Below, in pieces: positions 1 to 64,000 of a DNA stretch of 64,000 nucleotides. The first letter of the stretch is position 1. Each line of letters begins with the position of its first letter. A program made the position numbers and the translations under genes. Below the pieces are notes generated by a model. It ran no database searches and was not told where the DNA came from. It saw only the letters and a program-made list of their open reading frames with translations. Source of the DNA: Chloroflexi bacterium AL-N1 (GTDB taxonomy: Bacteria > Chloroflexota > Chloroflexia > Chloroflexales > Roseiflexaceae); the NCBI GenBank assembly GCA_013122435.1, contig WYDT01000011.1:124001-188000 (forward strand), in the 5' to 3' direction.

Positions 1-1707
1 CTCCGCACGTGCCATTAAGCCGCGTGGCCCCCACATCCAACTCCGTGGCACAATCTGTTCAGCAACTGGGCGATCACTGCGATTCCAAACAGTAGCAAAA
101 GATGGATCTACAAAGCCTTCAACCGCTCCATTAATCATTTCAGATCCCCGTGAACGGATTGAAAATGCGTCATCATCAGGCGTGCTGGTTGGCGTCTCTG
201 ACTCAATAGCCGCCTGCGTTTCCGTTTGGACCTCAGCAGTCTCTAGTTCATCATCGAATGATAGATCATCCGTAGGAGTAGGAGTACCATTTTGATCACC
301 TATATTACCGGGGTCATCTGGTTGAACGGTAGGTTGAGGCGGTGCACGTCCACAATCTTCACCAGGCACACAAAGCAACAAGACAAGATCATAGCGAATA
401 AACTGATTGCCTATATCGCCAATATTTTTGACTTGCGCGAAATAGAAGCCATCTACACGTGGGGTAAACTGGATCTCTGAATCCAGAGAACCGGGGATAT
501 CATCATTAAATGCTAAAACCGATTGTCCATCACGATCTGTTAGCAACAATGTAGTATCAGCACCCGCTTGTGTATCAGCATTTATGCCATCGCTATATGG
601 ACGAGTATCAGTGTATATGTAATAGGTTTTACCTGCACTACCAAAGAAGCGTACCCAATCGGCATCTCCCTCTGGGCAAAGAGCATGGTTCGGCTGGACT
701 TCATTTGAGGTGATAAGTGTTGCCTCCTCAGGAAGGCCATCCTCTTCAAAGAGATCGCGACAGACTGCCGGAACGACAGCCGGTGTAGGTCCATAACTCT
801 CGCCAAAAACACCAATGATATACGTACCATCACGACCACCTAGGTCAAGACTATCACGCACACGAATATAGTAGAGGCCATCAACTGGTGCTCTAAAGGA
901 CTGAACGCGGGGGCGAAGATTATTGGGATTTGGTGCATCAGGTGGTTGACTAAAGTCATCATCGTTAACAATGAGTAGATTAAGATCAGGATCATAAATC
1001 TCAATAACTAAATCAAGACCAGGATCCATTTCAGTTACTTCAATGGTATATTCCTTACCACCAACCCCGCCAAACTGAAACCAATCAATATCACCTTGTA
1101 CACAAATACCGTGATCTTCAGGGAGATTAACAAGTAATAAACGTGCACCACCTGAATCCGAACTCGGATCATCTGGATCATTGGGACATACAGGTTGAGG
1201 GGTAGGGGTTGGTCCTTCTGTTGGTTCAGGGGTAGGTGTTTCTGTGGGCTCAGCAACTACTTCTACTGATAAGATAGCACGTGTCTGTGTGTTGTTAGAG
1301 GCTCGTGTAGCAATAATTTCAATACGATAACGACCTGGGTCAGCGTCATCTGGAACATCGAAGAAGAAGTTAAAACGCACCTCAGCATCTTCGGCAATTG
1401 GCACTGATTCGCCAGGAGTAAAAGATGGCTCTGACCAACCATCTGGTAAATCAAATGTTATATTAAATGTATCATCGACACCATCATTTTCTAAATCCGA
1501 GGTAAATTCAATTTCATCGCCAGGATTGATATCCGTTTCAGAACTCGAGCCCGGACTCCAAACAAAATTAACTTGCTGAAGTGGTGCAGCCAGAGCAGAT
1601 TCGTTCTGATACTTTGAGGATGGATTCCATAGTTGATTAGCGAGAAGAATCGCGAATATGATTACAGATGCAACTATAGAATTCTGGGCATGATTAGCAC
1701 GACGCAT
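1..1707 (-). CDS. Secreted protein with PPC-like beta domains, 3' end cut by window edge
   Basis: The reverse frame is open from ATG at 1707 to the left edge (569 codons, no stop), so the C-terminus is missing. Residues 1-45 form a signal sequence (hydrophobic run around residues 11-22). Next comes an extracellular domain with NEW3/CARDB-like character (text such as PGDEIEF and PGRYRIEI), a TP/EP-rich linker (TETPTPEPTEGPTPTP), and two similar modules of about 120 residues, each starting with CP/CR and containing DWFQF or DWVRF and DGLYYIRV or DGFYFAQV, like bacterial pre-peptidase C-terminal (PPC) domains. A second Pro/Thr-rich stretch leads to a segment with ATVWNRSDRPV and SWMWGP, a layout I associate with Chloroflexota exported proteins. 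No catalytic motif is visible. AAGGGGAG precedes the ATG. Role unknown; probably surface binding or structural. Confidence 0.8.
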   Translation of the reverse strand, partial: MRRANHAQNSIVASVIIFAILLANQLWNPSSKYQNESALAAPLQQVNFVWSPGSSSETDINPGDEIEFTSDLENDGVDDTFNITFDLPDGWSEPSFTPGESVPIAEDAEVRFNFFFDVPDDADPGRYRIEIIATRASNNTQTRAILSVEVVAEPTETPTPEPTEGPTPTPQPVCPNDPDDPSSDSGGARLLLVNLPEDHGICVQGDIDWFQFGGVGGKEYTIEVTEMDPGLDLVIEIYDPDLNLLIVNDDDFSQPPDAPNPNNLRPRVQSFRAPVDGLYYIRVRDSLDLGGRDGTYIIGVFGESYGPTPAVVPAVCRDLFEEDGLPEEATLITSNEVQPNHALCPEGDADWVRFFGSAGKTYYIYTDTRPYSDGINADTQAGADTTLLLTDRDGQSVLAFNDDIPGSLDSEIQFTPRVDGFYFAQVKNIGDIGNQFIRYDLVLLLCVPGEDCGRAPPQPTVQPDDPGNIGDQNGTPTPTDDLSFDDELETAEVQTETQAAIESETPTSTPDDDAFSIRSRGSEMINGAVEGFVDPSFATVWNRSDRPVAEQIVPRSWMWGPRGLMARAE

Positions 1708-1750
1708 AGCAAAATCTCCCCTTTAGAACAGGATAGTACCAAGTGCGTGC

Positions 1751-1778
1751 ATTATAGCATGCCCCATGATCATGTCAA
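1751..1778 (-). promoter_or_regulatory. Consensus sigma-70 promoter of the secreted-protein gene
   Basis: On the reverse strand TTGACA (1773-1778) and TATAAT (1751-1756) are both perfect matches separated by 16 bases, with TGC directly before the -10 (extended -10). The predicted start lies near 1744, giving a leader of about 37 bases before the ATG at 1707. Confidence 0.75.
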
Positions 1779-1849
1779 GAAAACGTAAGGGATAGCTTAT
1801 TCCACAACTCTGCGTTTTAATTTTTTATAGTTAGCATGGTTCACTAAGT

Positions 1850-1892
1850 GGCTACAATCATAAGAATGCAATAAATCAACCTGATTGTAGCC
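1850..1892. repeat. 11-bp inverted repeat between aroF and the secreted-protein gene
   Basis: GGCTACAATCA at 1850-1860 is perfectly repeated as TGATTGTAGCC at 1882-1892 with a 21-base spacer. It lies just past the aroF stop (1911) and upstream of the promoter at 1751-1778. It could be the aroF terminator stem, although no U-run follows on the reverse strand, or an operator. Confidence 0.45.
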
Positions 1893-1910
1893 AGCAAAAA
1901 TGCCCATCCC

Positions 1911-2984
1911 CTAAATTACCTCTCGTCCATTGTATGGGACGGGCTTTTCTATCAAGTTACTACTTGTGATGAGTGAACGCCCAATTGCTGAAGCCACTGC
2001 ATTGATCTGTGGCATAAGTCGATCAAAATTCTCAAATGTCAATGACTGCCCTCCATCAGACTGGGCACGATCTGGATCCGGATGAACTTCAATAATAACG
2101 CCATCTGCGCCGGCAGCCAGCGATGCTAATGCCAAGGGGACAACCAAATACCACTTTCCAGTCCCATGTGATGGATCAGAGATTACAGGTAAGTGTGTAC
2201 GCCGTTTAGCCAACGCAATAGCATTAATATCCATTGTGTTGCGTGTAGCTGTCTCAAATGTTCGAATACCACGCTCACATAAAATAACATTTGGATTGTT
2301 CTGGGCAATAATGTATTCTGCGGAAAGGAGCCATTCTTCAAAAGTTGCAGAGAGTCCCCGCTTAAGCATCACTGGCAGTCCACTTCGTCCCACTTCTTCA
2401 AGGAGTTGATAGTTTTGCATGTTCCGTGCACCAATTTGTAACACATCGGCGTATCGTGCAACTAACTCTACATCTGTAGGAGTCATGACCTCTGTGACAA
2501 TTGGAAGACCTGTTTCCTCACGAGCCAGAGCGAGAAGTTGCAATCCTATTTCACCAAGCCCACGAAAAGTGTAGGGGGATGAGCGTGGTTTAAAAGCGCC
2601 ACCTCGTAACATAGTTGCTCCGGCAGCCTTCACCGAACGTGCGGTTTCAACGATCTGTTGTTCACTTTCAACAGCACATGGTCCAGCCATTACAACACAT
2701 CCCTTTCCTCCAACAGGAATACCCCGCACCATCACGACAGTATCAAGGGGATGAAATTCACGTGCTGCAAGTTTGTATGGACGTGTGATACGAAGAGCCT
2801 GTTGAACACCTTCCATACGCTCCATCTCCTCACACAGTGTGGGTGGTATAGCTGCACCAACAACACCGATAATGGTACGTTCCTCGCCCTGTGAAATATG
2901 CCCCGTCAGTTTGTGATCAGACAAACGTGTCAGCACCGTTTGAATGCTTTCTTCGGTGGCGTTACTACGCATAACTACAATCAT
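1911..2984 (-). CDS. aroF: 3-deoxy-7-phosphoheptulonate (DAHP) synthase
   Basis: First enzyme of the shikimate pathway: condenses phosphoenolpyruvate and erythrose 4-phosphate to DAHP in the cytoplasm. The 357-residue product has a small N-terminal ferredoxin-like regulatory domain (about residues 1-70, starting [12 protein letters not shown]) followed by the TIM-barrel synthase with [37 protein letters not shown] and DPSHGTG, as in the type I-beta enzymes of Thermotoga and Bacillus. The ATG at 2984 was chosen because AAAGGAGG lies 8 bases upstream; the frame itself extends further. aroH lies upstream in the same direction but is separated by a strong terminator (3117-3143), so aroF probably has its own promoter. 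The N-terminal domain implies feedback control by an aromatic amino acid; which one cannot be read from the sequence. Confidence 0.95.
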
Positions 2985-3116
2985 TGATAAATCCTCCTTT
3001 AGTAAAAACATATGGCAATTGATACTGTGAGGTACAAGTTGTAATGGTTGAGTTGTGGAGAGCCTAGCGGGCGAAATAATAACACTCACAACAATATCTC
3101 TTTCTTACGAAGAAAA

Positions 3117-3143
3117 AACGGCGATTTATCAAAAATCGCCGTT
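3117..3143 (-). terminator. Intrinsic terminator after aroH
   Basis: Perfect 11-bp stem (3117-3127 with 3133-3143, loop of 5) directly after the aroH stop; on the reverse strand it is followed by TTTTTT. It separates aroH from aroF. Confidence 0.85.
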
Positions 3144-3554
3144 CTAAATATCAGCAGATGGTACTTTTTGTGCCTTACTTGATAATAGCAAAGCCCTCTC
3201 AGGGCGAAGATGATGGGCTTCACGAATGTATACATGCACGATTTCATCAGCACGACGAGTTGTATTCCAGTGAATGAGAACGCGAATACAGCGCTCCAGA
3301 CTGTCAGGAACTGCCATTTCATGAGTACACAATAACGCGGTGTCAAGCCATCCAAGTTCACGGGCTGCTACAGCAGGAAATTCTGCAGTAATCTCAGGAG
3401 TTGTGCTAAAAATAGCACTGGCAACATCTTCAACACATAGATCGTTTGCTGCAATAATGCGTTCCAACAGATCCCGTGTTGCCTCTAAAATCGCATCACG
3501 CGTATTATGTTCTACTGTAGTTGCCCCTCGAATACCTCGACAATAAATGGTCAT
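3144..3554 (-). CDS. aroH: Chorismate mutase, AroH class
   Basis: Converts chorismate to prephenate, the branch to phenylalanine and tyrosine. The 136-residue protein matches the Bacillus AroH trimeric fold in size and motifs: YCRGIRGATT at the N-terminus (active-site Arg), SAIFSTTPEI near residue 48, LLCTHEM in the middle and CIRVLIHWNT (second catalytic Arg) near residue 88. The ATG at 3554 is preceded by CGAGGAGG. It stands divergently from rpsF and upstream of aroF. A terminator-like hairpin lies in the leader between the likely promoter and the start codon, which suggests transcription attenuation. Confidence 0.93.
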   Translation of the reverse strand: MTIYCRGIRGATTVEHNTRDAILEATRDLLERIIAANDLCVEDVASAIFSTTPEITAEFPAVAARELGWLDTALLCTHEMAVPDSLERCIRVLIHWNTTRRADEIVHVYIREAHHLRPERALLLSSKAQKVPSADI

Positions 3555-3605
3555 GATATGGCCTCCTCGGTTGCCGTTGTACGAAACTTATACGTTGCAA
3601 ACAAA

Positions 3606-3636
3606 AAAGGCGTGGAGCCGGTTGCTCCACGCCTTT
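3606..3636 (-). terminator. Terminator hairpin in the aroH leader (candidate attenuator)
   Basis: Thirteen perfect base pairs (3606-3618 with 3624-3636) around a 5-base loop, followed on the reverse strand by TTTTTTG. The hairpin sits about 50 bases upstream of the aroH ATG and downstream of the likely promoter at 3796-3825, with no full-size gene in between, so it should stop most aroH transcripts unless relieved. No T-box consensus is visible. A possible 18-codon reading frame (3700-3644, reverse) lacks runs of Trp, Phe or Tyr codons. Confidence 0.75.
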
Positions 3637-3795
3637 ACAATTTCTATACTAGCTTAATCTCTCTCGACGCGAAACAACCTGCCTTTTCTAAAGCTGGCAT
3701 AAAAGTAATAAAAACTAAAGAAAAAGAAATTGCGATAGGTAGACACGTCGAAAAACTTTCTGACTTGACTAGACTATAGTATTTATACTACAAGA

Positions 3796-3825
3796 AATAT
3801 AACATGAGAGAAGTACACGAGTCAA
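3796..3825 (-). promoter_or_regulatory. Likely aroH promoter
   Basis: Reverse strand TTGACT (3820-3825) and TATATT (3796-3801), spacer 18. This gives an untranslated leader of about 235 bases before aroH. Confidence 0.5.
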
Positions 3826-3902
3826 TAGGCACGATTATCACAAAACTGTCATATAAAACCTCTCCCCTTACTTTGAGCATTTGAGGAAACAAAAGGGATA
3901 TT

Positions 3903-3931
3903 TTGCACCAATTAAGCGACTATGCTATAAT
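3903..3931 (+). promoter_or_regulatory. rpsF-ssb promoter
   Basis: TTGCAC (3903-3908), 17-base spacer ending in TGC, then TATAAT (3926-3931): an extended -10 promoter. The leader to the rpsF ATG is about 90 bases. Confidence 0.7.
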
Positions 3932-4029
3932 CACCAGCCGTATTTGAAACTACTTCTGCTTCTCTGTATGAGTTTGGTTACGCGCAGTACTACTCATCTT
4001 CTCAGAGGGGCATCACCAAAGGAGGAATA

Positions 4030-4599
4030 ATGCGCGATCGTCGTCGTGATTACGAACTCATGTTTATCATTTCCCCCCTTCAATCAAGTGAAGAGGACGT
4101 TGCAGGAACTATCGAACGAGTCCATCAAGCGGCAATTACAGTCGGAGGAGAGATTCTTAGTACCAACCAATCATCTCCCTGGGGGCGTCGCAGATTAGCT
4201 TATCCTATTCGTAAGTACATGGAAGGCGAATCAAGTCGCCGTGTCTTCACCGAGGGATATTATGTTCTCACCTATCTTCGTTTATCAACTTTACAGGTAT
4301 CAGAGTTTGAGCGCTTACTCAAACTAAATCAATCGCTTCTTCGGTATCTTCTCACACTTGTTGAACAAAAAGGTCATATGTGGTTGACTGACGATGCAGA
4401 CTCAGCGGGAACAGCCGAATCAAACGATAATGCTCCCAGCGACGAAGCAGCAGATGATACCAGCAAAGTTAAAACGCAAGAGGATGAGCCTGTCGATGGT
4501 GAAGAAGATACAACCACAATAGCTACTGATGATGACATTCAAGAAACCGTTAGTAGTGAAGAAGAAGAGCCCGTTGAAGAGACAAAAATTTCATCATAG
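4030..4599 (+). CDS. rpsF: 30S ribosomal protein S6 with long acidic tail
   Basis: S6 binds the central domain of 16S rRNA, normally as a partner of S18. Residues 7-105 carry the S6 fold: YELMFIISP at the start, GRRRLAYPIRKYMEG with the conserved basic patch, and a C-terminal strand near YVLTYLRL. Residues 120-189 are a very acidic, Ser/Thr-rich tail that is probably disordered and makes the protein about twice the usual size of around 95-100 residues. AAGGAGG precedes the ATG. ssb follows after 36 bases, the usual rpsF-ssb order, but rpsR and rplI, which commonly complete this operon, are absent. Confidence 0.93.
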   Translation: MRDRRRDYELMFIISPLQSSEEDVAGTIERVHQAAITVGGEILSTNQSSPWGRRRLAYPIRKYMEGESSRRVFTEGYYVLTYLRLSTLQVSEFERLLKLNQSLLRYLLTLVEQKGHMWLTDDADSAGTAESNDNAPSDEAADDTSKVKTQEDEPVDGEEDTTTIATDDDIQETVSSEEEEPVEETKISS

Positions 4600-4635
4600 C
4601 GGTAGCATAAAGCGTAACGATGAAAGGGATGAGAA

Positions 4636-5076
4636 ATGGCTCGAGATTTAAACAAAGTCATGGTGATAGGGCGGTTGGGAAGAGATCCGGAAATGCGTTA
4701 CACACCTGGTGGTAGTCCTGTAACAACGTTTACTGTTGCCGCGAGCCGTCAATGGAAAGATGGACATGGTGAGACGCACGAAGAAACTGAATGGTTTAAT
4801 GTGGTTTCCTGGAACAAACTTGCGGAAATTTGTAAAGACTATCTTCACAAAGCGAGTCGTGTCTATATTGAAGGCCGCATCCAAACACGACAGTGGCAAG
4901 GCCAGGATGGGCAGAATCATTATCGTACCGAAGTTATTGCAACCGATATGATCATGTTAGACAACCGTCCTCATCGAGAACACTCAACCCATGATGATGC
5001 TGAACAACGACCATCTGCTTCCTCAGAATCTTACGGAAATACTCCTGATATTACCGACGAGGACATTCCTTTTTAA
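4636..5076 (+). CDS. ssb: Single-stranded DNA-binding protein
   Basis: Protects single-stranded DNA and recruits replication and repair proteins. The 146-residue product begins with the OB-fold (residues 1-108; NKVMVIGRLGRDPEMRYTP, EWFNVVSWNKLAE, YIEGRIQTRQW), has a short polar linker and ends in the conserved acidic tip DEDIPF that docks partner proteins. It lies 36 bases after rpsF and is surely cotranscribed with it. GAAAGGGATGAG precedes the start. Confidence 0.97.
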   Translation: MARDLNKVMVIGRLGRDPEMRYTPGGSPVTTFTVAASRQWKDGHGETHEETEWFNVVSWNKLAEICKDYLHKASRVYIEGRIQTRQWQGQDGQNHYRTEVIATDMIMLDNRPHREHSTHDDAEQRPSASSESYGNTPDITDEDIPF

Positions 5077-5281
5077 GAGACGAGGTTATCGCCATTACAT
5101 CTGTACGATACAATCAGATTTGTTGATAACAATCTATATTTGTATGGGCACTGTTCTAGCCGCTTCATGTTTTGGGTGTCAGATTGTTGTACAAAAAGAA
5201 CGGTACATCTCTCATTGAATATCTGATACAAATGCTTAATGCATATTGGAGCGGCTATTAGATTTATGAGCACAATATACT

Positions 5282-6994
5282 ATGTCTCAGACACGTAACA
5301 AACCTTCGCAGCCTAAACAACCAAAAACGACGCCAAGAAGATCACCGCAGCGGGGAATGTCTCGCTCCATGCGTGAAAGACAACGCCAGAAACGTATCCT
5401 CGTTATCGTTGGCATAGCCCTTGGTATTACAGTATTAACGCTTATTGGTGGTGTTTTATTCGATCAATGGTGGGAACCATCACGACCAGTCGTACAAGTA
5501 AATGATACCACGTTGACACGGGGTGATTATTGGCTTGAACAAAGACATCAAATTGCTCAACAGATTGCCAGTTCGCTACAACTTCAACTTTTGCTGGGGG
5601 ATCAATTTAGTGGGCAGGCAGGGGCTCAGCCAAACGATCTCAACAATGCTGTATCAGCAATACGAGGTAGCCCTATCAATGAACAAACTGTTGCCAGCTG
5701 GATTGATCGGCAATTGATCATTGCAGGGGCCACTGAGCAGGGTATCGAAGCAACAGATGCAGAAATCGCACAGCAACTCGTCAGTGAAATTGGCCCCACT
5801 TTTCCAGCAGAAATTATTACAGATACGACTCCTATAACACCAACAGACATTGTCACCGAGACCGACCAACTTACCACAACGGATGCTGTGACGGAAACTG
5901 ACTCAACCACTTCAAACGAAACAGAGACTGATGCTACGGTTGAAGTAGAAGCGGCTACGGTAGAGGAAGAAGCGGCTCCAACCACTACGCCGCTACCTAC
6001 AGCCACACCGTTGCCACCTGATGAGGCAATAGCGGAACAAAGCAGTCTCATTGAGCGTATTTACAGTCGTTATGAAGAGCAATTGTTTGGTTTCGATGCA
6101 AACTTGAGTCTTGAAGACTTCCAGGTGGGCCTACAAAACCAATATCAACAACGAGTTCTCACTACGAAGATACAAGAAGAGTTGGTTCCAGAAGAAACAT
6201 TTGAAGCCACTACAGATCCAAGCTCTATCACCGTGCAACATATTCTTATTGCGGTCGACTCAACAGAAGACGCAACGGAAGAAGAACAGAATGAAGCTTT
6301 TGCAGAACGTGAGGCTGATGCAGAGGAAGTGCTAGCACAATTGCGCGATGGAGCTGAATTCGCGGATATGGTGGCCGAGTTTTCCGAAGACCAGGCAACA
6401 CGCGAAAGTGGTGGAACACTGCCGTCATTTGATAGTGAAGGTGCGACTATTGATGGGTCACAAATCGATCCAGCGATCCTGGAGGCGGCGCTTGCATTAG
6501 ACGAAGAAGAAGTAAGCGATTTGGTGCGTACACCCTTTGGTTGGCATATCATTCAAGTTACCAATCAAGCTGTTGATGCACCAGAGGATCAATTACAACG
6601 TGCGCGTACCGACGCATTTGGTGAATGGTTAGAAGAGCAACGAACACAACAGAGCATTGCACGCTTCCCAGCACAAACACCAGTACCAACACTTGAAGGC
6701 GCAGAGGATGTGACCGAGGAAGAGATACCGTTACCAACTGCGGTATTGAATGGGCCTGCACCAGAGCCCATTACAGACACGCAGAACTTAGATGGTGCAG
6801 ATATATTGACTGATACCTTGCCACAAGAAGAAGAAATCGCAGGACCAGAAGGCACAGAAGAAACGGGAGACGAGACTCCGACTTCTGAGAATGATACAGA
6901 AAGCGATGCAGCATCAGAAGAGGTAGTAGAAACACCTGAAACTGTGGATGCAGATACTGAAGAAACTGAGATAGCGCCAACTGCAACACCGTAA
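5282..6994 (+). CDS. Membrane-anchored parvulin-type peptidyl-prolyl isomerase
   Basis: Likely extracytoplasmic folding catalyst of the PrsA/SurA type. The 570-residue protein has a basic cytoplasmic N-terminus (residues 1-38, rich in Arg/Lys/Pro), one transmembrane segment (about 39-60), a SurA-like helical N-domain, and a parvulin PPIase domain at about 315-420 (ITVQHILIAVD, FADMVAEFSED, GGTLPSF, FGWHIIQV). The N-domain is interrupted by a Thr/Glu-rich low-complexity stretch (about 178-250), and the protein ends in a similar Thr/Glu-rich tail of about 100 residues. The ATG at 5282 lacks a clear Shine-Dalgarno. The membrane-protein gene at 6998 follows after 3 bases, so the two are probably one transcript. 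Confidence 0.88.
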   Translation: MSQTRNKPSQPKQPKTTPRRSPQRGMSRSMRERQRQKRILVIVGIALGITVLTLIGGVLFDQWWEPSRPVVQVNDTTLTRGDYWLEQRHQIAQQIASSLQLQLLLGDQFSGQAGAQPNDLNNAVSAIRGSPINEQTVASWIDRQLIIAGATEQGIEATDAEIAQQLVSEIGPTFPAEIITDTTPITPTDIVTETDQLTTTDAVTETDSTTSNETETDATVEVEAATVEEEAAPTTTPLPTATPLPPDEAIAEQSSLIERIYSRYEEQLFGFDANLSLEDFQVGLQNQYQQRVLTTKIQEELVPEETFEATTDPSSITVQHILIAVDSTEDATEEEQNEAFAEREADAEEVLAQLRDGAEFADMVAEFSEDQATRESGGTLPSFDSEGATIDGSQIDPAILEAALALDEEEVSDLVRTPFGWHIIQVTNQAVDAPEDQLQRARTDAFGEWLEEQRTQQSIARFPAQTPVPTLEGAEDVTEEEIPLPTAVLNGPAPEPITDTQNLDGADILTDTLPQEEEIAGPEGTEETGDETPTSENDTESDAASEEVVETPETVDADTEETEIAPTATP

Positions 6995-6997
6995 AAA

Positions 6998-7933
6998 ATG
7001 CGCTCAGGTGTGATTGTTATGCGATACTGGAAACCACAACCATCAATAGGCCGTTGGATTGCAATCCTGTTACTAATTGTTGTTTCAATTGGTGCGGGGT
7101 TGCTTGGCCAACAACTTACGCAGTTGCTAGCAGGCGCACCAGAAAACTGGCCTATTAATCTACAACTGTACAGTCAGGTGCTACTCTTTGTAGGGTTAAC
7201 CGTCTTTGCAGGAACGCTTCTTTATCGTATACTTGCCACATTCACATTGCGATATGTACTTGATCGTAATGGACTCTACGTCACCTGGTTAGGCAATCGT
7301 GCCGTAGTCCCCCTTGATCTTATTCAAAGTGTTGATATAGGTATCACAGGATATCAAAAACCACGTCAACTTCTTGGTGGTATTGGATCATACTGGGGAC
7401 AATCAGACTTGCCTGATGGTAAAAAACTCCATCTTTTCGCAACACAACCACTCAATAAGTGCCTTGTAATCCAAACGGCAGATGATGTATATGTGATATC
7501 ACCAGCAGATCACGGGGCCTTTGTCCAGGATCTGGAACAACGACGTAACCTGGGGGTAACTAAACCATTATCTGTAGCGGTCGAACCAAGCCGTATATTT
7601 CTCTATGCGTTTTGGCATGATCGAACTATTCGCACACTCCTTCTCATTACGTTCGTGATCAATCTTGCGGTGTTGGCGGTGTTAGCCGGTCGTTATCCAA
7701 ATTTAGATTCGAGCATCGCAATGAGGTTTGATGCAGTTGGTGAAGTGACAGCAATGGAACCACGTCACCAAATTCTTTTCCTACCACTGGCTGCTCTCAG
7801 TTTAAGCTTTCTCAACATTATTCTTGGTCTATTTCTCTACCAGAATCAACAATTGGGAGCTCGTCTGCTTCAGGGAGCTTCCGTTATCGTGCAAATTCTC
7901 TTTGGTATTGCTATCATCACGATTCTGCGCTAA
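6998..7933 (+). CDS. Membrane protein with bacterial PH-like domain
   Basis: 311 residues. Two transmembrane helices at about 19-38 and 60-80, a soluble domain (about 85-190) starting RYVLDRNGLYVTWLGNRAVVPLDLIQSVD that looks like a bacterial PH (bPH2-type) domain, then three further hydrophobic segments near 206-226, 255-275 and 286-308. Between them MRFDAVGEVT resembles the motif of DUF1648-type membrane proteins. The start follows the parvulin stop by 3 bases; an internal ATG at 7019 (residue 8) is an alternative, and neither has a strong ribosome site. Cotranscription with the parvulin suggests an envelope role, but no specific function can be read. Confidence 0.75.
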   Translation: MRSGVIVMRYWKPQPSIGRWIAILLLIVVSIGAGLLGQQLTQLLAGAPENWPINLQLYSQVLLFVGLTVFAGTLLYRILATFTLRYVLDRNGLYVTWLGNRAVVPLDLIQSVDIGITGYQKPRQLLGGIGSYWGQSDLPDGKKLHLFATQPLNKCLVIQTADDVYVISPADHGAFVQDLEQRRNLGVTKPLSVAVEPSRIFLYAFWHDRTIRTLLLITFVINLAVLAVLAGRYPNLDSSIAMRFDAVGEVTAMEPRHQILFLPLAALSLSFLNIILGLFLYQNQQLGARLLQGASVIVQILFGIAIITILR

Positions 7934-8024
7934 GTCTCTATCTTTTTCACTACTCTATGTTATAGCATCACAACCGTATCCGCGAGCACAGCACCATATT
8001 ATCTACAGCCTATCTCTCCGCGTA

Positions 8025-8033
8025 TGATACAAT
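8025..8033 (+). promoter_or_regulatory. Extended -10 promoter of pgk
   Basis: TGA-TACAAT (8025-8033) lies 64 bases upstream of the pgk start. No convincing -35 box is present. Confidence 0.45.
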
Positions 8034-8096
8034 AAAGCGGTTCCCAAATAATTTATCATAAGAGACCCTATGTCTGTCTCTGGGAGGAGCACATAT

Positions 8097-9281
8097 ATGG
8101 CCAAGCAGACCATTCGTGATATTGACTGGAACGGTAAACGAGCACTCGTACGAGTTGACTTCAATGTCCCACTTGAAAATGGTCGTATTACCGATGACAC
8201 GCGTATTCGAGCCGCTTTACCAACCATTCAATACCTACTCGATCAGAATGCGTCCGTTGTACTGATGTCGCATCTGGGGCGTCCAAAGAAAAAAGTGGTT
8301 GATTCGCTACGATTAGCACCGATTGCCCAACACCTCTCCAATCTTATCGATCAGCCAGTGAAATCAATTCCTGTCACGACCGGCGCTGACGCTACAGCTG
8401 CAGTTCAAACGCTTCAGCCAAAAGATGTACTTATTCTTGAAAACACGCGCTTTGATCCTCGCGAAGAGGCCAATGACCAGTCTATGGCACAGGAATTAGC
8501 CGAATTGGGAGACGTCTACGTCAACGATGCTTTTGGTGCTGCCCATCGTGCCCATGCTTCAACTGAGGGAGTCGCTCATTTGCTTCCGGCAGTAAGTGGT
8601 TTTTTAATGGAAAAAGAGCTTGCTGAACTTGGTAGCTTGCTAGCCGACCCTGAGCGTCCCTTTATTGCAATTATTGGTGGTGCGAAGATCAGCGATAAGA
8701 TTGGTGTTATCACCAATTTACTTGGGATGGTTGACACATTGTTGATTGGCGGCGGGATGGCCAATACGTTCCTCCTGGCCCAGGGAGTGGCCATTGGCGA
8801 CTCACTTGCTGAACCAGATGCGGTAAATCAAGTACATGAAATCTTATCCCTGGTGGGCAATTCACGTGCAGAGTTACTCTTACCAACTGATTGTGTAATT
8901 GCTGATGCCATGGACGCAAATGCGCGCAAAAATATCGTTAATATACATGCAGTACCAGCAGGTTGGCGTATTCTTGATATCGGACCGGAAACAGTGGCGA
9001 CATTTGGCAGTAAGATTCATGGCGCAAAGACTGTTCTTTGGAATGGACCTATGGGCTATTTTGAAGCAGCACCGTTTGCTGAGGGAACACGTGGCATCGC
9101 TCAAGCACTTGCTGAGAGCACTGCCCGAACGGTAGTTGGTGGCGGAGACTCAGTGGCAGCAATCGAGCAGATGAACCTGGCAGATAAGGTAACACATATC
9201 TCAACCGGCGGAGGTGCATCGCTTGAATTGTTGGAAGGAAGAGTATTGCCGGGGGTTGCAGCACTAAACGACAAAAGCTAG
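8097..9281 (+). CDS. pgk: Phosphoglycerate kinase
   Basis: Glycolytic and gluconeogenic enzyme interconverting 1,3-bisphosphoglycerate plus ADP with 3-phosphoglycerate plus ATP. The 394-residue length is typical. Visible motifs: RVDFNVPL (residues 17-24), [45 protein letters not shown], the hinge region WNGPMGYFE, and [11 protein letters not shown] at the nucleotide site. The ATG at 8097 is used because GGGAGGAGC precedes it; a 27-base longer frame exists without a ribosome site. Monocistronic: the next gene converges on it across a shared terminator. Confidence 0.97.
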
Positions 9282-9299
9282 GCTCGTTGCGTCTAAAAA

Positions 9300-9332
9300 G
9301 AGCGAAAGACAATGTGTGTTGGTCTTTCGCTC
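9300..9332. terminator. Terminator between pgk and the UPF0158-like gene
   Basis: Perfect 11-bp stem (9300-9310 with 9322-9332). The reverse strand has TTTTT after it, serving the leftward gene best; in the forward direction it can end pgk. Confidence 0.7.
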
Positions 9333-9360
9333 ATCTTTGAAGGTTTTACAGATAGCGTGA

Positions 9361-9612
9361 CTACAACCCTTCCCCCTCCAGCCAAGCCGCAACTGCCGCA
9401 GCATCGGCAGCTGGGTTCCCTCCAGAGATATAACGGTAGCGTTCGCCATAGCTTTCCATAACAACATTACGAAGTTGTTCATTTTCAGGAGAGGTATCGG
9501 TTTCATTAACATAGACAACATTGCCGGTTTGCAAGTCAAAATATGCACTGATAGCAGGGTTGGTCAAAGCCAGTGCAGCACGTATTTGATCGTGATTGTA
9601 ATTTACTGACAC
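9361..9612 (-). CDS. Small protein resembling UPF0158
   Basis: 83 residues, soluble. The stretch ISAYFDLQTGNVVYVNE and the closing YRYISGG resemble the yYlDleTGev...ryi layout of UPF0158-type proteins of unknown function, but the protein is shorter than that family, so the link is tentative. The reverse strand has AAGGAGATG upstream of the ATG. A terminator follows the stop. It is flanked by pgk (convergent) and the sigma factor gene (divergent). Confidence 0.6.
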   Translation of the reverse strand: MSVNYNHDQIRAALALTNPAISAYFDLQTGNVVYVNETDTSPENEQLRNVVMESYGERYRYISGGNPAADAAAVAAWLEGEGL

Positions 9613-9821
9613 TGAACATCTCCTTGGGCAGATGGCTGCCCCTACATATATATTTCAACACCGTGGTTGTACGTTTAAGAGAGCAAACAGGGCTCCTAAA
9701 CTACATTGCGTATGGTACACGAAGCGAGAACGTTATGCAAGCGCAGAAAGTTGTCTATTACTACTCTTACAACCTGAAACTTTAGGACATCCTTATGCGT
9801 ACATCAATCAGTGGAGAAGTC

Positions 9822-10406
9822 ATGATTGAGCAACAATCCGACGAACAGGTGTGGATTGAACAGGCGCTCGATGGGAATCAGACAGCATTTGGTCAGTTAA
9901 TGCATCAATATGCAGGAGCTGTGTATAATTTAGCCTATCGCATGTTGGGCAATGCACAAGACGCTGAAGATGCTGCACAAGAGATTTTTCTACGAGCCTA
10001 TACACGTCTAGAGAGTTTTGATCAAACACGTCGATTTTCGACCTGGCTCCTTTCGATCGGCTCAAATTACTGTATTGATCGATTACGCCGTCGTCGATTC
10101 GCGTGGTTAACACTCGATGATGTCGCATTCTGGTTGCCTAGTAATGATCGAACACCAGAACACAGTGCACTCGATAGCGATCAGCAAGCTACGGTTCAAC
10201 GCGCACTTCAGCGGTTGCCGGAAAACTACCGTCTTGTTACAGTATTACGATACTGGCACGACATGTCATATGGTGAGATCGCACAAACGACTGGCTTGAC
10301 TGAAAGCACCATTAAAACACGACTGCATCGCGCACGACACATGCTTGCCGATGCATTAAATTTCGAAGGATTAACAGCATGGGACGCCGAACAAGTAACC
10401 TCATGA
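9822..10406 (+). CDS. ECF-type RNA polymerase sigma factor
   Basis: 194 residues. Region 2 (about 20-90) contains YNLAYRMLGNAQDAEDAAQEIFLRAY-type sequence and FSTWLLSIGSNYCIDRLRRRR; region 4 (about 130-180) has LPENYRLVTVLRYWHDMSYGEIA and ESTIKTRLHRAR, the helix-turn-helix for the -35 element. The ATG at 9822 was chosen because GTGGAGAAG lies just upstream; a start 27 bases earlier is possible. The gene overlaps the next one (anti-sigma-like), giving a sigma/anti-sigma/effector operon through 11829. The signal sensed is unknown. Confidence 0.9.
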   Translation: MIEQQSDEQVWIEQALDGNQTAFGQLMHQYAGAVYNLAYRMLGNAQDAEDAAQEIFLRAYTRLESFDQTRRFSTWLLSIGSNYCIDRLRRRRFAWLTLDDVAFWLPSNDRTPEHSALDSDQQATVQRALQRLPENYRLVTVLRYWHDMSYGEIAQTTGLTESTIKTRLHRARHMLADALNFEGLTAWDAEQVTS

Positions 10407-10864
10407 CGGACGAACAAGCAAATGATTCATTATACCAGGCTCTTGATCAGGCCGGCTATCTACATCCGAAAACACCACCATCAGATCTCGTTACACGAAC
10501 ATTACGTCACCTTCCCCAAGTAGCTCCTGCAACTGCTCAACGAACATCCAAACGACGTCATACATGGCGTGTAGTCACCACTGGTGCAGCAATTGCTGTG
10601 GTGCTTTTTGTGGTATTTGCAGGTATGTGGAACACCTTTGGTGTACATTCACCCGTTGTTTTCACATTTGGCGAAGGAGACAGTGGTATAAGTCGCCTAC
10701 TGCTTACATTGCATCTTATGTCCAAACCCTTAGTCAGAAGTTTGGGAAGCCTGGCGCCCTCACTTTTGTTCATCGGCACATTTATTGCAATAGGTAGTGC
10801 ATGGTTGTGGTGGTTCTTGATTCAACGTACACCTGTATATGCAATCGCGGAGATACGTAAATGA
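10403..10864 (+). CDS. Probable membrane anti-sigma factor
   Basis: 153 residues from the ATG that overlaps the sigma stop (ATGA at 10403); an earlier ATG at 10379 with AAGGA upstream is also possible. A soluble N-terminal part of about 55 residues faces the cytoplasm, followed by two predicted transmembrane helices (about 60-80 and 115-140). The His/Cys zinc motif of classic ZAS anti-sigma factors is not visible, so the role is inferred from size, topology and translational coupling to the sigma gene. The stop overlaps the next start (ATGA at 10861). Confidence 0.65.
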   Translation: MTDEQANDSLYQALDQAGYLHPKTPPSDLVTRTLRHLPQVAPATAQRTSKRRHTWRVVTTGAAIAVVLFVVFAGMWNTFGVHSPVVFTFGEGDSGISRLLLTLHLMSKPLVRSLGSLAPSLLFIGTFIAIGSAWLWWFLIQRTPVYAIAEIRK

Positions 10865-11829
10865 AATGGCCTGGGAAACAACAACGTCTATTCAGATTAT
10901 GGAAATGCTGGATAGTATATATATGTCTTTTCTCCTTTAATATCATCACACCATCTCAAGTGGCAGCCCAAGATGATGACCGTCTGATTATTGCTGCCAA
11001 TGATAGAGTTACTGAAAATATCTCAACTATTTCACAGGATATCGAGGTCTATGGTGAAGTAGATGGTGATGTTACCAGTTGGAACGGCAATATCCTGATT
11101 GCTGGTTTCGTGAGTGGTGATGTAGTCAGTTATACAGGCAATATTATTATCACTGACACTGCTCATATTGAAGGACATATTATGTCAATTGATGGGACAG
11201 TCGAACGTGCCAGCGATGCTCAAATTGCAGGATTGACGTTTAATAACTCACGTGACAGTGGTGCCTTATCCAGCGTCTTCCACCTTTTTGTTCCTCAATC
11301 CGATCTATCAGTAACAGCACTGGATATATTTGCAAGAGCACTGCTTGGTGTAGTACTTGGCATATTTACGTTAGCATTCTGTTTGCTGTGGATCGCTTTA
11401 TGGCCACAACGCACAATTGCTTCATCACTGACACTACGACAGTTACCATGGAGAGCACTGGCAGTAGGTGGATTAACAACGCTCATTCTGACACTAACAC
11501 TGCCGCCACTGGTGACTATTTTCTCAGCGACACTTGTTGGACTTCCTCTAACTATTTTTCTGCTATTTGTAGTGCAAATTCCGTATGTATATGGTATTGC
11601 AACCCTGGCTCAGACCCTGGGACATTTCCGTACAGATCAACAGTTCATACCCAGTTCAGGGATAGCACGATCTACGATCTTTGTCGCTGCGATTATTGCC
11701 TGTATAATTGGCGTATTAACCATTCTTACGCCATCAGGTGGTGTTATCCTGATCTATGCTTTGAGTAGCCCTGGTCTAGGCGCAGTCATTCTCAGTCGTG
11801 GAGGTCACGCACTTCCACATCTGACCTGA
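10861..11829 (+). CDS. Membrane protein with bactofilin-like polymer-forming region
   Basis: 322 residues. A signal sequence (about 1-35) is followed by a beta-repeat stretch of about 80 residues with the rhythm of polymer-forming proteins: YGEVDGDVTSWNGNILIAG, VSGDVVSYTGNIIIT, AHIEGHIMSIDGTVE. After a linker come four or more membrane helices (about 150-175, 195-230, 238-262, 275-318). The start overlaps the anti-sigma stop, so it belongs to the sigma operon and may be either the sensor or a coupled effector. The combination of an exported polymer-forming repeat with a membrane module is known from uncharacterised bacterial proteins; function unknown. Confidence 0.75.
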   Translation: MKWPGKQQRLFRLWKCWIVYICLFSFNIITPSQVAAQDDDRLIIAANDRVTENISTISQDIEVYGEVDGDVTSWNGNILIAGFVSGDVVSYTGNIIITDTAHIEGHIMSIDGTVERASDAQIAGLTFNNSRDSGALSSVFHLFVPQSDLSVTALDIFARALLGVVLGIFTLAFCLLWIALWPQRTIASSLTLRQLPWRALAVGGLTTLILTLTLPPLVTIFSATLVGLPLTIFLLFVVQIPYVYGIATLAQTLGHFRTDQQFIPSSGIARSTIFVAAIIACIIGVLTILTPSGGVILIYALSSPGLGAVILSRGGHALPHLT

Positions 11830-11956
11830 TTGTCGACTTCGCTTCACTGCTGCGTCATCAACTTCATTGTAGCACCACCATAGATCAGTCGTTGTCTTTT
11901 CGCAGTCGGTTCCTGCTATGCTTTGGAAAACCGTGTAATATAGCTGGAGGAACGAC

Positions 11957-12040
11957 ATGGTTGAAATAATACACTACAGTGATGATTGTCCATTGATCCA
12001 TACGATGGAGATACAGGTCATCGCTGTAACGATGACCTGA
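11957..12040 (+). CDS. Possible 27-codon leader peptide
   Basis: A 27-codon frame (MVEIIHYSDDCPLIHTM and ten more residues) begins 6 bases after a strong GGAGG. Its stop codon lies inside the second arm of a perfect 10-bp hairpin (12014-12039). It precedes the broken gene at 12092 by about 50 bases, so it could be a leader peptide or the remains of a gene. Coding potential cannot be judged at this size. Confidence 0.3.
   Translation: MVEIIHYSDDCPLIHTMEIQVIAVTMT
12014..12039 (+). other. RNA hairpin overlapping the small frame's stop
   Basis: CAGGTCATCG (12014-12023) pairs perfectly with CGATGACCTG (12030-12039) around a 6-base loop. No U-run follows, so it is not a standard terminator; it lies between the 27-codon frame and the downstream gene start. 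Confidence 0.5.
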
Positions 12041-12091
12041 TCAATAAGCAAAACAGATCGTTTACAGTAAAATGCACATCAGAAAGTGATA

Positions 12092-12646
12092 ATGACACAT
12101 CTCCCAAAATACCTTACCGAACGGTCACGACTTCGCACACTTGAAGTACAAGCACCACCATCACCCTGGTATAAAGTTGCAACTTACGCTGTAGGTGGAT
12201 TGCTGGGAGTAGGGTATGGAGAAGCTACAGACCTACTGTTAGTCATCTCATCACAGGGTCGCAGTGTTTTTGATTCTTACAGGGGAAAAATGGCGCGAAA
12301 CTACGCTGAACCATACCTGTATTTTGCCGAAGTGAACCTTACTGCACAAGGAATCGGAGTACTTGCCGATGAAATCATTCACACTGCTAGCCTTGATGGT
12401 GGTCGGTTGCCACGTGGCAGACACGACAGTTGGAGGCTTGAAGCACTTCCAATTGTTTGACCCCACTATAATAGTGTGTTGCCATACCCACATCAATCCA
12501 TCTACAGCAATAGCAACAACGCGGTGAAAATTGGTGAAGATGGTGCCTGTGAGCTACGTGCATACGGTTTCTCACAAACTGGCCAAACTTTTATCATTGC
12601 TACCAGTTGCGATGTTGCGCTTTTCGCACGTCGCGACAACACATGA
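12092..12646 (+). pseudogene. Gene of unknown function split by an in-frame TGA
   Basis: The frame from ATG 12092 runs 122 codons to a TGA at 12458-12460, and the same frame then continues open for 61 more codons to a TGA at 12644-12646, one base before the converging stop of the PTPS gene. The downstream part reads like protein (IGEDGACELRAYGF, TFIIATSCDVALFARR) and the tight packing against the next gene suggests that the ancestral product was about 184 residues. The break could be a TGG-to-TGA mutation (LPIV-W-PHYNS), since tryptophan would fit. UGA recoding is unlikely because many genes here end in TGA. The soluble product is not recognised. Confidence 0.6.
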
Positions 12647-13150
12647 TCAGTGCGCGAACGCTAACATCTCACGATAGATCGCAGACTGCCCAAAAGTTTC
12701 TTCGATCTCAATCTCAATGGCCGTCAGATGTCGAGCATCATCACGTGAACTTAACTCGTCCCGCAATCGTCTGCACAGATATTGTGCAATTGGCTCAACA
12801 GTTGTGTTTGTGATGGGTAATATCAGCACATCCTCAAGCGGGAAACGATACCACCGATCATTTGTGCGGACAATAACACCGCCTTGCTGATCTTCTTCAA
12901 TGCTTACCAATGTACTGTCGCGTGGCAGCAGCATGCGGTGATCGAGTTCATCGGCAATACGTTTGACAATGCGTTTGACTGGCACAAAATTAAACACGTA
13001 AGCATTCTCATCGAGTGGACCTTCTAGTGTTACACTCACACGGTAGTTATGGCCATGGAGAGGCTCTACTTGATTACCATCAAATGAAGCAAAGTGTGCT
13101 GCTGCAAACATCAGATTATCCTTCGTTACGTGGATTTTATAGGTACTCAT
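12647..13150 (-). CDS. 6-pyruvoyl-tetrahydropterin synthase family protein, PTPS-III-like
   Basis: 167 residues of the T-fold PTPS/QueD family, which act on 7,8-dihydroneopterin triphosphate. Zinc ligands are seen as AAAHFAS (His) and LHGHNY (two His); LDHRML carries the catalytic His region and EIEIEET the C-terminal substrate-binding Glu. The position used by the catalytic Cys in QueD (CxxxHGH) is not Cys; instead there is Glu in VEPLHGH, the ExxHGH signature described for PTPS-III proteins that replace FolB in folate synthesis. It could therefore serve folate rather than queuosine. The start at 13150 is set by AGAAGGAAG; longer starts exist. No other queuosine or folate genes are nearby. 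Confidence 0.85.
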   Translation of the reverse strand: MSTYKIHVTKDNLMFAAAHFASFDGNQVEPLHGHNYRVSVTLEGPLDENAYVFNFVPVKRIVKRIADELDHRMLLPRDSTLVSIEEDQQGGVIVRTNDRWYRFPLEDVLILPITNTTVEPIAQYLCRRLRDELSSRDDARHLTAIEIEIEETFGQSAIYREMLAFAH

Positions 13151-13188
13151 ATACATCTTCCTTCTAATACCGCGTGACAAAAATACCA

Positions 13189-13194
13189 TTATAA
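13189..13194 (-). promoter_or_regulatory. -10 box of the PTPS gene
   Basis: Reverse-strand TATAAT at 13189-13194, 38 bases upstream of the start codon; no clear -35. Confidence 0.4.
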
Positions 13195-13228
13195 AACGTT
13201 CTAGCAGAAAAGCATGGACAGCTATAAT

Positions 13229-13257
13229 TTGCGAAATTGAGCAAAGAATGCTATAAT
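13229..13257 (+). promoter_or_regulatory. tRNA-Glu/tRNA-Asp promoter
   Basis: TTGCGA (13229-13234), a 17-base spacer ending in TGC, and TATAAT (13252-13257). The predicted start is about 40 bases before the mature tRNA-Glu. Confidence 0.7.
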
Positions 13258-13303
13258 CCTCAACGTCGCTGAGATGACGGCAGTCTTTAACAAAAATATG
13301 AGC

Positions 13304-13377
13304 GGCCCCATCGTCTAGCGGCCTAGGACGTCACCCTCTCAAGGTGAAGATCGTGGGTTCGAATCCCACTGGGGTCA
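13304..13377 (+). tRNA. tRNA-Glu (anticodon CTC)
   Basis: Cloverleaf visible by eye: acceptor GGCCCCA pairs with TGGGGTC (one G-U), the anticodon arm TCACC-CTCTCAA-GGTGA presents CTC, and the T-arm GTGGG-TTCGAAT-CCCAC is standard. CCA is not encoded. Confidence 0.93.
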
Positions 13378-13378
13378 C

Positions 13379-13455
13379 GGGGGCGTGGTGTAGAGGCCTA
13401 ACATGCAACCCTGTCAAGGTTGAGATCGCGGGTTCGAATCCCGTCGTCCCCGCCA
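13379..13455 (+). tRNA. tRNA-Asp (anticodon GTC)
   Basis: Acceptor GGGGGCG pairs with CGTCCCC, the anticodon loop CTGTCAA gives GTC, T-arm GCGGG-TTCGAAT-CCCGT, discriminator G, and CCA is encoded. It follows tRNA-Glu after a single base and must be processed from the same transcript. Confidence 0.93.
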
Positions 13456-13465
13456 AAACACCAAG

Positions 13466-13491
13466 AACACTACTCAATTTTGAGTAGTGTT
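13466..13491 (+). terminator. Terminator of the tRNA operon
   Basis: AACACTACTCA pairs with TGAGTAGTGTT around a short T-loop and is followed by TTCTTTATTT. Confidence 0.85.
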
Positions 13492-13509
13492 TCTTTATTT
13501 CCCATCGTA

Positions 13510-14328
13510 TTACCAGGAAACCAGAAGCAGCGCTGCCAACCCACCAACTAATGAACTGACCAAATTGACCATGTCGTTGTTCATCCAGCGCCACCCTCGA
13601 ATAAGTTGGTTTGTCTGACCAGTAGAACTCAACCGACGTTCAGTTTCCTCACCGTCTGTGGTCTTGTACATAGTTTGGACAGTTGCGCCTAACACACTAT
13701 CGCACAGACTACCTATACAACCGCCAAACAAGGTTATCCAGACAAAGGATAGCACAAAGGTACCCGTCTCTAGCCAGAAGACCGCCAGAAGCGTTATCCC
13801 AATGATCAATGAACCAGCGAGGGACGCAAGCAAACCTGCCAACGTGACCCCACCTGAAGTACCCGATGGCACGACACGTAATGTCGTGACAAGACGTGGC
13901 GGTTGACGACTCAGTACACCAAGTTCTGTTGCCCATGTATCTGCAGTAACCGTAGCCATGACCCCAGCAAAGAGTACCAGCAATACCTCAGGAGCACCCG
14001 TGATTCCATAGAGAATAGCCACTATGCTTGCCATACCACCGTTGGCAAGCGCCTGACCTATATCCCGCTTGCCACTCTTTTCAAACTTCTCACCAGCTAT
14101 ACGTTGTTTATGCAGTTGACGAAAACGTGAGAGTAAACTTGAAGTGATAAAAAATACAATAAGGGTCAAACCCCATGCCCATCCACCAAACCCAAAAGTA
14201 GCAGTGCCTGTGAGTATGGCGCCTAGCCAGCCACTTCGTGTTAGTGAACCACGCCAATAGGCTATAGCACCGATCAATGCACTCAGCAAAAAGCCCGCCA
14301 GAATACGCCAAAAGTCTAACACTATCAC
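13510..14328 (-). CDS. DUF92 family membrane protein (VTE6-like)
   Basis: 272 residues with seven or more hydrophobic segments. The sequence shows the family features GWLGAILTGTATFGFGGWAWG near residue 33, KRDIGQALANGGMAS near 88, ADTWATELG near 128 and GGCIGSLCDSVLGATVQ near 205. DUF92 (TIGR00297) includes plant VTE6, a phytyl-phosphate kinase acting after the phytol kinase VTE5; a VTE5-like gene lies at 42685-43395 in this window. The bacterial substrate is not established, so prenyl-phosphate phosphorylation is an inference. The SRPBCC gene lies 37 bases upstream in the same direction. Confidence 0.85.
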   Translation of the reverse strand: MIVLDFWRILAGFLLSALIGAIAYWRGSLTRSGWLGAILTGTATFGFGGWAWGLTLIVFFITSSLLSRFRQLHKQRIAGEKFEKSGKRDIGQALANGGMASIVAILYGITGAPEVLLVLFAGVMATVTADTWATELGVLSRQPPRLVTTLRVVPSGTSGGVTLAGLLASLAGSLIIGITLLAVFWLETGTFVLSFVWITLFGGCIGSLCDSVLGATVQTMYKTTDGEETERRLSSTGQTNQLIRGWRWMNNDMVNLVSSLVGGLAALLLVSW

Positions 14329-14365
14329 TCGCCGTTAATGATGCAAAAAGAAGAAACACCAGGAG

Positions 14366-14824
14366 TTATACAACCTCCTCCATCGTTTCTACGCGACGAG
14401 CCACCTCACTCAGCGCTGTATCAAGATCGGGGATAACCATACCAGTGACCTGTTCTGGTGGAATAAACTTCGCTAAAGGGCCAAGTAACGGTGCCAGATC
14501 AAGCGTTAATGCCACATCAACAGTAGTACCAGCACCAGAAGGGCTCAATGTCCAGCGTGACTCGACATATACGGGCTTGTGTGACACAAAGGCGACTTCA
14601 CGATCAACTTCCCATTGAACAGTACCTTCACTACGCAACTCACCAAAGGGGCCAAGTGCCATGTAGGTGGCAATACGAGCCTGATCTTCATATCCAACCT
14701 GTTGCAAGAATTCTACCCGGCTCACACGAGGTAACAAAGTAGGGAGACTCTCTGAGTCAGAAAGTAAGTCGAAGATAGTTGATGGCGACGCATCAATAGT
14801 ACGTGTACGGTAAACTTTTATCAT
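14366..14824 (-). CDS. SRPBCC/START-fold protein (polyketide cyclase/Coq10-like)
   Basis: 152 residues with the typical opening of the family, strand YRTRTIDASPSTIFDLLSDSESLPTLLPRV, followed by alternating strands and a long C-terminal helix (residues 125-150). These proteins bind hydrophobic ligands in a central cavity; Coq10-type members bind quinones. AAGGAGC lies before the ATG. It is probably cotranscribed with the DUF92 membrane protein, which would fit a role around a prenyl lipid, but the ligand is unknown. Confidence 0.8.
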   Translation of the reverse strand: MIKVYRTRTIDASPSTIFDLLSDSESLPTLLPRVSRVEFLQQVGYEDQARIATYMALGPFGELRSEGTVQWEVDREVAFVSHKPVYVESRWTLSPSGAGTTVDVALTLDLAPLLGPLAKFIPPEQVTGMVIPDLDTALSEVARRVETMEEVV

Positions 14825-14913
14825 GGTAGCTCCTTAAGGTTGGTAGGACTAATAACGTATTTGAATGGTGAAAATAGATTGTGCGCCCCAAATACATGAA
14901 ATGGAGCCCTAAC

Positions 14914-15066
14914 ATGACTGCACCTTCACAAGAACCTATCTCAGACAATAGTGAATACGTTGACTTGAACAAATTCGCACAAGAAAGTCAAGTTAACTTG
15001 AGAGAAATACGAAATATCTTTGAGTATAGTGACAGATGTATACAGGTTATAATATCTATCAGGTGA
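14914..15066 (+). CDS. Possible short gene or gene remnant
   Basis: A 50-codon frame (MTAPSQEPISDN...) with ATGGAGCCC upstream as a weak ribosome site. The product is polar with a helix-like middle (FAQESQVNLREIRNIFEY) and ends abruptly after IQVIISIR. Shortly after the stop another frame carries protein-like text (MFRVYVDVLVYK), which may mean a decayed longer gene. Not recognised; could be non-coding. Confidence 0.25.
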   Translation: MTAPSQEPISDNSEYVDLNKFAQESQVNLREIRNIFEYSDRCIQVIISIR

Positions 15067-15291
15067 TACGATGTTTCGAGTATACGTGGATGTTTTGGTG
15101 TATAAGCAACGAGATAGCTTAGGAATCACGTAAGATCTTATGGGCGTGAGGAGCTTATAACATACCTTCAATTTCAGTCCTGATATCCATCATATAGGAC
15201 AGGTTCGTTGACATGCACTCTGGTAAGGCTTTTCAGGGCAAAGTAGTTCTATAGGCAGAATGATCATATTTTCGCAATACTTGCAATACCA
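15067..15291. other. Intergenic stretch without recognisable gene
   Basis: No frame with a ribosome site, no tRNA and no long repeat is seen here. The string AATATCTATCA occurs at about 15050 and again at about 15301, a weak hint of a duplicated promoter-proximal segment. Confidence 0.4.
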
Positions 15292-15300
15292 TGGTATAAT
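15292..15300 (+). promoter_or_regulatory. Extended -10 promoter of the leader/small RNA
   Basis: TGG-TATAAT at 15292-15300 without an obvious -35. Transcription would start near 15307. Confidence 0.55.
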
Positions 15301-15306
15301 AATATC

Positions 15307-15389
15307 TATCACTAAGTTTAAATAAACAGAATACCTTGTGGTTAGGCGGGACAAAAGGCAGCCCTCGCGGGGAGGGCTGTTATTCTATT
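15307..15389 (+). ncRNA. Structured ~80-nt leader or small RNA ending in a terminator
   Basis: Between the promoter at 15292-15300 and the gene at 15423 lies a compact RNA. AGAATA (15328-15333) can pair with TATTCT (15381-15386), enclosing a possible small stem CCTTGTGGTTAGG and a strong hairpin CAGCCCTC/GAGGGCTG (15359-15366 with 15372-15379) followed by TTATTCTATT. The terminator comes before the start codon, so the RNA is either an independent small RNA or a cis-acting attenuator. It matches no riboswitch consensus I know. Confidence 0.45.
15359..15389 (+). terminator. Terminator hairpin ahead of the double-DTG gene
   Basis: Eight G/C-rich pairs with a 5-base loop, then a U-rich tail, located 34 bases upstream of the next start codon. 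Confidence 0.7.
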
Positions 15390-15422
15390 ATATTAACTAG
15401 GGTACAACAGAGCTGAACAGCG

Positions 15423-16304
15423 ATGATCGGGGATCGTACAATTTTAGAGTTTCCTCGTTCAGGCACAACAGTGGTGTCCTTTGGACATGCACATGATGTT
15501 CTCTGTTGTATTGCAGCAGGCCCTGGCGGGTACCCGTTGCATATCCTTATTGATACGGGAACAGATCCTTCAGCCATAGATCTACGGTTAGCCCGACGCA
15601 TCGCATTACAGATGGGTGGCAGTGGTTTTGGGCGTGGGGCTGCAAGCGATATGGTGGAGTTTACTGAAACGGAACTCCCCTGGCTACGCCTCGGCGAACT
15701 TACTATTCGTAATCTCTTTGCGCCAGCACTCGATCTCAGCACCATGCCATTCCCAGTTGATGTCGTCTTGGGATACAATGTCATTCGCCAGATCTCATTG
15801 CAAATTAACTACCAGCACCATTGGCTGGCTATCACGCATCCTGATGTTACACCAGCACCGATTTCAGAACGTGGCGCAATCCTACCAATGGGCTTTTTTG
15901 AACATTTCCCAGCATTGCACACATTGGTAATCGAAGGTCAACACATTCCACTGGTCACCCTTGACACCGGTTCAAACAGTACTTTAACAGTAGGTCCTGA
16001 CCTTGCCAAACCGTTGGGCTTATTCCCCGGTGCGGCCAATGTCACTGCTGCTTACGGAACAGGTTTCGGCGGGAGTAGCACGGTTTTGCAGCGCTCCTGT
16101 CCCGAGATCCACTTAGGGCCTTTCCGCCTGCCAGATGTTGGTTTGGATGCACAACTAGGGTTGGTGGGTGATCTAGCGCGGACTGGACGGGCAAATATTG
16201 GGAATGGCTTACTATCACGTTTTGCTCAAGTCTCGATAGATTATGAGCGTGGATGGCTTACACTTGATCCAGGTGAGCAAAACGATATTACATTGATTGG
16301 ATAG
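15423..16304 (+). CDS. Aspartic protease-like protein with two DTG domains
   Basis: 293 residues made of two related halves, each with a retropepsin-type active-site loop: ILIDTGTDPSAID near residues 40-52 and VTLDTGSNSTLTV near 179-191. Each is followed by a second retropepsin-like element: VVLGYNVI near 115 for the first half and ANIGNGLLSRF near 260 for the second. Bacterial retropepsin-like proteins normally have one such domain and dimerise; here both catalytic Asp residues would sit on one chain, as in pepsin. There is no signal peptide, so it should act in the cytoplasm. The ATG lacks a strong ribosome site. A structured leader with a terminator precedes it. Confidence 0.8.
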   Translation: MIGDRTILEFPRSGTTVVSFGHAHDVLCCIAAGPGGYPLHILIDTGTDPSAIDLRLARRIALQMGGSGFGRGAASDMVEFTETELPWLRLGELTIRNLFAPALDLSTMPFPVDVVLGYNVIRQISLQINYQHHWLAITHPDVTPAPISERGAILPMGFFEHFPALHTLVIEGQHIPLVTLDTGSNSTLTVGPDLAKPLGLFPGAANVTAAYGTGFGGSSTVLQRSCPEIHLGPFRLPDVGLDAQLGLVGDLARTGRANIGNGLLSRFAQVSIDYERGWLTLDPGEQNDITLIG

Positions 16305-16409
16305 ATAGTCATCACGATTAGGATACAATGAAGGCAGCCCCATCAACCGTTACTCCAAACTTACCCTGTCACTGTGTTATTTATAACACATCCACAATCG
16401 CATACAAAA

Positions 16410-16444
16410 AGCAGCACATTGCACGCTCGATACAATGTACTGCT
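16410..16444 (-). terminator. Terminator of guaB
   Basis: Twelve-base arms (16410-16421 with 16433-16444, one mismatch) followed on the reverse strand by TTTTT. Confidence 0.75.
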
Positions 16445-16463
16445 ACAGCTTTTGCTGTGGTTC

Positions 16464-18017
<1,554 letters not shown>

Positions 18018-18057
18018 TTATGCTTACTTTTCTGCGCTACCACATGTCGTAACAAAA

Positions 18058-18084
18058 AGCCCCCTGCGATCATCACAGAGGGCT
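18058..18084 (-). terminator. Terminator after the acyl-CoA ligase gene
   Basis: AGCCCTCT/AGGGGGCT-type stem with one mismatch, followed on the reverse strand by TTTTTG, downstream of the ligase stop at 18221. Confidence 0.65.
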
Positions 18085-18220
18085 ACGTCGGCTTCAATAA
18101 TGATGAATTGTCGCCAGTATTTTATTAATCGTTTGTACAGTTGGTCTGGTCTTGCCATGTCTCCTATACTATACGTTGAAATAAGTATGCCGTCAATTCA
18201 TCTGCGAACACAATCACACA

Positions 18221-20011
18221 TTAGTTAGACGATGCTTCTGCTGCTGTAGCCTGTGATGTTGGCTCAGAAGCTGCCGTTTGACCAACTTGTTTTTGCTTTT
18301 CTTCTTCGACCAGCACGCGACGGAGTACCTTGCCAACAATGGTTTTTGGCAATTCGTCACGGAACTCGATTTCACGTGGTATCTTGTATGGTGCCAAATG
18401 CAGTTTACAAAACTCACGAATTTCTTCTACCGTGACCTGCTCACCTGGTTGCCGTACAATAAACGCCTTCACCGTATCGTCACCACGTGTAGGATGAGGA
18501 ATACCGGCGACCACAGCTTCAAGTACCTTAGGATGCATGAACAGGACCTCTTCAACATCACGAGGCAGGACTTTAAGGCCAGAGACGTTAATCATGTCCT
18601 TCTTACGATCCACGATGAAGAAATAGCCATCTTCGTCAGTTTTACAAATGTCACCAGTATGTAACCAGCCATCTGCATCAATGGTAGCAGCCGTCTCTTC
18701 AGGTTGATTCCAGTACCCTTTCATCACCTGTGGCCCCTTAAGCAACAATTCTCCTTCCTGTTCACTGCCTAAAGGCAAATCCTCGCCTTTTTCGAGATCG
18801 ATGAGTCGCACCTCAACATCGGGGAAAGGAACACCAATTGAACCATTCTTCCGCTTGCCATAGACCGGGTTACAGTGGGTGACGGGGGCGGCCTCAGTCA
18901 AACCATAACCTTCAACTAATCGCCCACCTGTAATCTGACCAAAACGTTCCTGTATATCCATCGGCAGCGGCGCTGAACCACTGATACACGCACGTACTGA
19001 TGTCAAATCATAACTGTTAATTTCAGGATGATTGACAATACCAATGTACATTGCGGGAACACCAGGGAAGACCGTCGCACGCTCGTGCTGGATAATACCC
19101 ATCACATTATCGATAGGTCGTGGGTTTGGCACAATCACAAGCTCTGCACCCATGTACAGGCCATAAATCATACATACTGTCATTCCATAGACATGGAAGA
19201 ATGGAATGGCAGCCATGACTTTTTCTTGTCCGGGTTTCCCATCGGTCAACCAGCTCGACACCTGGATGGTATTGGCAACCAGATTGCGATGTGTCAGCGT
19301 AGCAGCCTTGGGAAGACCAGTGGTACCACCAGTGTATTGAAACAGTGCCGTGTCATCTGGCTTAATCTCAACAGACGGTGGAGTTGGTGCAGACTGATCC
19401 AGCAAATTTTGGAAGAAGAGGATATCACTATCACGAGGGACATCAACCCATTCAGGATCACGACGTTGCTTTGCTTTTACCAAAAGACTTGATGGAAAAC
19501 TCAATGTGTCAAAAACATGGGCAACAATCACCCGTTTAATGGGTGTTTCTTGCTGGATTTCACGCAATCGAGGCCAAAACAGATTAAGAATAACAATAGT
19601 CTCTGAACCGGAATCACTCAATTGGTGCTTAAGTTCACGTGATGTATAGGTTGGATTGTTGTTCACAATAATTGCGCCAAGCCGCATCGCCGCAAAGAAC
19701 GCAATCACAAAATGCGGAGAGTTTGGCAGCATCAACGCAACTCGATCACCTTTACGAACACCGAGTTGATGCAAAGACGTTGCAAAACGATCAACCAGTT
19801 CATTTAATTTTCGATACGTAATTTTTCCACCAACCGTGTAACGACCACCCAACAGATAACTCAAGACAAAATGTGTTGCTGTATTGTACGGATACTTACG
19901 TGCACTCTCTGCCAAAAAATCACTCAAAGTTGAGTCGGGGTATGAGAGAGTAGCCGACACCCCTGCTTCATAATTATTTAACCACACGTTTTCCACAGGC
20001 AACTCCTTCAT
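18221..20011 (-). CDS. fadD: Long-chain fatty acid--CoA ligase
   Basis: Activates fatty acids to acyl-CoA through an acyl-adenylate, the entry to beta-oxidation. 596 residues of the AMP-binding superfamily: LFQYTGGTTGLPKAATLTHRNL (P-loop near residue 200), VEGYGLTEAAPVT, GWLHTGD, DGYFFIVDRKKDMINVSGLKV and the C-terminal catalytic Lys in PKTIVGKVLRRV, plus a 30-residue Ala/Ser/Gln-rich tail. The ATG at 20011 (MKELPVENVW) fits homologue N-termini, though no Shine-Dalgarno is seen; a TTG at 20071, 5 bases after the small upstream gene, is an alternative. An acyl-CoA dehydrogenase gene lies 2 kb away, suggesting fatty-acid degradation. Confidence 0.92.
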   Translation of the reverse strand: MKELPVENVWLNNYEAGVSATLSYPDSTLSDFLAESARKYPYNTATHFVLSYLLGGRYTVGGKITYRKLNELVDRFATSLHQLGVRKGDRVALMLPNSPHFVIAFFAAMRLGAIIVNNNPTYTSRELKHQLSDSGSETIVILNLFWPRLREIQQETPIKRVIVAHVFDTLSFPSSLLVKAKQRRDPEWVDVPRDSDILFFQNLLDQSAPTPPSVEIKPDDTALFQYTGGTTGLPKAATLTHRNLVANTIQVSSWLTDGKPGQEKVMAAIPFFHVYGMTVCMIYGLYMGAELVIVPNPRPIDNVMGIIQHERATVFPGVPAMYIGIVNHPEINSYDLTSVRACISGSAPLPMDIQERFGQITGGRLVEGYGLTEAAPVTHCNPVYGKRKNGSIGVPFPDVEVRLIDLEKGEDLPLGSEQEGELLLKGPQVMKGYWNQPEETAATIDADGWLHTGDICKTDEDGYFFIVDRKKDMINVSGLKVLPRDVEEVLFMHPKVLEAVVAGIPHPTRGDDTVKAFIVRQPGEQVTVEEIREFCKLHLAPYKIPREIEFRDELPKTIVGKVLRRVLVEEEKQKQVGQTAASEPTSQATAAEASSN

Positions 20012-20075
20012 TGAGCGAGTTCGGAGACAGACAGACCACACCGTCTCTGTCTCCACATATTTTTTTACCAATTAC

Positions 20076-20246
20076 CTACACGTCTTCCCGCAACCAACCA
20101 CGCTCACGAGCGATAAACTTAATCGTCGCGTCGTCAGGCGGATACAACCCTGCTGCTTGATAGGCATATGCAAGTAGCGCTGCTCCACCGATAAGTCCAA
20201 GTCCAAGTCCAACAATAAACGTCAAAGCGCCAAACGTTGTGCGCAT
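20076..20246 (-). CDS. 56-residue membrane peptide
   Basis: Small frame starting ATG at 20246 with AAAGGGAG upstream. The product has a single hydrophobic segment with Gly-rich packing (TFIVGLGLGLIGGAALLAYAY, residues 8-28 approximately) followed by a short polar tail (PPDDATIKFIARERGWLRED). It ends just upstream of the acyl-CoA ligase gene in the same direction, so they are likely cotranscribed. No family is recognised; it could be a small membrane partner protein. Confidence 0.65.
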   Translation of the reverse strand: MRTTFGALTFIVGLGLGLIGGAALLAYAYQAAGLYPPDDATIKFIARERGWLREDV

Positions 20247-20380
20247 GGTGCGAACTCCCTTTACAATTTCAGATGAGTATGTGGTTGTGCTTTGTGACTC
20301 TTCTCTGTATCATACCGCACAGAAGCATCTGGCGTCAACTTTTTATGCACTGAAAGATGCTAATACAAGATGTGTATGGG

Positions 20381-21268
20381 CTAAATTGATGCAGTGAGCA
20401 CGACATCATTGCTGGGTGTTTGGGCACCACCATCAGCTTCAACCGTGACCATAACCTCTTGATACACATCAATAGGTTCAGGTGCCTCAATCGATAATTC
20501 GATAATGCCATGTTGTTCGACGTTAAATGTGGTAGAGGGAATTTGTCCCTCGTCGGCGGTAGCAAACCAAAACTGGTAGGTTGCACCACTTTCGAGTTGC
20601 TGTAGACCATGAAGTACCAGAACAACCCGATTATGGCCGGGCTGTGCATACATTTTCCCCTCAACTCCTGTTATTTCAGATGTCAGCAAATGACCTTCAG
20701 TTGCTGAAGAGGCTAGAAAGGCAAAATCCTGTTGTTGGGCTCTTTGTATGTCTACCAGTGTTGTCATTTGCTGACGTAACTGTTCCGTTTCATCGGTCAC
20801 CGTTTGCAATTCCACCCTTGTTGCATTCAATTGGTCATTCACAGTTTGATAGTCAGCTGTAAGTTGAGCAAATTGGCGATTCGTACTGTGAAGTAGACTG
20901 TAGGCATACACGTTCGTGCCCATGAGAACCAGCAAAGCTACTACAACCATGGCGAAGACACCGCGTCCCCAGGAAGCAAAATAGTTGAATGAGGGAGGCG
21001 TATGAGACTTATAATTTGTATGTACTGTCTGAGGGAAAGATAGTTCCGCTGTTGCACCTATACGCGCAAACAACTGCCGCTTAACATGTGCAGGCAGTTG
21101 TTGTTGTTCTGGTGCATACGATAATAATCCGGCGACCGTACGAAGTTCTGCTACTTCGGCACGTACTTCTTTTGATGTCCGAAGATGTTGTTCTACTAAA
21201 AAGACCTCATCGGCATCAAGGGCACCTAATACGAAAGCGGGAAGCAATTCCCTGATGTGTTCGTCCAT
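20381..21268 (-). CDS. RskA-type anti-sigma factor
   Basis: 295 residues. N-terminal cytoplasmic anti-sigma domain (residues 1-75: ELLPAFVLGALDADEVFLVEQHLR, the conserved start of the RskA/ZAS-like fold without a full zinc triad), a transmembrane helix at about 105-125, a coiled-coil of about 50 residues (FAQLTADYQTVNDQLNATRV onward) and a C-terminal extracytoplasmic RskA domain (about 205-295; GHNRVVLVLHGLQ, YQFWFATADEG). It follows the sigma gene at 21328-21945 by 59 bases. Such proteins hold their SigK-type sigma at the membrane until proteolysis releases it. Confidence 0.9.
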   Translation of the reverse strand: MDEHIRELLPAFVLGALDADEVFLVEQHLRTSKEVRAEVAELRTVAGLLSYAPEQQQLPAHVKRQLFARIGATAELSFPQTVHTNYKSHTPPSFNYFASWGRGVFAMVVVALLVLMGTNVYAYSLLHSTNRQFAQLTADYQTVNDQLNATRVELQTVTDETEQLRQQMTTLVDIQRAQQQDFAFLASSATEGHLLTSEITGVEGKMYAQPGHNRVVLVLHGLQQLESGATYQFWFATADEGQIPSTTFNVEQHGIIELSIEAPEPIDVYQEVMVTVEADGGAQTPSNDVVLTASI

Positions 21269-21327
21269 TGTTCGTGTATTTTGCCGTCAGGCCAGTCGAG
21301 CTGAAAACGATGTTGTAATGATTTAGC

Positions 21328-21945
21328 CTATTCACCCAGATCTTCCAATTGAAAACCCTCATCAAGCAGAATATCGCGCAGTTTCTGTAACCCTAAACGC
21401 ACACGCGTTTTCACTGTGCCAATGGGATGTTGGAGGCGTTCCGCGATTTCGCTCTGCGATAACCCACCAAAATACGCAAGTTCGATCACCTCACGTTGTT
21501 CGGGCGGAATACGTTCCAACGCAGTAACGATTAAACGCCGCTGTTCCTGTTCGACAATAGAGCTGGCGACATTAATATTCTGGTCTTCCATATCACGTAA
21601 GACCGGACGATCTTCACGATCATAGACTGGAATTGGTCGCGCTTGCTGTCGACGTAACTCATCAATAGCAAGATTATGTGCAATTCCAAAAATCCAGCCA
21701 GATACCCGACCACGTGATGATTGGAACGTCGTACTACGACGCCAGATACGCCAGAATGTCTCTTGAACTACATCCTCAGCAAGCTCTGCGTTGCCTAACA
21801 TTCGCATTGATAAACTGTAGACAACACGCGCATACCTATCGTACAGACTTTCCAGTGCACGATCATCTCCCGACACAATGCGATCTATTAAAACAAGATC
21901 TTCAGGTTGAATATGTTCGTCTGCAACAGAGCGGAGGTCTTTCAT
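21328..21945 (-). CDS. SigK-type ECF sigma factor
   Basis: 205 residues. Region 2: LYDRYARVVYSLSMRMLGNAELAEDVVQETFWRIWRR; region 2.4/3 border: GRVSGWIFGIAHNLAIDELRRQQ; region 4: IPPEQREVIELAYFGGLSQSEIAERL and GTVKTRVRLGLQKLR. The ATG at 21945 has GGGAGG just upstream (GTG two codons earlier is less likely). The RskA-type anti-sigma gene follows, so this is a membrane-controlled stress regulon; likely targets cannot be read from this window. Confidence 0.93.
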   Translation of the reverse strand: MKDLRSVADEHIQPEDLVLIDRIVSGDDRALESLYDRYARVVYSLSMRMLGNAELAEDVVQETFWRIWRRSTTFQSSRGRVSGWIFGIAHNLAIDELRRQQARPIPVYDREDRPVLRDMEDQNINVASSIVEQEQRRLIVTALERIPPEQREVIELAYFGGLSQSEIAERLQHPIGTVKTRVRLGLQKLRDILLDEGFQLEDLGE

Positions 21946-22024
21946 AAGCACCTCCCTCCGCTACCATAGCATACAGACTTTATGTTGTTACGTATCGCGC
22001 GCATTTCTGGATCTTTAACACACA

Positions 22025-22064
22025 AGATACCACACAGATCACCTGAAACCCTCTTGTGGTATCT
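22025..22064. repeat. Inverted repeat between acyl-CoA dehydrogenase and sigma genes
   Basis: AGATACCACA (22025-22034) and TGTGGTATCT (22055-22064), 10 perfect pairs, nested inside a second CACAAGA/TCTTGTG pair (22021-22027 with 22075-22081). It can act as the acyl-CoA dehydrogenase terminator or as an operator for the sigma gene; the U-run is poor. Confidence 0.45.
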
Positions 22065-22162
22065 GTGGATTTGGTCTTGTGACACCACACTGACACTACT
22101 ATTATATCCGAGGCAAGCAAACCAATCTCTTGCGACATTGAGCTAACAGTCATTTGGTCCAT

Positions 22163-23317
22163 CTAATTACCAACAAAACTCCCAAGATCATAGCGACCAA
22201 TAACGACACGCAAGATCTCAGATGTTCCTTCACCAATAGTCAACAGACGTTGATCTCGATAGAGACGCTCAACAGGAAATTCCTGGCTGTAGCCATAACC
22301 ACCAAAGACCTGGATCGCATCACGACAGGTTTTTTCACCAATTTCTGAGGCATACAATTTCGCAATAGCAGCTTCTCGCACATAAGGACGCCCCAGATCT
22401 TTCAGCCACGCCGCACGATAGACCAATAAGCGTGCGGCATCCAACCCAACGGCCATATCAGCAATCATGTTAGAAACGGACTCATAGGCACCAATTGGTT
22501 TACCAAAGGCTTCACGTTCCTTCGCATAGGACTTGGCGGCTTCATAGGCGGCCTGGGCCAGCCCAATAGCCATCGCACCAATACCAATCCGTCCACCATC
22601 CAGTACCTGCAAAAACTGTTTAAATCCCGCACCTCGCTCGCCAAGTAGATTTTCGCGCGGGACACGAACATCCTCCAGCGCAATAGCCGTACTTACAGAG
22701 CCACGTAAGCCCATCTTTAGCTCATGCTTACCAAACGTCATACCTGGTGTTGCACGCGGCACAATAATAGCGCTGATACCCCGCTTGCCCTTATCAGAGT
22801 CAGTTCGGGCCGTGACGATAATATGGCCAGCGACAGGAGCATTAGTAATCCACATTTTAGAACCATTGATAACCCACGAATTCCCTTCGAGCCGCGCTGT
22901 GGTACGTGTCGAACCCGCATCAGAACCTGCATGTGGTTCAGTCAAGGCGAAAGCTCCCATATATTCACCTGACGCGGCAGGCTTGAGAAACCGTTGCTTG
23001 TGCTCCGCATTACCAAACATCGCAATGGGGGCACATCCAAGCCCCATATGAGCGGAGTATGCCAGTGCGGTTGAGCCACACCCACGGGCCACCTCTTCCA
23101 CTGCAAGAGCAGCACTCACGCTGTCACCACCAGCACCACCATCCTCCTCAGCAAAGGGGATTCCCATTAATCCCAACTCGCCCATCTTACGAAAGGTGTC
23201 GGTTGGAAATTCACCAGTTTCATCAACGTGACGTGCTTTGGGCATGATTTCACGTTCAGTAAACTCACGCACAGCATCACGAATCATCAACTGTTCACGG
23301 GTTAAATCAAAATCCAT
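22163..23317 (-). CDS. Acyl-CoA dehydrogenase
   Basis: FAD enzyme that introduces the alpha-beta double bond in acyl-CoA during beta-oxidation or amino-acid breakdown. 384 residues, normal for the short/medium-chain class: MDFDLTREQLMIRDAVREF at the start, AFALTEPHAGSDAGSTRTTA (FAD/substrate site), KMWITNAPVA, RGSVSTAIALEDVRVP, and C-terminal GYGYSQEFPVERLYRDQRLLTIGEGT-like text with the Glu of GEGT at the usual catalytic-base position. The start at 23317 has GGGAGG upstream. Exact substrate unknown. Confidence 0.93.
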   Translation of the reverse strand: MDFDLTREQLMIRDAVREFTEREIMPKARHVDETGEFPTDTFRKMGELGLMGIPFAEEDGGAGGDSVSAALAVEEVARGCGSTALAYSAHMGLGCAPIAMFGNAEHKQRFLKPAASGEYMGAFALTEPHAGSDAGSTRTTARLEGNSWVINGSKMWITNAPVAGHIIVTARTDSDKGKRGISAIIVPRATPGMTFGKHELKMGLRGSVSTAIALEDVRVPRENLLGERGAGFKQFLQVLDGGRIGIGAMAIGLAQAAYEAAKSYAKEREAFGKPIGAYESVSNMIADMAVGLDAARLLVYRAAWLKDLGRPYVREAAIAKLYASEIGEKTCRDAIQVFGGYGYSQEFPVERLYRDQRLLTIGEGTSEILRVVIGRYDLGSFVGN

Positions 23318-23612
23318 TGTATGCCTCCCAAAGTCGTAGTTAGTAGCGAAACATGCAACCATCAATATTGAGGAGTATACTATATGACTGCATTAGTCAA
23401 GCATTGTAAAATACCGTTAAGAATAGCATATTTTTAAGAGTATGATGTGTATTCTATAAAGTAGTTTGTATCGGGGCAACACGAACAAAACTTTCATATA
23501 GCTTTTTCTTGCGATATTCGTAGTATACTGCAATCAAACGATGCACACAACTACCGATACCACTTTTTCTGGTCAATCCAAAAAACAGAACATTCCGTGG
23601 TAGAATGCAGCT

Positions 23613-24395
23613 ATGTCACAATCGTTACAGTTTATCGACACACATGTACATTTGCATCTTACTCAATTTGATGCAGATCGCGAGACGATCATTGAGCATG
23701 CCCATACGGCGGGCGTTCAACGTATGGTTGAAATAGGCTATGATCTGGTATCATCACGCGCTGCGGTGCAACTGGCAGAACAACATACTGAACTTTACGC
23801 TGTTGTTGGCATCCAACCACATTATGCGGCAGAGGCGGATGCAAGTTGGCTGGCTGAAATTCAACACCTTGCCCAACATCCCAAAGTTGTCGCCATTGGT
23901 GAGATTGGCCTTGATTATTATCATGATCGTGCACCGCATGAGCGGCAAGAACAGCTTTTTCGTGAACAAATTGCCCTTGCACGTGAACTTAATCTCCCTG
24001 TTGTCATTCATAGTCGTGATGCACAGGAAGATACTATACGTATTCTCCGCGACGCAGCGTGCAACCAACCTGGTATTATGCATTCTTTTTCAGGCGACTG
24101 GGCCTATGCAGAGGCATGTCTTGAGGTAGGGTTTTATCTCTCGTTCAGTGGTCCAGTAACGTTTTCTAAAGCCACTGCACTCCATCACGTCGCTCAACAT
24201 GCCCCTCTTGACCGCATCTTAACCGAGACGGATAGTCCCTATCTTAGTCCACATCCTTTTCGTGGCAAGCGCAATGAGCCCGCACGCGTACGTCTCGTGA
24301 CTGAACGTATTGCGAAACTACGTGCTATGACTGTAGCCGATGTGGCAGACACAGTGTGGCAAAATGCCAGTACTATCTTTAGATTAACTGACTGA
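23613..24395 (+). CDS. tatD: TatD family metal-dependent hydrolase
   Basis: 260 residues. TIM-barrel amidohydrolase with FIDTHVHLHLTQF (metal HxH), GEIGLDYYHDRAPHERQ (metal Glu and second-site motif), LPVVIHSRDAQEDT (His), MHSFSGDW (His) and ETDSPYLSPHPFRGKRNEP (catalytic Asp). Family members are 3'-5' DNA exonucleases or D-aminoacyl-tRNA deacylases in quality control. It is followed after 15 bases by the transglutaminase gene. Confidence 0.95.
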   Translation: MSQSLQFIDTHVHLHLTQFDADRETIIEHAHTAGVQRMVEIGYDLVSSRAAVQLAEQHTELYAVVGIQPHYAAEADASWLAEIQHLAQHPKVVAIGEIGLDYYHDRAPHERQEQLFREQIALARELNLPVVIHSRDAQEDTIRILRDAACNQPGIMHSFSGDWAYAEACLEVGFYLSFSGPVTFSKATALHHVAQHAPLDRILTETDSPYLSPHPFRGKRNEPARVRLVTERIAKLRAMTVADVADTVWQNASTIFRLTD

Positions 24396-24410
24396 TAACA
24401 GGTGTATCTT

Positions 24411-26822
24411 ATGTCTACGGTAGCTACTACACCACAACACACACCTTATATTCCCTGGTATCGACGCTGGGATATTCCCATACTCCTGCCAGCTTTCATT
24501 CTGGCAGCCATTATGGTGTGGAGCGTTGTACAGAGTATTGCTTCGGCAAACTGGGCCGAAGGGCTGGATATGCTGATACGGGTGGCCATACCAGCAGTAG
24601 TGGTTGGACTCATCTTTGCACGCTTACACTGGTTATCGGGATGGTTAGCCCATCTTCTTAGCGCAATACTTGGTGTCGTATGGACTATCCAAAGTATTCG
24701 TCCGCTACTAACCTCTCAGATCAGCGAAGAAATGGGCGCAGAACGAGCGGCATGGCTCTCCAGTTGGGGCGATCAAGCTACCGAAGTCTTGATTCGGGCG
24801 ATGACACTTGGACGACTCCTGCAGTCAGGAGGGCGTGGCGAAGACACCGTGCTGTTCGTCATTGCGCTCGCCCTCCTCTTCTGGATACTCGCCTATATGA
24901 CCAGTTGGCTCATCTTTCGATTACACTGGACCTGGTGGGCGGTGATTCTAAATGCCTTCACCATTCTCATTAATTATACGTTCACATTACCGAAACCAAC
25001 GACGCTTTTCTTCATGTTCCTCGGCGCTGCGCTGTTGTTAGTCGTACATCAACACATTGTCCAACAGCAACAGACCTGGCAATCATCACTGATGGATTAT
25101 CCCGATTTCATTTCGTGGCGCTTCTTAAGCGCAGCAACCTTTTTTTGCATCATCATCGCTATTGGCACCAGTTTTTTACCCAGCGAGATAAGTAACACAC
25201 AAGTCGCCCGTGCATGGCAGATCATGAGTTCGCCCTTCACCGCAGCTCGTGAAGGGTGGGAAGTTGCATTCAGTACGATCAACGCACCACCTGGGACCAC
25301 TGGCGGCGGTTTTTCCACCCAGTCAGTGCGAGTTGGCGGCGGTCGGGCACTTGGTGATGCTGAAGTTATGCGTGTGTATACCGACGAATACGAGTATTGG
25401 CGTGCCAACGCATTTGACCAATACACAGGCCGAGGATGGGGCAGCACCGTAGGAGAGCGAGCCCGTGCGTTGGTTGGAGCGCCTACCATTGCCCAGGCGC
25501 GTTCACCACTCGATATTGGGATACCAGCACTTAGTTCAGAAGTAGCAGGACGCATACTTGTCACACATACGATTGAACTAACCCAACAGCGTGGTGACAA
25601 TCTCCTGATGGTCGGTGGGCAGTTTGTCTCTGCCGGTATCCCCGTTATGGTTGAACATGGGTACATAGATGATGGAGAAGGCATAGAACCAAACTATCTT
25701 GAAACAACCTCTGTGCTCTCTCAATTGCCACTACAAACCACCCAGGGATATACCGTTACAGCACTGGTCTCAACGGTCGATCAGCAGAGTTTGCGTGATG
25801 CAGGAATAAATTATCCCGATTGGTTACGCAATCACTACCTCCAATTGCCTGACACAATCACCCAACGTACACGTGATGAGGCTCGTCGTATTGTCGAGGA
25901 AGCTGGCGCCACAAATGCCTATGACCAAACGATTGCTATCCAGGTCTACTTACGGCGCCTCACCTATGATGAAACGCGTACTGTGCCACCAACCAATCAA
26001 GACTGGGTCGATTATTTCTTGTTTGAGCGACCAATCGGCTATTGTGATGACTTTGCTACCGCTATGGTGGTCATGCTACGCTCGCTCGGCATACCGGCAC
26101 GCTGGGTACAGGGCTATGCTGGTGGGACACTTGACCCTGAAACAGGTGCATATGTGGTACGACAGAGTGTTGCACATAGCTGGCCGGAAGTATACTTCCC
26201 CGGCTATGGCTGGCAACGCTTCGAACCGACCCCCGCCTCATACACGGACATTCCGACGCGCCCTAGCGTATCTGGGAATGAAGAGAATAATGACACTGTA
26301 CTAGGTGTACCAGGAGTACCTTCAGATCAACTTAGCAGGCTTGAGCTGGAAGAGGGCGATCTGGGGGTCGAGAGTCCTGATCCTGCTGCGTTCCAACGTC
26401 TTCTGGCAGAACGCCGTCGCGAGGAGCTTCAACAGCAATTGCTGATGTACAGTCTTATCATGGCAGCCATTATAGGGGTGGTAGTGCTCATACGAGTGCT
26501 GCTTCAACGCGATCTCAAAGGGCTATCACCAACGGCAGCCGTCTACACACGACTTTCTCGCCTGGCTGGATGGACAGGATTGCCGCATCAATCGCATCAT
26601 ACACCACACGAATATGCCAACGAGTTAGCACGTCATCTACCAGAATACCGTCAGTCAATCCATCGAATTGTCGACACCTATGTCAACGAGCGCTATCGAC
26701 CTGTTGATACACAACGAACCGTAGCATTGGAACGAGAGATGCGTACATTACGCTGGCCGATGATACGTTCTTTCTTTTCGCGGCTGGTACAATCTACACA
26801 CTCACGGCGACGTAAACGATAA
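24411..26822 (+). CDS. TgpA-like membrane transglutaminase-domain protein
   Basis: 803 residues. The N-terminal part (about 20-250) has seven or so membrane helices (DUF3488/TgpA type), then an extracytoplasmic region, the transglutaminase-like core around 480-610 with Cys in IGYCDDFATAMVVMLRSLGIPAR (near 545) and His in VAHSWPEVYFPGYGW (near 589) with FEPTP after it, a further membrane helix near 680-700 and a C-terminal DUF4129-like domain. The usual third catalytic Asp lies at a Glu here, which occurs in many bacterial members. The ATG at 24411 is preferred over an upstream GTG. In many bacteria this gene neighbours a MoxR ATPase and DUF58 protein; neither is present. Confidence 0.9.
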   Translation: MSTVATTPQHTPYIPWYRRWDIPILLPAFILAAIMVWSVVQSIASANWAEGLDMLIRVAIPAVVVGLIFARLHWLSGWLAHLLSAILGVVWTIQSIRPLLTSQISEEMGAERAAWLSSWGDQATEVLIRAMTLGRLLQSGGRGEDTVLFVIALALLFWILAYMTSWLIFRLHWTWWAVILNAFTILINYTFTLPKPTTLFFMFLGAALLLVVHQHIVQQQQTWQSSLMDYPDFISWRFLSAATFFCIIIAIGTSFLPSEISNTQVARAWQIMSSPFTAAREGWEVAFSTINAPPGTTGGGFSTQSVRVGGGRALGDAEVMRVYTDEYEYWRANAFDQYTGRGWGSTVGERARALVGAPTIAQARSPLDIGIPALSSEVAGRILVTHTIELTQQRGDNLLMVGGQFVSAGIPVMVEHGYIDDGEGIEPNYLETTSVLSQLPLQTTQGYTVTALVSTVDQQSLRDAGINYPDWLRNHYLQLPDTITQRTRDEARRIVEEAGATNAYDQTIAIQVYLRRLTYDETRTVPPTNQDWVDYFLFERPIGYCDDFATAMVVMLRSLGIPARWVQGYAGGTLDPETGAYVVRQSVAHSWPEVYFPGYGWQRFEPTPASYTDIPTRPSVSGNEENNDTVLGVPGVPSDQLSRLELEEGDLGVESPDPAAFQRLLAERRREELQQQLLMYSLIMAAIIGVVVLIRVLLQRDLKGLSPTAAVYTRLSRLAGWTGLPHQSHHTPHEYANELARHLPEYRQSIHRIVDTYVNERYRPVDTQRTVALEREMRTLRWPMIRSFFSRLVQSTHSRRRKR

Positions 26823-26890
26823 TAACGGTCGTGGATGAGTACAGGACAATGAGCAGGCACCAGATTGTTTGTGTTGGTGTCTATTTGTGT

Positions 26891-26919
26891 TTGCTCCTAT
26901 ACGATACGTCTGCTATACT
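26891..26919 (+). promoter_or_regulatory. Promoter of the FHA-GAF-cyclase gene
   Basis: TTGCTC (26891-26896), 17-base spacer ending in TGC, TATACT (26914-26919). Confidence 0.65.
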
Positions 26920-26997
26920 GAAAAAACCGAGGGGTCGTTACTACCATCTAAATGTGAACCCTCGAAAGTAAGCAGTTCAAACCAAGGAAGTATATAC

Positions 26998-28515
26998 ATG
27001 GCCCGTGTCTCAGTGTCCATCCACAATGAACAACGTTCTTTTGCTGTCACTGAGCAAGGTATATCGATTGGTCGTGCACTTGATAATGAGATTGTGTTGA
27101 ACGATGTAACGGTATCCCGCCAACATGCGGTGATTGCATTACGCCAGCACGAAGCATATATTCAGGATCTTGGTAGTCGGAATGGTATCTTTGTCAATCG
27201 GTTACGGGTCAAAGAGTCATTACTCAATGATGGTGATACTATCCGAATTGGGCCATTCGACATCCATTTTGAGAATCGCGCAGTACAAAGCGTAGTACTC
27301 GACGACAAAAAATATTTCCCACTGGCTGCCGATGTCCGCGAAATTCAGTCGAATGAACTCCCCGAGTTTGCACTTGATCTGAAAGAATTCTACCGGATTA
27401 GCAAACGTCTCGATAATTTGCTGAAAGTGAATGATTTGCTGGAAGCAGTGATGGATGAAGTTCTCAAGCTTATACCAGCACACCGTGGTATATTGTTGCT
27501 GCGTAGGGGTGGTGAGCTTATTCCAATGATTGTCTATCCCCCCAATCAGAACGATATCACACTCAGTTCAACTATCGCTCACAATGCCCTTGAAGGAAAC
27601 GAGGCGGTCCTAACACGCGATGCACGGCTTGATTTCGCTGGTTCAGATAGCATTATCAGTGCAAACATCCGTTCCGCCATCTGTGTTCCCCTCATCAGTG
27701 AAAGTAAATCAATCGGGCTTATCTATCTTGATTCACCAGGGCGTGATCAATTTACTGAACAACAACGTGATTTGCTTGCAGCGCTCGCCAACCAGGCAGC
27801 TATCAATATCCAACGAGCGCGACTAACGGAAGAACTGCATAAACAAGAACAGCTCTTACAGAATCTTGAACGCTTTATGTCACCTAACGTGGCCAAATTA
27901 GTTGCTAGCTACTACTCACAACATGGTCAGCTCTGGGAGCCACAAGAACTTATAGTAAGCGTATTGTTTGCCGATGTAAAAGGGTTTAGTACCCTTTCAG
28001 AAAATCTTTCACCGCGTGAAGCTCAGGATCTCCTCAACGAATATTTGCACGAAATGACCGAGGTTATTTTTCATCACAGCGGTACACTCGACAAATACAT
28101 CGGGGATGGTATCATGGCCCTATTCGGTGCACCACGGCTCTCGGATACGGTCGAATCAGATCACAATGCTCTTGCAGCAGTTCAAGCGGCGCTTGATATG
28201 ATCACAGCACATCAAAAGCTGATGGCAAGACTTGATACACGCAAGCAATTTGAATTTCGCATCGGCATTAACACCGGACCAGTCTATGCTGGATTCTTTG
28301 GGACACGGCAACGTTTGGAGTATACTGTCATTGGTGATACCGTCAACACAGCAGCACGTCTAGAGGCCGCCGCAAACCCTAACAGTATCTTGATAGGAGA
28401 AGCAACCTATCAGGCTATCAGTAATATATTCAACATTCAAGAAATGGGTGAATTACAACTCAAAGGGAAAACCCAACGTGTACGTGCCTATATGGTCTTG
28501 GGACGATCATCTTAA
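26998..28515 (+). CDS. FHA-GAF class III adenylate cyclase
   Basis: 505 residues. N-terminal FHA domain (about 1-95; GRALDNEIVLNDVTVSRQHAVI, LGSRNGIFVN), which reads phosphothreonine; a GAF domain (about 145-300; AHRGILLLRRGG, ICVPLISESKSIGLIYLD); and a class III cyclase domain (about 315-500). Metal Asp residues are seen in VLFADVKGFS and IGDGIMALFG; the Lys in LDKYIGDG and Asp in YTVIGDTVNTAARLE are the adenine-specifying pair, with Asn and Arg of NTAARLE for transition-state binding, so cAMP is the expected product. Soluble. AAGGAAG precedes ATG 26998. FHA suggests control by a Ser/Thr kinase; the only kinase-like gene here (45437) looks inactive. Confidence 0.94.
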   Translation: MARVSVSIHNEQRSFAVTEQGISIGRALDNEIVLNDVTVSRQHAVIALRQHEAYIQDLGSRNGIFVNRLRVKESLLNDGDTIRIGPFDIHFENRAVQSVVLDDKKYFPLAADVREIQSNELPEFALDLKEFYRISKRLDNLLKVNDLLEAVMDEVLKLIPAHRGILLLRRGGELIPMIVYPPNQNDITLSSTIAHNALEGNEAVLTRDARLDFAGSDSIISANIRSAICVPLISESKSIGLIYLDSPGRDQFTEQQRDLLAALANQAAINIQRARLTEELHKQEQLLQNLERFMSPNVAKLVASYYSQHGQLWEPQELIVSVLFADVKGFSTLSENLSPREAQDLLNEYLHEMTEVIFHHSGTLDKYIGDGIMALFGAPRLSDTVESDHNALAAVQAALDMITAHQKLMARLDTRKQFEFRIGINTGPVYAGFFGTRQRLEYTVIGDTVNTAARLEAAANPNSILIGEATYQAISNIFNIQEMGELQLKGKTQRVRAYMVLGRSS

Positions 28516-28741
28516 AGCAATAACCCAAACGACTGATTGAACAGTCTTTACTATAATTCAGAGGGTGTGAGATTACATTAAAGACACCATTGATTTTACC
28601 GAATAGCTATACACTATCAATTAAGATTGAAGCATTTGTCATGTACATTGCTGACTAAAACCCATGATTTCCTATCTTTCTTGCCCAGTGCGCTCATTCT
28701 ATCGGTACAAGGTAATCTCCCGCCCATAATGGAGCCATACA

Positions 28742-30025
28742 ATGCCAGTTGTGGTCGGAATACGATTCAAAGATTCAGGAAAAACCTACTTTTTTGACCC
28801 GAACAACTATGATACGCTGGAGACGGGTGAACATGTCATTGTCGAAACGATCCGCGGACCAGAGATCGCGAAAGTAGTTCATACTGCGCGGGAAGTAAGC
28901 GATGACGAAATCATCGGTGAGCTTAAACCGGTCATGCGACGCGTTGAGACGTCTGATTTTGAACGGCTTCAAACGTTGAACGAAAATCAGGAAGACCTGA
29001 TTGAACGTTGTAGCGAGAAGATCCGCGATCACGATCTCCCCATGCGTTTGGTCAAAGCAGAATACAGTTTCGATGGCTCACGTCTCACATTCTACTTTAC
29101 CGCCGAAAAACGGGTCGATTTTCGCATGCTGGTGCGCGATCTTGCCCGTACGTTTCGTACCCGCATCGAGTTACGCCAGATTGGCCCTCGCGATGAAGCC
29201 AAATTACTGGGCGGTATCGGCCCCTGTGGACGGCTCCTGTGTTGTGCAACCTTTTTACCCGATTATGCGCGTGTATCTATTAAAATGGCAAAAGACCAGG
29301 ATCTACCACTCAATCCATCCAAAATCAGCGGTGTGTGTGGACGGCTCTTATGCTGTTTATCATATGAACATGATCAGTATCTGCAGATCAAAGAAGAATT
29401 GCCCTCTAAAGGTACATGGGTTCAAACACCAGATGGCCCAGGGGAAGTCGTCGCGGTGAATGTCGTCAAAGAAACCATTACAGTCGCACTGGGAGATAAT
29501 GGAGTACGAGAGGAATATACACCAGAACAAGTTCAAGAATCAATCGATCGGGTGGGCTCAGAAGCACGTCGTCGCAATGTAGCTGGCATAACACCTTTTG
29601 CGAATCGTGAACGCAAGGAAGTCTACACTTCACAGGACGATGAAGGAACTCATGCAAATGAGCGCCATTCCCGACGTGATGAAATTGATAATCCCAACAT
29701 CCTTGATGCCTTGGCACTACTTGAAGAAGATGTCAGCGAATGGACCTCACCCACCGTATCAGACACTCAGCCACAAATAAAGGCCTCATCCCATGAACAA
29801 ACACCTCACGAACATACGAACACAGGCACAACAGGAGCACAAAATACACAACGATCATCATCTCGTCACCGTAATCGACGGAACAAATCACCACAAGCAC
29901 AATCTACTACTACCCAACCATCGACACCTTCTACACCTCAGAATGAAACCTCTTCTCAGACATTTGAGGCAGAGCAAAGTCAATCACGTTCTTCACGCCG
30001 TCGTCGTAGACGCAGGGATACGTAA
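28742..30025 (+). CDS. ricT: PSP1 domain protein, RicT-like
   Basis: 427 residues. Residues 1-260 form the PSP1/RicT core: VVGIRFKDSGKTYFFDP at the start, RMLVRDLARTFRTRIELRQIGPRDEAK, and two CGRLLCC motifs (about 162-168 and 199-205) whose Cys residues are candidates for the Fe-S cluster of the Bacillus Ric (YaaT) complex, which promotes RNase Y-dependent mRNA processing. Residues 290-427 are a disordered Ser/Thr/Gln-rich tail ending in a string of Arg (SRRRRRRRDT), unusual for the family and suggestive of nucleic-acid binding. No ricA or ricF is adjacent. The leader is about 170 bases with TATAAT at 28552-28557. Confidence 0.9.
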   Translation: MPVVVGIRFKDSGKTYFFDPNNYDTLETGEHVIVETIRGPEIAKVVHTAREVSDDEIIGELKPVMRRVETSDFERLQTLNENQEDLIERCSEKIRDHDLPMRLVKAEYSFDGSRLTFYFTAEKRVDFRMLVRDLARTFRTRIELRQIGPRDEAKLLGGIGPCGRLLCCATFLPDYARVSIKMAKDQDLPLNPSKISGVCGRLLCCLSYEHDQYLQIKEELPSKGTWVQTPDGPGEVVAVNVVKETITVALGDNGVREEYTPEQVQESIDRVGSEARRRNVAGITPFANRERKEVYTSQDDEGTHANERHSRRDEIDNPNILDALALLEEDVSEWTSPTVSDTQPQIKASSHEQTPHEHTNTGTTGAQNTQRSSSRHRNRRNKSPQAQSTTTQPSTPSTPQNETSSQTFEAEQSQSRSSRRRRRRRDT

Positions 30026-30095
30026 TATTGCATCCCTTTTCCTGCCTTCTTCCCTTATTTTATGATTATTTCACGGTAATTTTACGATAGCACAA

Positions 30096-30121
30096 TATAA
30101 TCATAAACAGTTTTAAAACTG
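30096..30121 (+). promoter_or_regulatory. -10 box with palindrome at the start site
   Basis: TATAAT (30096-30101) is followed at once by the 14-bp perfect palindrome CAGTTTTAAAACTG (30108-30121), which would cover the transcription start and could be a repressor site. The -35 box is weak. Confidence 0.45.
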
Positions 30122-30203
30122 CTGTTAATAAACATCTCGAAGTTGTGGTGTTTATCATGTAACGACGGCTGTTTCACATTGATGTAGTATAAGGAGCAAT
30201 CTG

Positions 30204-30923
30204 ATGACTCAATTCAAAGTACCAGCACAACTACGTTTTGCAATTCTGTTCATTATTACTAGTATTCTTACCGTAGGTGCCTCTGCAACTATTCCACACG
30301 CGAACGCTGCCAAAAGTCCTGCAAGTGTACTAACTGCTCCTGCTAATCAGATGGATGCAGACATCAACCAAACATGTCAGTACAATAAGACCGTCAACAC
30401 AGAATTCAATTTTATTGACACTGCACAAAATGCGTATGGGTTACGTAACACACACGCGTTCACAATTCAATTTACCAACTTAAACTACTGCTACAATGGT
30501 AGCACCATTCAGTGGGCATCAAGACCTGAAGCACGTGCTTATGTAAAAAACTATAATTACTTCTGGGATATTGCTGGTAGAGGCAATTGGTATAACATTC
30601 TATCGATGACCTGTGGAGAAAAATTTGATTTTCCTGGCAACGGGAATCAGCCCAATCTCTATCTCACCTGTGAATTAGGTATTTCCAGTAATGATTTTGC
30701 AGGACTCAGTGGATTCAAATCCAACCGAGATGTAAATGGTTCATCAGTATTTAATATTCCCGCACGCCTCAATTGGAATTTCTTCGGTACCTTTGGCCCT
30801 CCATCAGTAGGTGGTGGCCTTGCATCTGGAGTACAACAGCCACGCTACTACACCCTCCGCATTGGTGCAAATGGACAGGCATGGTTATCTGGTGTTGGGA
30901 CCCCGTATGCCTTTACACCCTAA
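30204..30923 (+). CDS. Secreted protein of unknown function
   Basis: 239 residues. Classic signal peptide (basic start, hydrophobic LRFAILFIITSILTVGA, likely cleavage near HANA-A at 35-37). The mature part has four Cys (TCQYN, YCYNG, TCGEK, TCELG) that could form two disulfides, many aromatic and Asn residues and no known catalytic motif. AAGGAGC precedes the ATG. It is flanked by its own promoter with a palindromic operator-like site and a strong terminator, so it is a single-gene unit. Not recognised. Confidence 0.8.
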   Translation: MTQFKVPAQLRFAILFIITSILTVGASATIPHANAAKSPASVLTAPANQMDADINQTCQYNKTVNTEFNFIDTAQNAYGLRNTHAFTIQFTNLNYCYNGSTIQWASRPEARAYVKNYNYFWDIAGRGNWYNILSMTCGEKFDFPGNGNQPNLYLTCELGISSNDFAGLSGFKSNRDVNGSSVFNIPARLNWNFFGTFGPPSVGGGLASGVQQPRYYTLRIGANGQAWLSGVGTPYAFTP

Positions 30924-30955
30924 AATGAAAAACTCTCTGTAGATAGGTCTCATCT

Positions 30956-30987
30956 AGACCCACATGGCATAAAAGCCATGCGGGTCT
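30956..30987 (+). terminator. Terminator of the secreted-protein gene
   Basis: AGACCC-A-CATGGC pairs with GCCATG-C-GGGTCT (one mismatch), loop of 6, followed by seven T residues. Confidence 0.9.
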
Positions 30988-31099
30988 TTTTTTCTAATAG
31001 CGTAAAGGTGAATGCCCACAAACCCAGCAATATGCTATGATACATGCCACACTTGGTACCTCGCATTAGTTTATTGGGTTTATGTAGGAGGGTCTATTC

Positions 31100-32245
31100 A
31101 TGCTCGATGTGACATCGTACCGAAAGTTATTTCCGATGGTCGAGAAATATGCTTTCTTTAATCATGCGGGCGTCTCTGCGCTTAATACACATGCTGCGGA
31201 CGCAATGCGTACCTTTGCAGAACAATCGACCACGATCCCCTTTACTGAAGCTGGTCTTGCAGCATTTCATACAATGAACGAGTTACGCGAGCGCTTTGCC
31301 ACGTTGATCAACGCACGTTCTGTCGATGAAATTGTACTGATGCCCAACACTGCCGCAGGTATTAATACGGCGGCCCTGGGACTGCCCCTTCGCACAGGCG
31401 ATAATGTGTTGGTCATTGACGGCGATTATCCGGCCAATATCTATCCATGGATGAATCTGGCGCATCGGGGAGTGTTGACAAAATTCGTTCCGACACACAA
31501 CGGTGGGGTGGATCTGAGTCTACTCGAATCGCGAATCGACAGTCATACGCGGGTGATTGCCATGAGCACCGTCCAGTTTGCCACTGGCTTCCGCAACGAT
31601 GTTGTCAGTGCTGGCCAACTGTGCCGTGATCGGAATATCTATTTTGCGGTCGATGGCATTCAATCGCTGGGTGCCTTCCCGCTTGATGTGCAAGCTGCCA
31701 ACATCGATTTTTTATCGTGTGGCTCGCAAAAATGGTTGCTTGGACCAATGGGCGTCGGGTTTATGTATGTGCGGCGAGAGCTACTCGACGATCTCATTCC
31801 TGGTCCATATGTTGGTGCCGCGAGCACGGTTGATTGGCTTAACTTCTTAGATTATAACTTTTCTCCCCTGCCAACTGCTGAGCGTTTTGCACTTGGATCG
31901 CCCAACTTCATTGGTATGCACGGACTAAATGCCAGCGTTGCGCTCCTTCAGGGGGTAGGCATAGACCACGTGAGTGAACGCATTCTGTCCCTCACCGACG
32001 TAGCCATCAACGATCTTCGGGAACGAGGCTATCGCTTGTCTGTCAGTACTGATCGAGCGCATCGTTCTGGTATTGTGATTGTTGAGGTGAATGATCCTGA
32101 AGCAACCTGTGACCAACTGACGAAAGCAAACATTATTACGGTGGTGCGCGGGAAGGGTTTCCGTATCGCACCTCATTTTTACAATACCGAAGAAGAAATT
32201 CTGCGTGTGGGCGAAGTTCTGGATCAGGTATCGCCCGAATTATAG
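31100..32245 (+). CDS. Class V aminotransferase (isopenicillin-N epimerase/desulfurase-like)
   Basis: 381 residues, PLP-dependent fold type I. The N-terminus YAFFNHAGVSALN and the body VLVIDGDYPANIYPWM, VQFATGFRND, FAVDGIQSLGAFPLDV and SCGSQKWLLGPMGVGF (PLP Lys in SQKW, near residue 213) are typical of the CefD/SufS-like branch. The substrate cannot be told: epimerases, kynureninase-like and selenocysteine lyase-like enzymes share this layout. GTAGGAGGG precedes the ATG. It lies upstream of bioF with a 220-base gap and may belong to a separate unit. Confidence 0.88.
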   Translation: MLDVTSYRKLFPMVEKYAFFNHAGVSALNTHAADAMRTFAEQSTTIPFTEAGLAAFHTMNELRERFATLINARSVDEIVLMPNTAAGINTAALGLPLRTGDNVLVIDGDYPANIYPWMNLAHRGVLTKFVPTHNGGVDLSLLESRIDSHTRVIAMSTVQFATGFRNDVVSAGQLCRDRNIYFAVDGIQSLGAFPLDVQAANIDFLSCGSQKWLLGPMGVGFMYVRRELLDDLIPGPYVGAASTVDWLNFLDYNFSPLPTAERFALGSPNFIGMHGLNASVALLQGVGIDHVSERILSLTDVAINDLRERGYRLSVSTDRAHRSGIVIVEVNDPEATCDQLTKANIITVVRGKGFRIAPHFYNTEEEILRVGEVLDQVSPEL

Positions 32246-32466
32246 GGAATATAGCTTAAAAAGTGGCAGATAGCAGTACGTTTTTACAGAAAGGTCTGGG
32301 TAGTTATGAAAGTATAACCAGTCGTTCACCAATGTTGATAAAACAAAGGCGTGTGGCAGCTATACTACATCCATCCTAATCGCTAAGTGCACATCATCGG
32401 TCGTGGCATGTTGTTTACCTTTCAGCAGCGGTGCCACTTGCTACTGCCGTGTGCCTGGTTATCACT

Positions 32467-33651
32467 ATGGATGTACGTCTCCAAAAGCTCCAGCGGCGTC
32501 TTGAAATGGTGCAGGCTCATCATAACTATCGCCAACTCACGACGATCACCCATAGTACTGAGCCATGGTTCACCATCAATGGTCAGCCGTTCCTCAACCT
32601 GAGTTCTAACAACTACCTCGGGCTGGCCACACACCCAGATGTGCAACATGCAGCAGCCAATGCAACCACCCATGGGTGCGGTGCCGGAGCATCACGGCTC
32701 ATCACCGGTACCACACCACTGCACCAGCAATTGGAAGCACGACTCGCACAATTTAAGGGCAGAGAACGGGCACTCTTATTCACGAGCGGCTACACCGCCA
32801 ACATCGGCGTGATCCCGGCACTCGTAGGATCTGGCGACTTGATATTCAGCGATGCGCTCAACCACGCTAGCCTGATCGATGGATGCCGTTTAAGTCGGGC
32901 AACCTGCCATAGCTATCCCCATTGCGATGTGGCAGCCCTCGAGCAACTGCTTTCCCAGTCCGGCCAGACCCATCAAAACCAACAACGCCTAGTCGTCACA
33001 GACACCGTGTTCAGCATGGACGGAGATCTTGCACCGCTGGCCGATATCGCACGACTCTGCCAACAGTACGATGCCCTGCTCTTTGTCGATGAGGCACACG
33101 CCACCGGCTGTATTGGTCCCGGTGGTCGCGGTCTGGTGGCCCACCTGGGTCTTGAAGAGGAAGTAACCGTAACGATGAGTACCCTAAGTAAGGCTTTGGG
33201 CAATATGGGAGCCTTTGTTGCTGGTCCGACAGTTGTGATTGAGTATTTGATCAACTTTGCGCGCAGTTTTATCTTTACTACAGCGCTGCCACCCACCGTC
33301 GTCGCTGCAGCTCTCGCTGCCCTTGATACACTGGAGCATACGCCTCAACAGGTGCAACAGGTGCAACAACGCGGGGCATTTTTCCGCCGTGGTCTTCAGG
33401 AATTAGGCTTCAATACCCTGGCATCCCAAACCCATATTGTGCCGATCATGGTGGAAGACTCCGCGAAGACCTTGGAAATGGCCGCCGCACTCCGCGAAGA
33501 AGGACTCTTTGTTGTCGCGATTCGCCCCCCAACTGTTGCACATGACACTGCACGACTACGTGCATGTGTCATGGCATCACACACAGAAGATGACCTCATC
33601 TACGCAGTAGAAGCCTTTGAGCGAGTCGGGCGACGTTTTGGTCTCATTTAA
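32467..33651 (+). CDS. bioF: 8-amino-7-oxononanoate synthase
   Basis: First enzyme of the biotin ring pathway: pimeloyl thioester plus L-alanine to KAPA, PLP-dependent. 394 residues with LNLSSNNYLGLATHPDV, GCGAGASRLITGTTPLH, LFTSGYTANIGV, SDALNHASLIDGCRLS, TDTVFSMDGDLAPL, FVDEAHATGCIGPGGRG and the PLP Lys in STLSKALGNMGAF. The ATG at 32467 (MDVRLQKLQ) is chosen by homology to family N-termini; no strong ribosome site exists there and the frame extends 36 bases further. The family includes the similar glycine C-acetyltransferase, but the bioADB neighbours decide the call. Confidence 0.94.
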   Translation: MDVRLQKLQRRLEMVQAHHNYRQLTTITHSTEPWFTINGQPFLNLSSNNYLGLATHPDVQHAAANATTHGCGAGASRLITGTTPLHQQLEARLAQFKGRERALLFTSGYTANIGVIPALVGSGDLIFSDALNHASLIDGCRLSRATCHSYPHCDVAALEQLLSQSGQTHQNQQRLVVTDTVFSMDGDLAPLADIARLCQQYDALLFVDEAHATGCIGPGGRGLVAHLGLEEEVTVTMSTLSKALGNMGAFVAGPTVVIEYLINFARSFIFTTALPPTVVAAALAALDTLEHTPQQVQQVQQRGAFFRRGLQELGFNTLASQTHIVPIMVEDSAKTLEMAAALREEGLFVVAIRPPTVAHDTARLRACVMASHTEDDLIYAVEAFERVGRRFGLI

Positions 33652-33693
33652 GCTGGATACCGACATGTTTTGTCGGTTCCTGGTGAGGGTATT

Positions 33694-35052
33694 ATGACCT
33701 TTGAAAAGCATATCGATATCACACAAACACTAGCAGATGATGACAAACGCTATCTGTGGCATCCCTTTACCCAGCAACAAGCCTGGGAGTCTGAGTCACC
33801 CGTCATTATCGAACGCGCAGAGGGAAGCTACCTTATCGATGTCGCAGGCAACCGCTACCTTGATGGCGTTTCATCGCTCTGGGTAAATGTACATGGACAT
33901 GGTCGCCCCGAAATCAATCAAGCAATTGTCGAGCAACTCAACCGGGTGGCACACTCGACGTTTCTGGGGTTGTCACATCCGCCTGGCATCACCCTGGCTC
34001 GCCGTCTGGTGGAACTGTCGCCCGGCCAACTCAACCGGGTATTTTATTCTGATACCGGCGCGGCGGCGGTCGAGATTGCGCTCAAGATGGCCTATCAATA
34101 CTGGCGCCAATGTCCCACACCACAGCCCAACCGCACCACCTTTCTCACGTTGCGGAATAGCTATCACGGCGACACGGTTGGTGCGATGAGCGTCGGTGGC
34201 ATCGATCTGTTCTTTCAGATCTATCAGCATCTGTTTTTCCCTACCTACAAAGCACATTATGACCTTAATGAAATCGAGCGTATGGTAATTGCACACAAAG
34301 ATTCTCTGGTCGCAGTGGTGATGGAGCCACTTGTTCAGGGGGCGGCAGGCATGCTGGTCTATCCGTCTGGCTTCACGCGTGCCATCTGGGAAATCGCCAA
34401 ACGCCACGATCTGCTCTTTATTGTCGATGAGGTTGCAACCGGCTTTGGGAGAACCGGCACGATGTTTGCATGTGAACACGAAGGGATCGAACCAGACCTG
34501 ATGGCGCTGGGCAAAGGCATCAGTGGTGGTTATCTCCCACTCGCAGCCACGCTGGCAACCGAGAGGATCTATCAGGCATTTCTGGGACAGGCCCACGAGT
34601 TCCGCACGTTCTACCATGGTCACACCTACACAGGCAACCCAGTCGTCTGTGCAGCAGCATTAGCAAGCCTGGATCTGTTTGAGCAAGATCAGACTTTGCG
34701 CCACCTCCAACCCAAAATCGCGCAACTCCAGGAAGGGTTACCACACTTCTGGGAACTACCCATTGTTGGGGATATTCGCCAATGTGGCTTTATGGTCGGG
34801 ATCGAGTTAATGCAGAACCGCGACACACAGGCGGCCTTCGAGATTGAGCAAAAAGCGGCGATCCGTGTCGTGAAAGCAGCCCGTCAGCGTGGTGTCATCG
34901 TACGTCCGCTAGGTGACGTGGTTATTCTGATGCCACCGCTGTCTATCACAGCGGCAGAACTCGCTACTTTGCTTGATGTAGTATACGCATCGATAGCAGC
35001 CGTCGCACAAGAACTCGACACCGTATCATACCAGAATAGGGAGGAGCAATGA
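33694..35052 (+). CDS. bioA: Adenosylmethionine--8-amino-7-oxononanoate aminotransferase
   Basis: Converts KAPA to DAPA using S-adenosylmethionine as amino donor, PLP-dependent. 452 residues: YLWHPFTQQQAWE (substrate-site Trp/Tyr), DGVSSLWVNVHGHGRPEI, FYSDTGAAAVEIALKMA, RNSYHGDTVGAMSVGG, FIVDEVATGFGRTGTMFACEH and the PLP Lys in MALGKGISGGYLPLA, then FYHGHTYTGNPVVCAAALASL. The start at 33694 has GGTGAGGG upstream. It ends with ATGA overlap into bioD. Confidence 0.97.
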   Translation: MTFEKHIDITQTLADDDKRYLWHPFTQQQAWESESPVIIERAEGSYLIDVAGNRYLDGVSSLWVNVHGHGRPEINQAIVEQLNRVAHSTFLGLSHPPGITLARRLVELSPGQLNRVFYSDTGAAAVEIALKMAYQYWRQCPTPQPNRTTFLTLRNSYHGDTVGAMSVGGIDLFFQIYQHLFFPTYKAHYDLNEIERMVIAHKDSLVAVVMEPLVQGAAGMLVYPSGFTRAIWEIAKRHDLLFIVDEVATGFGRTGTMFACEHEGIEPDLMALGKGISGGYLPLAATLATERIYQAFLGQAHEFRTFYHGHTYTGNPVVCAAALASLDLFEQDQTLRHLQPKIAQLQEGLPHFWELPIVGDIRQCGFMVGIELMQNRDTQAAFEIEQKAAIRVVKAARQRGVIVRPLGDVVILMPPLSITAAELATLLDVVYASIAAVAQELDTVSYQNREEQ

Positions 35053-35786
35053 GCAAAGGATTATTTGTCACCGGAACCGACACTGAAGTCGGCAAGACCA
35101 TAGTCACAGCGCTGCTGGCGGTGGCACTGGTGGAGCGTGGGCTGCGTGTGGGGGTCATGAAGCCAGCAGAGAGTGGCTGTCTGCTCGAAAACGGACGTCT
35201 GGCCCCACAAGACGCGCAGTTCCTCAAACATGTCTCGGGTTGTGCTGCACCACTGGAGGTCATCAATCCCTACACATTTGCACCGCCCCTGACCCCGGCC
35301 CTGGCTGCCGAACACGCAGGAGTCACGATTAGTCTTGGGCATATTCGCACATGTTATGAGCAATTAGCTGAAAATCATGATGTTGTCCTGGTGGAAGGTG
35401 CCGGCGGATTGTTAGCACCTTTGACCGCGACACATTCGATGCGGGATCTCGCAACCATGTTGCAGATACCAGTGCTAGTGGTTGCCGCCAATGTGCTGGG
35501 GGTAATCAACCACACCGCGCTCACTGTCACCGTAGCACAACAGGTGACCTCGGTTGTAGGGGTGGTGCTCAACACCCCACAAACCCGTGATGACCTGGCC
35601 ATCGAGACAAACGCCGAGTCGTTACGCCGCTGGGGAGGGGCACCGCTGCTGGGCAACATACCCCACCTGACAACCTTTGAACCATCAGCACTCAAAACTC
35701 ATAGCACGTCCATCGATATCACCATGCTGCTGGAAAGTCTTGAATTCGATGTGGGGCTCTCCCCATCTATACAACCAAGGAGCTGA
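35049..35786 (+). CDS. bioD: Dethiobiotin synthetase
   Basis: ATP-dependent carboxylation and ring closure of DAPA to dethiobiotin. 245 residues with the P-loop GTDTEVGKT (residues 7-15), MKPAESGC, YTFAPPLTPALAAE, VLVEGAGGLLAPLT and a C-terminal nucleotide-site region. AGGGAGGAGC precedes the ATG, which overlaps the bioA stop by 4 bases. Confidence 0.96.
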   Translation: MSKGLFVTGTDTEVGKTIVTALLAVALVERGLRVGVMKPAESGCLLENGRLAPQDAQFLKHVSGCAAPLEVINPYTFAPPLTPALAAEHAGVTISLGHIRTCYEQLAENHDVVLVEGAGGLLAPLTATHSMRDLATMLQIPVLVVAANVLGVINHTALTVTVAQQVTSVVGVVLNTPQTRDDLAIETNAESLRRWGGAPLLGNIPHLTTFEPSALKTHSTSIDITMLLESLEFDVGLSPSIQPRS

Positions 35787-35787
35787 G

Positions 35788-36828
35788 ATGTCCTTTCATA
35801 CACTGGCTGACCAATCAATCGCTGACATGACCTTATCATACGACGCGTGTCTTGCTGTGCTGCAATGCCCGGACGAGCGCATCCTTGAACTCCTCGATGC
35901 GACATACCGGGTACGACGCCATTTTTGTGGCAATCGTGTCCATCTGCATATGCTGATCAATGCCAAAAGTGGGCTTTGTCCCGAGGATTGCCACTACTGC
36001 TCCCAATCGAACATATCCACCGCCGAGATCGAGCGCTATCCGCTGGTGGGCATGGAGCAATTGCTAGAGGGCGCCCGCAAAGCCAAAGAAGCCCAGAGTC
36101 GTCGTTACTGCATTGCCCTGAGCACCCGTGGCGCAACCGATCACGAAATTGCCAGGTTATCAGCGGCGGTGCGCCAGATCAGAGCAATTGTTGATATCAA
36201 CATCTGTTGCAGCGTCGGGCTTATCTCCGAGGCACAGGCACAGGCACTCTACGATGCAGGAGTTGAGCAGATCAATCACAACCTGAACACGAGTGAGCGC
36301 TACTACCCATCGATCTGCACCACACACACCTATCAGGATCGTCTCAACACCTTGCAGGCCGCTCGACGCGTCGGGTTGACCTTGTGCACTGGCGCTATCT
36401 TTGGACAGGGTGAAACCGAAGAAGACATTATCGACGTAGGGCTTGCGCTGCGCGAACTCAACCCGCAATCGATCCCAGTTAACTTCCTGATCGCTATGGA
36501 AGGCACACCGCTGGCAGGGATCAACTATTTGAAACCATATGACTGTTTGCGTATTCTATGCCTGATGCGTTTACTCAACCCACGTCAGGAGATTCGCGTG
36601 TCTGCTGGGCGGGAAGCCCATATTCGTTCGCTCCAACCATTAGCACTCTATCCGGCAAACTCGGTGTTTGTCTCCGGGTATCTGACCAGTGGTGGGCAAA
36701 CTTATGAGGAAACACGGACCATGATTACCGATATGGGCTTTGAGATCGAAGAGGCGCCACACACAGACGCACTAGCACACACCGAGGAATTGGTCACAAC
36801 TGTTGAGAATTATGATGAGCGGGTGTAA
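35788..36828 (+). CDS. bioB: Biotin synthase
   Basis: Radical SAM enzyme inserting sulfur into dethiobiotin. 346 residues: the SAM-cluster motif CPEDCHYCSQS (about 67-77), YCIALSTRG, ICCSVGLISEAQ, GVEQINHNLNTSERYYP and RVSAGREAHIRSLQ (Arg ligand of the second 2Fe-2S cluster region). The ATG at 35788, one base after the bioD stop, has AAGGAGC upstream; the frame continues upstream within bioD but is not the start. Ends the bioFADB unit. Confidence 0.97.
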   Translation: MSFHTLADQSIADMTLSYDACLAVLQCPDERILELLDATYRVRRHFCGNRVHLHMLINAKSGLCPEDCHYCSQSNISTAEIERYPLVGMEQLLEGARKAKEAQSRRYCIALSTRGATDHEIARLSAAVRQIRAIVDINICCSVGLISEAQAQALYDAGVEQINHNLNTSERYYPSICTTHTYQDRLNTLQAARRVGLTLCTGAIFGQGETEEDIIDVGLALRELNPQSIPVNFLIAMEGTPLAGINYLKPYDCLRILCLMRLLNPRQEIRVSAGREAHIRSLQPLALYPANSVFVSGYLTSGGQTYEETRTMITDMGFEIEEAPHTDALAHTEELVTTVENYDERV

Positions 36829-36913
36829 CTGCGACCTGTGTCCTCGGGTCACAAGCGCACGACGGAAGGCATAGGACGGTGATATAAGCAAAAACTGCGT
36901 TAACAACTACCAT

Positions 36914-36943
36914 TTGACGCACATTTTTAATATATGCTATATT
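36914..36943 (+). promoter_or_regulatory. Promoter of the ANTAR regulator
   Basis: TTGACG (36914-36919), 18-base spacer ending in TGC, TATATT (36938-36943). Confidence 0.6.
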
Positions 36944-37057
36944 GTGTATTCATAACTATACATCGCAAGACGTTATTGTGTTCATGTGTATTTACGCAAT
37001 CTCCCTTACCGCACATGTCCACGGCGGTATTTCCTTTACACTATGGAAGGAGATGGT

Positions 37058-37654
37058 ATGTCAAAACAAATACGCTTGGTCATTGCTGACGACGAATCGC
37101 TCATTCGCATGAACTTAAAAGAGACCCTTACAGGTCTTGGATATATCGTAATTGGTGAAGCGGGGGATGGTGCCTCCGTCATTCATCAGGCCCGTCTTTT
37201 GCGACCCGATCTGGTCATTATGGATATTAAGATGCCCAAATTGGATGGCATCCAGGCGGCTAAAATATTGACGGAGGAAAATATTGCACCAGTGCTTCTG
37301 CTCACCGCATACGCCGATCAGGAACTGGTAGAGCGTGCGACAGAAGTTGGTGTAGCCAACTACTTGGTTAAGCCTGTCCGTGATTCAGATCTTGTTCCAG
37401 CGATCAGGATTGCGTTGAGTCGGTTTGCTGAATTCCAGGATATGACGAATGAGATCAAGGATCTGAAAGAGGCGCTTGAAACCCGTAAGATCGTCGAACG
37501 TGCCAAAGGGCTCCTCATGGATACTCAAGGGTTGAAAGAGCGGGAAGCCTATCGGAAGATGCAGCAAACCGCGATGAATACCCGAAAATCGTTGCAAGAA
37601 GTGGCCCAGGCCATCCTCCTTGCTGCACAGCTCGATCAAACACTAGAGTCCTAA
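37058..37654 (+). CDS. Response regulator with ANTAR RNA-binding domain
   Basis: 198 residues. Receiver domain (1-120): acidic pair D11-D12, phospho-acceptor Asp near 56 in VIMDIKMPKLDG, Thr of LLLTAYAD and Lys of NYLVKPV. C-terminal ANTAR domain (about 130-195): ALETRKIVERAKGLLMDTQGLKEREAYRKMQQTAM and RKSLQEVAQAIL. ANTAR proteins bind paired small RNA hairpins and prevent transcription termination. GGAAGGAG precedes the ATG. No histidine kinase gene is beside it, so it is an orphan regulator here; its RNA targets are not known. Confidence 0.94.
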   Translation: MSKQIRLVIADDESLIRMNLKETLTGLGYIVIGEAGDGASVIHQARLLRPDLVIMDIKMPKLDGIQAAKILTEENIAPVLLLTAYADQELVERATEVGVANYLVKPVRDSDLVPAIRIALSRFAEFQDMTNEIKDLKEALETRKIVERAKGLLMDTQGLKEREAYRKMQQTAMNTRKSLQEVAQAILLAAQLDQTLES

Positions 37655-37668
37655 TACACGAACATCGG

Positions 37669-37702
37669 CAGGTTGGTCTGAATTGTCGCTTAGACCAGCC
37701 TG
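37669..37702. terminator. Hairpin between convergent ANTAR and glpX genes
   Basis: CAGGTTGGTCT pairs with AGACCAGCCTG (11 pairs, one G-U). It lies between two convergent stops but lacks a U-run on both sides. Confidence 0.4.
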
Positions 37703-37714
37703 GCGAAAACAGCC

Positions 37715-38692
37715 TTATTCCTCTGGGTCGAGTACGTGTTCAGCCATAATAAAACGGCGTGTCCCTGTGTCGCTGCGTAACACCAACGACTGTGTCTGTG
37801 CGAGATCACCACGATACCGCACCCCCTCAAGCAGCGGGCCATCAGTAATGCCTGTTGCCGCGAAAAATACCCGATCACTGGAAATCAACTGATCACTGGT
37901 TAGAATTCGATGTATATCAAAACCAGCTTCCTTTACTGCAAGCTGTTCCACGGCACTCTGTGGTGCCAGACGGCCTAGCATCGCGCCACCAAGTGCTTTC
38001 ACGCCACATGCAGCAATCAATCCCTCTGGAACGCCCCCAATACCCATGAGAATGTCGACCTTGCTATCAGGCGAGGCTGCCATAAGTGCACCAGCAATAT
38101 CACCATCAGAACGGAGCATGACGCGTGCACCAGCCAGCCGTATTTCCTTGATCAGTTCAGCATGGCGCGGACGATCCAGCACAAATACAATGAGATCGCG
38201 CACAGCTTTCTGCTTGATTCGCGCAATCAAGGCCAGTGTCCAGGCAGCCGGCGCATCCATACACTCGGCTACAAGTGAGTCCCGCGCCTCACGTGCTACT
38301 ACAATTTTTTCCATGTAGATAGCTGGTTTGGGTGACCATATGGTCCCACGTGGTGCCGCCGCCGCTACTGCGACAGCGCCGGGGCGTCCCTGGAGCAGAA
38401 GCTTCCTGCCATCAATAGGGTCAACAACGACATCCATGGCGGGCCCCTGACCAGAGCCCACCTGCCGATTTGTTTCCAGCAACGTGCGGGTCGCCAGTTT
38501 TTCTTCCTCGCCAATCACAATGCGACCATCGAACTCGAGCATATCCAGCGCCTGTGCCATTGCTTCAGTCGCTGCTAAATCCGCTTCGTCACGTTTGCCA
38601 ACACCCATCCAGCGACCAGCCACACATGCGGCGGCTTCAGTTACACGCACCAGATCGAAACCCCAATTGCGAAAGGAAGCGAGTTTACTCAT
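37715..38692 (-). CDS. glpX: Class II fructose-1,6-bisphosphatase
   Basis: Hydrolyses fructose 1,6-bisphosphate (and in some bacteria sedoheptulose 1,7-bisphosphate) in gluconeogenesis or the Calvin cycle. 325 residues: VTEAAACVAGRWMGVGKRDEAD, GRIVIGEEEK, VVVDPIDGRKLL, DRPRHAELIKEIRLAGAR and GIGGVPEGLIAACG. In many family members the first of these Asp motifs reads DPIDGT; here it is DPIDGR. Two adjacent ATG codons exist; the second (38692) has the better distance from AGGAGG. The stop codon of the SulP gene overlaps this start, so the two genes are translationally coupled. Confidence 0.93.
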   Translation of the reverse strand: MSKLASFRNWGFDLVRVTEAAACVAGRWMGVGKRDEADLAATEAMAQALDMLEFDGRIVIGEEEKLATRTLLETNRQVGSGQGPAMDVVVDPIDGRKLLLQGRPGAVAVAAAAPRGTIWSPKPAIYMEKIVVAREARDSLVAECMDAPAAWTLALIARIKQKAVRDLIVFVLDRPRHAELIKEIRLAGARVMLRSDGDIAGALMAASPDSKVDILMGIGGVPEGLIAACGVKALGGAMLGRLAPQSAVEQLAVKEAGFDIHRILTSDQLISSDRVFFAATGITDGPLLEGVRYRGDLAQTQSLVLRSDTGTRRFIMAEHVLDPEE

Positions 38693-40830
38693 CATTTTCC
38701 TCCTGTGTCACATTCGTCAACTGCAGCAAGCAAACCTGCTGACTCCCAGGCCAGCATGCCACCCTGTAAAATCTTGATGTCGGTATAGCCAGTGTCTCGC
38801 GCAATCGCAAACACGCGGGCGCTGCGCCGACCACCACGGCAGACAAACACAACGGGACGGCTCCGTGGGATTTGTTGCATGCTCGTAATCACTTCGGTAA
38901 ACGGCACCAGACGCGACTGTGGGACATGGCCCCGGCGAAACTCACGCGGTTCACGGACATCGATCACGAGCGGCGCATTATCTTCACGCAACCAGTGCCA
39001 TAAATCGTTGGGGGATATCTCATCGATATCATCTGCTGGTAGTTCGTCATAGAGAGGAATCTCGACCGGGTAGTCCGGGCGCGGTAGATTCTGACACTCA
39101 CGAAAGACTCGCACATTACTCTCATAAATACAGATGGCCGGATCTAACACGCGATAGAACAGATATTCAATCGCTGTATCCTCATCAAGAACGTGATCAT
39201 GCCCCAGGAAATCGCAAAATTTTGTGGATTGCATGACCTTCCACACCGGATCACGAATACTAACGAGATACACATCACCACCCTGATCACGATACATACG
39301 CACCACATTTTCGAGCATATGAATGCCACTGATGTCACAGTGTTGCACACTCTGCAACCGTAAGAGCAAAAAGCGCTGGCTGCTATTGCGTGCACGATGC
39401 CGACAGATCGTTTCCTCGACGTGGCTCACTGCACCAAAATAGAGATCGCCAAGAATGTCGATAATAGCTAACTGCGGACACTCTGGCTTCTGTGGTTGGT
39501 GCGTCCAATGACGAAACGCATCATCAGGGACAACCGAGTGCACACGGGGCATACTTGTTTTCATAATGTAGTAGGCCAGTGCCATGATGATACCGATGAG
39601 CACTGCAAACTGGAGTGGAAGGAGCAATGTAGCAAACAATGTTACGACCATAATCACGGCATCCCCACGTGCCCCGCGCCAGATACGCACCATTTCTTTG
39701 CGATCAATCATGCCAATTGCGATGACAATGAGTACTATCGCCAGGGCTGCACGTGGGACGTACGCGGTCAGAGGAGCCAGGAAGAGCATTCCAATCAATA
39801 CGACAAGACCAGAGAATACCGCAGCCATCGGTGTTCTGGCACCTGCACGATAATTCAAGGCAGACCGATTGAACGATCCTGAACAGGGATAACCAGAGAG
39901 TAACCCACTCGCAATGTTCGCCAACCCTTGACCAATAAACTCCTGATTGCTGTCGATACGCTGACCACTCTGGGCAGCAATTGAGCGAGCGATGGCCGTC
40001 GCCTCCACCAGACCAATGGTGGCTAAAGCCAGTGCTCCCATCGAAAGTTCACCAATTAAGGTTAGATCTACCAGCGATATCTGGGCCAGGGTCGGCAAAC
40101 CACCCGGCAGCGGCCCAAGAATGACAACTCCCTCACGATCCAGATGAAACGCCCACACCACGAATGCTGCCAGTACCAGACCAATCAGCGGGGCTGGTAT
40201 TTTGGGAATCAACCGCCGCAACGCAATAATTACTCCAATGGTAACAGCGCCAATCGCAAGACTGGGAAGATGAATATCAGGGATATGCAAAGCTACATGC
40301 TGCAATGTGCTCAATACTCCGGGACCAGCAGCAGACTCCAGACGCAATAGATGGTTAATCTGTCCAATACAAATCAGAGCACCTGCACCAGCAGTAAACC
40401 CGATCACAACAGAGTCGGAGACAAAATTGACCAGTACTCCAAGACGTGCTATGCCCATGATGAGACGGAAGGTACCAACCATCACAGCCAACACACCTGC
40501 TGCAGCGATAAAGGTGGGCGTACCAGGTTCTGCAATTGGCAGCAAGGTTGAAAGGACCAGAATCGATGCAGTATTGGTCGGACCACTATGCAGGTGATTT
40601 GACGATCCCCATAAACCACCAATGATAGCCACCACCACCGCCGAGTACAAACCCATTTCCGGTGGTAAACCGGCCAGCAGTGCAAAAGCAATCGCCTGTG
40701 GAATAAGCACCACACCGACAGTTAAACCGGCAATACTGTCAGCGCGTAGGTTCTCGATCTGATACGAACGCAAGAGATTGACAGGTCGCAACAACACGGA
40801 TGGAACTGTTTGGAGACTCGTCAACATCAT
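38692..40830 (-). CDS. SulP anion transporter with STAS and rhodanese domains
   Basis: 712 residues. About 1-430 is the SulP membrane domain (AGLTVGVVLIPQAIAFALLAGLPPEMGLYSAVV, LHSGPTNTASILVLSTL, GLANIASGLLSGYPCSGSFNRSALN), about 445-560 a STAS domain, and about 605-705 a rhodanese domain with VIDVREPREFRRGHV and active-site loop VFVCRGGRRSAR (Cys near 663). SulP members carry sulfate, bicarbonate or dicarboxylates; the substrate cannot be told here. The rhodanese points to sulfur handling, whereas coupling to glpX would fit bicarbonate uptake and carbon fixation. GATAGGAAC precedes the start. Confidence 0.93.
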   Translation of the reverse strand: MMLTSLQTVPSVLLRPVNLLRSYQIENLRADSIAGLTVGVVLIPQAIAFALLAGLPPEMGLYSAVVVAIIGGLWGSSNHLHSGPTNTASILVLSTLLPIAEPGTPTFIAAAGVLAVMVGTFRLIMGIARLGVLVNFVSDSVVIGFTAGAGALICIGQINHLLRLESAAGPGVLSTLQHVALHIPDIHLPSLAIGAVTIGVIIALRRLIPKIPAPLIGLVLAAFVVWAFHLDREGVVILGPLPGGLPTLAQISLVDLTLIGELSMGALALATIGLVEATAIARSIAAQSGQRIDSNQEFIGQGLANIASGLLSGYPCSGSFNRSALNYRAGARTPMAAVFSGLVVLIGMLFLAPLTAYVPRAALAIVLIVIAIGMIDRKEMVRIWRGARGDAVIMVVTLFATLLLPLQFAVLIGIIMALAYYIMKTSMPRVHSVVPDDAFRHWTHQPQKPECPQLAIIDILGDLYFGAVSHVEETICRHRARNSSQRFLLLRLQSVQHCDISGIHMLENVVRMYRDQGGDVYLVSIRDPVWKVMQSTKFCDFLGHDHVLDEDTAIEYLFYRVLDPAICIYESNVRVFRECQNLPRPDYPVEIPLYDELPADDIDEISPNDLWHWLREDNAPLVIDVREPREFRRGHVPQSRLVPFTEVITSMQQIPRSRPVVFVCRGGRRSARVFAIARDTGYTDIKILQGGMLAWESAGLLAAVDECDTGGK

Positions 40831-41002
40831 TATTGTTCCTATCTACGAAATAGACACACGAGGATGAGCGGTCAACCCTCCATTATTCTACCACCAATGC
40901 TTTATATGCCACATTAAGAGGACAGCGCCATTCGTGTCACATTACTATACAAAAGCGTACAATTTAATCCTCTAGTCAATTTCATCTACAACAAGCCAAG
41001 CA

Positions 41003-41032
41003 TTGGTCAACATGAGCCTTTTCTTTTATAAT
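41003..41032 (+). promoter_or_regulatory. Promoter of the delta-60 protein gene
   Basis: TTGGTC (41003-41008), 18-base spacer, TATAAT (41027-41032). The leader of about 165 bases contains two hairpins (41095-41118 and 41169-41188). Confidence 0.5.
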
Positions 41033-41094
41033 GGGCTATGCCTGCAGAGTAGTAAAGCCATTCGCAACCTGAGTCATCTTCCACCCACACCACT

Positions 41095-41118
41095 CGACAG
41101 GATCTACTGATCTTGTCG
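41095..41118 (+). other. Leader hairpin 1 of the delta-60 gene
   Basis: CGACAGGATC pairs with GATCTTGTCG (10 pairs including one G-U) around a 4-base loop; no U-run after it. Confidence 0.4.
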
Positions 41119-41168
41119 TATCAACTACTACGGGTGCAGTTCGTTGGTTTGCAGTTATTGAATGTAGC

Positions 41169-41188
41169 CCACACCAAAGGTGGTGTGG
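41169..41188 (+). other. Leader hairpin 2 directly before the ribosome site
   Basis: CCACACCA-AAGG-TGGTGTGG: eight perfect pairs with a 4-base loop, ending 2 bases before AAGGAG of the delta-60 gene. It may shield the ribosome site or stabilise the mRNA. Confidence 0.5.
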
Positions 41189-41203
41189 ATAAGGAGATTC
41201 ATC

Positions 41204-42571
41204 ATGTTAAGGACGCATGCTATCGCAGTCGCCACCCTGGTGACCCTGTTCGCCGTTGCCGCCGTCCCTGGTCACGCCCAACTTCCCACACACATCCCAA
41301 CCATTGCTCAAACCGAACGCCCTGCCGACGACCTCGACCCGACCTTTGGCACGAACGGGCAGGTCATTTCCGATCTCACCAATAACACGGATGCTGCTGA
41401 CGCCGTCCTCCTGCCCGATGATCGCATTCTGGTTCTGGGCACCCTCTTCTATCCAGAAGGATCAACAGACGGCGAAGGCAGCGACTTGATGTTGATGCGC
41501 TTTACCAGTGATGGGGTACCAGACCCCACCTTTGGGGAGAACGGGATTGCAACAGCAAATGTTGCACAGGGTGATAAGGCACAAAAACTGATAATTCAAC
41601 CAGATAATAAAATCATTGCTATGGGACAAAACTCTGTCGGGACAGTGGAATTGGCACGCTTTAATCCCGATGGAAGCCTCGACACAACTTTCGGGAATGG
41701 TGGTAGTACACAAACATGGTTCAATGCACATCTTTTCAGCTCAGACTACATTGAACTCCAACCTGATAATAATATACTACTCATAGGTGCTATATCTGAT
41801 TTAGATCTTCAAACCGCACGTTATGGCTTTGCGCGCTATGATCCAGATGGAAACCTTGACACAAATTTCGGGAATAATGGTCTTCTTATTCCAGATGCGA
41901 GCAATCTTGTTCAAGCTGTCACCATCAAAGCAGATGGAAAGATACTTATTGCAGGGGAAACCGCACGGTTTGATTCTCGAGACCCAGATATAACAGTAAC
42001 ACGGTATAATCCAGATGGCACCAAAGATACAGAGTTCGGAGACGATGGCATTATTACAATGCTAGCGAATGAAACACTCCAACATCTTCTTTTTCAGGAG
42101 AATAATGACCTTCTTGCAGCAATGAGTATATTTCCAGATGGCGGTTCAATCGATAATGATCGTGACATCGCTTTAACCAAATATCGTGCTGATGGTTCGG
42201 TTGATCCGGATTTCCGTAGCAACGAAACATCAAGTATTGATGCAGGTAGATTAGAACAAACTGTTGCAATAACTGTATCACCAACCGGTCAAATCATACT
42301 CGTAGGAACCACTAGCACAGGCAACTCTGAGTTTTTCGACAATTTTATCGTGCGATATGCGCCAGATGGCAGCATCGAAGGCGCCATTACGACTGATTTA
42401 GGCAAGGAAGAAATTCCCTGTCAGGTGCTCATTCAGTCCGACGGGAAATTCGTCGTTGTTGGCACCACACAAGACTTTGCAATAAGTGATGCAGGCGAGT
42501 CAGATTTCTTTCTGCTGCGGTATCTCAATTCACCCTTCAACCAGGTCTATCTCCCTTTGACGAGTCGCTAA
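41204..42571 (+). CDS. Secreted delta-60 repeat protein
   Basis: 455 residues. Signal peptide (about 1-28, cleavage near GHA-Q). The mature protein consists of about eight delta-60 repeats of roughly 45-55 residues, each with LD.TFG.NG and a following strand such as DAADAVLLPDDRILVLG, QKLIIQPDNKIIAMG, QAVTIKADGKILIAG and CQVLIQSDGKFVVVG; together they should form a beta-propeller-like solenoid. It ends in NQVYLPLTSR, resembling the C-terminal YLPL tail of many Chloroflexota exported proteins, possibly a sorting signal. AAGGAG precedes ATG 41204. Ligand unknown; probably outside the cell. Confidence 0.88.
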   Translation: MLRTHAIAVATLVTLFAVAAVPGHAQLPTHIPTIAQTERPADDLDPTFGTNGQVISDLTNNTDAADAVLLPDDRILVLGTLFYPEGSTDGEGSDLMLMRFTSDGVPDPTFGENGIATANVAQGDKAQKLIIQPDNKIIAMGQNSVGTVELARFNPDGSLDTTFGNGGSTQTWFNAHLFSSDYIELQPDNNILLIGAISDLDLQTARYGFARYDPDGNLDTNFGNNGLLIPDASNLVQAVTIKADGKILIAGETARFDSRDPDITVTRYNPDGTKDTEFGDDGIITMLANETLQHLLFQENNDLLAAMSIFPDGGSIDNDRDIALTKYRADGSVDPDFRSNETSSIDAGRLEQTVAITVSPTGQIILVGTTSTGNSEFFDNFIVRYAPDGSIEGAITTDLGKEEIPCQVLIQSDGKFVVVGTTQDFAISDAGESDFFLLRYLNSPFNQVYLPLTSR

Positions 42572-42587
42572 CACCAATACGGTCTGC

Positions 42588-42614
42588 CGGGCAATGTGGG
42601 TGGCGTCGCCCGGT
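42588..42614 (+). terminator. Weak terminator after the delta-60 gene
   Basis: CCGGGC/GCCCGG stem with a long loop, followed by a modest T-containing stretch. Confidence 0.35.
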
Positions 42615-42638
42615 GCCGCATTTCTCCTCCGCCGCATC

Positions 42639-42647
42639 TGCTATAAT
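42639..42647 (+). promoter_or_regulatory. Extended -10 promoter of the phytol-kinase-like gene
   Basis: TGC-TATAAT at 42639-42647; no -35 match. The start codon follows 37 bases later. Confidence 0.55.
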
Positions 42648-42684
42648 ACACAATACGTAAACTCACCAACCCACACAAACAACT

Positions 42685-43395
42685 ATGACTACTCAGGAAA
42701 TCATTGGTCTGATCGTGTCCTATGCATATGCAACAGGGCTGCTCGTTATTGCTGAAGTGTTGCGACGGAAGATTGGGATACCTGCTGAAATCACACGCAA
42801 GTTCGTGCATATTGGTGCAGGCATGTGGGTTTTTGGCATTCTGTCGCTCTTCGACCGCTGGCAAATCGGTATCATCCCCTTTGCCACATTTATTGTTGTC
42901 AACTTTATTATCTATCGTTATCGCCTCGTGGCAGCGCTCCACGACGACCACAACTCTCCTGGAACCATTTACTTCGCGGCGGTTATTACCCTGTTGTTTG
43001 GTTTGTTATGGAGGCCACAGGGAACCGTTGACCATGTGCCTATCGCGGTCGCCGGGATCATGGTACTCACATGGGGCGATGCGCTCGCGGCGCTGGTAGG
43101 GCGTCGTTTTGGCCAGCATACCTATCGCATTGGTCAAAGCACACGATCAGTGGAAGGCTCTTTCACACTTTTTATTGTGGCTTGTATAGTCATCTGGGGA
43201 ACACTCCAATTCCTCCCCGGTTCCTCACTCGCATCGACAGCCGAACCACTCAGCGCCGTGCACGTGATGATCGCAACCACTCTAGGTGCTTTGGCAGCCA
43301 CCCTCGCCGAAGCGATCTCACCCCACGGCACCGATAACCTGAGTGTCCCACTTGCAGCAACCGGCACAATCTGGCTTATCAGTGCTGTAATGTAG
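42685..43395 (+). CDS. Phytol/dolichol kinase-like membrane protein
   Basis: 236 residues with about seven membrane helices. The motif RKFVHIGAGMWVFG near residue 36 and WGDALAALVGRRFGQHTY near 130, followed by STRSVEGSFTLF, are those of the phosphatidate cytidylyltransferase/dolichol kinase/VTE5 superfamily. VTE5 phosphorylates phytol with CTP. The DUF92 gene at 13510 is VTE6-like, which would do the next step. Archaeal-type or bacterial polyprenol kinases are alternatives. Convergent with recJ (stop codons 2 bases apart). Confidence 0.85.
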   Translation: MTTQEIIGLIVSYAYATGLLVIAEVLRRKIGIPAEITRKFVHIGAGMWVFGILSLFDRWQIGIIPFATFIVVNFIIYRYRLVAALHDDHNSPGTIYFAAVITLLFGLLWRPQGTVDHVPIAVAGIMVLTWGDALAALVGRRFGQHTYRIGQSTRSVEGSFTLFIVACIVIWGTLQFLPGSSLASTAEPLSAVHVMIATTLGALAATLAEAISPHGTDNLSVPLAATGTIWLISAVM

Positions 43396-43397
43396 CG

Positions 43398-45110
43398 CTA
43401 CTGTGCTCGACGTAGATCTTTGATATTGATCTGGAGTTTGCGATTGCCATTCCACTCATTTGCCTCAAGCGTGTAGGCAATATCGATCCATGGATGCTGC
43501 TGAAAATAGCGTGCAAGATGGCCTAGACGAAAAGCGATTGCTTCGTATGATGGACCACCCTCTCCATCGGTGATTCGTAACTTCAAGTGCTGATCCTGAA
43601 AGCCCTTCGCCTGAGCACTCGCCACATACACACGCCGACTCATCAGGATCGGTTGGGCATTCGCCTGGCCAAACGGCTCTAATAGTTGTAATTGGTCCAG
43701 CAGATCCCAGGTCAGAGTCTCAAGTGGTGTCTCAGCATCAATCTCAAGCATCGACATCAAAAGCTCGTCTGACAGGTGTGTCTCTGCATAATCAAGGAGA
43801 TATGCTTCTAAATCAGGCAAACGATCCGTCTCAATCGTGAAGCCAGCCGCCGCTGAGTGTCCCCCATAACGCACAAACATCTCGCCACACGATGTCAGTG
43901 CCTCAATCATGTTAAAACCGGACACAGAGCGCGCCGATCCGCGTGATGTCTCAGCACCGCGTTCAATCAACAGTACTGGTCGAGCAAACTCATCTACGAG
44001 TTTTGAAGCCACCAGACCAACAATCCCTGCTTGATACTGCTCATCATCAAGGACAATGATATGGTTCTTATCTTTCTCCAACTCTTTCACTTTGTTACGG
44101 GCATGCTCCTGAATCTCCCTCGTCAATCCCTGACGCTGCCGATTCGCTTCACTCAGGTTTTTGGCCAATGTACGTGCCGCATCGAGATCGTCGGCTAGCA
44201 GTAACTTGTAGGAGAGCACTGCATCATCGATACGTCCGGCAGCATTAAGGCGTGGTCCCAGCATAAAGCTGATGTCACTTGCGCGGATCTTGCCTTGCAC
44301 CAGACCAGCATCGTCGAGAAGCGCACGCAAGCCCGGTCGTTCGGTGGCATTGACAGATTCGAGACCGGCCTTGACCAGAACACGGTTTTCACCATTGAGC
44401 GGCCCCATGTCCGTCACCGTTCCCAATGCAACCACATCGAGCAGATCACGCCCACGCAGCGCCATTTTGGCACCACCGCGTACAAGTGCCTGTACCAGCT
44501 TAAAGGCAATACCCACCCCGACAAGTTGCTTGTACGGGTACTCACAACCAGGCTGCTTGGGGTTGATAATGGCATATGCTTCTGGCAGTTCCTCTGGCGG
44601 CGTATGATGATCAGTGACGATAATATCCAACCCAACGGTGTTCGCGTAAGCAACCTCGGCTGTATTGCTGATACCACAATCCACTGTAATTAGTAAACGA
44701 ACGCCCTCAGCATTCAAACGGTCGATGGCTTCTGTATTAAGTCCATACCCTTCACGAACCCGGTGGGGGATATACGGTCGGATATCGCCACCCATCGCAG
44801 TAATAACCTGGACTAATAGTGTTACTGCCGTTACACCATCAGCATCGAAATCGCCATACACTGCAATGGGTTCGTGTTCGTTGATCGCAGTGATAACCCG
44901 TTCGGCAGCACACTGCATGTCTTTCATCAAGAATGGATCATGCAGCCCTACACGATAATCAGCCGTTAGAAAGGCATCTATATCTTTGGGATCTCGCAAC
45001 CCACGTTGATATAACAGTGTTGCGACAAGTGGTGTATACCGATCCATGGTGGCTAGAAAACCAGATGGTGCCGAATCACGGACAATCCAGCGCTTCTTCC
45101 GTGCGGACAT
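43398..45110 (-). CDS. recJ: Single-stranded-DNA-specific exonuclease RecJ
   Basis: 5'-3' exonuclease for recombination and mismatch repair. 570 residues: DHH domain with AVYGDFDADGVTAV (near 82), ITVDCGISN, IIVTDHHTPPEELP, and LGTVTDMGPL; DHHA1 domain with SGRGSARSVSGFN-like text and FVRYGGHSAAAGFTIE; C-terminal OB fold. It is a core-length RecJ without extra domains. Divergent from the pseudokinase gene across a 326-base region. Confidence 0.95.
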   Translation of the reverse strand: MSARKKRWIVRDSAPSGFLATMDRYTPLVATLLYQRGLRDPKDIDAFLTADYRVGLHDPFLMKDMQCAAERVITAINEHEPIAVYGDFDADGVTAVTLLVQVITAMGGDIRPYIPHRVREGYGLNTEAIDRLNAEGVRLLITVDCGISNTAEVAYANTVGLDIIVTDHHTPPEELPEAYAIINPKQPGCEYPYKQLVGVGIAFKLVQALVRGGAKMALRGRDLLDVVALGTVTDMGPLNGENRVLVKAGLESVNATERPGLRALLDDAGLVQGKIRASDISFMLGPRLNAAGRIDDAVLSYKLLLADDLDAARTLAKNLSEANRQRQGLTREIQEHARNKVKELEKDKNHIIVLDDEQYQAGIVGLVASKLVDEFARPVLLIERGAETSRGSARSVSGFNMIEALTSCGEMFVRYGGHSAAAGFTIETDRLPDLEAYLLDYAETHLSDELLMSMLEIDAETPLETLTWDLLDQLQLLEPFGQANAQPILMSRRVYVASAQAKGFQDQHLKLRITDGEGGPSYEAIAFRLGHLARYFQQHPWIDIAYTLEANEWNGNRKLQINIKDLRRAQ

Positions 45111-45297
45111 GAGCTTTCTCTATCTTGATAGGTAAGGATAATACAATCTCCCGTATGGGAGAGATGAACAATTGCGTCAGTGAGTATAGCATCTGCATTG
45201 CAGTGTTGCAAATAGTAGTTGGTAGCCAGAGATAGTACAATCTGTTCCTACTGCGTCTGAAAGCCTAGGCTTTATTTTGCATTATGTTCGTATTATT

Positions 45298-45326
45298 TTG
45301 CAGGCCAAGAACATTTGTGCTATAAT
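45298..45326 (+). promoter_or_regulatory. Promoter of the pseudokinase/zinc-finger gene
   Basis: TTGCAG (45298-45303), 17-base spacer ending in TGC, TATAAT (45321-45326), in the 326-base gap divergent from recJ. The leader is about 105 bases; nothing else is evident in this gap. Confidence 0.65.
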
Positions 45327-45436
45327 AACATCATCACTTTATGTCGAGTTTCGCTTCCTCAATAGATTCTTGCGTTCTCGCCCACTCAACGCTATACTGT
45401 GGAACGTCTTATACAGCAAAAAGGGTGTAGAGTGCG

Positions 45437-47335
45437 ATGTCTGTATCAAACGCCAGTTCACGAACTCCAACTACTAACGACGATGCCGCCGTAACCAAGT
45501 CCCCATCAGCTGAATCGCGCGAGCTGACCAATTACCGCTTGGGCGATCGTCTCGAACAAGAAGAACTCGCAACGGTTTACCGGGCAACTCATCAAACGCT
45601 CGATCGGCCTGTCCAAATCCACATTCTCCGTCGCACAGATTGGGTCTCATCAAGTCGCTTTCAACTCGCTGCGCGTCTGTCTGCCCGTTTCAACCACCCC
45701 AATATCTTGCCTGTTATCGACGCGGGCCACGACGAGCGCTATGGCGCGTATATCGTGACACCACATATCGAAGGACGCACACTAGAAGAAGTACTCGCTA
45801 ATGGACCGCTTGAGTCGATGCTGGCGCTCCGTATCATCACGCAAATTGGCTCAGCACTGGACTATCTGCATGAGCAGAAGGTAGTTCATCGCGATGTACG
45901 TCCCGGCAACATCCTCCTCACTCCACAGGGAGTGGCGTATCTCAACAATCTAAGTCTGGCTGCCGCACCAGACACACCGGATTTCTCCAGTATTGAAGAT
46001 GGCGATTATCTCACCCCGTACTCGGCACCTGAGCAGACCTTTGTAGACAAGGATGCCTCTCCAGCACAAGACTTTTATAGTATCGGCGCACTACTCTACC
46101 ACATGCTTGGCGGGAATCTCCCACCTGCCCCTGGCGAGAAACTCAAGTCTCTTGGTGAGCGTGATACAGCCATGGCGAATGCAGATCGGGTGGTGCAAAA
46201 GCTGATGATGCAAGAACCAGGTCAACGCTTCCAGAATAGTAGCCAGGTGATAGCAGCGCTGCGTCAGGCATTGCGAGACCAGATCGATGATTCCACCGAC
46301 GATATGGAAGAGTCACGCTGGGAAACGATGGCCGAATGGCTTGAAAACCCATTGGAAACAGTGCTTGGTACACTCATCGAGCAGGACTTTTTGACCAAGA
46401 GCCGTTCCCGTGCCGATCATATGCACCGTACTGGTGTGCTTAAGCGACAGATTGACCGCTGGAGTCGTCAGAGTTTTCTACGAAAACCTGATCTTGGTGA
46501 TATTATTCAACCAGACCAGATCACTAGTTACAATGTGTATTTCTATGAGCTAGAAGCGCACTACGAAACACGCACTCCACCTAAAAAACGAACAGAAATA
46601 CATAAAGGTGGTGCACTCACTCCTGCGCTTCAACAACCAGAACTCTGGGATGTCAAAGTACCGGAACTTGAGGCATTTGTAGACGCTCCAGCCAAAGAGA
46701 TCGTGATGCCTGGCTCACAAAAAGTGATCGCCTGTACTGAATGTAACGGCACCACCCAAACTGTTTGTAAAACCTGTAGTGGCAAAGGGTCTATTGAACG
46801 TGTGCGGCGGGTGAAGGCCAGTGATGGCACGACACGCAATGAGAAAATCCAGGAGAATTGTCCTGCATGTCGTGGGTATGGCAAAATCCCGTGTTCCGGT
46901 TGCGAAGCCACCGGCCAGATGCGTGAAGAGCAAGCCTTTACGTGGTCACGTCATGGCCGTGCGTATTTCAACGAAGACGATATCACAGGGCTCCACAAAC
47001 CGACACTCGAAGAGCAACTGCAACAGGTCTACAAGGATCGTATCGACCCCTACGAGTCACGTTGGCATCAGGTCGCCCCTCTGCACGAATTGATCGAGGA
47101 AGCTATCAAGGGCGGTGGCAATGACACTCGTCTGATTACCGCAGAACTTACCATTCGTGGTGTACCAGTGACTGAAGTAGACTATCAACTTTCAAATGCA
47201 CCACATAGTCTCACAATTGTTGGCTTCAAAGAAGAGATTCGCGGAGACTGGACCGTCATTGATATAAGCAAACTTGTCCCGTATGCAGTCATTGCCGTAC
47301 TTGTGCTGATTCTGCTGCTGGTGATAATGTTTTAA
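45437..47335 (+). CDS. Pseudokinase with DnaJ-type zinc finger and membrane tail
   Basis: 632 residues. About 30-280 is a Ser/Thr kinase fold: YRLGDRLEQEELATVYRA, VVHRDVRPGNILL (HRD near 151-153 kept), and TPYSAPEQ (APE kept). The ATP-site Lys is lost (VQIHILRR where VAVKVL-type sequence is expected) and DFG is replaced by text like YLNNLSLA, so it should be catalytically dead or strongly altered. About 432-490 carries four CxxC units arranged as in the DnaJ zinc finger: CTECNG, CKTCSGKG, CPACRGYG, CSGCEATG. A single membrane helix near 612-631 ends the protein, so the bulk faces the cytoplasm. Middle part (300-425) is not recognised. Monocistronic. Likely a scaffold or sensor; function unknown. 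Confidence 0.88.
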   Translation: MSVSNASSRTPTTNDDAAVTKSPSAESRELTNYRLGDRLEQEELATVYRATHQTLDRPVQIHILRRTDWVSSSRFQLAARLSARFNHPNILPVIDAGHDERYGAYIVTPHIEGRTLEEVLANGPLESMLALRIITQIGSALDYLHEQKVVHRDVRPGNILLTPQGVAYLNNLSLAAAPDTPDFSSIEDGDYLTPYSAPEQTFVDKDASPAQDFYSIGALLYHMLGGNLPPAPGEKLKSLGERDTAMANADRVVQKLMMQEPGQRFQNSSQVIAALRQALRDQIDDSTDDMEESRWETMAEWLENPLETVLGTLIEQDFLTKSRSRADHMHRTGVLKRQIDRWSRQSFLRKPDLGDIIQPDQITSYNVYFYELEAHYETRTPPKKRTEIHKGGALTPALQQPELWDVKVPELEAFVDAPAKEIVMPGSQKVIACTECNGTTQTVCKTCSGKGSIERVRRVKASDGTTRNEKIQENCPACRGYGKIPCSGCEATGQMREEQAFTWSRHGRAYFNEDDITGLHKPTLEEQLQQVYKDRIDPYESRWHQVAPLHELIEEAIKGGGNDTRLITAELTIRGVPVTEVDYQLSNAPHSLTIVGFKEEIRGDWTVIDISKLVPYAVIAVLVLILLLVIMF

Positions 47336-47353
47336 GTAGCCCAAAATCGATAA

Positions 47354-47407
47354 AGCGTTAGAACACAGAACGAGAAGTCAACAACTCCTGCTCTGCGTTC
47401 CAACGCT
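47354..47407. terminator. Hairpin between convergent pseudokinase and hemL genes
   Basis: AGCGTTAGAACACAGA and its imperfect complement ending at 47407 (two mismatches) form a long stem between the two stops; on the reverse strand it is followed by TTTATCGATTTT. Confidence 0.4.
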
Positions 47408-47419
47408 CAGCCGCTCTCG

Positions 47420-48712
47420 CTAGCCCCTCACCTCTACCAAAGCCTCTGCCGCTGCTGCGATAGTCTGATCAATCAGGGCATCACTGTGCGCCAGCGACAT
47501 AAATCCCGCCTCAAACTGCGATGGCGCAAGGTACACACCACGATCCAACATTGCGTGGAAGAAACGACCATAGCGCTCCGTATGGGAACGCTTGGCCATC
47601 GTGTAATCCAATACGGGTTCTTCATTAAAGAAAAAGCCCCACATACTGCCCGCTCTCCCGACTTGCAACGGAATATTGGCCTCGTGTGCAGCACGAGTGA
47701 GACCTTCGCAGAGCTTTGTGGTATATCCCTCAAGCGTTTCGTAGACGCCAGGCTGTCTGATTGCGCGTAGTGTAGCAATACCAGCCACCATCGCCAGTGG
47801 GTTGCCCGAGAGTGTGCCAGCCTGATACATGGGCCCTGCCGGAGCAACCAGCTCCATCACATCTCTACGACCACCATAAGCGGCGGCTGGCAACCCACCT
47901 CCAACGACCTTGCCCAGACAGGTCAGATCGGGAGTCACACCATAACGCGCCTGTGCACCACCCAGCGCCACCCGAAAGCCAGTCATTACCTCATCGAAGA
48001 GCAAGAGCGCTCCGTGTTTATCAGCTAACTGGCGCAACCCTGTGAGGAAACCATCATGTGGCGGGACAAAACCCATATTCCCGACCACCGGCTCAACCGC
48101 GATCACCGCGACCTGTTCAGGATGGGCCTCCAGTAATTCCTCAACCGAACCTAAGTCATTAAAGACAGCAGTGAGCGTACCCGCAGTTGCCGCAGACGGC
48201 ACACCCGGACTATCCGGCAACCCTAGCGTTGCCACACCTGAGCCAGCCTGAACCAGCAGGCTGTCGGCGTGGCCATGGTAGCACCCCGCAAACTTGATGA
48301 CCTTATCACGTCCAGTGTAGGCACGAGCCAGTCGCAACGCACTCATCGCCGCCTCGGTACCAGAGGAGACAAAGCGCACCAGCTCCATCGCTGGCATGGC
48401 CTGCTGCACCAGACGAACAATCTCGCTCTCAAGTGGGGTCGGCGCACCAAAGGTCGTGCCACGCGCCGCCTGCTCAGTGATGGCAGCAACCACATCTGGA
48501 TGCGCGTGACCCAGAATCAATGGTCCCCATGAGAGCACATAATCGATATAACGATTACCATCGACATCATGGAGATAGGCGCCCTCACCACGCTCGATAA
48601 ACCGTGGCACACCACCAACACTGCGAAAGGCGCGCACGGGGCTATTGACACCCCCAGGGATAAGCTGTTGTGCTTCTTCAAACAACGCGGTTGAATGTGC
48701 AGTATTTGACAT
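47420..48712 (-). CDS. hemL: Glutamate-1-semialdehyde 2,1-aminomutase
   Basis: Second step of the C5 heme pathway: glutamate 1-semialdehyde to 5-aminolevulinate, PLP-dependent. 430 residues: [85 protein letters not shown] and the PLP Lys in [17 protein letters not shown]. Last gene of the long leftward heme block, 24 bases after hemB. Confidence 0.97.
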
Positions 48713-48736
48713 AGGTTGTAGTCCTCTTGTTATTAT

Positions 48737-49723
48737 CTAGACTTCTGCCAGCCAACGAGCAACCTCTTTAGCATAGTACGTAATAATCATATCGGCACCG
48801 GCACGCTTGATCGCCATCAAACTCTCGATAGCTGCCCGACGCTCATCCAACCACCCATTCTGTACCGCCGCCTTGATCATCGCATACTCACCACTAACCT
48901 GATAGGCTGCCAGCGGCAGATCGTAATTGGAACGGACCTCGTGTATCACATCGAGATACGGACCAGCCGGTTTGACCATCAACATATCGGCGCCCTCAAC
49001 GACATCGAGATCCACCTCTCGCAACGCCTCACGACTATTGGCCGGATCCATCTGGTAAGCGCGGCGGTCACCAAATTGGGGCGTCGACTCGGCGGCCTCG
49101 CGGAAAGGCCCGTAAAATGCTGAGGAAAACTTGGCCGCATATGAAAGAATAGGAATCTGGTGGTGGTTACTCTCATCCAGTGCGTGTCGTATCGCACCGA
49201 CTTGGCCATCCATCATGGCACTTGGCGCTACAATATCCGCACCAGCATCAGCATATGCGACCGCCGCACGCCCCAACAGATCGAGTGTCGGATCATTCAA
49301 TACATCGCCGTGTCCCGGTTCTGGTGTCAACACGCCACAATGTCCGTGGTCAGTATACTCACACAAACACACATCGGCAATCACCATCAATTCCGGAGCC
49401 TGTGCTTTGATCGCACGAATGGCATGAGGAACTGGCCCATCCGAATCCCACGCCTGGCTACCATGACCATCCTTGTGATGGGGGATACCAAACAACAAAA
49501 CCGATGGGATATTGCGCTCCATCAAGATATCGATCTCATGATGAATCTGGTCCACCGACAACTGTGCGTGACCAGGCATAGAACTGATTGGTTTGGTAAT
49601 ATGCTGGCCTGCTGCAATAAACAGCGGTGCAATCAGATCATCAGTGGTAAGCGTTGTTTCGCGTACCATCCGGCGCAAGTTCGCAGTGCGTCGCAGCCGA
49701 CGTGGACGTTGAATAAGTGTCAT
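48737..49723 (-). CDS. hemB: Delta-aminolevulinic acid dehydratase (porphobilinogen synthase)
   Basis: Condenses two 5-aminolevulinate molecules to porphobilinogen. 328 residues: RPRRLRR start, [21 protein letters not shown], the Cys-type metal site [17 protein letters not shown] (zinc-dependent form, near 118), [35 protein letters not shown] (first Schiff-base Lys) and [14 protein letters not shown] (second). Upstream gene is the DUF1990 protein. Confidence 0.97.
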
Positions 49724-49792
49724 AGAACCCTCCTCGTTCTGTAGCTATGCTCAATAAACGAGTAATTATCAGCTATTATTTTGGATAATACA

Positions 49793-50389
49793 TTAGATTG
49801 TTTCGCGTACAACCTTACTACCAACAGATCGCAACATAGCCTGTTTCGATGCCTGAGCAAAGCGCTTCTGAAGTAGGCGTGCGACAGGGAAACCGAGTCG
49901 TACCAACAGTTGGTTGGGTTGCGAAAAGGCCAGCAGATCGTACGACACCGTATCATCGTGGCGATTCCACTCAATGAGAAAACGTTCTTCACCACGTTCC
50001 GCATGCTCAGGCAAAGTGCCGTAGGCAAACCCATAGCGACGCACCGGACCATCCTCATCAACAAGATACACAATCCGACAGGCATTGAGCGACCAGCAGC
50101 CTGGCAAACGCGCTAGCACACCAACGACCGTCCCAACCTCAATAGATGCATCAGGCCAACACAACGAGACCCAGCCAATATCGAACATGGCCCAGCGATG
50201 GAGTACGGCAACAGCTCGCGTAAACACATCCTGACCATGGCCGAGTACCACACGATTGTGATCAATGATGTAACCGCGTGGTGGCACACTTTGCGAAGCA
50301 CCAACTTCTGCGTATGAAAACGGCAGATTCCGTTGTGTTTCCAGAAACTGCCGAAGATTGTCTCGCGTGGGTTGTTTAAAAAGAAACAT
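49793..50389 (-). CDS. DUF1990 family protein in the heme block
   Basis: 198 residues. Features of DUF1990: NLPFSYAEVGAS near the start, YIIDHNRVVLGHGQDVFTRAVAVLHRWAMFDIGW, and YGFAYGTLPEHAERGEERFLIEW; these proteins have an SRPBCC-like fold of unknown function. It begins 4 bases after the hemD stop and lies ahead of hemB, so it is part of the heme transcript; a role with tetrapyrroles can only be guessed. No membrane segments. Confidence 0.82.
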   Translation of the reverse strand: MFLFKQPTRDNLRQFLETQRNLPFSYAEVGASQSVPPRGYIIDHNRVVLGHGQDVFTRAVAVLHRWAMFDIGWVSLCWPDASIEVGTVVGVLARLPGCWSLNACRIVYLVDEDGPVRRYGFAYGTLPEHAERGEERFLIEWNRHDDTVSYDLLAFSQPNQLLVRLGFPVARLLQKRFAQASKQAMLRSVGSKVVRETI

Positions 50390-50393
50390 GTAC

Positions 50394-51191
50394 TTACGTC
50401 ACTGTAGGATGGCAAAACTGCCGCAATAAGGCGTCCACAAGGCCACCGACCGTATAGGTATGTGCCACAGAATGTACATACAGCTGCTCTTGCTCCGCTG
50501 TGGCCGCCGTGACGGGGCCAATACAAATCACCACTATTTCTTGCAACATCTGGCGTGCCTCACTACGACTCACGCCCTGCTGCTCCATCCCATCGAGCAG
50601 AAATCGTACCGTTGAGGAGCTTGTAAACGTAATAGCATCAACCTTACGTTCTCGTAACAATGTAATCAATTGCTGCGCCCCTGGACCCGGGATGGTACGA
50701 TATGCATCAATTGCATCAACAAACGCGCCCTTCTGACGTAGCCCATCAGCAAGCGTTTTACGGGCAATATCTGCACGAGGCAACAACATGTGCTGCCCCA
50801 GGACATCGCCAATCTCGTCAAGAATGGCCTCAGCCACATACGCAGATGGTACAAAATCTACATGTAGATTATGTTGTCTCAGCGCATCAGCCGTAGCCGG
50901 ACCAATTGAACCAACTTTGAAACTCATTGCGTTTGGATCAACACCAAGTTTGTGCATACGTTCAAACACCACCTCAACACCATTCACGCTCGTAAACAGC
51001 AACCAATCGTATTCAGAGAGTTGTGTGAGCGCGGTATCAAGCGGGGTGTAGTCGTTCAACGGTACAATTGTGATCGCAGGACAAACGATTGGTATCGTTC
51101 CAAGTTCTTCTAACTGTGCCACTAAATCAGAGGCTTGCTCTTCAGCGCGTGTAACAACAATACGTTTATCGAGGATTAATCGTTTATCCAT
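50394..51191 (-). CDS. hemD: Uroporphyrinogen-III synthase
   Basis: Closes and inverts ring D of hydroxymethylbilane. 265 residues. The family is poorly conserved, but KRIVVTRAEEQASDLVAQLEELG at the start, WLLFTSVNGVEVVFERM, VGSIGPATADALR, LLPRADIARKTLADGLRQKGA, AITFTSSSTVRFLLD and VVICIGPVTAATAE are typical, and the gene stands between hemC and hemB. Confidence 0.93.
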   Translation of the reverse strand: MDKRLILDKRIVVTRAEEQASDLVAQLEELGTIPIVCPAITIVPLNDYTPLDTALTQLSEYDWLLFTSVNGVEVVFERMHKLGVDPNAMSFKVGSIGPATADALRQHNLHVDFVPSAYVAEAILDEIGDVLGQHMLLPRADIARKTLADGLRQKGAFVDAIDAYRTIPGPGAQQLITLLRERKVDAITFTSSSTVRFLLDGMEQQGVSRSEARQMLQEIVVICIGPVTAATAEQEQLYVHSVAHTYTVGGLVDALLRQFCHPTVT

Positions 51192-51212
51192 AGTATGATT
51201 GCCTCATGAAAG

Positions 51213-52190
51213 CTATGTGTTATTTAACATTAACAGTGCCCGTCCACCGTTGTCCAATAGCTGATCAGCCAGTGATGAACCCAATGCTACCGGGTCTTCT
51301 GTTGAACCCATTTGTTCACCACGCACCACATGCCCATCATTCGCCCCGATCAAGCCAATCAGTGTAATCGTCTCATCCTCAACGCGAGCATACGCACCAA
51401 TCGGCACCTGACACCCACCACCGATCCGCGCGAGAAATGCCCGTTCTGTGGTGGCCATCAATCGGCTTACTGGATCATCCAGCAGTGCGAGGAAAGCAGC
51501 AGTTCGCTCATCATTAGCACGTACTTCAATACCTAACACACCTTGACTTACGGCTGGCACCATGACATCTGGTTCGAGGAACTGGGTAATTTCATCATGT
51601 AACCCCAGTCGAATCAGTCCCGCCGCTGCTAATACAATCGCATCGTACTGGCCTTCGTGCAGTTTCCGTAAGCGTGTATCAACATTGCCTCGCAAATCCC
51701 TGATCTGCAGATCAGGGCGCAGATGGCGCAACTGACACGCGCGTCGCAGGCTGCTGGTCCCCACCACAGCACCATGTGGCAGTTCACTGAGACTCAAATT
51801 ATCGCGCGAGAGCAAGGCATCACGCGGATCGGCACGCTTGGGGAAAGCTGCCAAAGCCATATCTGGCGGTAACTCTGAGGGTAAATCTTTGGCGCTATGT
51901 ACCGCCAGATCGATCTTCTCGTTTCGCATTGCCTCTTCGATCTCAGTCACAAACAGACCCTTGTCACCAATCTCATTGAGCGGGCGATCCAGGATGATAT
52001 CCCCTTTGGTCGTGATATGTTCAACGGCAACTTGCAACCCCGGATGCGCCTCGCACAGCGCTTCCCGTACCATATCCGTTTGGGCCAGCGCCAATTTGCT
52101 GCGACGGGTGCCAATCGTGAGTATGACTGTTGATTGAGGCATGTTGGCTGGTGCGGGCGCATTCTCGTTTACTTGTTGATATCCATTCAT
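51213..52190 (-). CDS. hemC: Hydroxymethylbilane synthase (porphobilinogen deaminase)
   Basis: Polymerises four porphobilinogens. Motifs: TIGTRRSKLALAQTDMV, AVHSAKDLPSELP, RVGTSSLRR-type sequence GTSSLRRACQLRHLRPDL, RGNVDTRLRKL and the dipyrromethane Cys in GGGCQVPIGAYA. The start is uncertain: ATG 52190 is given (325 residues), a GTG at 52226 or the ATG at 52142 are possible, none with a good ribosome site. The gene begins right after hemH. Confidence 0.93.
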   Translation of the reverse strand: MNGYQQVNENAPAPANMPQSTVILTIGTRRSKLALAQTDMVREALCEAHPGLQVAVEHITTKGDIILDRPLNEIGDKGLFVTEIEEAMRNEKIDLAVHSAKDLPSELPPDMALAAFPKRADPRDALLSRDNLSLSELPHGAVVGTSSLRRACQLRHLRPDLQIRDLRGNVDTRLRKLHEGQYDAIVLAAAGLIRLGLHDEITQFLEPDVMVPAVSQGVLGIEVRANDERTAAFLALLDDPVSRLMATTERAFLARIGGGCQVPIGAYARVEDETITLIGLIGANDGHVVRGEQMGSTEDPVALGSSLADQLLDNGGRALLMLNNT

Positions 52191-52229
52191 TCGTTTGTCT
52201 TGTCTATCTACGTTTGTATGAACCACCGA

Positions 52230-53183
52230 TCAGGTATTCGTCACCAGTGCCTGTCCCTTCGCCGAAAGCACCACTGATGCGAGTACTTCAACAAATTCCG
52301 GATCAGCATTAGGCATGCGGATGCGATGAAGGGTCATGCCATGTTCTTCAGCCTTTTGTTGTGCCTCATAATCGATATCGTAAAAGATCTCCAGATGCTC
52401 GGAAACAAAGCCAAACGGCACACTCAGTATGTAACGCTTGCCTTCCTGCGCCAATTCATCCATGTAGTCGCAAATATCCGGGCCAAGCCAAGGCTCACCA
52501 GTTGCTCCGGCACTTTGGAAACAAAAACGCCAGTCTTGCAATCCAAGTAGTTCAGCGATTCCAGCAGCACTTTCGAGCAATTGATCTTGGTAGGGGTCCC
52601 CCCAGGTTTTAATGCGTTCTGGCAGGCTGTGGGCGCTAAATAACACTGTCACCTGGCTGCGCGCTTCCGCCGGAAACTGTTGCATGGTTGTCATAATTCG
52701 TTCGGCAATCATGCGACGGAAGGCCGCATTTTCCTGCCAGCTTTCAATGACGTAGATGTTTATGGGTGTATCAAGTCGCTCCTGACCTTTCTCAACGTAG
52801 TCACGATAGCCCCCAACACTTATCTTTGAGTAGTGTGGCGCCAGTACCAGACCAATCGCATCAGTGATGCCATCCTGCGCCATCTCCTGAAGCACATCTG
52901 CAATATACGGATGCCAATACTTCATCCCCAGGTAGACTTTGTACTTGCCAGGGTAGGCCCGTTCGAGGCGATCCTGTAAACCCTGCGCCGTTGATTGCGA
53001 GATTTCGAGGAGGGGTGTACGGCCACCGACGAGCGCATACCGTTCACGTAATTCCTCAACCTTCTCTGGTTCTGGCTTACGGCCTTTGCGAACGTTTGTA
53101 TAATATTCCTCAACATCATCAAGTTTTTCCGGTGTGCCGTAGGCAAGCAGAAAAATACCCAGCGGTGTACGAGAGTCATTCAT
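52230..53183 (-). CDS. hemH: Ferrochelatase, coproporphyrin type
   Basis: Inserts Fe2+ into the porphyrin. 317 residues with FLLAYGTPEKLDDVEEYYTNVRKGRKP, MKYWHPYIADVL, LAPHYSKISVGGYRDYV, LFSAHSLPERI (catalytic His) and PFGFVSEHLEIFYDID (catalytic Glu). Because HemQ (55477) and HemY (58298) are encoded in the same block and no hemN or hemF is seen, the substrate is most likely coproporphyrin III (CpfC function). The GNAT gene precedes it with a 1-base gap. Confidence 0.95.
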   Translation of the reverse strand: MNDSRTPLGIFLLAYGTPEKLDDVEEYYTNVRKGRKPEPEKVEELRERYALVGGRTPLLEISQSTAQGLQDRLERAYPGKYKVYLGMKYWHPYIADVLQEMAQDGITDAIGLVLAPHYSKISVGGYRDYVEKGQERLDTPINIYVIESWQENAAFRRMIAERIMTTMQQFPAEARSQVTVLFSAHSLPERIKTWGDPYQDQLLESAAGIAELLGLQDWRFCFQSAGATGEPWLGPDICDYMDELAQEGKRYILSVPFGFVSEHLEIFYDIDYEAQQKAEEHGMTLHRIRMPNADPEFVEVLASVVLSAKGQALVTNT

Positions 53184-53184
53184 T

Positions 53185-54081
53185 TCATTTCTCCACTATT
53201 TTGCGAAAACTACACATTGTGTGTGCATGTTGAAACCCTACCCGTCGATAGAGTCCAAGGGCACGCTGATTTTCGGCATTAACTGTCAGGTTAATTTCCT
53301 GAACAGTCTCAAATGAAAACATCCACTGCAACGATGCCGCCATAAGTTGACTACCAATACCGCGGCCACGGGCTGCATTGTCAACACCAATAAACTCGAT
53401 ACTCCCATCACCAAAAGCTGGCTCCACTTCGACATACGCATAGCCAAGCAGTTGACCATTGTCGGTAGCAATGAACATACGACGCTGATCGTTCAAACGG
53501 TTCAGTATTTCTTGACCAGAGTAGTAGGTTCCAGGGAAAATCTGGTCGTGCAGATTACACACAGCCTCATAGTACAGTTCGGTCAGTACCTCAGCGGTAG
53601 TCTCGGAAAGTTGCGCGAGGAGACCTCGATGAAAGTTCCAGATAAAATCGTGGCTGTGTTGGCGAAACCCATGTCGCTCTGCAAAGGCAATACAATTGGC
53701 GTGCTGCTCATTACAGAAAAGTTCATGTTCTAGTGTTATCTGCGGCAACAGAGGCTGGAGATTGCTCCACAATCCATCAGCAACCGTCGGCCAGTCCGAA
53801 TGGTTGGCAAACGGGCCATACAACCATGTGCGGCCAGCATCGAGGTCAATATCAAAGCCAAGCGCTCCCACCAACTCCTGACCTGCGTGTGCAACAATCC
53901 ATGCCTTGTGCGGCAACACATCAAAATCTTGGATGGATTGGGCAATTTCTGCTGGCTCAGTACCAAGATAGCCAATATGATGCTGTGGTTGCTGGTTCAA
54001 ATCAGCCAACCAAGCCGCGAGTTGTGTCAGATCTGATGGCTGTCGGGTGAGGCGTGCAAACTGCAACATCATTGCATCCAA
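53185..54081 (-). CDS. GNAT-family N-acetyltransferase in the heme block
   Basis: 298 residues: apparently two GNAT halves. The C-terminal one (about 150-298) has the acetyl-CoA loop in VDNAARGRGIGSQLMAASLQW and the closing VNAENQRALGLYRRVGFQHAH; the N-terminal half keeps the fold but lacks a clear P-loop. It lies tightly between hemE (2 bases) and hemH (1 base), so it is cotranscribed. Substrate unknown; no direct link to heme chemistry is evident. Confidence 0.85.
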   Translation of the reverse strand: MDAMMLQFARLTRQPSDLTQLAAWLADLNQQPQHHIGYLGTEPAEIAQSIQDFDVLPHKAWIVAHAGQELVGALGFDIDLDAGRTWLYGPFANHSDWPTVADGLWSNLQPLLPQITLEHELFCNEQHANCIAFAERHGFRQHSHDFIWNFHRGLLAQLSETTAEVLTELYYEAVCNLHDQIFPGTYYSGQEILNRLNDQRRMFIATDNGQLLGYAYVEVEPAFGDGSIEFIGVDNAARGRGIGSQLMAASLQWMFSFETVQEINLTVNAENQRALGLYRRVGFQHAHTMCSFRKIVEK

Positions 54082-54083
54082 TC

Positions 54084-55124
54084 TCAGGACTGATGCACAA
54101 AATCGGTCAGTCGTGCCACATGTTCTACAGGCGTTTCGGTTAAGATACCATGACCCAGGTTAAAAATATGGCCGGGTCGACCAGCCGCACGTGCTAGAAT
54201 ATCGGCGGCGCGACGCTCGATCTCGGGCCACGGAGCAAATAATGCCATCGGGTCAAGATTGCCCTGGACAGCAAATCCGGGACCAAGTTGCGCCCATGCC
54301 TCATCAAGAGGAATACGCCAATCAACCCCGATCACATCGGCTTCGATATGTCGCAGCGTCGGGAGCATACCGCTGGTGGTTGTGCCAAAGTAAATCACGG
54401 GAACACCACGTTCCTTTACCGCAGCCACACAGCGTTGCACATGCGGCAGAACATACTCAGCATAATCACCAGGCGACAGAGAACCTACCCAACTATCAAA
54501 GAGTTGGACAGCGCTTGCACCTGCCTCAACCTGAGCCAGTAGGTAACTACTCACGACTGTTGCCAGTTTTTCCATGAGGAGATGCCATGTTTCCGGCTCA
54601 CGATACATCAGGAGTTTGCTACGGCGGAAGTCGCGCGATGAGCCACCTTCGATAGCATATGTCGCCAGCGTAAAGGGCGCGCCGCTAAAACCAATCAGTG
54701 GCACTTTGCCGGCCAATTCCTGAGTCACCAGACCAACGGCTTCAATGGTGTAACCAAGCGATTCATGTGGATCGGTGATACACAATGCTTCAATATCTGA
54801 CCGGGCACGGAGTGGATTGTGAATAACGGGGCCTTCACCTTGTTCATAAGTCAGGTGCAGACCCATGCCCTCAAGTAGCGGTGGCAGATCAGAGAATATA
54901 ATCGCCGCGTCGACATCGTAGGCACGGATTGGCTGGAGCGTCACCTCAGTGGCCAGTTCTGGCGTCTTTACGAGACCCAGAAATCCATGTTTCTCACGCA
55001 GGGCGCGGTATTCAGACATGTAACGACCTGCCTGACGCATAAACCACACAGGAGTACAATCAACTGGTTCGCGGCGGCAAGCTTTTAGAAAACGACTATC
55101 CTGTAATGTCAATGTAGTCCTCAT
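54084..55124 (-). CDS. hemE: Uroporphyrinogen decarboxylase
   Basis: Decarboxylates uroporphyrinogen III to coproporphyrinogen III. 346 residues: [29 protein letters not shown] (signature 1 with catalytic Arg), [36 protein letters not shown], and [13 protein letters not shown] at the C-terminus. First gene of the second half of the heme block, behind a 352-base gap with a possible extended -10 (reverse strand TTGTACAAT near 55150). Confidence 0.97.
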
Positions 55125-55476
55125 TTCTCACGCCTATCTATGTTGACGTTATTGTACAACATGGCGCCTGAGATATACTAATCAGTGTCTTCGATCAACC
55201 ATATCAGCACACTATTCACACCACCCAGGCAACTGATGTGTCTGCCACAGTCACGAGGATCTGGAGGATTTCACTATGTGGGCATCCTTGATCAATACAG
55301 CGTGAAGTGGTGAAGCGAGATGATCGATTAAGTAGCTAATTTAATCTGAAGACGCAACAATAAGACGTTCGTATACCGTACGGACTTGCATCATTCATCA
55401 TATTTTGAATTCATAGTATGTCGAGCAGTTATGCGTCAGGGTAACATAGAAGAGAGAAGGCACATCTTCGCATACA
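55125..55476. other. 352-base gap between hemE and hemQ
   Basis: No reading frame with a ribosome site, tRNA or clear terminator is seen. The right-to-left promoter of hemE probably lies near 55150 (reverse TTGTACAAT). The gap splits the heme block into a regulator/hemA/hemQ part and a hemE-to-hemL part. Confidence 0.45.
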
Positions 55477-56175
55477 TTACCCGATCAACGACAACACCTC
55501 ACGCAATGGTCGATGAATAGCCGTAATAATCGGCGTGTCACGCAGAGTGTATCGACGTGCCTCGGTATTACGAAGATCGGTTACCAATGAGCTAAAGCGC
55601 GGTAGATCTTCGGTTTCGTACGCCACGACAAACTCTTGATCGTCGATACCGGTTGTATATAACAACACTTGCCGAATATCCTCATACTCGTGTCCTACAC
55701 GGATATGCTCGTTCATCATCCCCTGGCGTGCTTCCCGACTCATAAGATACCAGTCAGCCGTTTTGCTAAATGGGTATACAATGAGATATGTTTGACGATC
55801 CTCCAGGTCAATAGCCTGTTCTTGTGTCGTCGGACGTTTGGTATATACCGAACGACGCGTAAAACCATAGAGATTGTGCGTCTGCTCAAGATACTGTCCC
55901 ATACCAGTTTGCAACAAACGACTGGTCATCTCCTGCATGGGAATAGGTGAAAGACCTTTTCGCCATAGCAAAAGATCACTGTCGATTTTCATGCCAATGG
56001 CACTGTAGGGATAGGTCCGAATATCTGGATCGGCTTCCTCTACTACACGGGCAAATGCCTCACGACCATCTTCCCGCGCACTGAGTGGCAAACGACGCCA
56101 GGCAGGATCAGCCTTAAAACAGGTATATTGGACAAATAAAGGTGGTCGTTCAACATTTTCTCGGTTCGATGACAT
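55477..56175 (-). CDS. hemQ: Coproheme decarboxylase (HemQ/ChdC)
   Basis: Final step of the coproporphyrin-dependent pathway: oxidative decarboxylation of coproheme III to heme b. 232 residues of the chlorite dismutase superfamily with YLIVYPFSKTADWYLMSREARQ (catalytic Tyr near 134), GMMNEHIRVGHEYEDIRQVLLYTTGIDDQEFVVAYET (proximal His in this stretch) and FSSLVTDLRNTEARRYT. The Arg and Tyr residues diagnostic for HemQ rather than chlorite dismutase appear to be kept. The start overlaps the last 26 bases of hemA, giving translational coupling. Confidence 0.95.
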   Translation of the reverse strand: MSSNRENVERPPLFVQYTCFKADPAWRRLPLSAREDGREAFARVVEEADPDIRTYPYSAIGMKIDSDLLLWRKGLSPIPMQEMTSRLLQTGMGQYLEQTHNLYGFTRRSVYTKRPTTQEQAIDLEDRQTYLIVYPFSKTADWYLMSREARQGMMNEHIRVGHEYEDIRQVLLYTTGIDDQEFVVAYETEDLPRFSSLVTDLRNTEARRYTLRDTPIITAIHRPLREVLSLIG

Positions 56176-57430
56176 GTGGTTCCCTCATTGTGTCTAGTTG
56201 AAACAGTTGCTGCACTGACTGGGCAAACTGAAGTCCCAGATCAGGATCTTTCATGGTTTTAATAGGTTGATGCAGTAATTTATTGATAATTGACGAACTC
56301 AAGGTGCGAATAGCCTCCTGTTCACGAGCTGAGAGTTCTGGCAAGCGTGCCAGCGTACGTTCTATCTCAGCCTCGCAGATGGCCTCAGCACGTTCACGTA
56401 GTGCACGGATAGTCGGCACAACCTGCTGAGCATTCCACCAATCCATAAATTTTTGCACTTCGTCCTCTACCAGCAACGCAGCACGTTGTACTTCTGTTGC
56501 ACGCATAGAACGATTTGTCTCACATATCTCTTGCATCCCGTCAACATCGATCAACGCGACACCGGACAGTTCTTGAATATGTGGATCAACATCACGTGGT
56601 ACGGCCAGATCGACAATAACAAGCGGTTGTGTGCGTGCATCCACCGCCTCTGCCATAGCGTCATAGCTAATAATATATCCTGGTGCCGAAGTGCAACTGA
56701 TAATTACATCACTAGACTGCATTGCCACTTCAAGTTGCTCAATGGAAAGTGACTCAACACCATAGCGCGTCGCGACATGTGCGGCACGTGATTCGGTGCG
56801 GCTCATTACATGGATCGTTACGTCTTCACCGTGCAGATGTTTGAGGGCAAGTTCACCCATACGTCCTGCACCAATGATAAGAAAACGATGTCCTGTAAGA
56901 CAACCAAGTGTCTGCTGCACAAAATCAAGACCGACCGAAACAACCGATACATGGCTGCGCGCAAGACCTGTCCGTGTGCGTGCAATTTTACCGGCGGTGA
57001 GTGCACTATCTACTAGGCGGCGTAAAACACCACCAAGAATGCCAGCATCCTTTGCTGTCGCCATTGCATGCTTGATTTGATTCACGATTTGTGTTTCGCC
57101 AAGCACCATCGAGTCAAGCCCCGCCGCCAGATGAAAGATGTGGCGAATGGCTTCGATGTCTGTGCGTATCTCAATAGAAGGTGCTATCTCATCGAGAGAG
57201 ATGTTATGCCAATCCGCGAAGAATCGTAAGAGCGCCTGGTCAACACCTTTATGATTGTCATCAAACGCATACACTTCTACCCGATTACAAGTTGAAAGAA
57301 TAAATCCCTCAGCAACATATGTTTGCAATGTAGCAAGTGCTGCAGGAAGATCGGCATCGCTAAATGTAAGATGTTCACGTACCTCAACAGATACATTTCT
57401 TTGATGGAGACTTATACAGACAAGTTGCAC
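56150..57430 (-). CDS. hemA: Glutamyl-tRNA reductase
   Basis: First step of tetrapyrrole synthesis: NADPH reduction of glutamyl-tRNA to glutamate 1-semialdehyde. 426 residues: SLHQRNVSVEVREHLTFS, FILSTCNRVEVYAF (catalytic Cys near 48), HIFHLAAGLDSMVLGETQIVNQIKHA, FLIIGAGRMGELALKHL, and SVDGMQEICETNR-type dimer region. Uses a GTG start at 57430 with AGG 6 bases upstream. It follows the MerR-type regulator gene after a 95-base gap; normally this step is the feedback point for heme. Confidence 0.96.
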   Translation of the reverse strand: MQLVCISLHQRNVSVEVREHLTFSDADLPAALATLQTYVAEGFILSTCNRVEVYAFDDNHKGVDQALLRFFADWHNISLDEIAPSIEIRTDIEAIRHIFHLAAGLDSMVLGETQIVNQIKHAMATAKDAGILGGVLRRLVDSALTAGKIARTRTGLARSHVSVVSVGLDFVQQTLGCLTGHRFLIIGAGRMGELALKHLHGEDVTIHVMSRTESRAAHVATRYGVESLSIEQLEVAMQSSDVIISCTSAPGYIISYDAMAEAVDARTQPLVIVDLAVPRDVDPHIQELSGVALIDVDGMQEICETNRSMRATEVQRAALLVEDEVQKFMDWWNAQQVVPTIRALRERAEAICEAEIERTLARLPELSAREQEAIRTLSSSIINKLLHQPIKTMKDPDLGLQFAQSVQQLFQLDTMREPHVIEPRKC

Positions 57431-57525
57431 AGATAGCCTGACCTCTCTGTTAAAACAATTTCAATCAACAATACACATGTGAACAGGTGACACAAGCACC
57501 TAAAACGACTCACGAAGCATAAACA

Positions 57526-58173
57526 CTAGAGTGCAATGTGCCCCGTTTCATAGCCAGTAATCACACCCAGTAGAACCGCATCCATAAACTGTCCAATCCG
57601 AGCATGGAGTTCGGCAGCTTCAACCAGATCGGTTGGTTGAGCAATGCCGGGAAGAGGCATGGCGAGTTGAGAAAAGGAACGGCGAAAGAACAAAAACGCC
57701 TCAACAGTATCATGCATGCTAACATCGGCTTGCTGCGTTTCATGCCCGTAGTGCTCACCAATGATACGTGCTTCATCGAGAAAACGTTCATCATCTTCAC
57801 GTCGGTTAATGTACTGAATAAGCAATCCCAGTAACTGTTGGCCCAAGCCACGCATCCGACTGGCATCTGAGCGAGCCGCAAGACGTGTATGCCATTCTTG
57901 TCGCGCAAGTTCATGCTCATTCACACCCCAGTTAGTTGACTTCGATCGGGGTGCAGTCCGCGACGGGAGGCGTGATTGATCCGAATGTATCAGTTGCTCT
58001 ACCGCAATACGCGAAAAACGCCGATGCCCACCAAGCGTTTTTTTCATCGGCACACGTCCACTGTCACCCCAGCGCCGCAGGGTGGAGGCAGCTACTCCGA
58101 GCAAACTACTGGCCTCTTGGAGCGAGAGCCACTGCTCATTCATTTCGTCTACACTTGTGTTATGAGATTTCAT
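57526..58173 (-). CDS. MerR-type HTH regulator with RsbRD-like C-terminal domain
   Basis: 215 residues from ATG 58173 (the frame goes further but into the hemY region; ATG 58143 is another choice). Residues 12-65 are a MerR/excisionase winged helix: LSLQEASSLLGVAASTLRRWGDSGRVP and TLGGHRRFSRIAVEQLI. Residues 95-210 form an all-helical domain (LGQQLLGLLIQYINRREDDERFLDEARIIGEHYG, VEAFLFFRRSFSQLAMPL) like the RsbRD/RsbT co-antagonist N-terminal globin-like family. Being placed between hemY and hemA in one direction suggests control of heme genes, perhaps sensing heme or a porphyrin in the globin-like part. Four 9-bp direct repeats lie just upstream. Confidence 0.8.
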   Translation of the reverse strand: MKSHNTSVDEMNEQWLSLQEASSLLGVAASTLRRWGDSGRVPMKKTLGGHRRFSRIAVEQLIHSDQSRLPSRTAPRSKSTNWGVNEHELARQEWHTRLAARSDASRMRGLGQQLLGLLIQYINRREDDERFLDEARIIGEHYGHETQQADVSMHDTVEAFLFFRRSFSQLAMPLPGIAQPTDLVEAAELHARIGQFMDAVLLGVITGYETGHIAL

Positions 58174-58182
58174 ATAAAATGT

Positions 58183-58218
58183 TTCAAAACTACCAAATAT
58201 ACCAAAAATGCCAAATTT
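58183..58218. repeat. Four 9-bp direct repeats ahead of the heme regulator
   Basis: TTCAAAACT, ACCAAATAT, ACCAAAAAT and GCCAAATTT follow one another with exact 9-bp period (consensus nnCAAAnnT), starting 10 bases upstream of the regulator's start codon. Candidate binding site of the regulator itself. Confidence 0.55.
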
Positions 58219-58297
58219 ACTATAGATCATGAGAAGTAGTCTCGTCAATAACAGACCGATTACAAATACGATACAACTACTGAGCAAATTACCAATT

Positions 58298-59785
58298 CTA
58301 GATACTAACAGGAAATCGTTCTTGTATGTGTGCAATAGCTTGTGCAGCTGCATCTTTACCCTGCTTGACACAATCAGGGATACCAACGCCATGATAGGCG
58401 CTACCACTCAGGTAGAAACCTGCCGGGCATAATGCCGCAAGCTGTGTCATGTGGTCAAGATGTCCAACATCGTATTGGGGTTGGGCATCAGGCCAACGAT
58501 AGATACGACTAAAGATGGGATCTGCGTCAATTTTAAGCATAGATCGGAGTTCTTCGCGCACAATGTTCAGCATTTCTGCATCATCGCGTTGCATCATCTC
58601 AGGTGTGCGTGAGCCACCAACGAAGACACGTACGAGTGCATGATCATCTGGTGCGCGATGGGCAAATTTGCGTGACGTCATAGTACAGGCATTGATGCGA
58701 CGTCGCTCTGTGCGCGGAATGACCAGCCCAAAGCCCTTGAGTGGTTCACCGACATCACTATGTCGATAGGCTAATGAGACAGTGGCTGTCGAGACATAGC
58801 GAATGCGACGAAGCCCCTCAGCAAGTGCTGGTTGGAATTTCTCGACCAGATCGGCAGTAATGTAGGACGGAGTCGTTACGACGACGGCGTCGGCCTGGAG
58901 TGTCTCACGATTATCAAGAGTGATATGGTAGGCTGCCTCAGCATTATCAGGCGTATGAACAAGGGCTGTAACACCGCAACCAGTGAGCACATCGCATTGC
59001 ACCTGGGTTTTGAGTGCCTGCACCAGCTCTTCAATACCACCACGTAACGACACAAAAGGACTGGTAGCTGCCTGAGGCTTACCCTGTGACTGTTTCCTTT
59101 GGCGACGCATCGCCAGCATACCACGGGTAAGGCTTCCATACTTTTCTTCCATGGTACGAAAACGGGGGAATGTTGCCAGTAAACTTTGTCGTTCAGCTGC
59201 CGAACTATGGATACCTGACAGCAACGGCTCACCAATTCTATCTAGGGCTTCATTTCCTAAACGACGCCGCATAAATTCTGCCAGTGTTTCATCGGCACCA
59301 TCACGTTTGGGAGGAATGAAGAGATCCATGGCCATTCGCAATTTACCCAGAGGTGAAATCATTGGCGAGAGTGCAAATGGCAGAATTTTCGTCGGAACAA
59401 TCAACTGAAGGCCATCGGGCATAGCGCACAGTTTACCCTTGAGTAAGACATAGACTTTTTGTTGTTCACGATTGGGCATCATCAGTTGATCTGACAGACC
59501 CAGATCATGAACCAGCTCGACACCCCAGGGTTTCTGTGCAACAAACGAGTCAGGTCCACCCTCAATAAGAAACCCCCCATGCTGATCGATCTTTTCAGTG
59601 AGGATTTTGCCCCCAAGCCGATCACTACGCTCAATCAATGTGCATGTAACTGCTACACCTTGCGTTTTCGCCATGCGTTCAAGGTAAAATGCAGTACTTA
59701 AACCTGTGATACCACCACCTATGATAACAATGCGAGAGGAATGAGAGGTACTGGTGAGATCATCGAGTGTGGCAACAGCACTCAT
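58298..59785 (-). CDS. hemY: Oxygen-dependent coproporphyrinogen/protoporphyrinogen oxidase
   Basis: FAD flavoenzyme. 495 residues: FAD-binding IVIIGGGITGLSTAFYLER (near 20), GGKILTEKIDQHGGFLIEGGPDSFVAQKPW, RTERRRINACTMTSRKFAHR, and C-terminal LSGSAYHGVGIPDCVKQGKDAA. In organisms with HemQ this enzyme acts as CgoX, oxidising coproporphyrinogen III to coproporphyrin III. First gene of the heme block. No strong ribosome site ahead of ATG 59785. Confidence 0.95.
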   Translation of the reverse strand: MSAVATLDDLTSTSHSSRIVIIGGGITGLSTAFYLERMAKTQGVAVTCTLIERSDRLGGKILTEKIDQHGGFLIEGGPDSFVAQKPWGVELVHDLGLSDQLMMPNREQQKVYVLLKGKLCAMPDGLQLIVPTKILPFALSPMISPLGKLRMAMDLFIPPKRDGADETLAEFMRRRLGNEALDRIGEPLLSGIHSSAAERQSLLATFPRFRTMEEKYGSLTRGMLAMRRQRKQSQGKPQAATSPFVSLRGGIEELVQALKTQVQCDVLTGCGVTALVHTPDNAEAAYHITLDNRETLQADAVVVTTPSYITADLVEKFQPALAEGLRRIRYVSTATVSLAYRHSDVGEPLKGFGLVIPRTERRRINACTMTSRKFAHRAPDDHALVRVFVGGSRTPEMMQRDDAEMLNIVREELRSMLKIDADPIFSRIYRWPDAQPQYDVGHLDHMTQLAALCPAGFYLSGSAYHGVGIPDCVKQGKDAAAQAIAHIQERFPVSI

Positions 59786-59928
59786 AAACGATCCAATTCT
59801 ATCAAAACTGTCATAACTCTTAGGGTCCTAGTATATCGGATTAGAAACACTGTGTCAACGTTCACAAAGTTACGACAAATGGTGTGCAATCCCTGGATGG
59901 TTGACGTAAGTAGTAGCTACAACGAAAA

Positions 59929-59952
59929 GCGAGCAGACCTGATGCTGCTCGC
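59929..59952 (-). terminator. Terminator after the cytochrome pseudogene
   Basis: GCGAGCAG pairs with CTGCTCGC around an 8-base loop; TTTTCG follows on the reverse strand. It lies between the pseudogene end (60037) and hemY. Confidence 0.75.
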
Positions 59953-60036
59953 CTGATCTACGCTATAACCTGTTCTTCCCTTTTCTAATGGTTACTCTCT
60001 TAACGAGTCCCATGGTCGTTTGCCTCCTGGCCATGT

Positions 60037-62268
60037 CTATTCACACCAATCTATTAAATCATCAAGTACGTCAGAATTGACACCATTTTCGCGGAGACGT
60101 GGAATGACTCGATAGAAATTATCGGCATGCCAGTTGGCAGGGATCTCAAAAATACGCCCCTGCCCATGTGGAACATCCATAGGGCGATAATTGGGTGATT
60201 CGATACAATACCAGGTGGATATATTCTTTATATTATGGTCACAACGTACCCATTCATCTTGTGGAATCGCTGTAGTTACTTCGAGAAATTCACGCAACAT
60301 CAAACTCACAACACGCACTCGCAAACCAGGTTCATAGGCATTAAGTTCATCCATTATGCTGGTATCGCCATGCGGTGTGCTATAGAGCCCCCATGGATGG
60401 GTGATCCGTAACTGCCATCTGTCAAGTTTTGGACCGACACCATTGTTTCGATTTTGATACCCTTTGATCAAACTTTGGATATATCGTAGTGGATGCTCAA
60501 CACCTGATACATCTGATAGTTCGTAGATATGAAGAAATTGGCAGGGCCAATCTTGTGGTTGAACATTTACCTCTTGACGTTGGCCACTGTTGATCGTCAT
60601 CTGTAATTGATACCAAACCGAGGATTGATACTTTCCAACAACCAGTGGTTGACCCCCTGATGTTTTGATATCACCGGCCACAATATGGTGAACAAGTGGA
60701 TGTACCGACTGTGCATACATCGGCCACGCACGGCTTTCGCCTGCTGGTAAGACCTGTGGAGATTTGTCTTCCAGGTTATACTCCTGCACGATTTCCCATT
60801 GTTTTGTAGCACTCCACTTAGCGAGGTTCAGTTTGGCCTGTTCGCGTGCAGTACGTTCACTCACAGATGATCGACGGTTTTGAATGACATGTTTTAACAC
60901 TGTACTGTCTAAAGAGCGCCATTGTGAACCACCCAATGAGGAGTCTATCCGGCCTTCAGCCAGGAAACCACGACTCTTCTGATTGATCTCACTAGTAAGG
61001 TACATAAACCGATTTGGTTGTTCCGGAAGTTACTCAACGCCCTTTTCCTCAAACTCCTGCTGCGTTTCAAGATAGGCTTGCTGTGGGGAAGGCCCATTAA
61101 CACCGCCGACAAATATATCGCCCCATAAATCAAGTGGATGGACCTCTGGTAACCATGCATTGCAGTCTGGGAACTGCATAGCGACCGGGATTTCACGTAT
61201 ATTCAAAGTGCCTTTGGTATCTGCAACCTGATGAATTGCCTGTGGTGTAGTTCCGTCAGGGAACACATAGGCAAGCATCTGCATCTCGCTCAAGTACCAC
61301 ATTGATACCAGCTCACGCTGCCCACATCTGCACAGGTTGGCTATCCAGCCCTGGGCCAGGTTGATATGGAGGATTCCACGGACGTCCAGGGTTAGGAACA
61401 TCGAACGGATATAGCTGGCAATTTGCTGGCCCTGCTTCTCACTCAGACCATGAAACTGGCTACGAGCTACGATTGACCATTTTGAGTAATTGAAATACTT
61501 CAAATCTCGACCATCCTGAGCATGACAACGGGCACAACGCGCTTTGATAGCACGATTCGGAGCGAGGGGCGACTCGATCAATTGGGCCTCTTCCCACAAC
61601 TGTTTCCCTTCAGCAATATCTGCAGGGTTGTTTAATGGAGGGTGTCAATTTGCGACCTTTTCTTGCTCACAGGCACTATCTGGCAGCACAAAGTTACCGT
61701 CCCGCAAGAAATTCAGGCCAATGACGCGATAACCAGAGGTAGCACCATCCGTTCCGTTAAAACAAAACATAAGCGTATTCGCACCGCTTTCTAGTCCGGT
61801 GATGGGAACGCGCATGCGAACAGTATAAAAGCCACCACCAATACCACCATAGTTTTTTTCAGGGCCAATGACTGTTACCGTATCGTTATTGAGATTAATC
61901 CATGTACCGTCATTGATACACGCTGGCTTTATCTCCTCCCCCATCAGTATACCCCGGGCGATGGACACGTAACCATAACTGATCGATCTTGTCAGGGTTA
62001 TCGAAATGAATGCTAACTGACTTGGTATACCCGTCTGATCCCAGCACTTCAATCGGCAAATGGATCGTCTCTGCACCGATCTGGTCTGCCTTAACCTTCC
62101 CTGTCTGGATCATAGGCAAAAGGTATTGGCCATCTCCACATTATTACTGAGTTGCTGTGTCTGAGCATACAGATGATGACCAGATGATTGGGCTGGTGTA
62201 CGCGCAGTAACTATGGTCAGAAGTGTCACACATATGATTGTAGTACTGATAATAATGGCACGTTGCAT
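60037..62268 (-). pseudogene. Decayed gene for an exported c-type cytochrome with carbohydrate-binding-like N-domain
   Basis: One ancestral frame of about 744 codons, now broken many times. ATG 62268 has GGAAGGGA and encodes a signal peptide (MQRAIIISTTIICVTLLTIV). The frame shifts near 62135, giving SDGYTKSVSIHFDNP..HRPGYTDG (beta domain), shifts back in a G-run near 61955, then has an in-frame TGA at 61645, followed by RCARCHAQDGRD (heme c CxxCH). A second shifted segment (about 61400-61275) restores YIRS-DVPNPGRPWNPPYQPG and contains TGA 61313-61315; an in-frame TAA lies at 61030. The last 322 codons are open to 60037. No intact copy is nearby. Confidence 0.85.
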
Positions 62269-62628
62269 AGATTTTCCCTTCCACAAAAAAGTTGGGTATA
62301 CAAGATTTTCAGTAAGCCCTTACAAAACCTATTTCACCCTTTTGTTTACCAAAATAAATAGCAATACTGTGACGAACGCTCATATGCAAGCGCACAATCT
62401 TAATAAACAAAAACTATTCTGGCATACGTTACTAACAATAAGAGTGCTTTTGTGACCGCATACGCAGATCGCCCCACCACATCAGATTATTATCATTGCA
62501 CTTTATGACACCATCCGTTAATCTACGCCAGGCATTGTACTCCCAAACAGACCCTGCATGTCTGAAGAGATAGAAGAAGATGTTTGTCAGCACAGTGATC
62601 GCCCACAACACATCTTTGAGGATCTTAC
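62269..62628. other. Gap between pseudogene and alr
   Basis: Divergent regulatory space of 360 bases. A/T-rich in the left half; possible reverse promoter TTGTAA...TGTATA near 62295-62330 for the pseudogene. No gene, tRNA or clear hairpin seen. Confidence 0.4.
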
Positions 62629-63771
62629 ATGGATGAATTGTTTTCTGTTATGACGACGGATCGTCTCGCATGGGTAGAAGTTGATGAAAACGCAATTGAA
62701 CAGAACACCCAACTTTTATGTCAGTACATCGGATCTGATGTCGCTCTTTTTGGCGTCGTGAAAGCTGATGCCTATGGCCATGGTGCCTTGATCGCGACAC
62801 AAGCGATGCTGGCTGGTGGTGCAACCGGATTAGCGGTTGCCACTGTTGGCGAGGGGCGTCGTTTGCGTGAAGCCGAGATTAACGCTCCCATTCTGGTTTT
62901 GGAATATATCCCACCAGAACAAGTCGAAGAGGCACTCCGCTACGATCTGACCCTTACGATCAGCGCGCCCGAAACCTTTTACGCTGCTGCATATGTCGGA
63001 CGCGTATCAGGTCGACCGGTGAAAGCACACCTTAAAATCGAGACAGGTATGCATCGCGTTGGCTTCCTCCCGGGTGAGGTTGTTGCATTTCTCGACAGGG
63101 TACAGGCTGTGGATGGGGTTATCTGGGAGGGTATCTACACTCACTTTGCAACCGCAGATGAGCCGCTACGCCCTGAGACAGATCAACAGATCAGCCAGTT
63201 TCAGGCAGTTTTGGAGACTCTCGATACAAGAGGATGGCGATTTCCTATTATCCACTCGTGCAACAGTGCTGGAACACTCTGTTTCCCACCGTATCACTAT
63301 AATGCCGTACGCGCTGGCATTGCGCTCTACGGTGCTGCCCCCAGTGATGAAGTTAGTCTCCCTTCAGGATTTCGACCGGCGCTTTCCTTTCATGCGCGCG
63401 TAGTGCGCGTTGCTACAGTCCCTGATGGCAGCCCCATCTCTTATGGTGGTCGCTATATCACCCAGGGTACCACTCGCATCGCAACCATTGCCGCAGGATA
63501 CGCCGATGGTGTTCGGCGCAGCCCTCCGTGGCGTGAGGTACTAGTCCATGGTCAACGTGCGCCCATCGTTGGTCGCATCTGCATGGACTATGCAATGGTA
63601 GATGTAACTCACATCCCAGAAACAGTGGCAGGGGATGTTGTTATCCTGTTAGGTGAGCAAGATGGTGCAACGATTACGGCAGAGGAAGTGGGGCAGTGGC
63701 TCGATACCAGTGCATACGAGGTACTGACCACTATTGCCCCAGGTGAGCCACGTATATACAAACTCAAATAG
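62629..63771 (+). CDS. alr: Alanine racemase
   Basis: PLP enzyme making D-alanine for peptidoglycan. 380 residues: AWVEVDENAIEQNTQLL, FGVVKADAYGHGALIATQAM (PLP Lys near 45), LKIETGMHRVGF, GIYTHFATADEP, SCNSAGTLCFPPYHYNAVRAGIALYG, SPISYGGRY, and RICMDYAMVDVTH (Met/Tyr region with catalytic Tyr before it, VATIAAGYADGV). ATG 62629 with GAGGATC upstream; residue 8 (ATG) is an alternative start. Convergent with the partial dehydrogenase gene. Confidence 0.96.
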   Translation: MDELFSVMTTDRLAWVEVDENAIEQNTQLLCQYIGSDVALFGVVKADAYGHGALIATQAMLAGGATGLAVATVGEGRRLREAEINAPILVLEYIPPEQVEEALRYDLTLTISAPETFYAAAYVGRVSGRPVKAHLKIETGMHRVGFLPGEVVAFLDRVQAVDGVIWEGIYTHFATADEPLRPETDQQISQFQAVLETLDTRGWRFPIIHSCNSAGTLCFPPYHYNAVRAGIALYGAAPSDEVSLPSGFRPALSFHARVVRVATVPDGSPISYGGRYITQGTTRIATIAAGYADGVRRSPPWREVLVHGQRAPIVGRICMDYAMVDVTHIPETVAGDVVILLGEQDGATITAEEVGQWLDTSAYEVLTTIAPGEPRIYKLK

Positions 63772-63774
63772 TGC

Positions 63775-64000
63775 TTACATATCCAGTTGACGCGGCATAA
63801 TCGATAAATTATCGATCCGTACCGAGGATGGCAGTGTGCAGGTCCACAACACCGTCTCCGCCACATCCTGCGCCGACATCAGTTGACGACGAATTTCATC
63901 ACTCGGATTGAGTGGGTAAATATCCGTATTGATCAGGCCAGGGAAAACAGTAGTCACATAGATGTTGTATGGCCGCAACTCGAGACTGAGCGATTGCGAA
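63775..64000 (-). CDS. Short-chain dehydrogenase/reductase, 5' end beyond window
   Basis: The last 74 codons or so of an SDR gene read from the right edge: LELRPYNIYVTTVFPGLINTDIYPLNPSDE is the segment after the active site (the conserved PG and T of the NAD-binding loop), followed by AQDVAETVLWTCTLPSSVRIDNLSIMPRQ at the C-terminus. The Rossmann motif and catalytic Tyr-Lys lie outside. Such ends fit YdfG-like reductases. Stop codon 3 bases from the alr stop (convergent). Confidence 0.8.
   Translation of the reverse strand, partial: SQSLSLELRPYNIYVTTVFPGLINTDIYPLNPSDEIRRQLMSAQDVAETVLWTCTLPSSVRIDNLSIMPRQLDM

Follow-up and report, generated by a model that had tools for sequence, protein, structure and literature searches.

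Gene structure and genomic context

The window is the whole 64,000-nucleotide stretch of DNA that was analysed, from Chloroflexi bacterium AL-N1, and all positions below are those of the window. A preliminary description had placed a dead kinase fold, four CxxC units and a single C-terminal membrane helix at 45437-47335, and each of these parts was borne out. The features of the gene are as follows.

45297..45326, + strand: match to a sigma-70-like promoter (TTTGCA-18-TATAAT, with TG ahead of the second hexamer), by consensus only
45420..45427, + strand: likely ribosome binding site AAAGGGTG, with the ATG 9 nt further on, inferred from the sequence
45437..47335, + strand: whole gene of 632 aa (pseudokinase, zinc-finger domain, C-terminal membrane helix), from the ORF listing with an ATG start
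45437..45520, + strand: N-terminal tail, residues 1-28, variable and predicted to be disordered (pLDDT < 50, high entropy)
45521..46306, + strand: predicted pseudokinase domain, residues 29-290 (Pfam PF00069, E=2e-23, residues 43-252)
45557..45574, + strand: degenerate Gly loop QEELAT, residues 41-46 (E43 in 38/38 orthologues)
45620..45622, + strand: His62 at the beta-3 Lys position (orthologues H24, A6, S6, R1, F1; active paralogue K in 27/27)
45668..45670, + strand: Ala78 at the helix-C Glu position (orthologues A36, S2; active paralogue E in 27/27)
45887..45895, + strand: retained HRD, residues 151-153 (D in 38/38 orthologues)
45947..45955, + strand: NLS at the DFG position, residues 171-173 (D in 0/38 orthologues; N35, S1, G2)
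46025..46033, + strand: retained APE, residues 197-199 (E in 38/38 orthologues)
46388..47236, + strand: C-terminal domain, residues 318-600, with a helical N part, long strands, a cysteine-rich core and a conserved PVTEV part (from conservation, AlphaFold and kinase-free relatives)
46733..46744, + strand: CxxC 1, C433/C436 (Cys in 65/65 relatives)
46766..46777, + strand: CxxC 2, C444/C447 (Cys in 65/65 relatives)
46859..46870, + strand: CxxC 3, C475/C478 (Cys in 65/65 relatives)
46892..46903, + strand: CxxC 4, C486/C489 (Cys in 65/65 relatives)
47264..47329, + strand: C-terminal membrane helix, a tail anchor, residues 610-631 (AlphaFold helix; hydropathy 3.15; 65/65 relatives)

The full-length AlphaFold model reached a pLDDT of 78 and a pTM of 0.47, and the start of its N-lobe is unreliable. 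A chance origin of the features is ruled out by their conservation across Chloroflexales, and the presence of the same losses in 38 orthologues rules out a frame or assembly error behind the lost motifs.

The gene is flanked by a divergent recJ-like gene on its 5' side and by a convergent heme cluster on its 3' side, and some genomes carry an S41 protease and an RNA methyltransferase upstream of the dead form. The neighbours in the window differ from those of most relatives, and gene context was set aside as a functional clue. The heme biosynthesis cluster (hemL, hemB, hemD-like, hemC, hemH, URO-D and GlutR) lies downstream at 47420-57430 on the - strand. The window also encodes an FHA-GAF-guanylate cyclase protein (26869-28515, +), which adjoins a transglutaminase-DUF4129 protein (24402-26822), and a fusion of a SulP transporter, STAS and rhodanese (38692-40830, -). 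A role in anti-phage defence was dropped, as the PADLOC matches corresponded to a generic kinase. Viral or plasmid relatives of the protein were searched for and none was found.

Loss of catalytic motifs in the kinase domain

PknA was the nearest solved structure to the kinase domain by sequence (E=1e-24), and Foldseek matched the domain to PknA, PknB and PknI with a probability of 1.00. His62, NLS and the HRD and APE motifs were assigned by alignment to PknA. Motifs were counted in complete sequences of 38 dead and 27 intact proteins, the latter being paralogues of the same layout. Lys, the helix-C Glu, the HRD Asp, the catalytic Asn and the DFG Asp occur in 27/27 intact proteins, whereas the dead form has Lys, the helix-C Glu and the DFG Asp in 0/38 and the HRD Asp in 38/38. 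The second position of the Gly loop is G in 0/38 dead and 27/27 intact forms. The catalytic Asn, Asn158 in the window protein, is present in 32/38 orthologues.

The preliminary description had claimed His in place of the ATP-binding Lys and no DFG in a domain that keeps HRD and APE. This was confirmed, with Lys in 0/38 and the DFG Asp in 0/38; that is, an alignment places neither the catalytic Lys nor the DFG Asp in any of the 38 orthologues. Two further losses, in the Gly loop and at the helix-C Glu, had been missed. Judged from these motifs, the window protein is a bacterial Ser/Thr pseudokinase that is predicted to have lost phosphotransfer. The suggestion that the domain might read nucleotide state appears unlikely, because Lys, Glu, the DFG Asp and the Gly loop are all gone.

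Orthologues and an active paralogue across Chloroflexales

Scanning genome contigs returned 14 full-length orthologues that align end to end with 44-60% identity and are labelled Roseiflexaceae, Oscillochloridaceae, Chloroflexaceae or Chloroflexi/Chloroflexales; the 15th match, from Gordonia, covered the kinase domain only. The eight Cys, HRD and the APE Glu are invariant in the 14 orthologues, and Lys and the DFG Asp are absent from all of them. The fusion is not an isolated event: the domain order is kept across Chloroflexales, and a homologue without the zinc finger was not met among the orthologues. The domain picture given earlier thus stood, but it had overlooked that most genomes also encode a paralogue with the same layout whose kinase is intact. 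In the genome of the window, this second protein (G000:C10:84791-86695) has VAIK, HRD and DFG intact. The eight Cys are present in 38/38 dead and 27/27 intact proteins.

We searched a profile of the C-terminal domain (A1) in 400 Chloroflexota genomes and 82 Chloroflexales genomes. The domain was present in 78/82 Chloroflexales genomes. Forms were sorted by profile score, with motifs checked in a subset of rows: 64 genomes hold both forms, six the dead form only, four the intact form only, four a kinase-free form and four none, and many of these assemblies, including several with a single form, are incomplete or fragmented. Genomes with both forms usually have one copy of each, and the dead and active genes are not adjacent. 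Two genomes of one genus (G425 and G426) and a third genome (G438) hold the dead form without the zinc-finger kinase paralogue; the dead form of G425 and G426 is diverged and lies on a long branch (0.97). Another genome, 99% complete (G432), holds the active form only. Pairing of the two forms is strong but not obligatory.

The active paralogues (L017, L055-L074, L109-L114) have HRD-x-S/A/T in 27/27; HRD-x-K is usual in Ser/Thr kinases. Chloroflexus-like genomes show the gene order FHA-winged-helix gene, aroA, DUF6812 gene, galE, active paralogue and MoxR ATPase gene (L060:167-3846). The 8.2 Mb genome of the window (G000) carries more than 20 Ser/Thr-kinase-like genes. Plant BSD2 and PSA2 would hint at a connection with photosynthesis, an idea that was set aside; some members of Chloroflexales are non-phototrophic.

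Origin of the dead form and selection on it

A tree of the kinase domains was built with six other kinases from the same genome as the outgroup. The dead and intact forms make up two clades (SH-aLRT 100 and 97), each spanning all four Chloroflexales families, which suggests that the fusion and the duplication are older than the family radiation. A long stem (1.59 changes per column) leads to the dead clade, whose inner branches are short. That the dead form arose only once is firm. The exact sister relation of the two clades (support 80) may be obscured by long-branch effects, but the C-terminal domain, common to both and rare elsewhere, is independent evidence for it.

The dead domain showed a dN/dS of 0.02-0.17 (Nei-Gojobori) among 13 close orthologue pairs, and in 10/13 of these the value was below that of the C-terminal domain of the same protein. 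Mean column entropy stood at 1.06 in the dead kinase domain, compared with 1.62 in the C-terminal domain of the same proteins and 1.38 in the intact kinase domain, although the comparison of dead with intact is rough as the two clades were sampled differently. Strong purifying selection acts on the dead domain, and no other part of the protein is as conserved. In addition, at 33 positions at least 36/38 dead forms share a residue that is not the commonest one of the intact form. These positions cluster in the Gly loop, beta-3 (RR-W), helix C, D-A-G-H-D-E, the hinge T-P and the activation segment. The pattern indicates a pseudokinase pocket that is rebuilt, not abandoned.

Four genomes of genus g2 (G142, G435, G437 and G441) have the C-terminal domain and the membrane helix only. 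A pseudokinase remnant and a zinc-finger kinase paralogue were sought in all four, and neither was detected. The four genomes form one clade on the tree; therefore, the co-loss counts as one event. Their g2 sisters hold both forms, except for G438 (dead only) and two poor assemblies (neither). The kinase-free g2 loci are L100 (G142), L115, L116 and L117.

Cysteine-rich C-terminal domain and kinase-free relatives

The Pfam DnaJ central domain (PF00684) aligns residues 433-492 with positions 1-64 of its 65-position model at 23 bits, which is below the cut-off of 32.7, and all 13 family members scanned (13/13) match it weakly. The glycines of the CxxC units are incomplete (CTECNGTT, CKTCSGKG, CPACRGYG and CSGCEATG); the window protein has neither the full CxxCxGxG in each unit nor the canonical inner spacing. 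The units had been described as spaced like those of DnaJ. Their 57-residue span agrees with this, but the inner offsets of 0/11/42/53 do not, as those of DnaJ are 0/17/39/53. The zinc finger of E. coli DnaJ spans 57 residues (144-200) (PMC2838759).

A DnaJ-like cysteine-rich domain as such holds up, with eight Cys in 65/65 proteins, and so does the membrane anchor, with a C-terminal hydrophobic helix in 65/65. The four CxxC units reported at first are part of a larger domain of ~280 residues with kinase-free relatives, which had escaped notice. Given the eight invariant Cys, the domain probably binds two zinc ions. Pfam and NCBIfam scans of the window protein gave no match to a J domain (HPD).

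AlphaFold2 modelling of the C-terminal domain alone (15 sequences) gave a pLDDT of 86 and a pTM of 0.69. Against the PDB, Foldseek matched nothing beyond the cysteine-rich part of DnaJA2 (E 7e-5), and against viral models it returned DnaJ-like cores; the solved structures that resemble the domain do so in cysteine-rich cores only.

Another Chloroflexota class (that of G022, alignment A4) has kinase-free proteins homologous to the C-terminal domain. Both have the CxxC core and, ahead of the zinc finger, a region of ~100 residues in common (hhalign 99.1%, E=1.7e-18). These relatives occur in 37/47 genomes of that class, nearly always in single copy. They differ from the window protein in having no kinase and, within ~500 aa, eight CxxC-type motifs in two blocks of four. 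No membrane helix was evident in the sequences read, and no informative Pfam name was obtained for L077, L094, L084 and L086. By eye, PVTEV of the window protein matches P-x-T-R-V in these relatives. A conserved, peptidase-looking gene of ~420 aa precedes the kinase-free relative at many loci. Chloroflexota proteins of ~90-107 aa that consist almost only of CxxCxGxG repeats were also seen (L088:2511, -; L108:3308, +).

Comparison with known systems

The kinase fold resembles that of PknA/PknB-type kinases, which are the best sequence and structure matches of the window protein. In contrast to them, the window protein has no Lys, Glu or DFG and carries no extracellular sensor, PASTA or otherwise; its kinase and its helix are separated by a cytoplasmic cysteine-rich domain, and the chain stops after the helix. 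The PASTA kinase model NF033483 scored 136.8 bits against a cut-off of 450, in the kinase part only, and no PASTA repeats follow the helix.

A survey of bacterial pseudokinases defined seven families, ActPs1-3, GLW, CP1, DYD and DLHK (PMC12599244). Like the window protein, they have a degenerate beta-3 and DFG, and several have a C-terminal membrane helix; the HRD Asp is kept in DLHK, as it is here (PMC12599244). However, DLHK has no transmembrane region, whereas the C-terminal helix is found in 65/65 of the window family; DYD has Arg at beta-3 and a DYD motif, whereas the window family has Arg in 1/38 and NLS at DFG; and GLW and ActPs are degenerate in all three motifs, HRD included, whereas the HRD Asp is present in 38/38 here (PMC12599244). 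By the stated features of those families, the window family is set apart from DLHK, DYD, GLW and ActPs. The text of the survey mentions no Chloroflexi, zinc finger or DnaJ among its families (PMC12599244). In the open-access literature, we found no report of a bacterial kinase fused to CXXCXGXG. Bacterial pseudokinases are already known, and the version with a zinc finger and a membrane helix is absent from the one family survey found.

BSD2, ZnJ2, ORANGE and PSA2/EDA3 have, like the window protein, a DnaJ-like domain of four CxxC without a J domain, and some J-less DnaJ-type zinc-finger proteins are likewise membrane-anchored. BSD2, ZnJ2, ORANGE and PSA2/EDA3 are, however, plant or algal plastid proteins with no kinase domain, and the likeness is confined to the cysteine-rich core. 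BSD2_CRD matches 12/13 family members scanned. In layout, the C-terminal domain may also resemble eukaryotic SSUH2/ssu-2 (fls485), which has a similar succession of a W-V-P segment, CxxC repeats and, at the end, a P-T-E-V strand. SSUH2 differs from the window protein in having no kinase and a larger cysteine-rich core. It has been described as a putative J-less chaperone of no known function that carries four or more CxxCxGxG repeats (PMC2838759).

Discussion

As the likeliest of the mechanisms considered, we tentatively propose that the tail-anchored pseudokinase may be the non-catalytic partner of its own active paralogue, a reading that we hold to be quite possible though a little short of probable. 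An ancestral protein made of a Ser/Thr kinase, a DnaJ-like zinc-finger domain and a C-terminal helix would have been duplicated before the Chloroflexales families split, as the tree suggests. One duplicate retained the catalytic residues. In the other, Lys, Glu, DFG and the Gly loop disappeared along a single long branch, after which strong purifying selection set in on a remade pocket. Both proteins would lie at the cytoplasmic face of the inner membrane, where they may meet via their shared C-terminal and membrane modules and their kinase N-lobes. The pseudokinase would control the active kinase, either its activity or its choice of substrates, through conformation and not through phosphotransfer, and the zinc-binding domain may recognise or hold a protein client or mediate assembly.

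The partner model draws on the two supported clades that each contain all four families, on the 64/82 genomes with both forms, and on the 33 dead-specific fixed positions together with the dN/dS of 0.02-0.17. It is also consistent with the g2 clade, which has neither the pseudokinase domain nor the active paralogue. By analogy, the model would agree with other systems, in which activation or restraint of a live protein by its dead paralogue is well established (PMC5201418, PMC8141879); the window protein would then resemble the pseudokinase regulators found in animals and plants. It is weakened in that the genes are not adjacent, G425, G426 and G438 hold the dead form only and G432 the active form only, and the g2 co-loss is a single event in a set with many incomplete or fragmented assemblies.

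G425, G426 and G438, with the dead form only, speak for a protein that acts independently of the active paralogue, as a stand-alone scaffold or holdase whose pseudokinase would bind a membrane partner while its zinc-finger domain retains clients in the unfolded or nascent state. This reading is close to the role proposed in the preliminary description; we regard it as the main alternative, possible but doubtful. Holdase activity is known among J-less DnaJ-type zinc-finger proteins (ZnJ2, PMC5818400), the C-terminal domain has kinase-free relatives in another class, and the Foldseek match to DnaJA2 alone points the same way. The presence of the pair in 64/82 genomes argues against it, as do the four g2 genomes that are without both the active paralogue and the dead domain; moreover, the dead form of G425 and G426 lies on a long branch.

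An improbable alternative is non-canonical catalysis, in which the HRD Asp (38/38) and the mostly kept Asn (32/38) would support transferase chemistry of another kind or a different nucleotide site, following the example of SelO and SidJ-like kinase folds. The 33 fixed pseudokinase-specific positions around the pocket would suit such a role, and the HRD-keeping DLHK and DYD families have been discussed as possible ATP binders (PMC12599244). However, Lys, the helix-C Glu, the DFG Asp and the Gly loop are all absent, the variation at beta-3 (H, A, S, R, F) speaks against a new conserved catalytic residue there, and fold stability alone may explain why APE, HRD and the helix-F Asp are kept. One clade has lost the kinase domain entirely, as might be expected of a decaying relic that is structural ballast on a functional zinc-finger and membrane module, but this very improbable reading is largely refuted by selection (the low dN/dS, and an entropy of 1.06 against 1.62 in the C-terminal domain) and by retention of the domain across four families.

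Returning to the partner model, bacterial pseudokinases are largely uncharacterised by experiment (PMC12599244). In Chloroflexales, an active paralogue of equal layout is present in most genomes, and the catalytic loss maps to one branch. The kinase pair is linked to a J-less DnaJ-type zinc-finger domain that stands alone in other bacteria. It is conceivable, although we consider it rather unlikely, that this order-wide pair of a dead and a live kinase, both with a client-binding zinc-finger domain and a membrane tail, would represent a bacterial logic of the RAF/KSR or HER3 type, set on a chaperone-like module with kinase-free relatives in other Chloroflexota and possibly in SSUH2. The dead and live pair offers a concrete two-protein system for asking whether a bacterial pseudokinase regulates its live paralogue.
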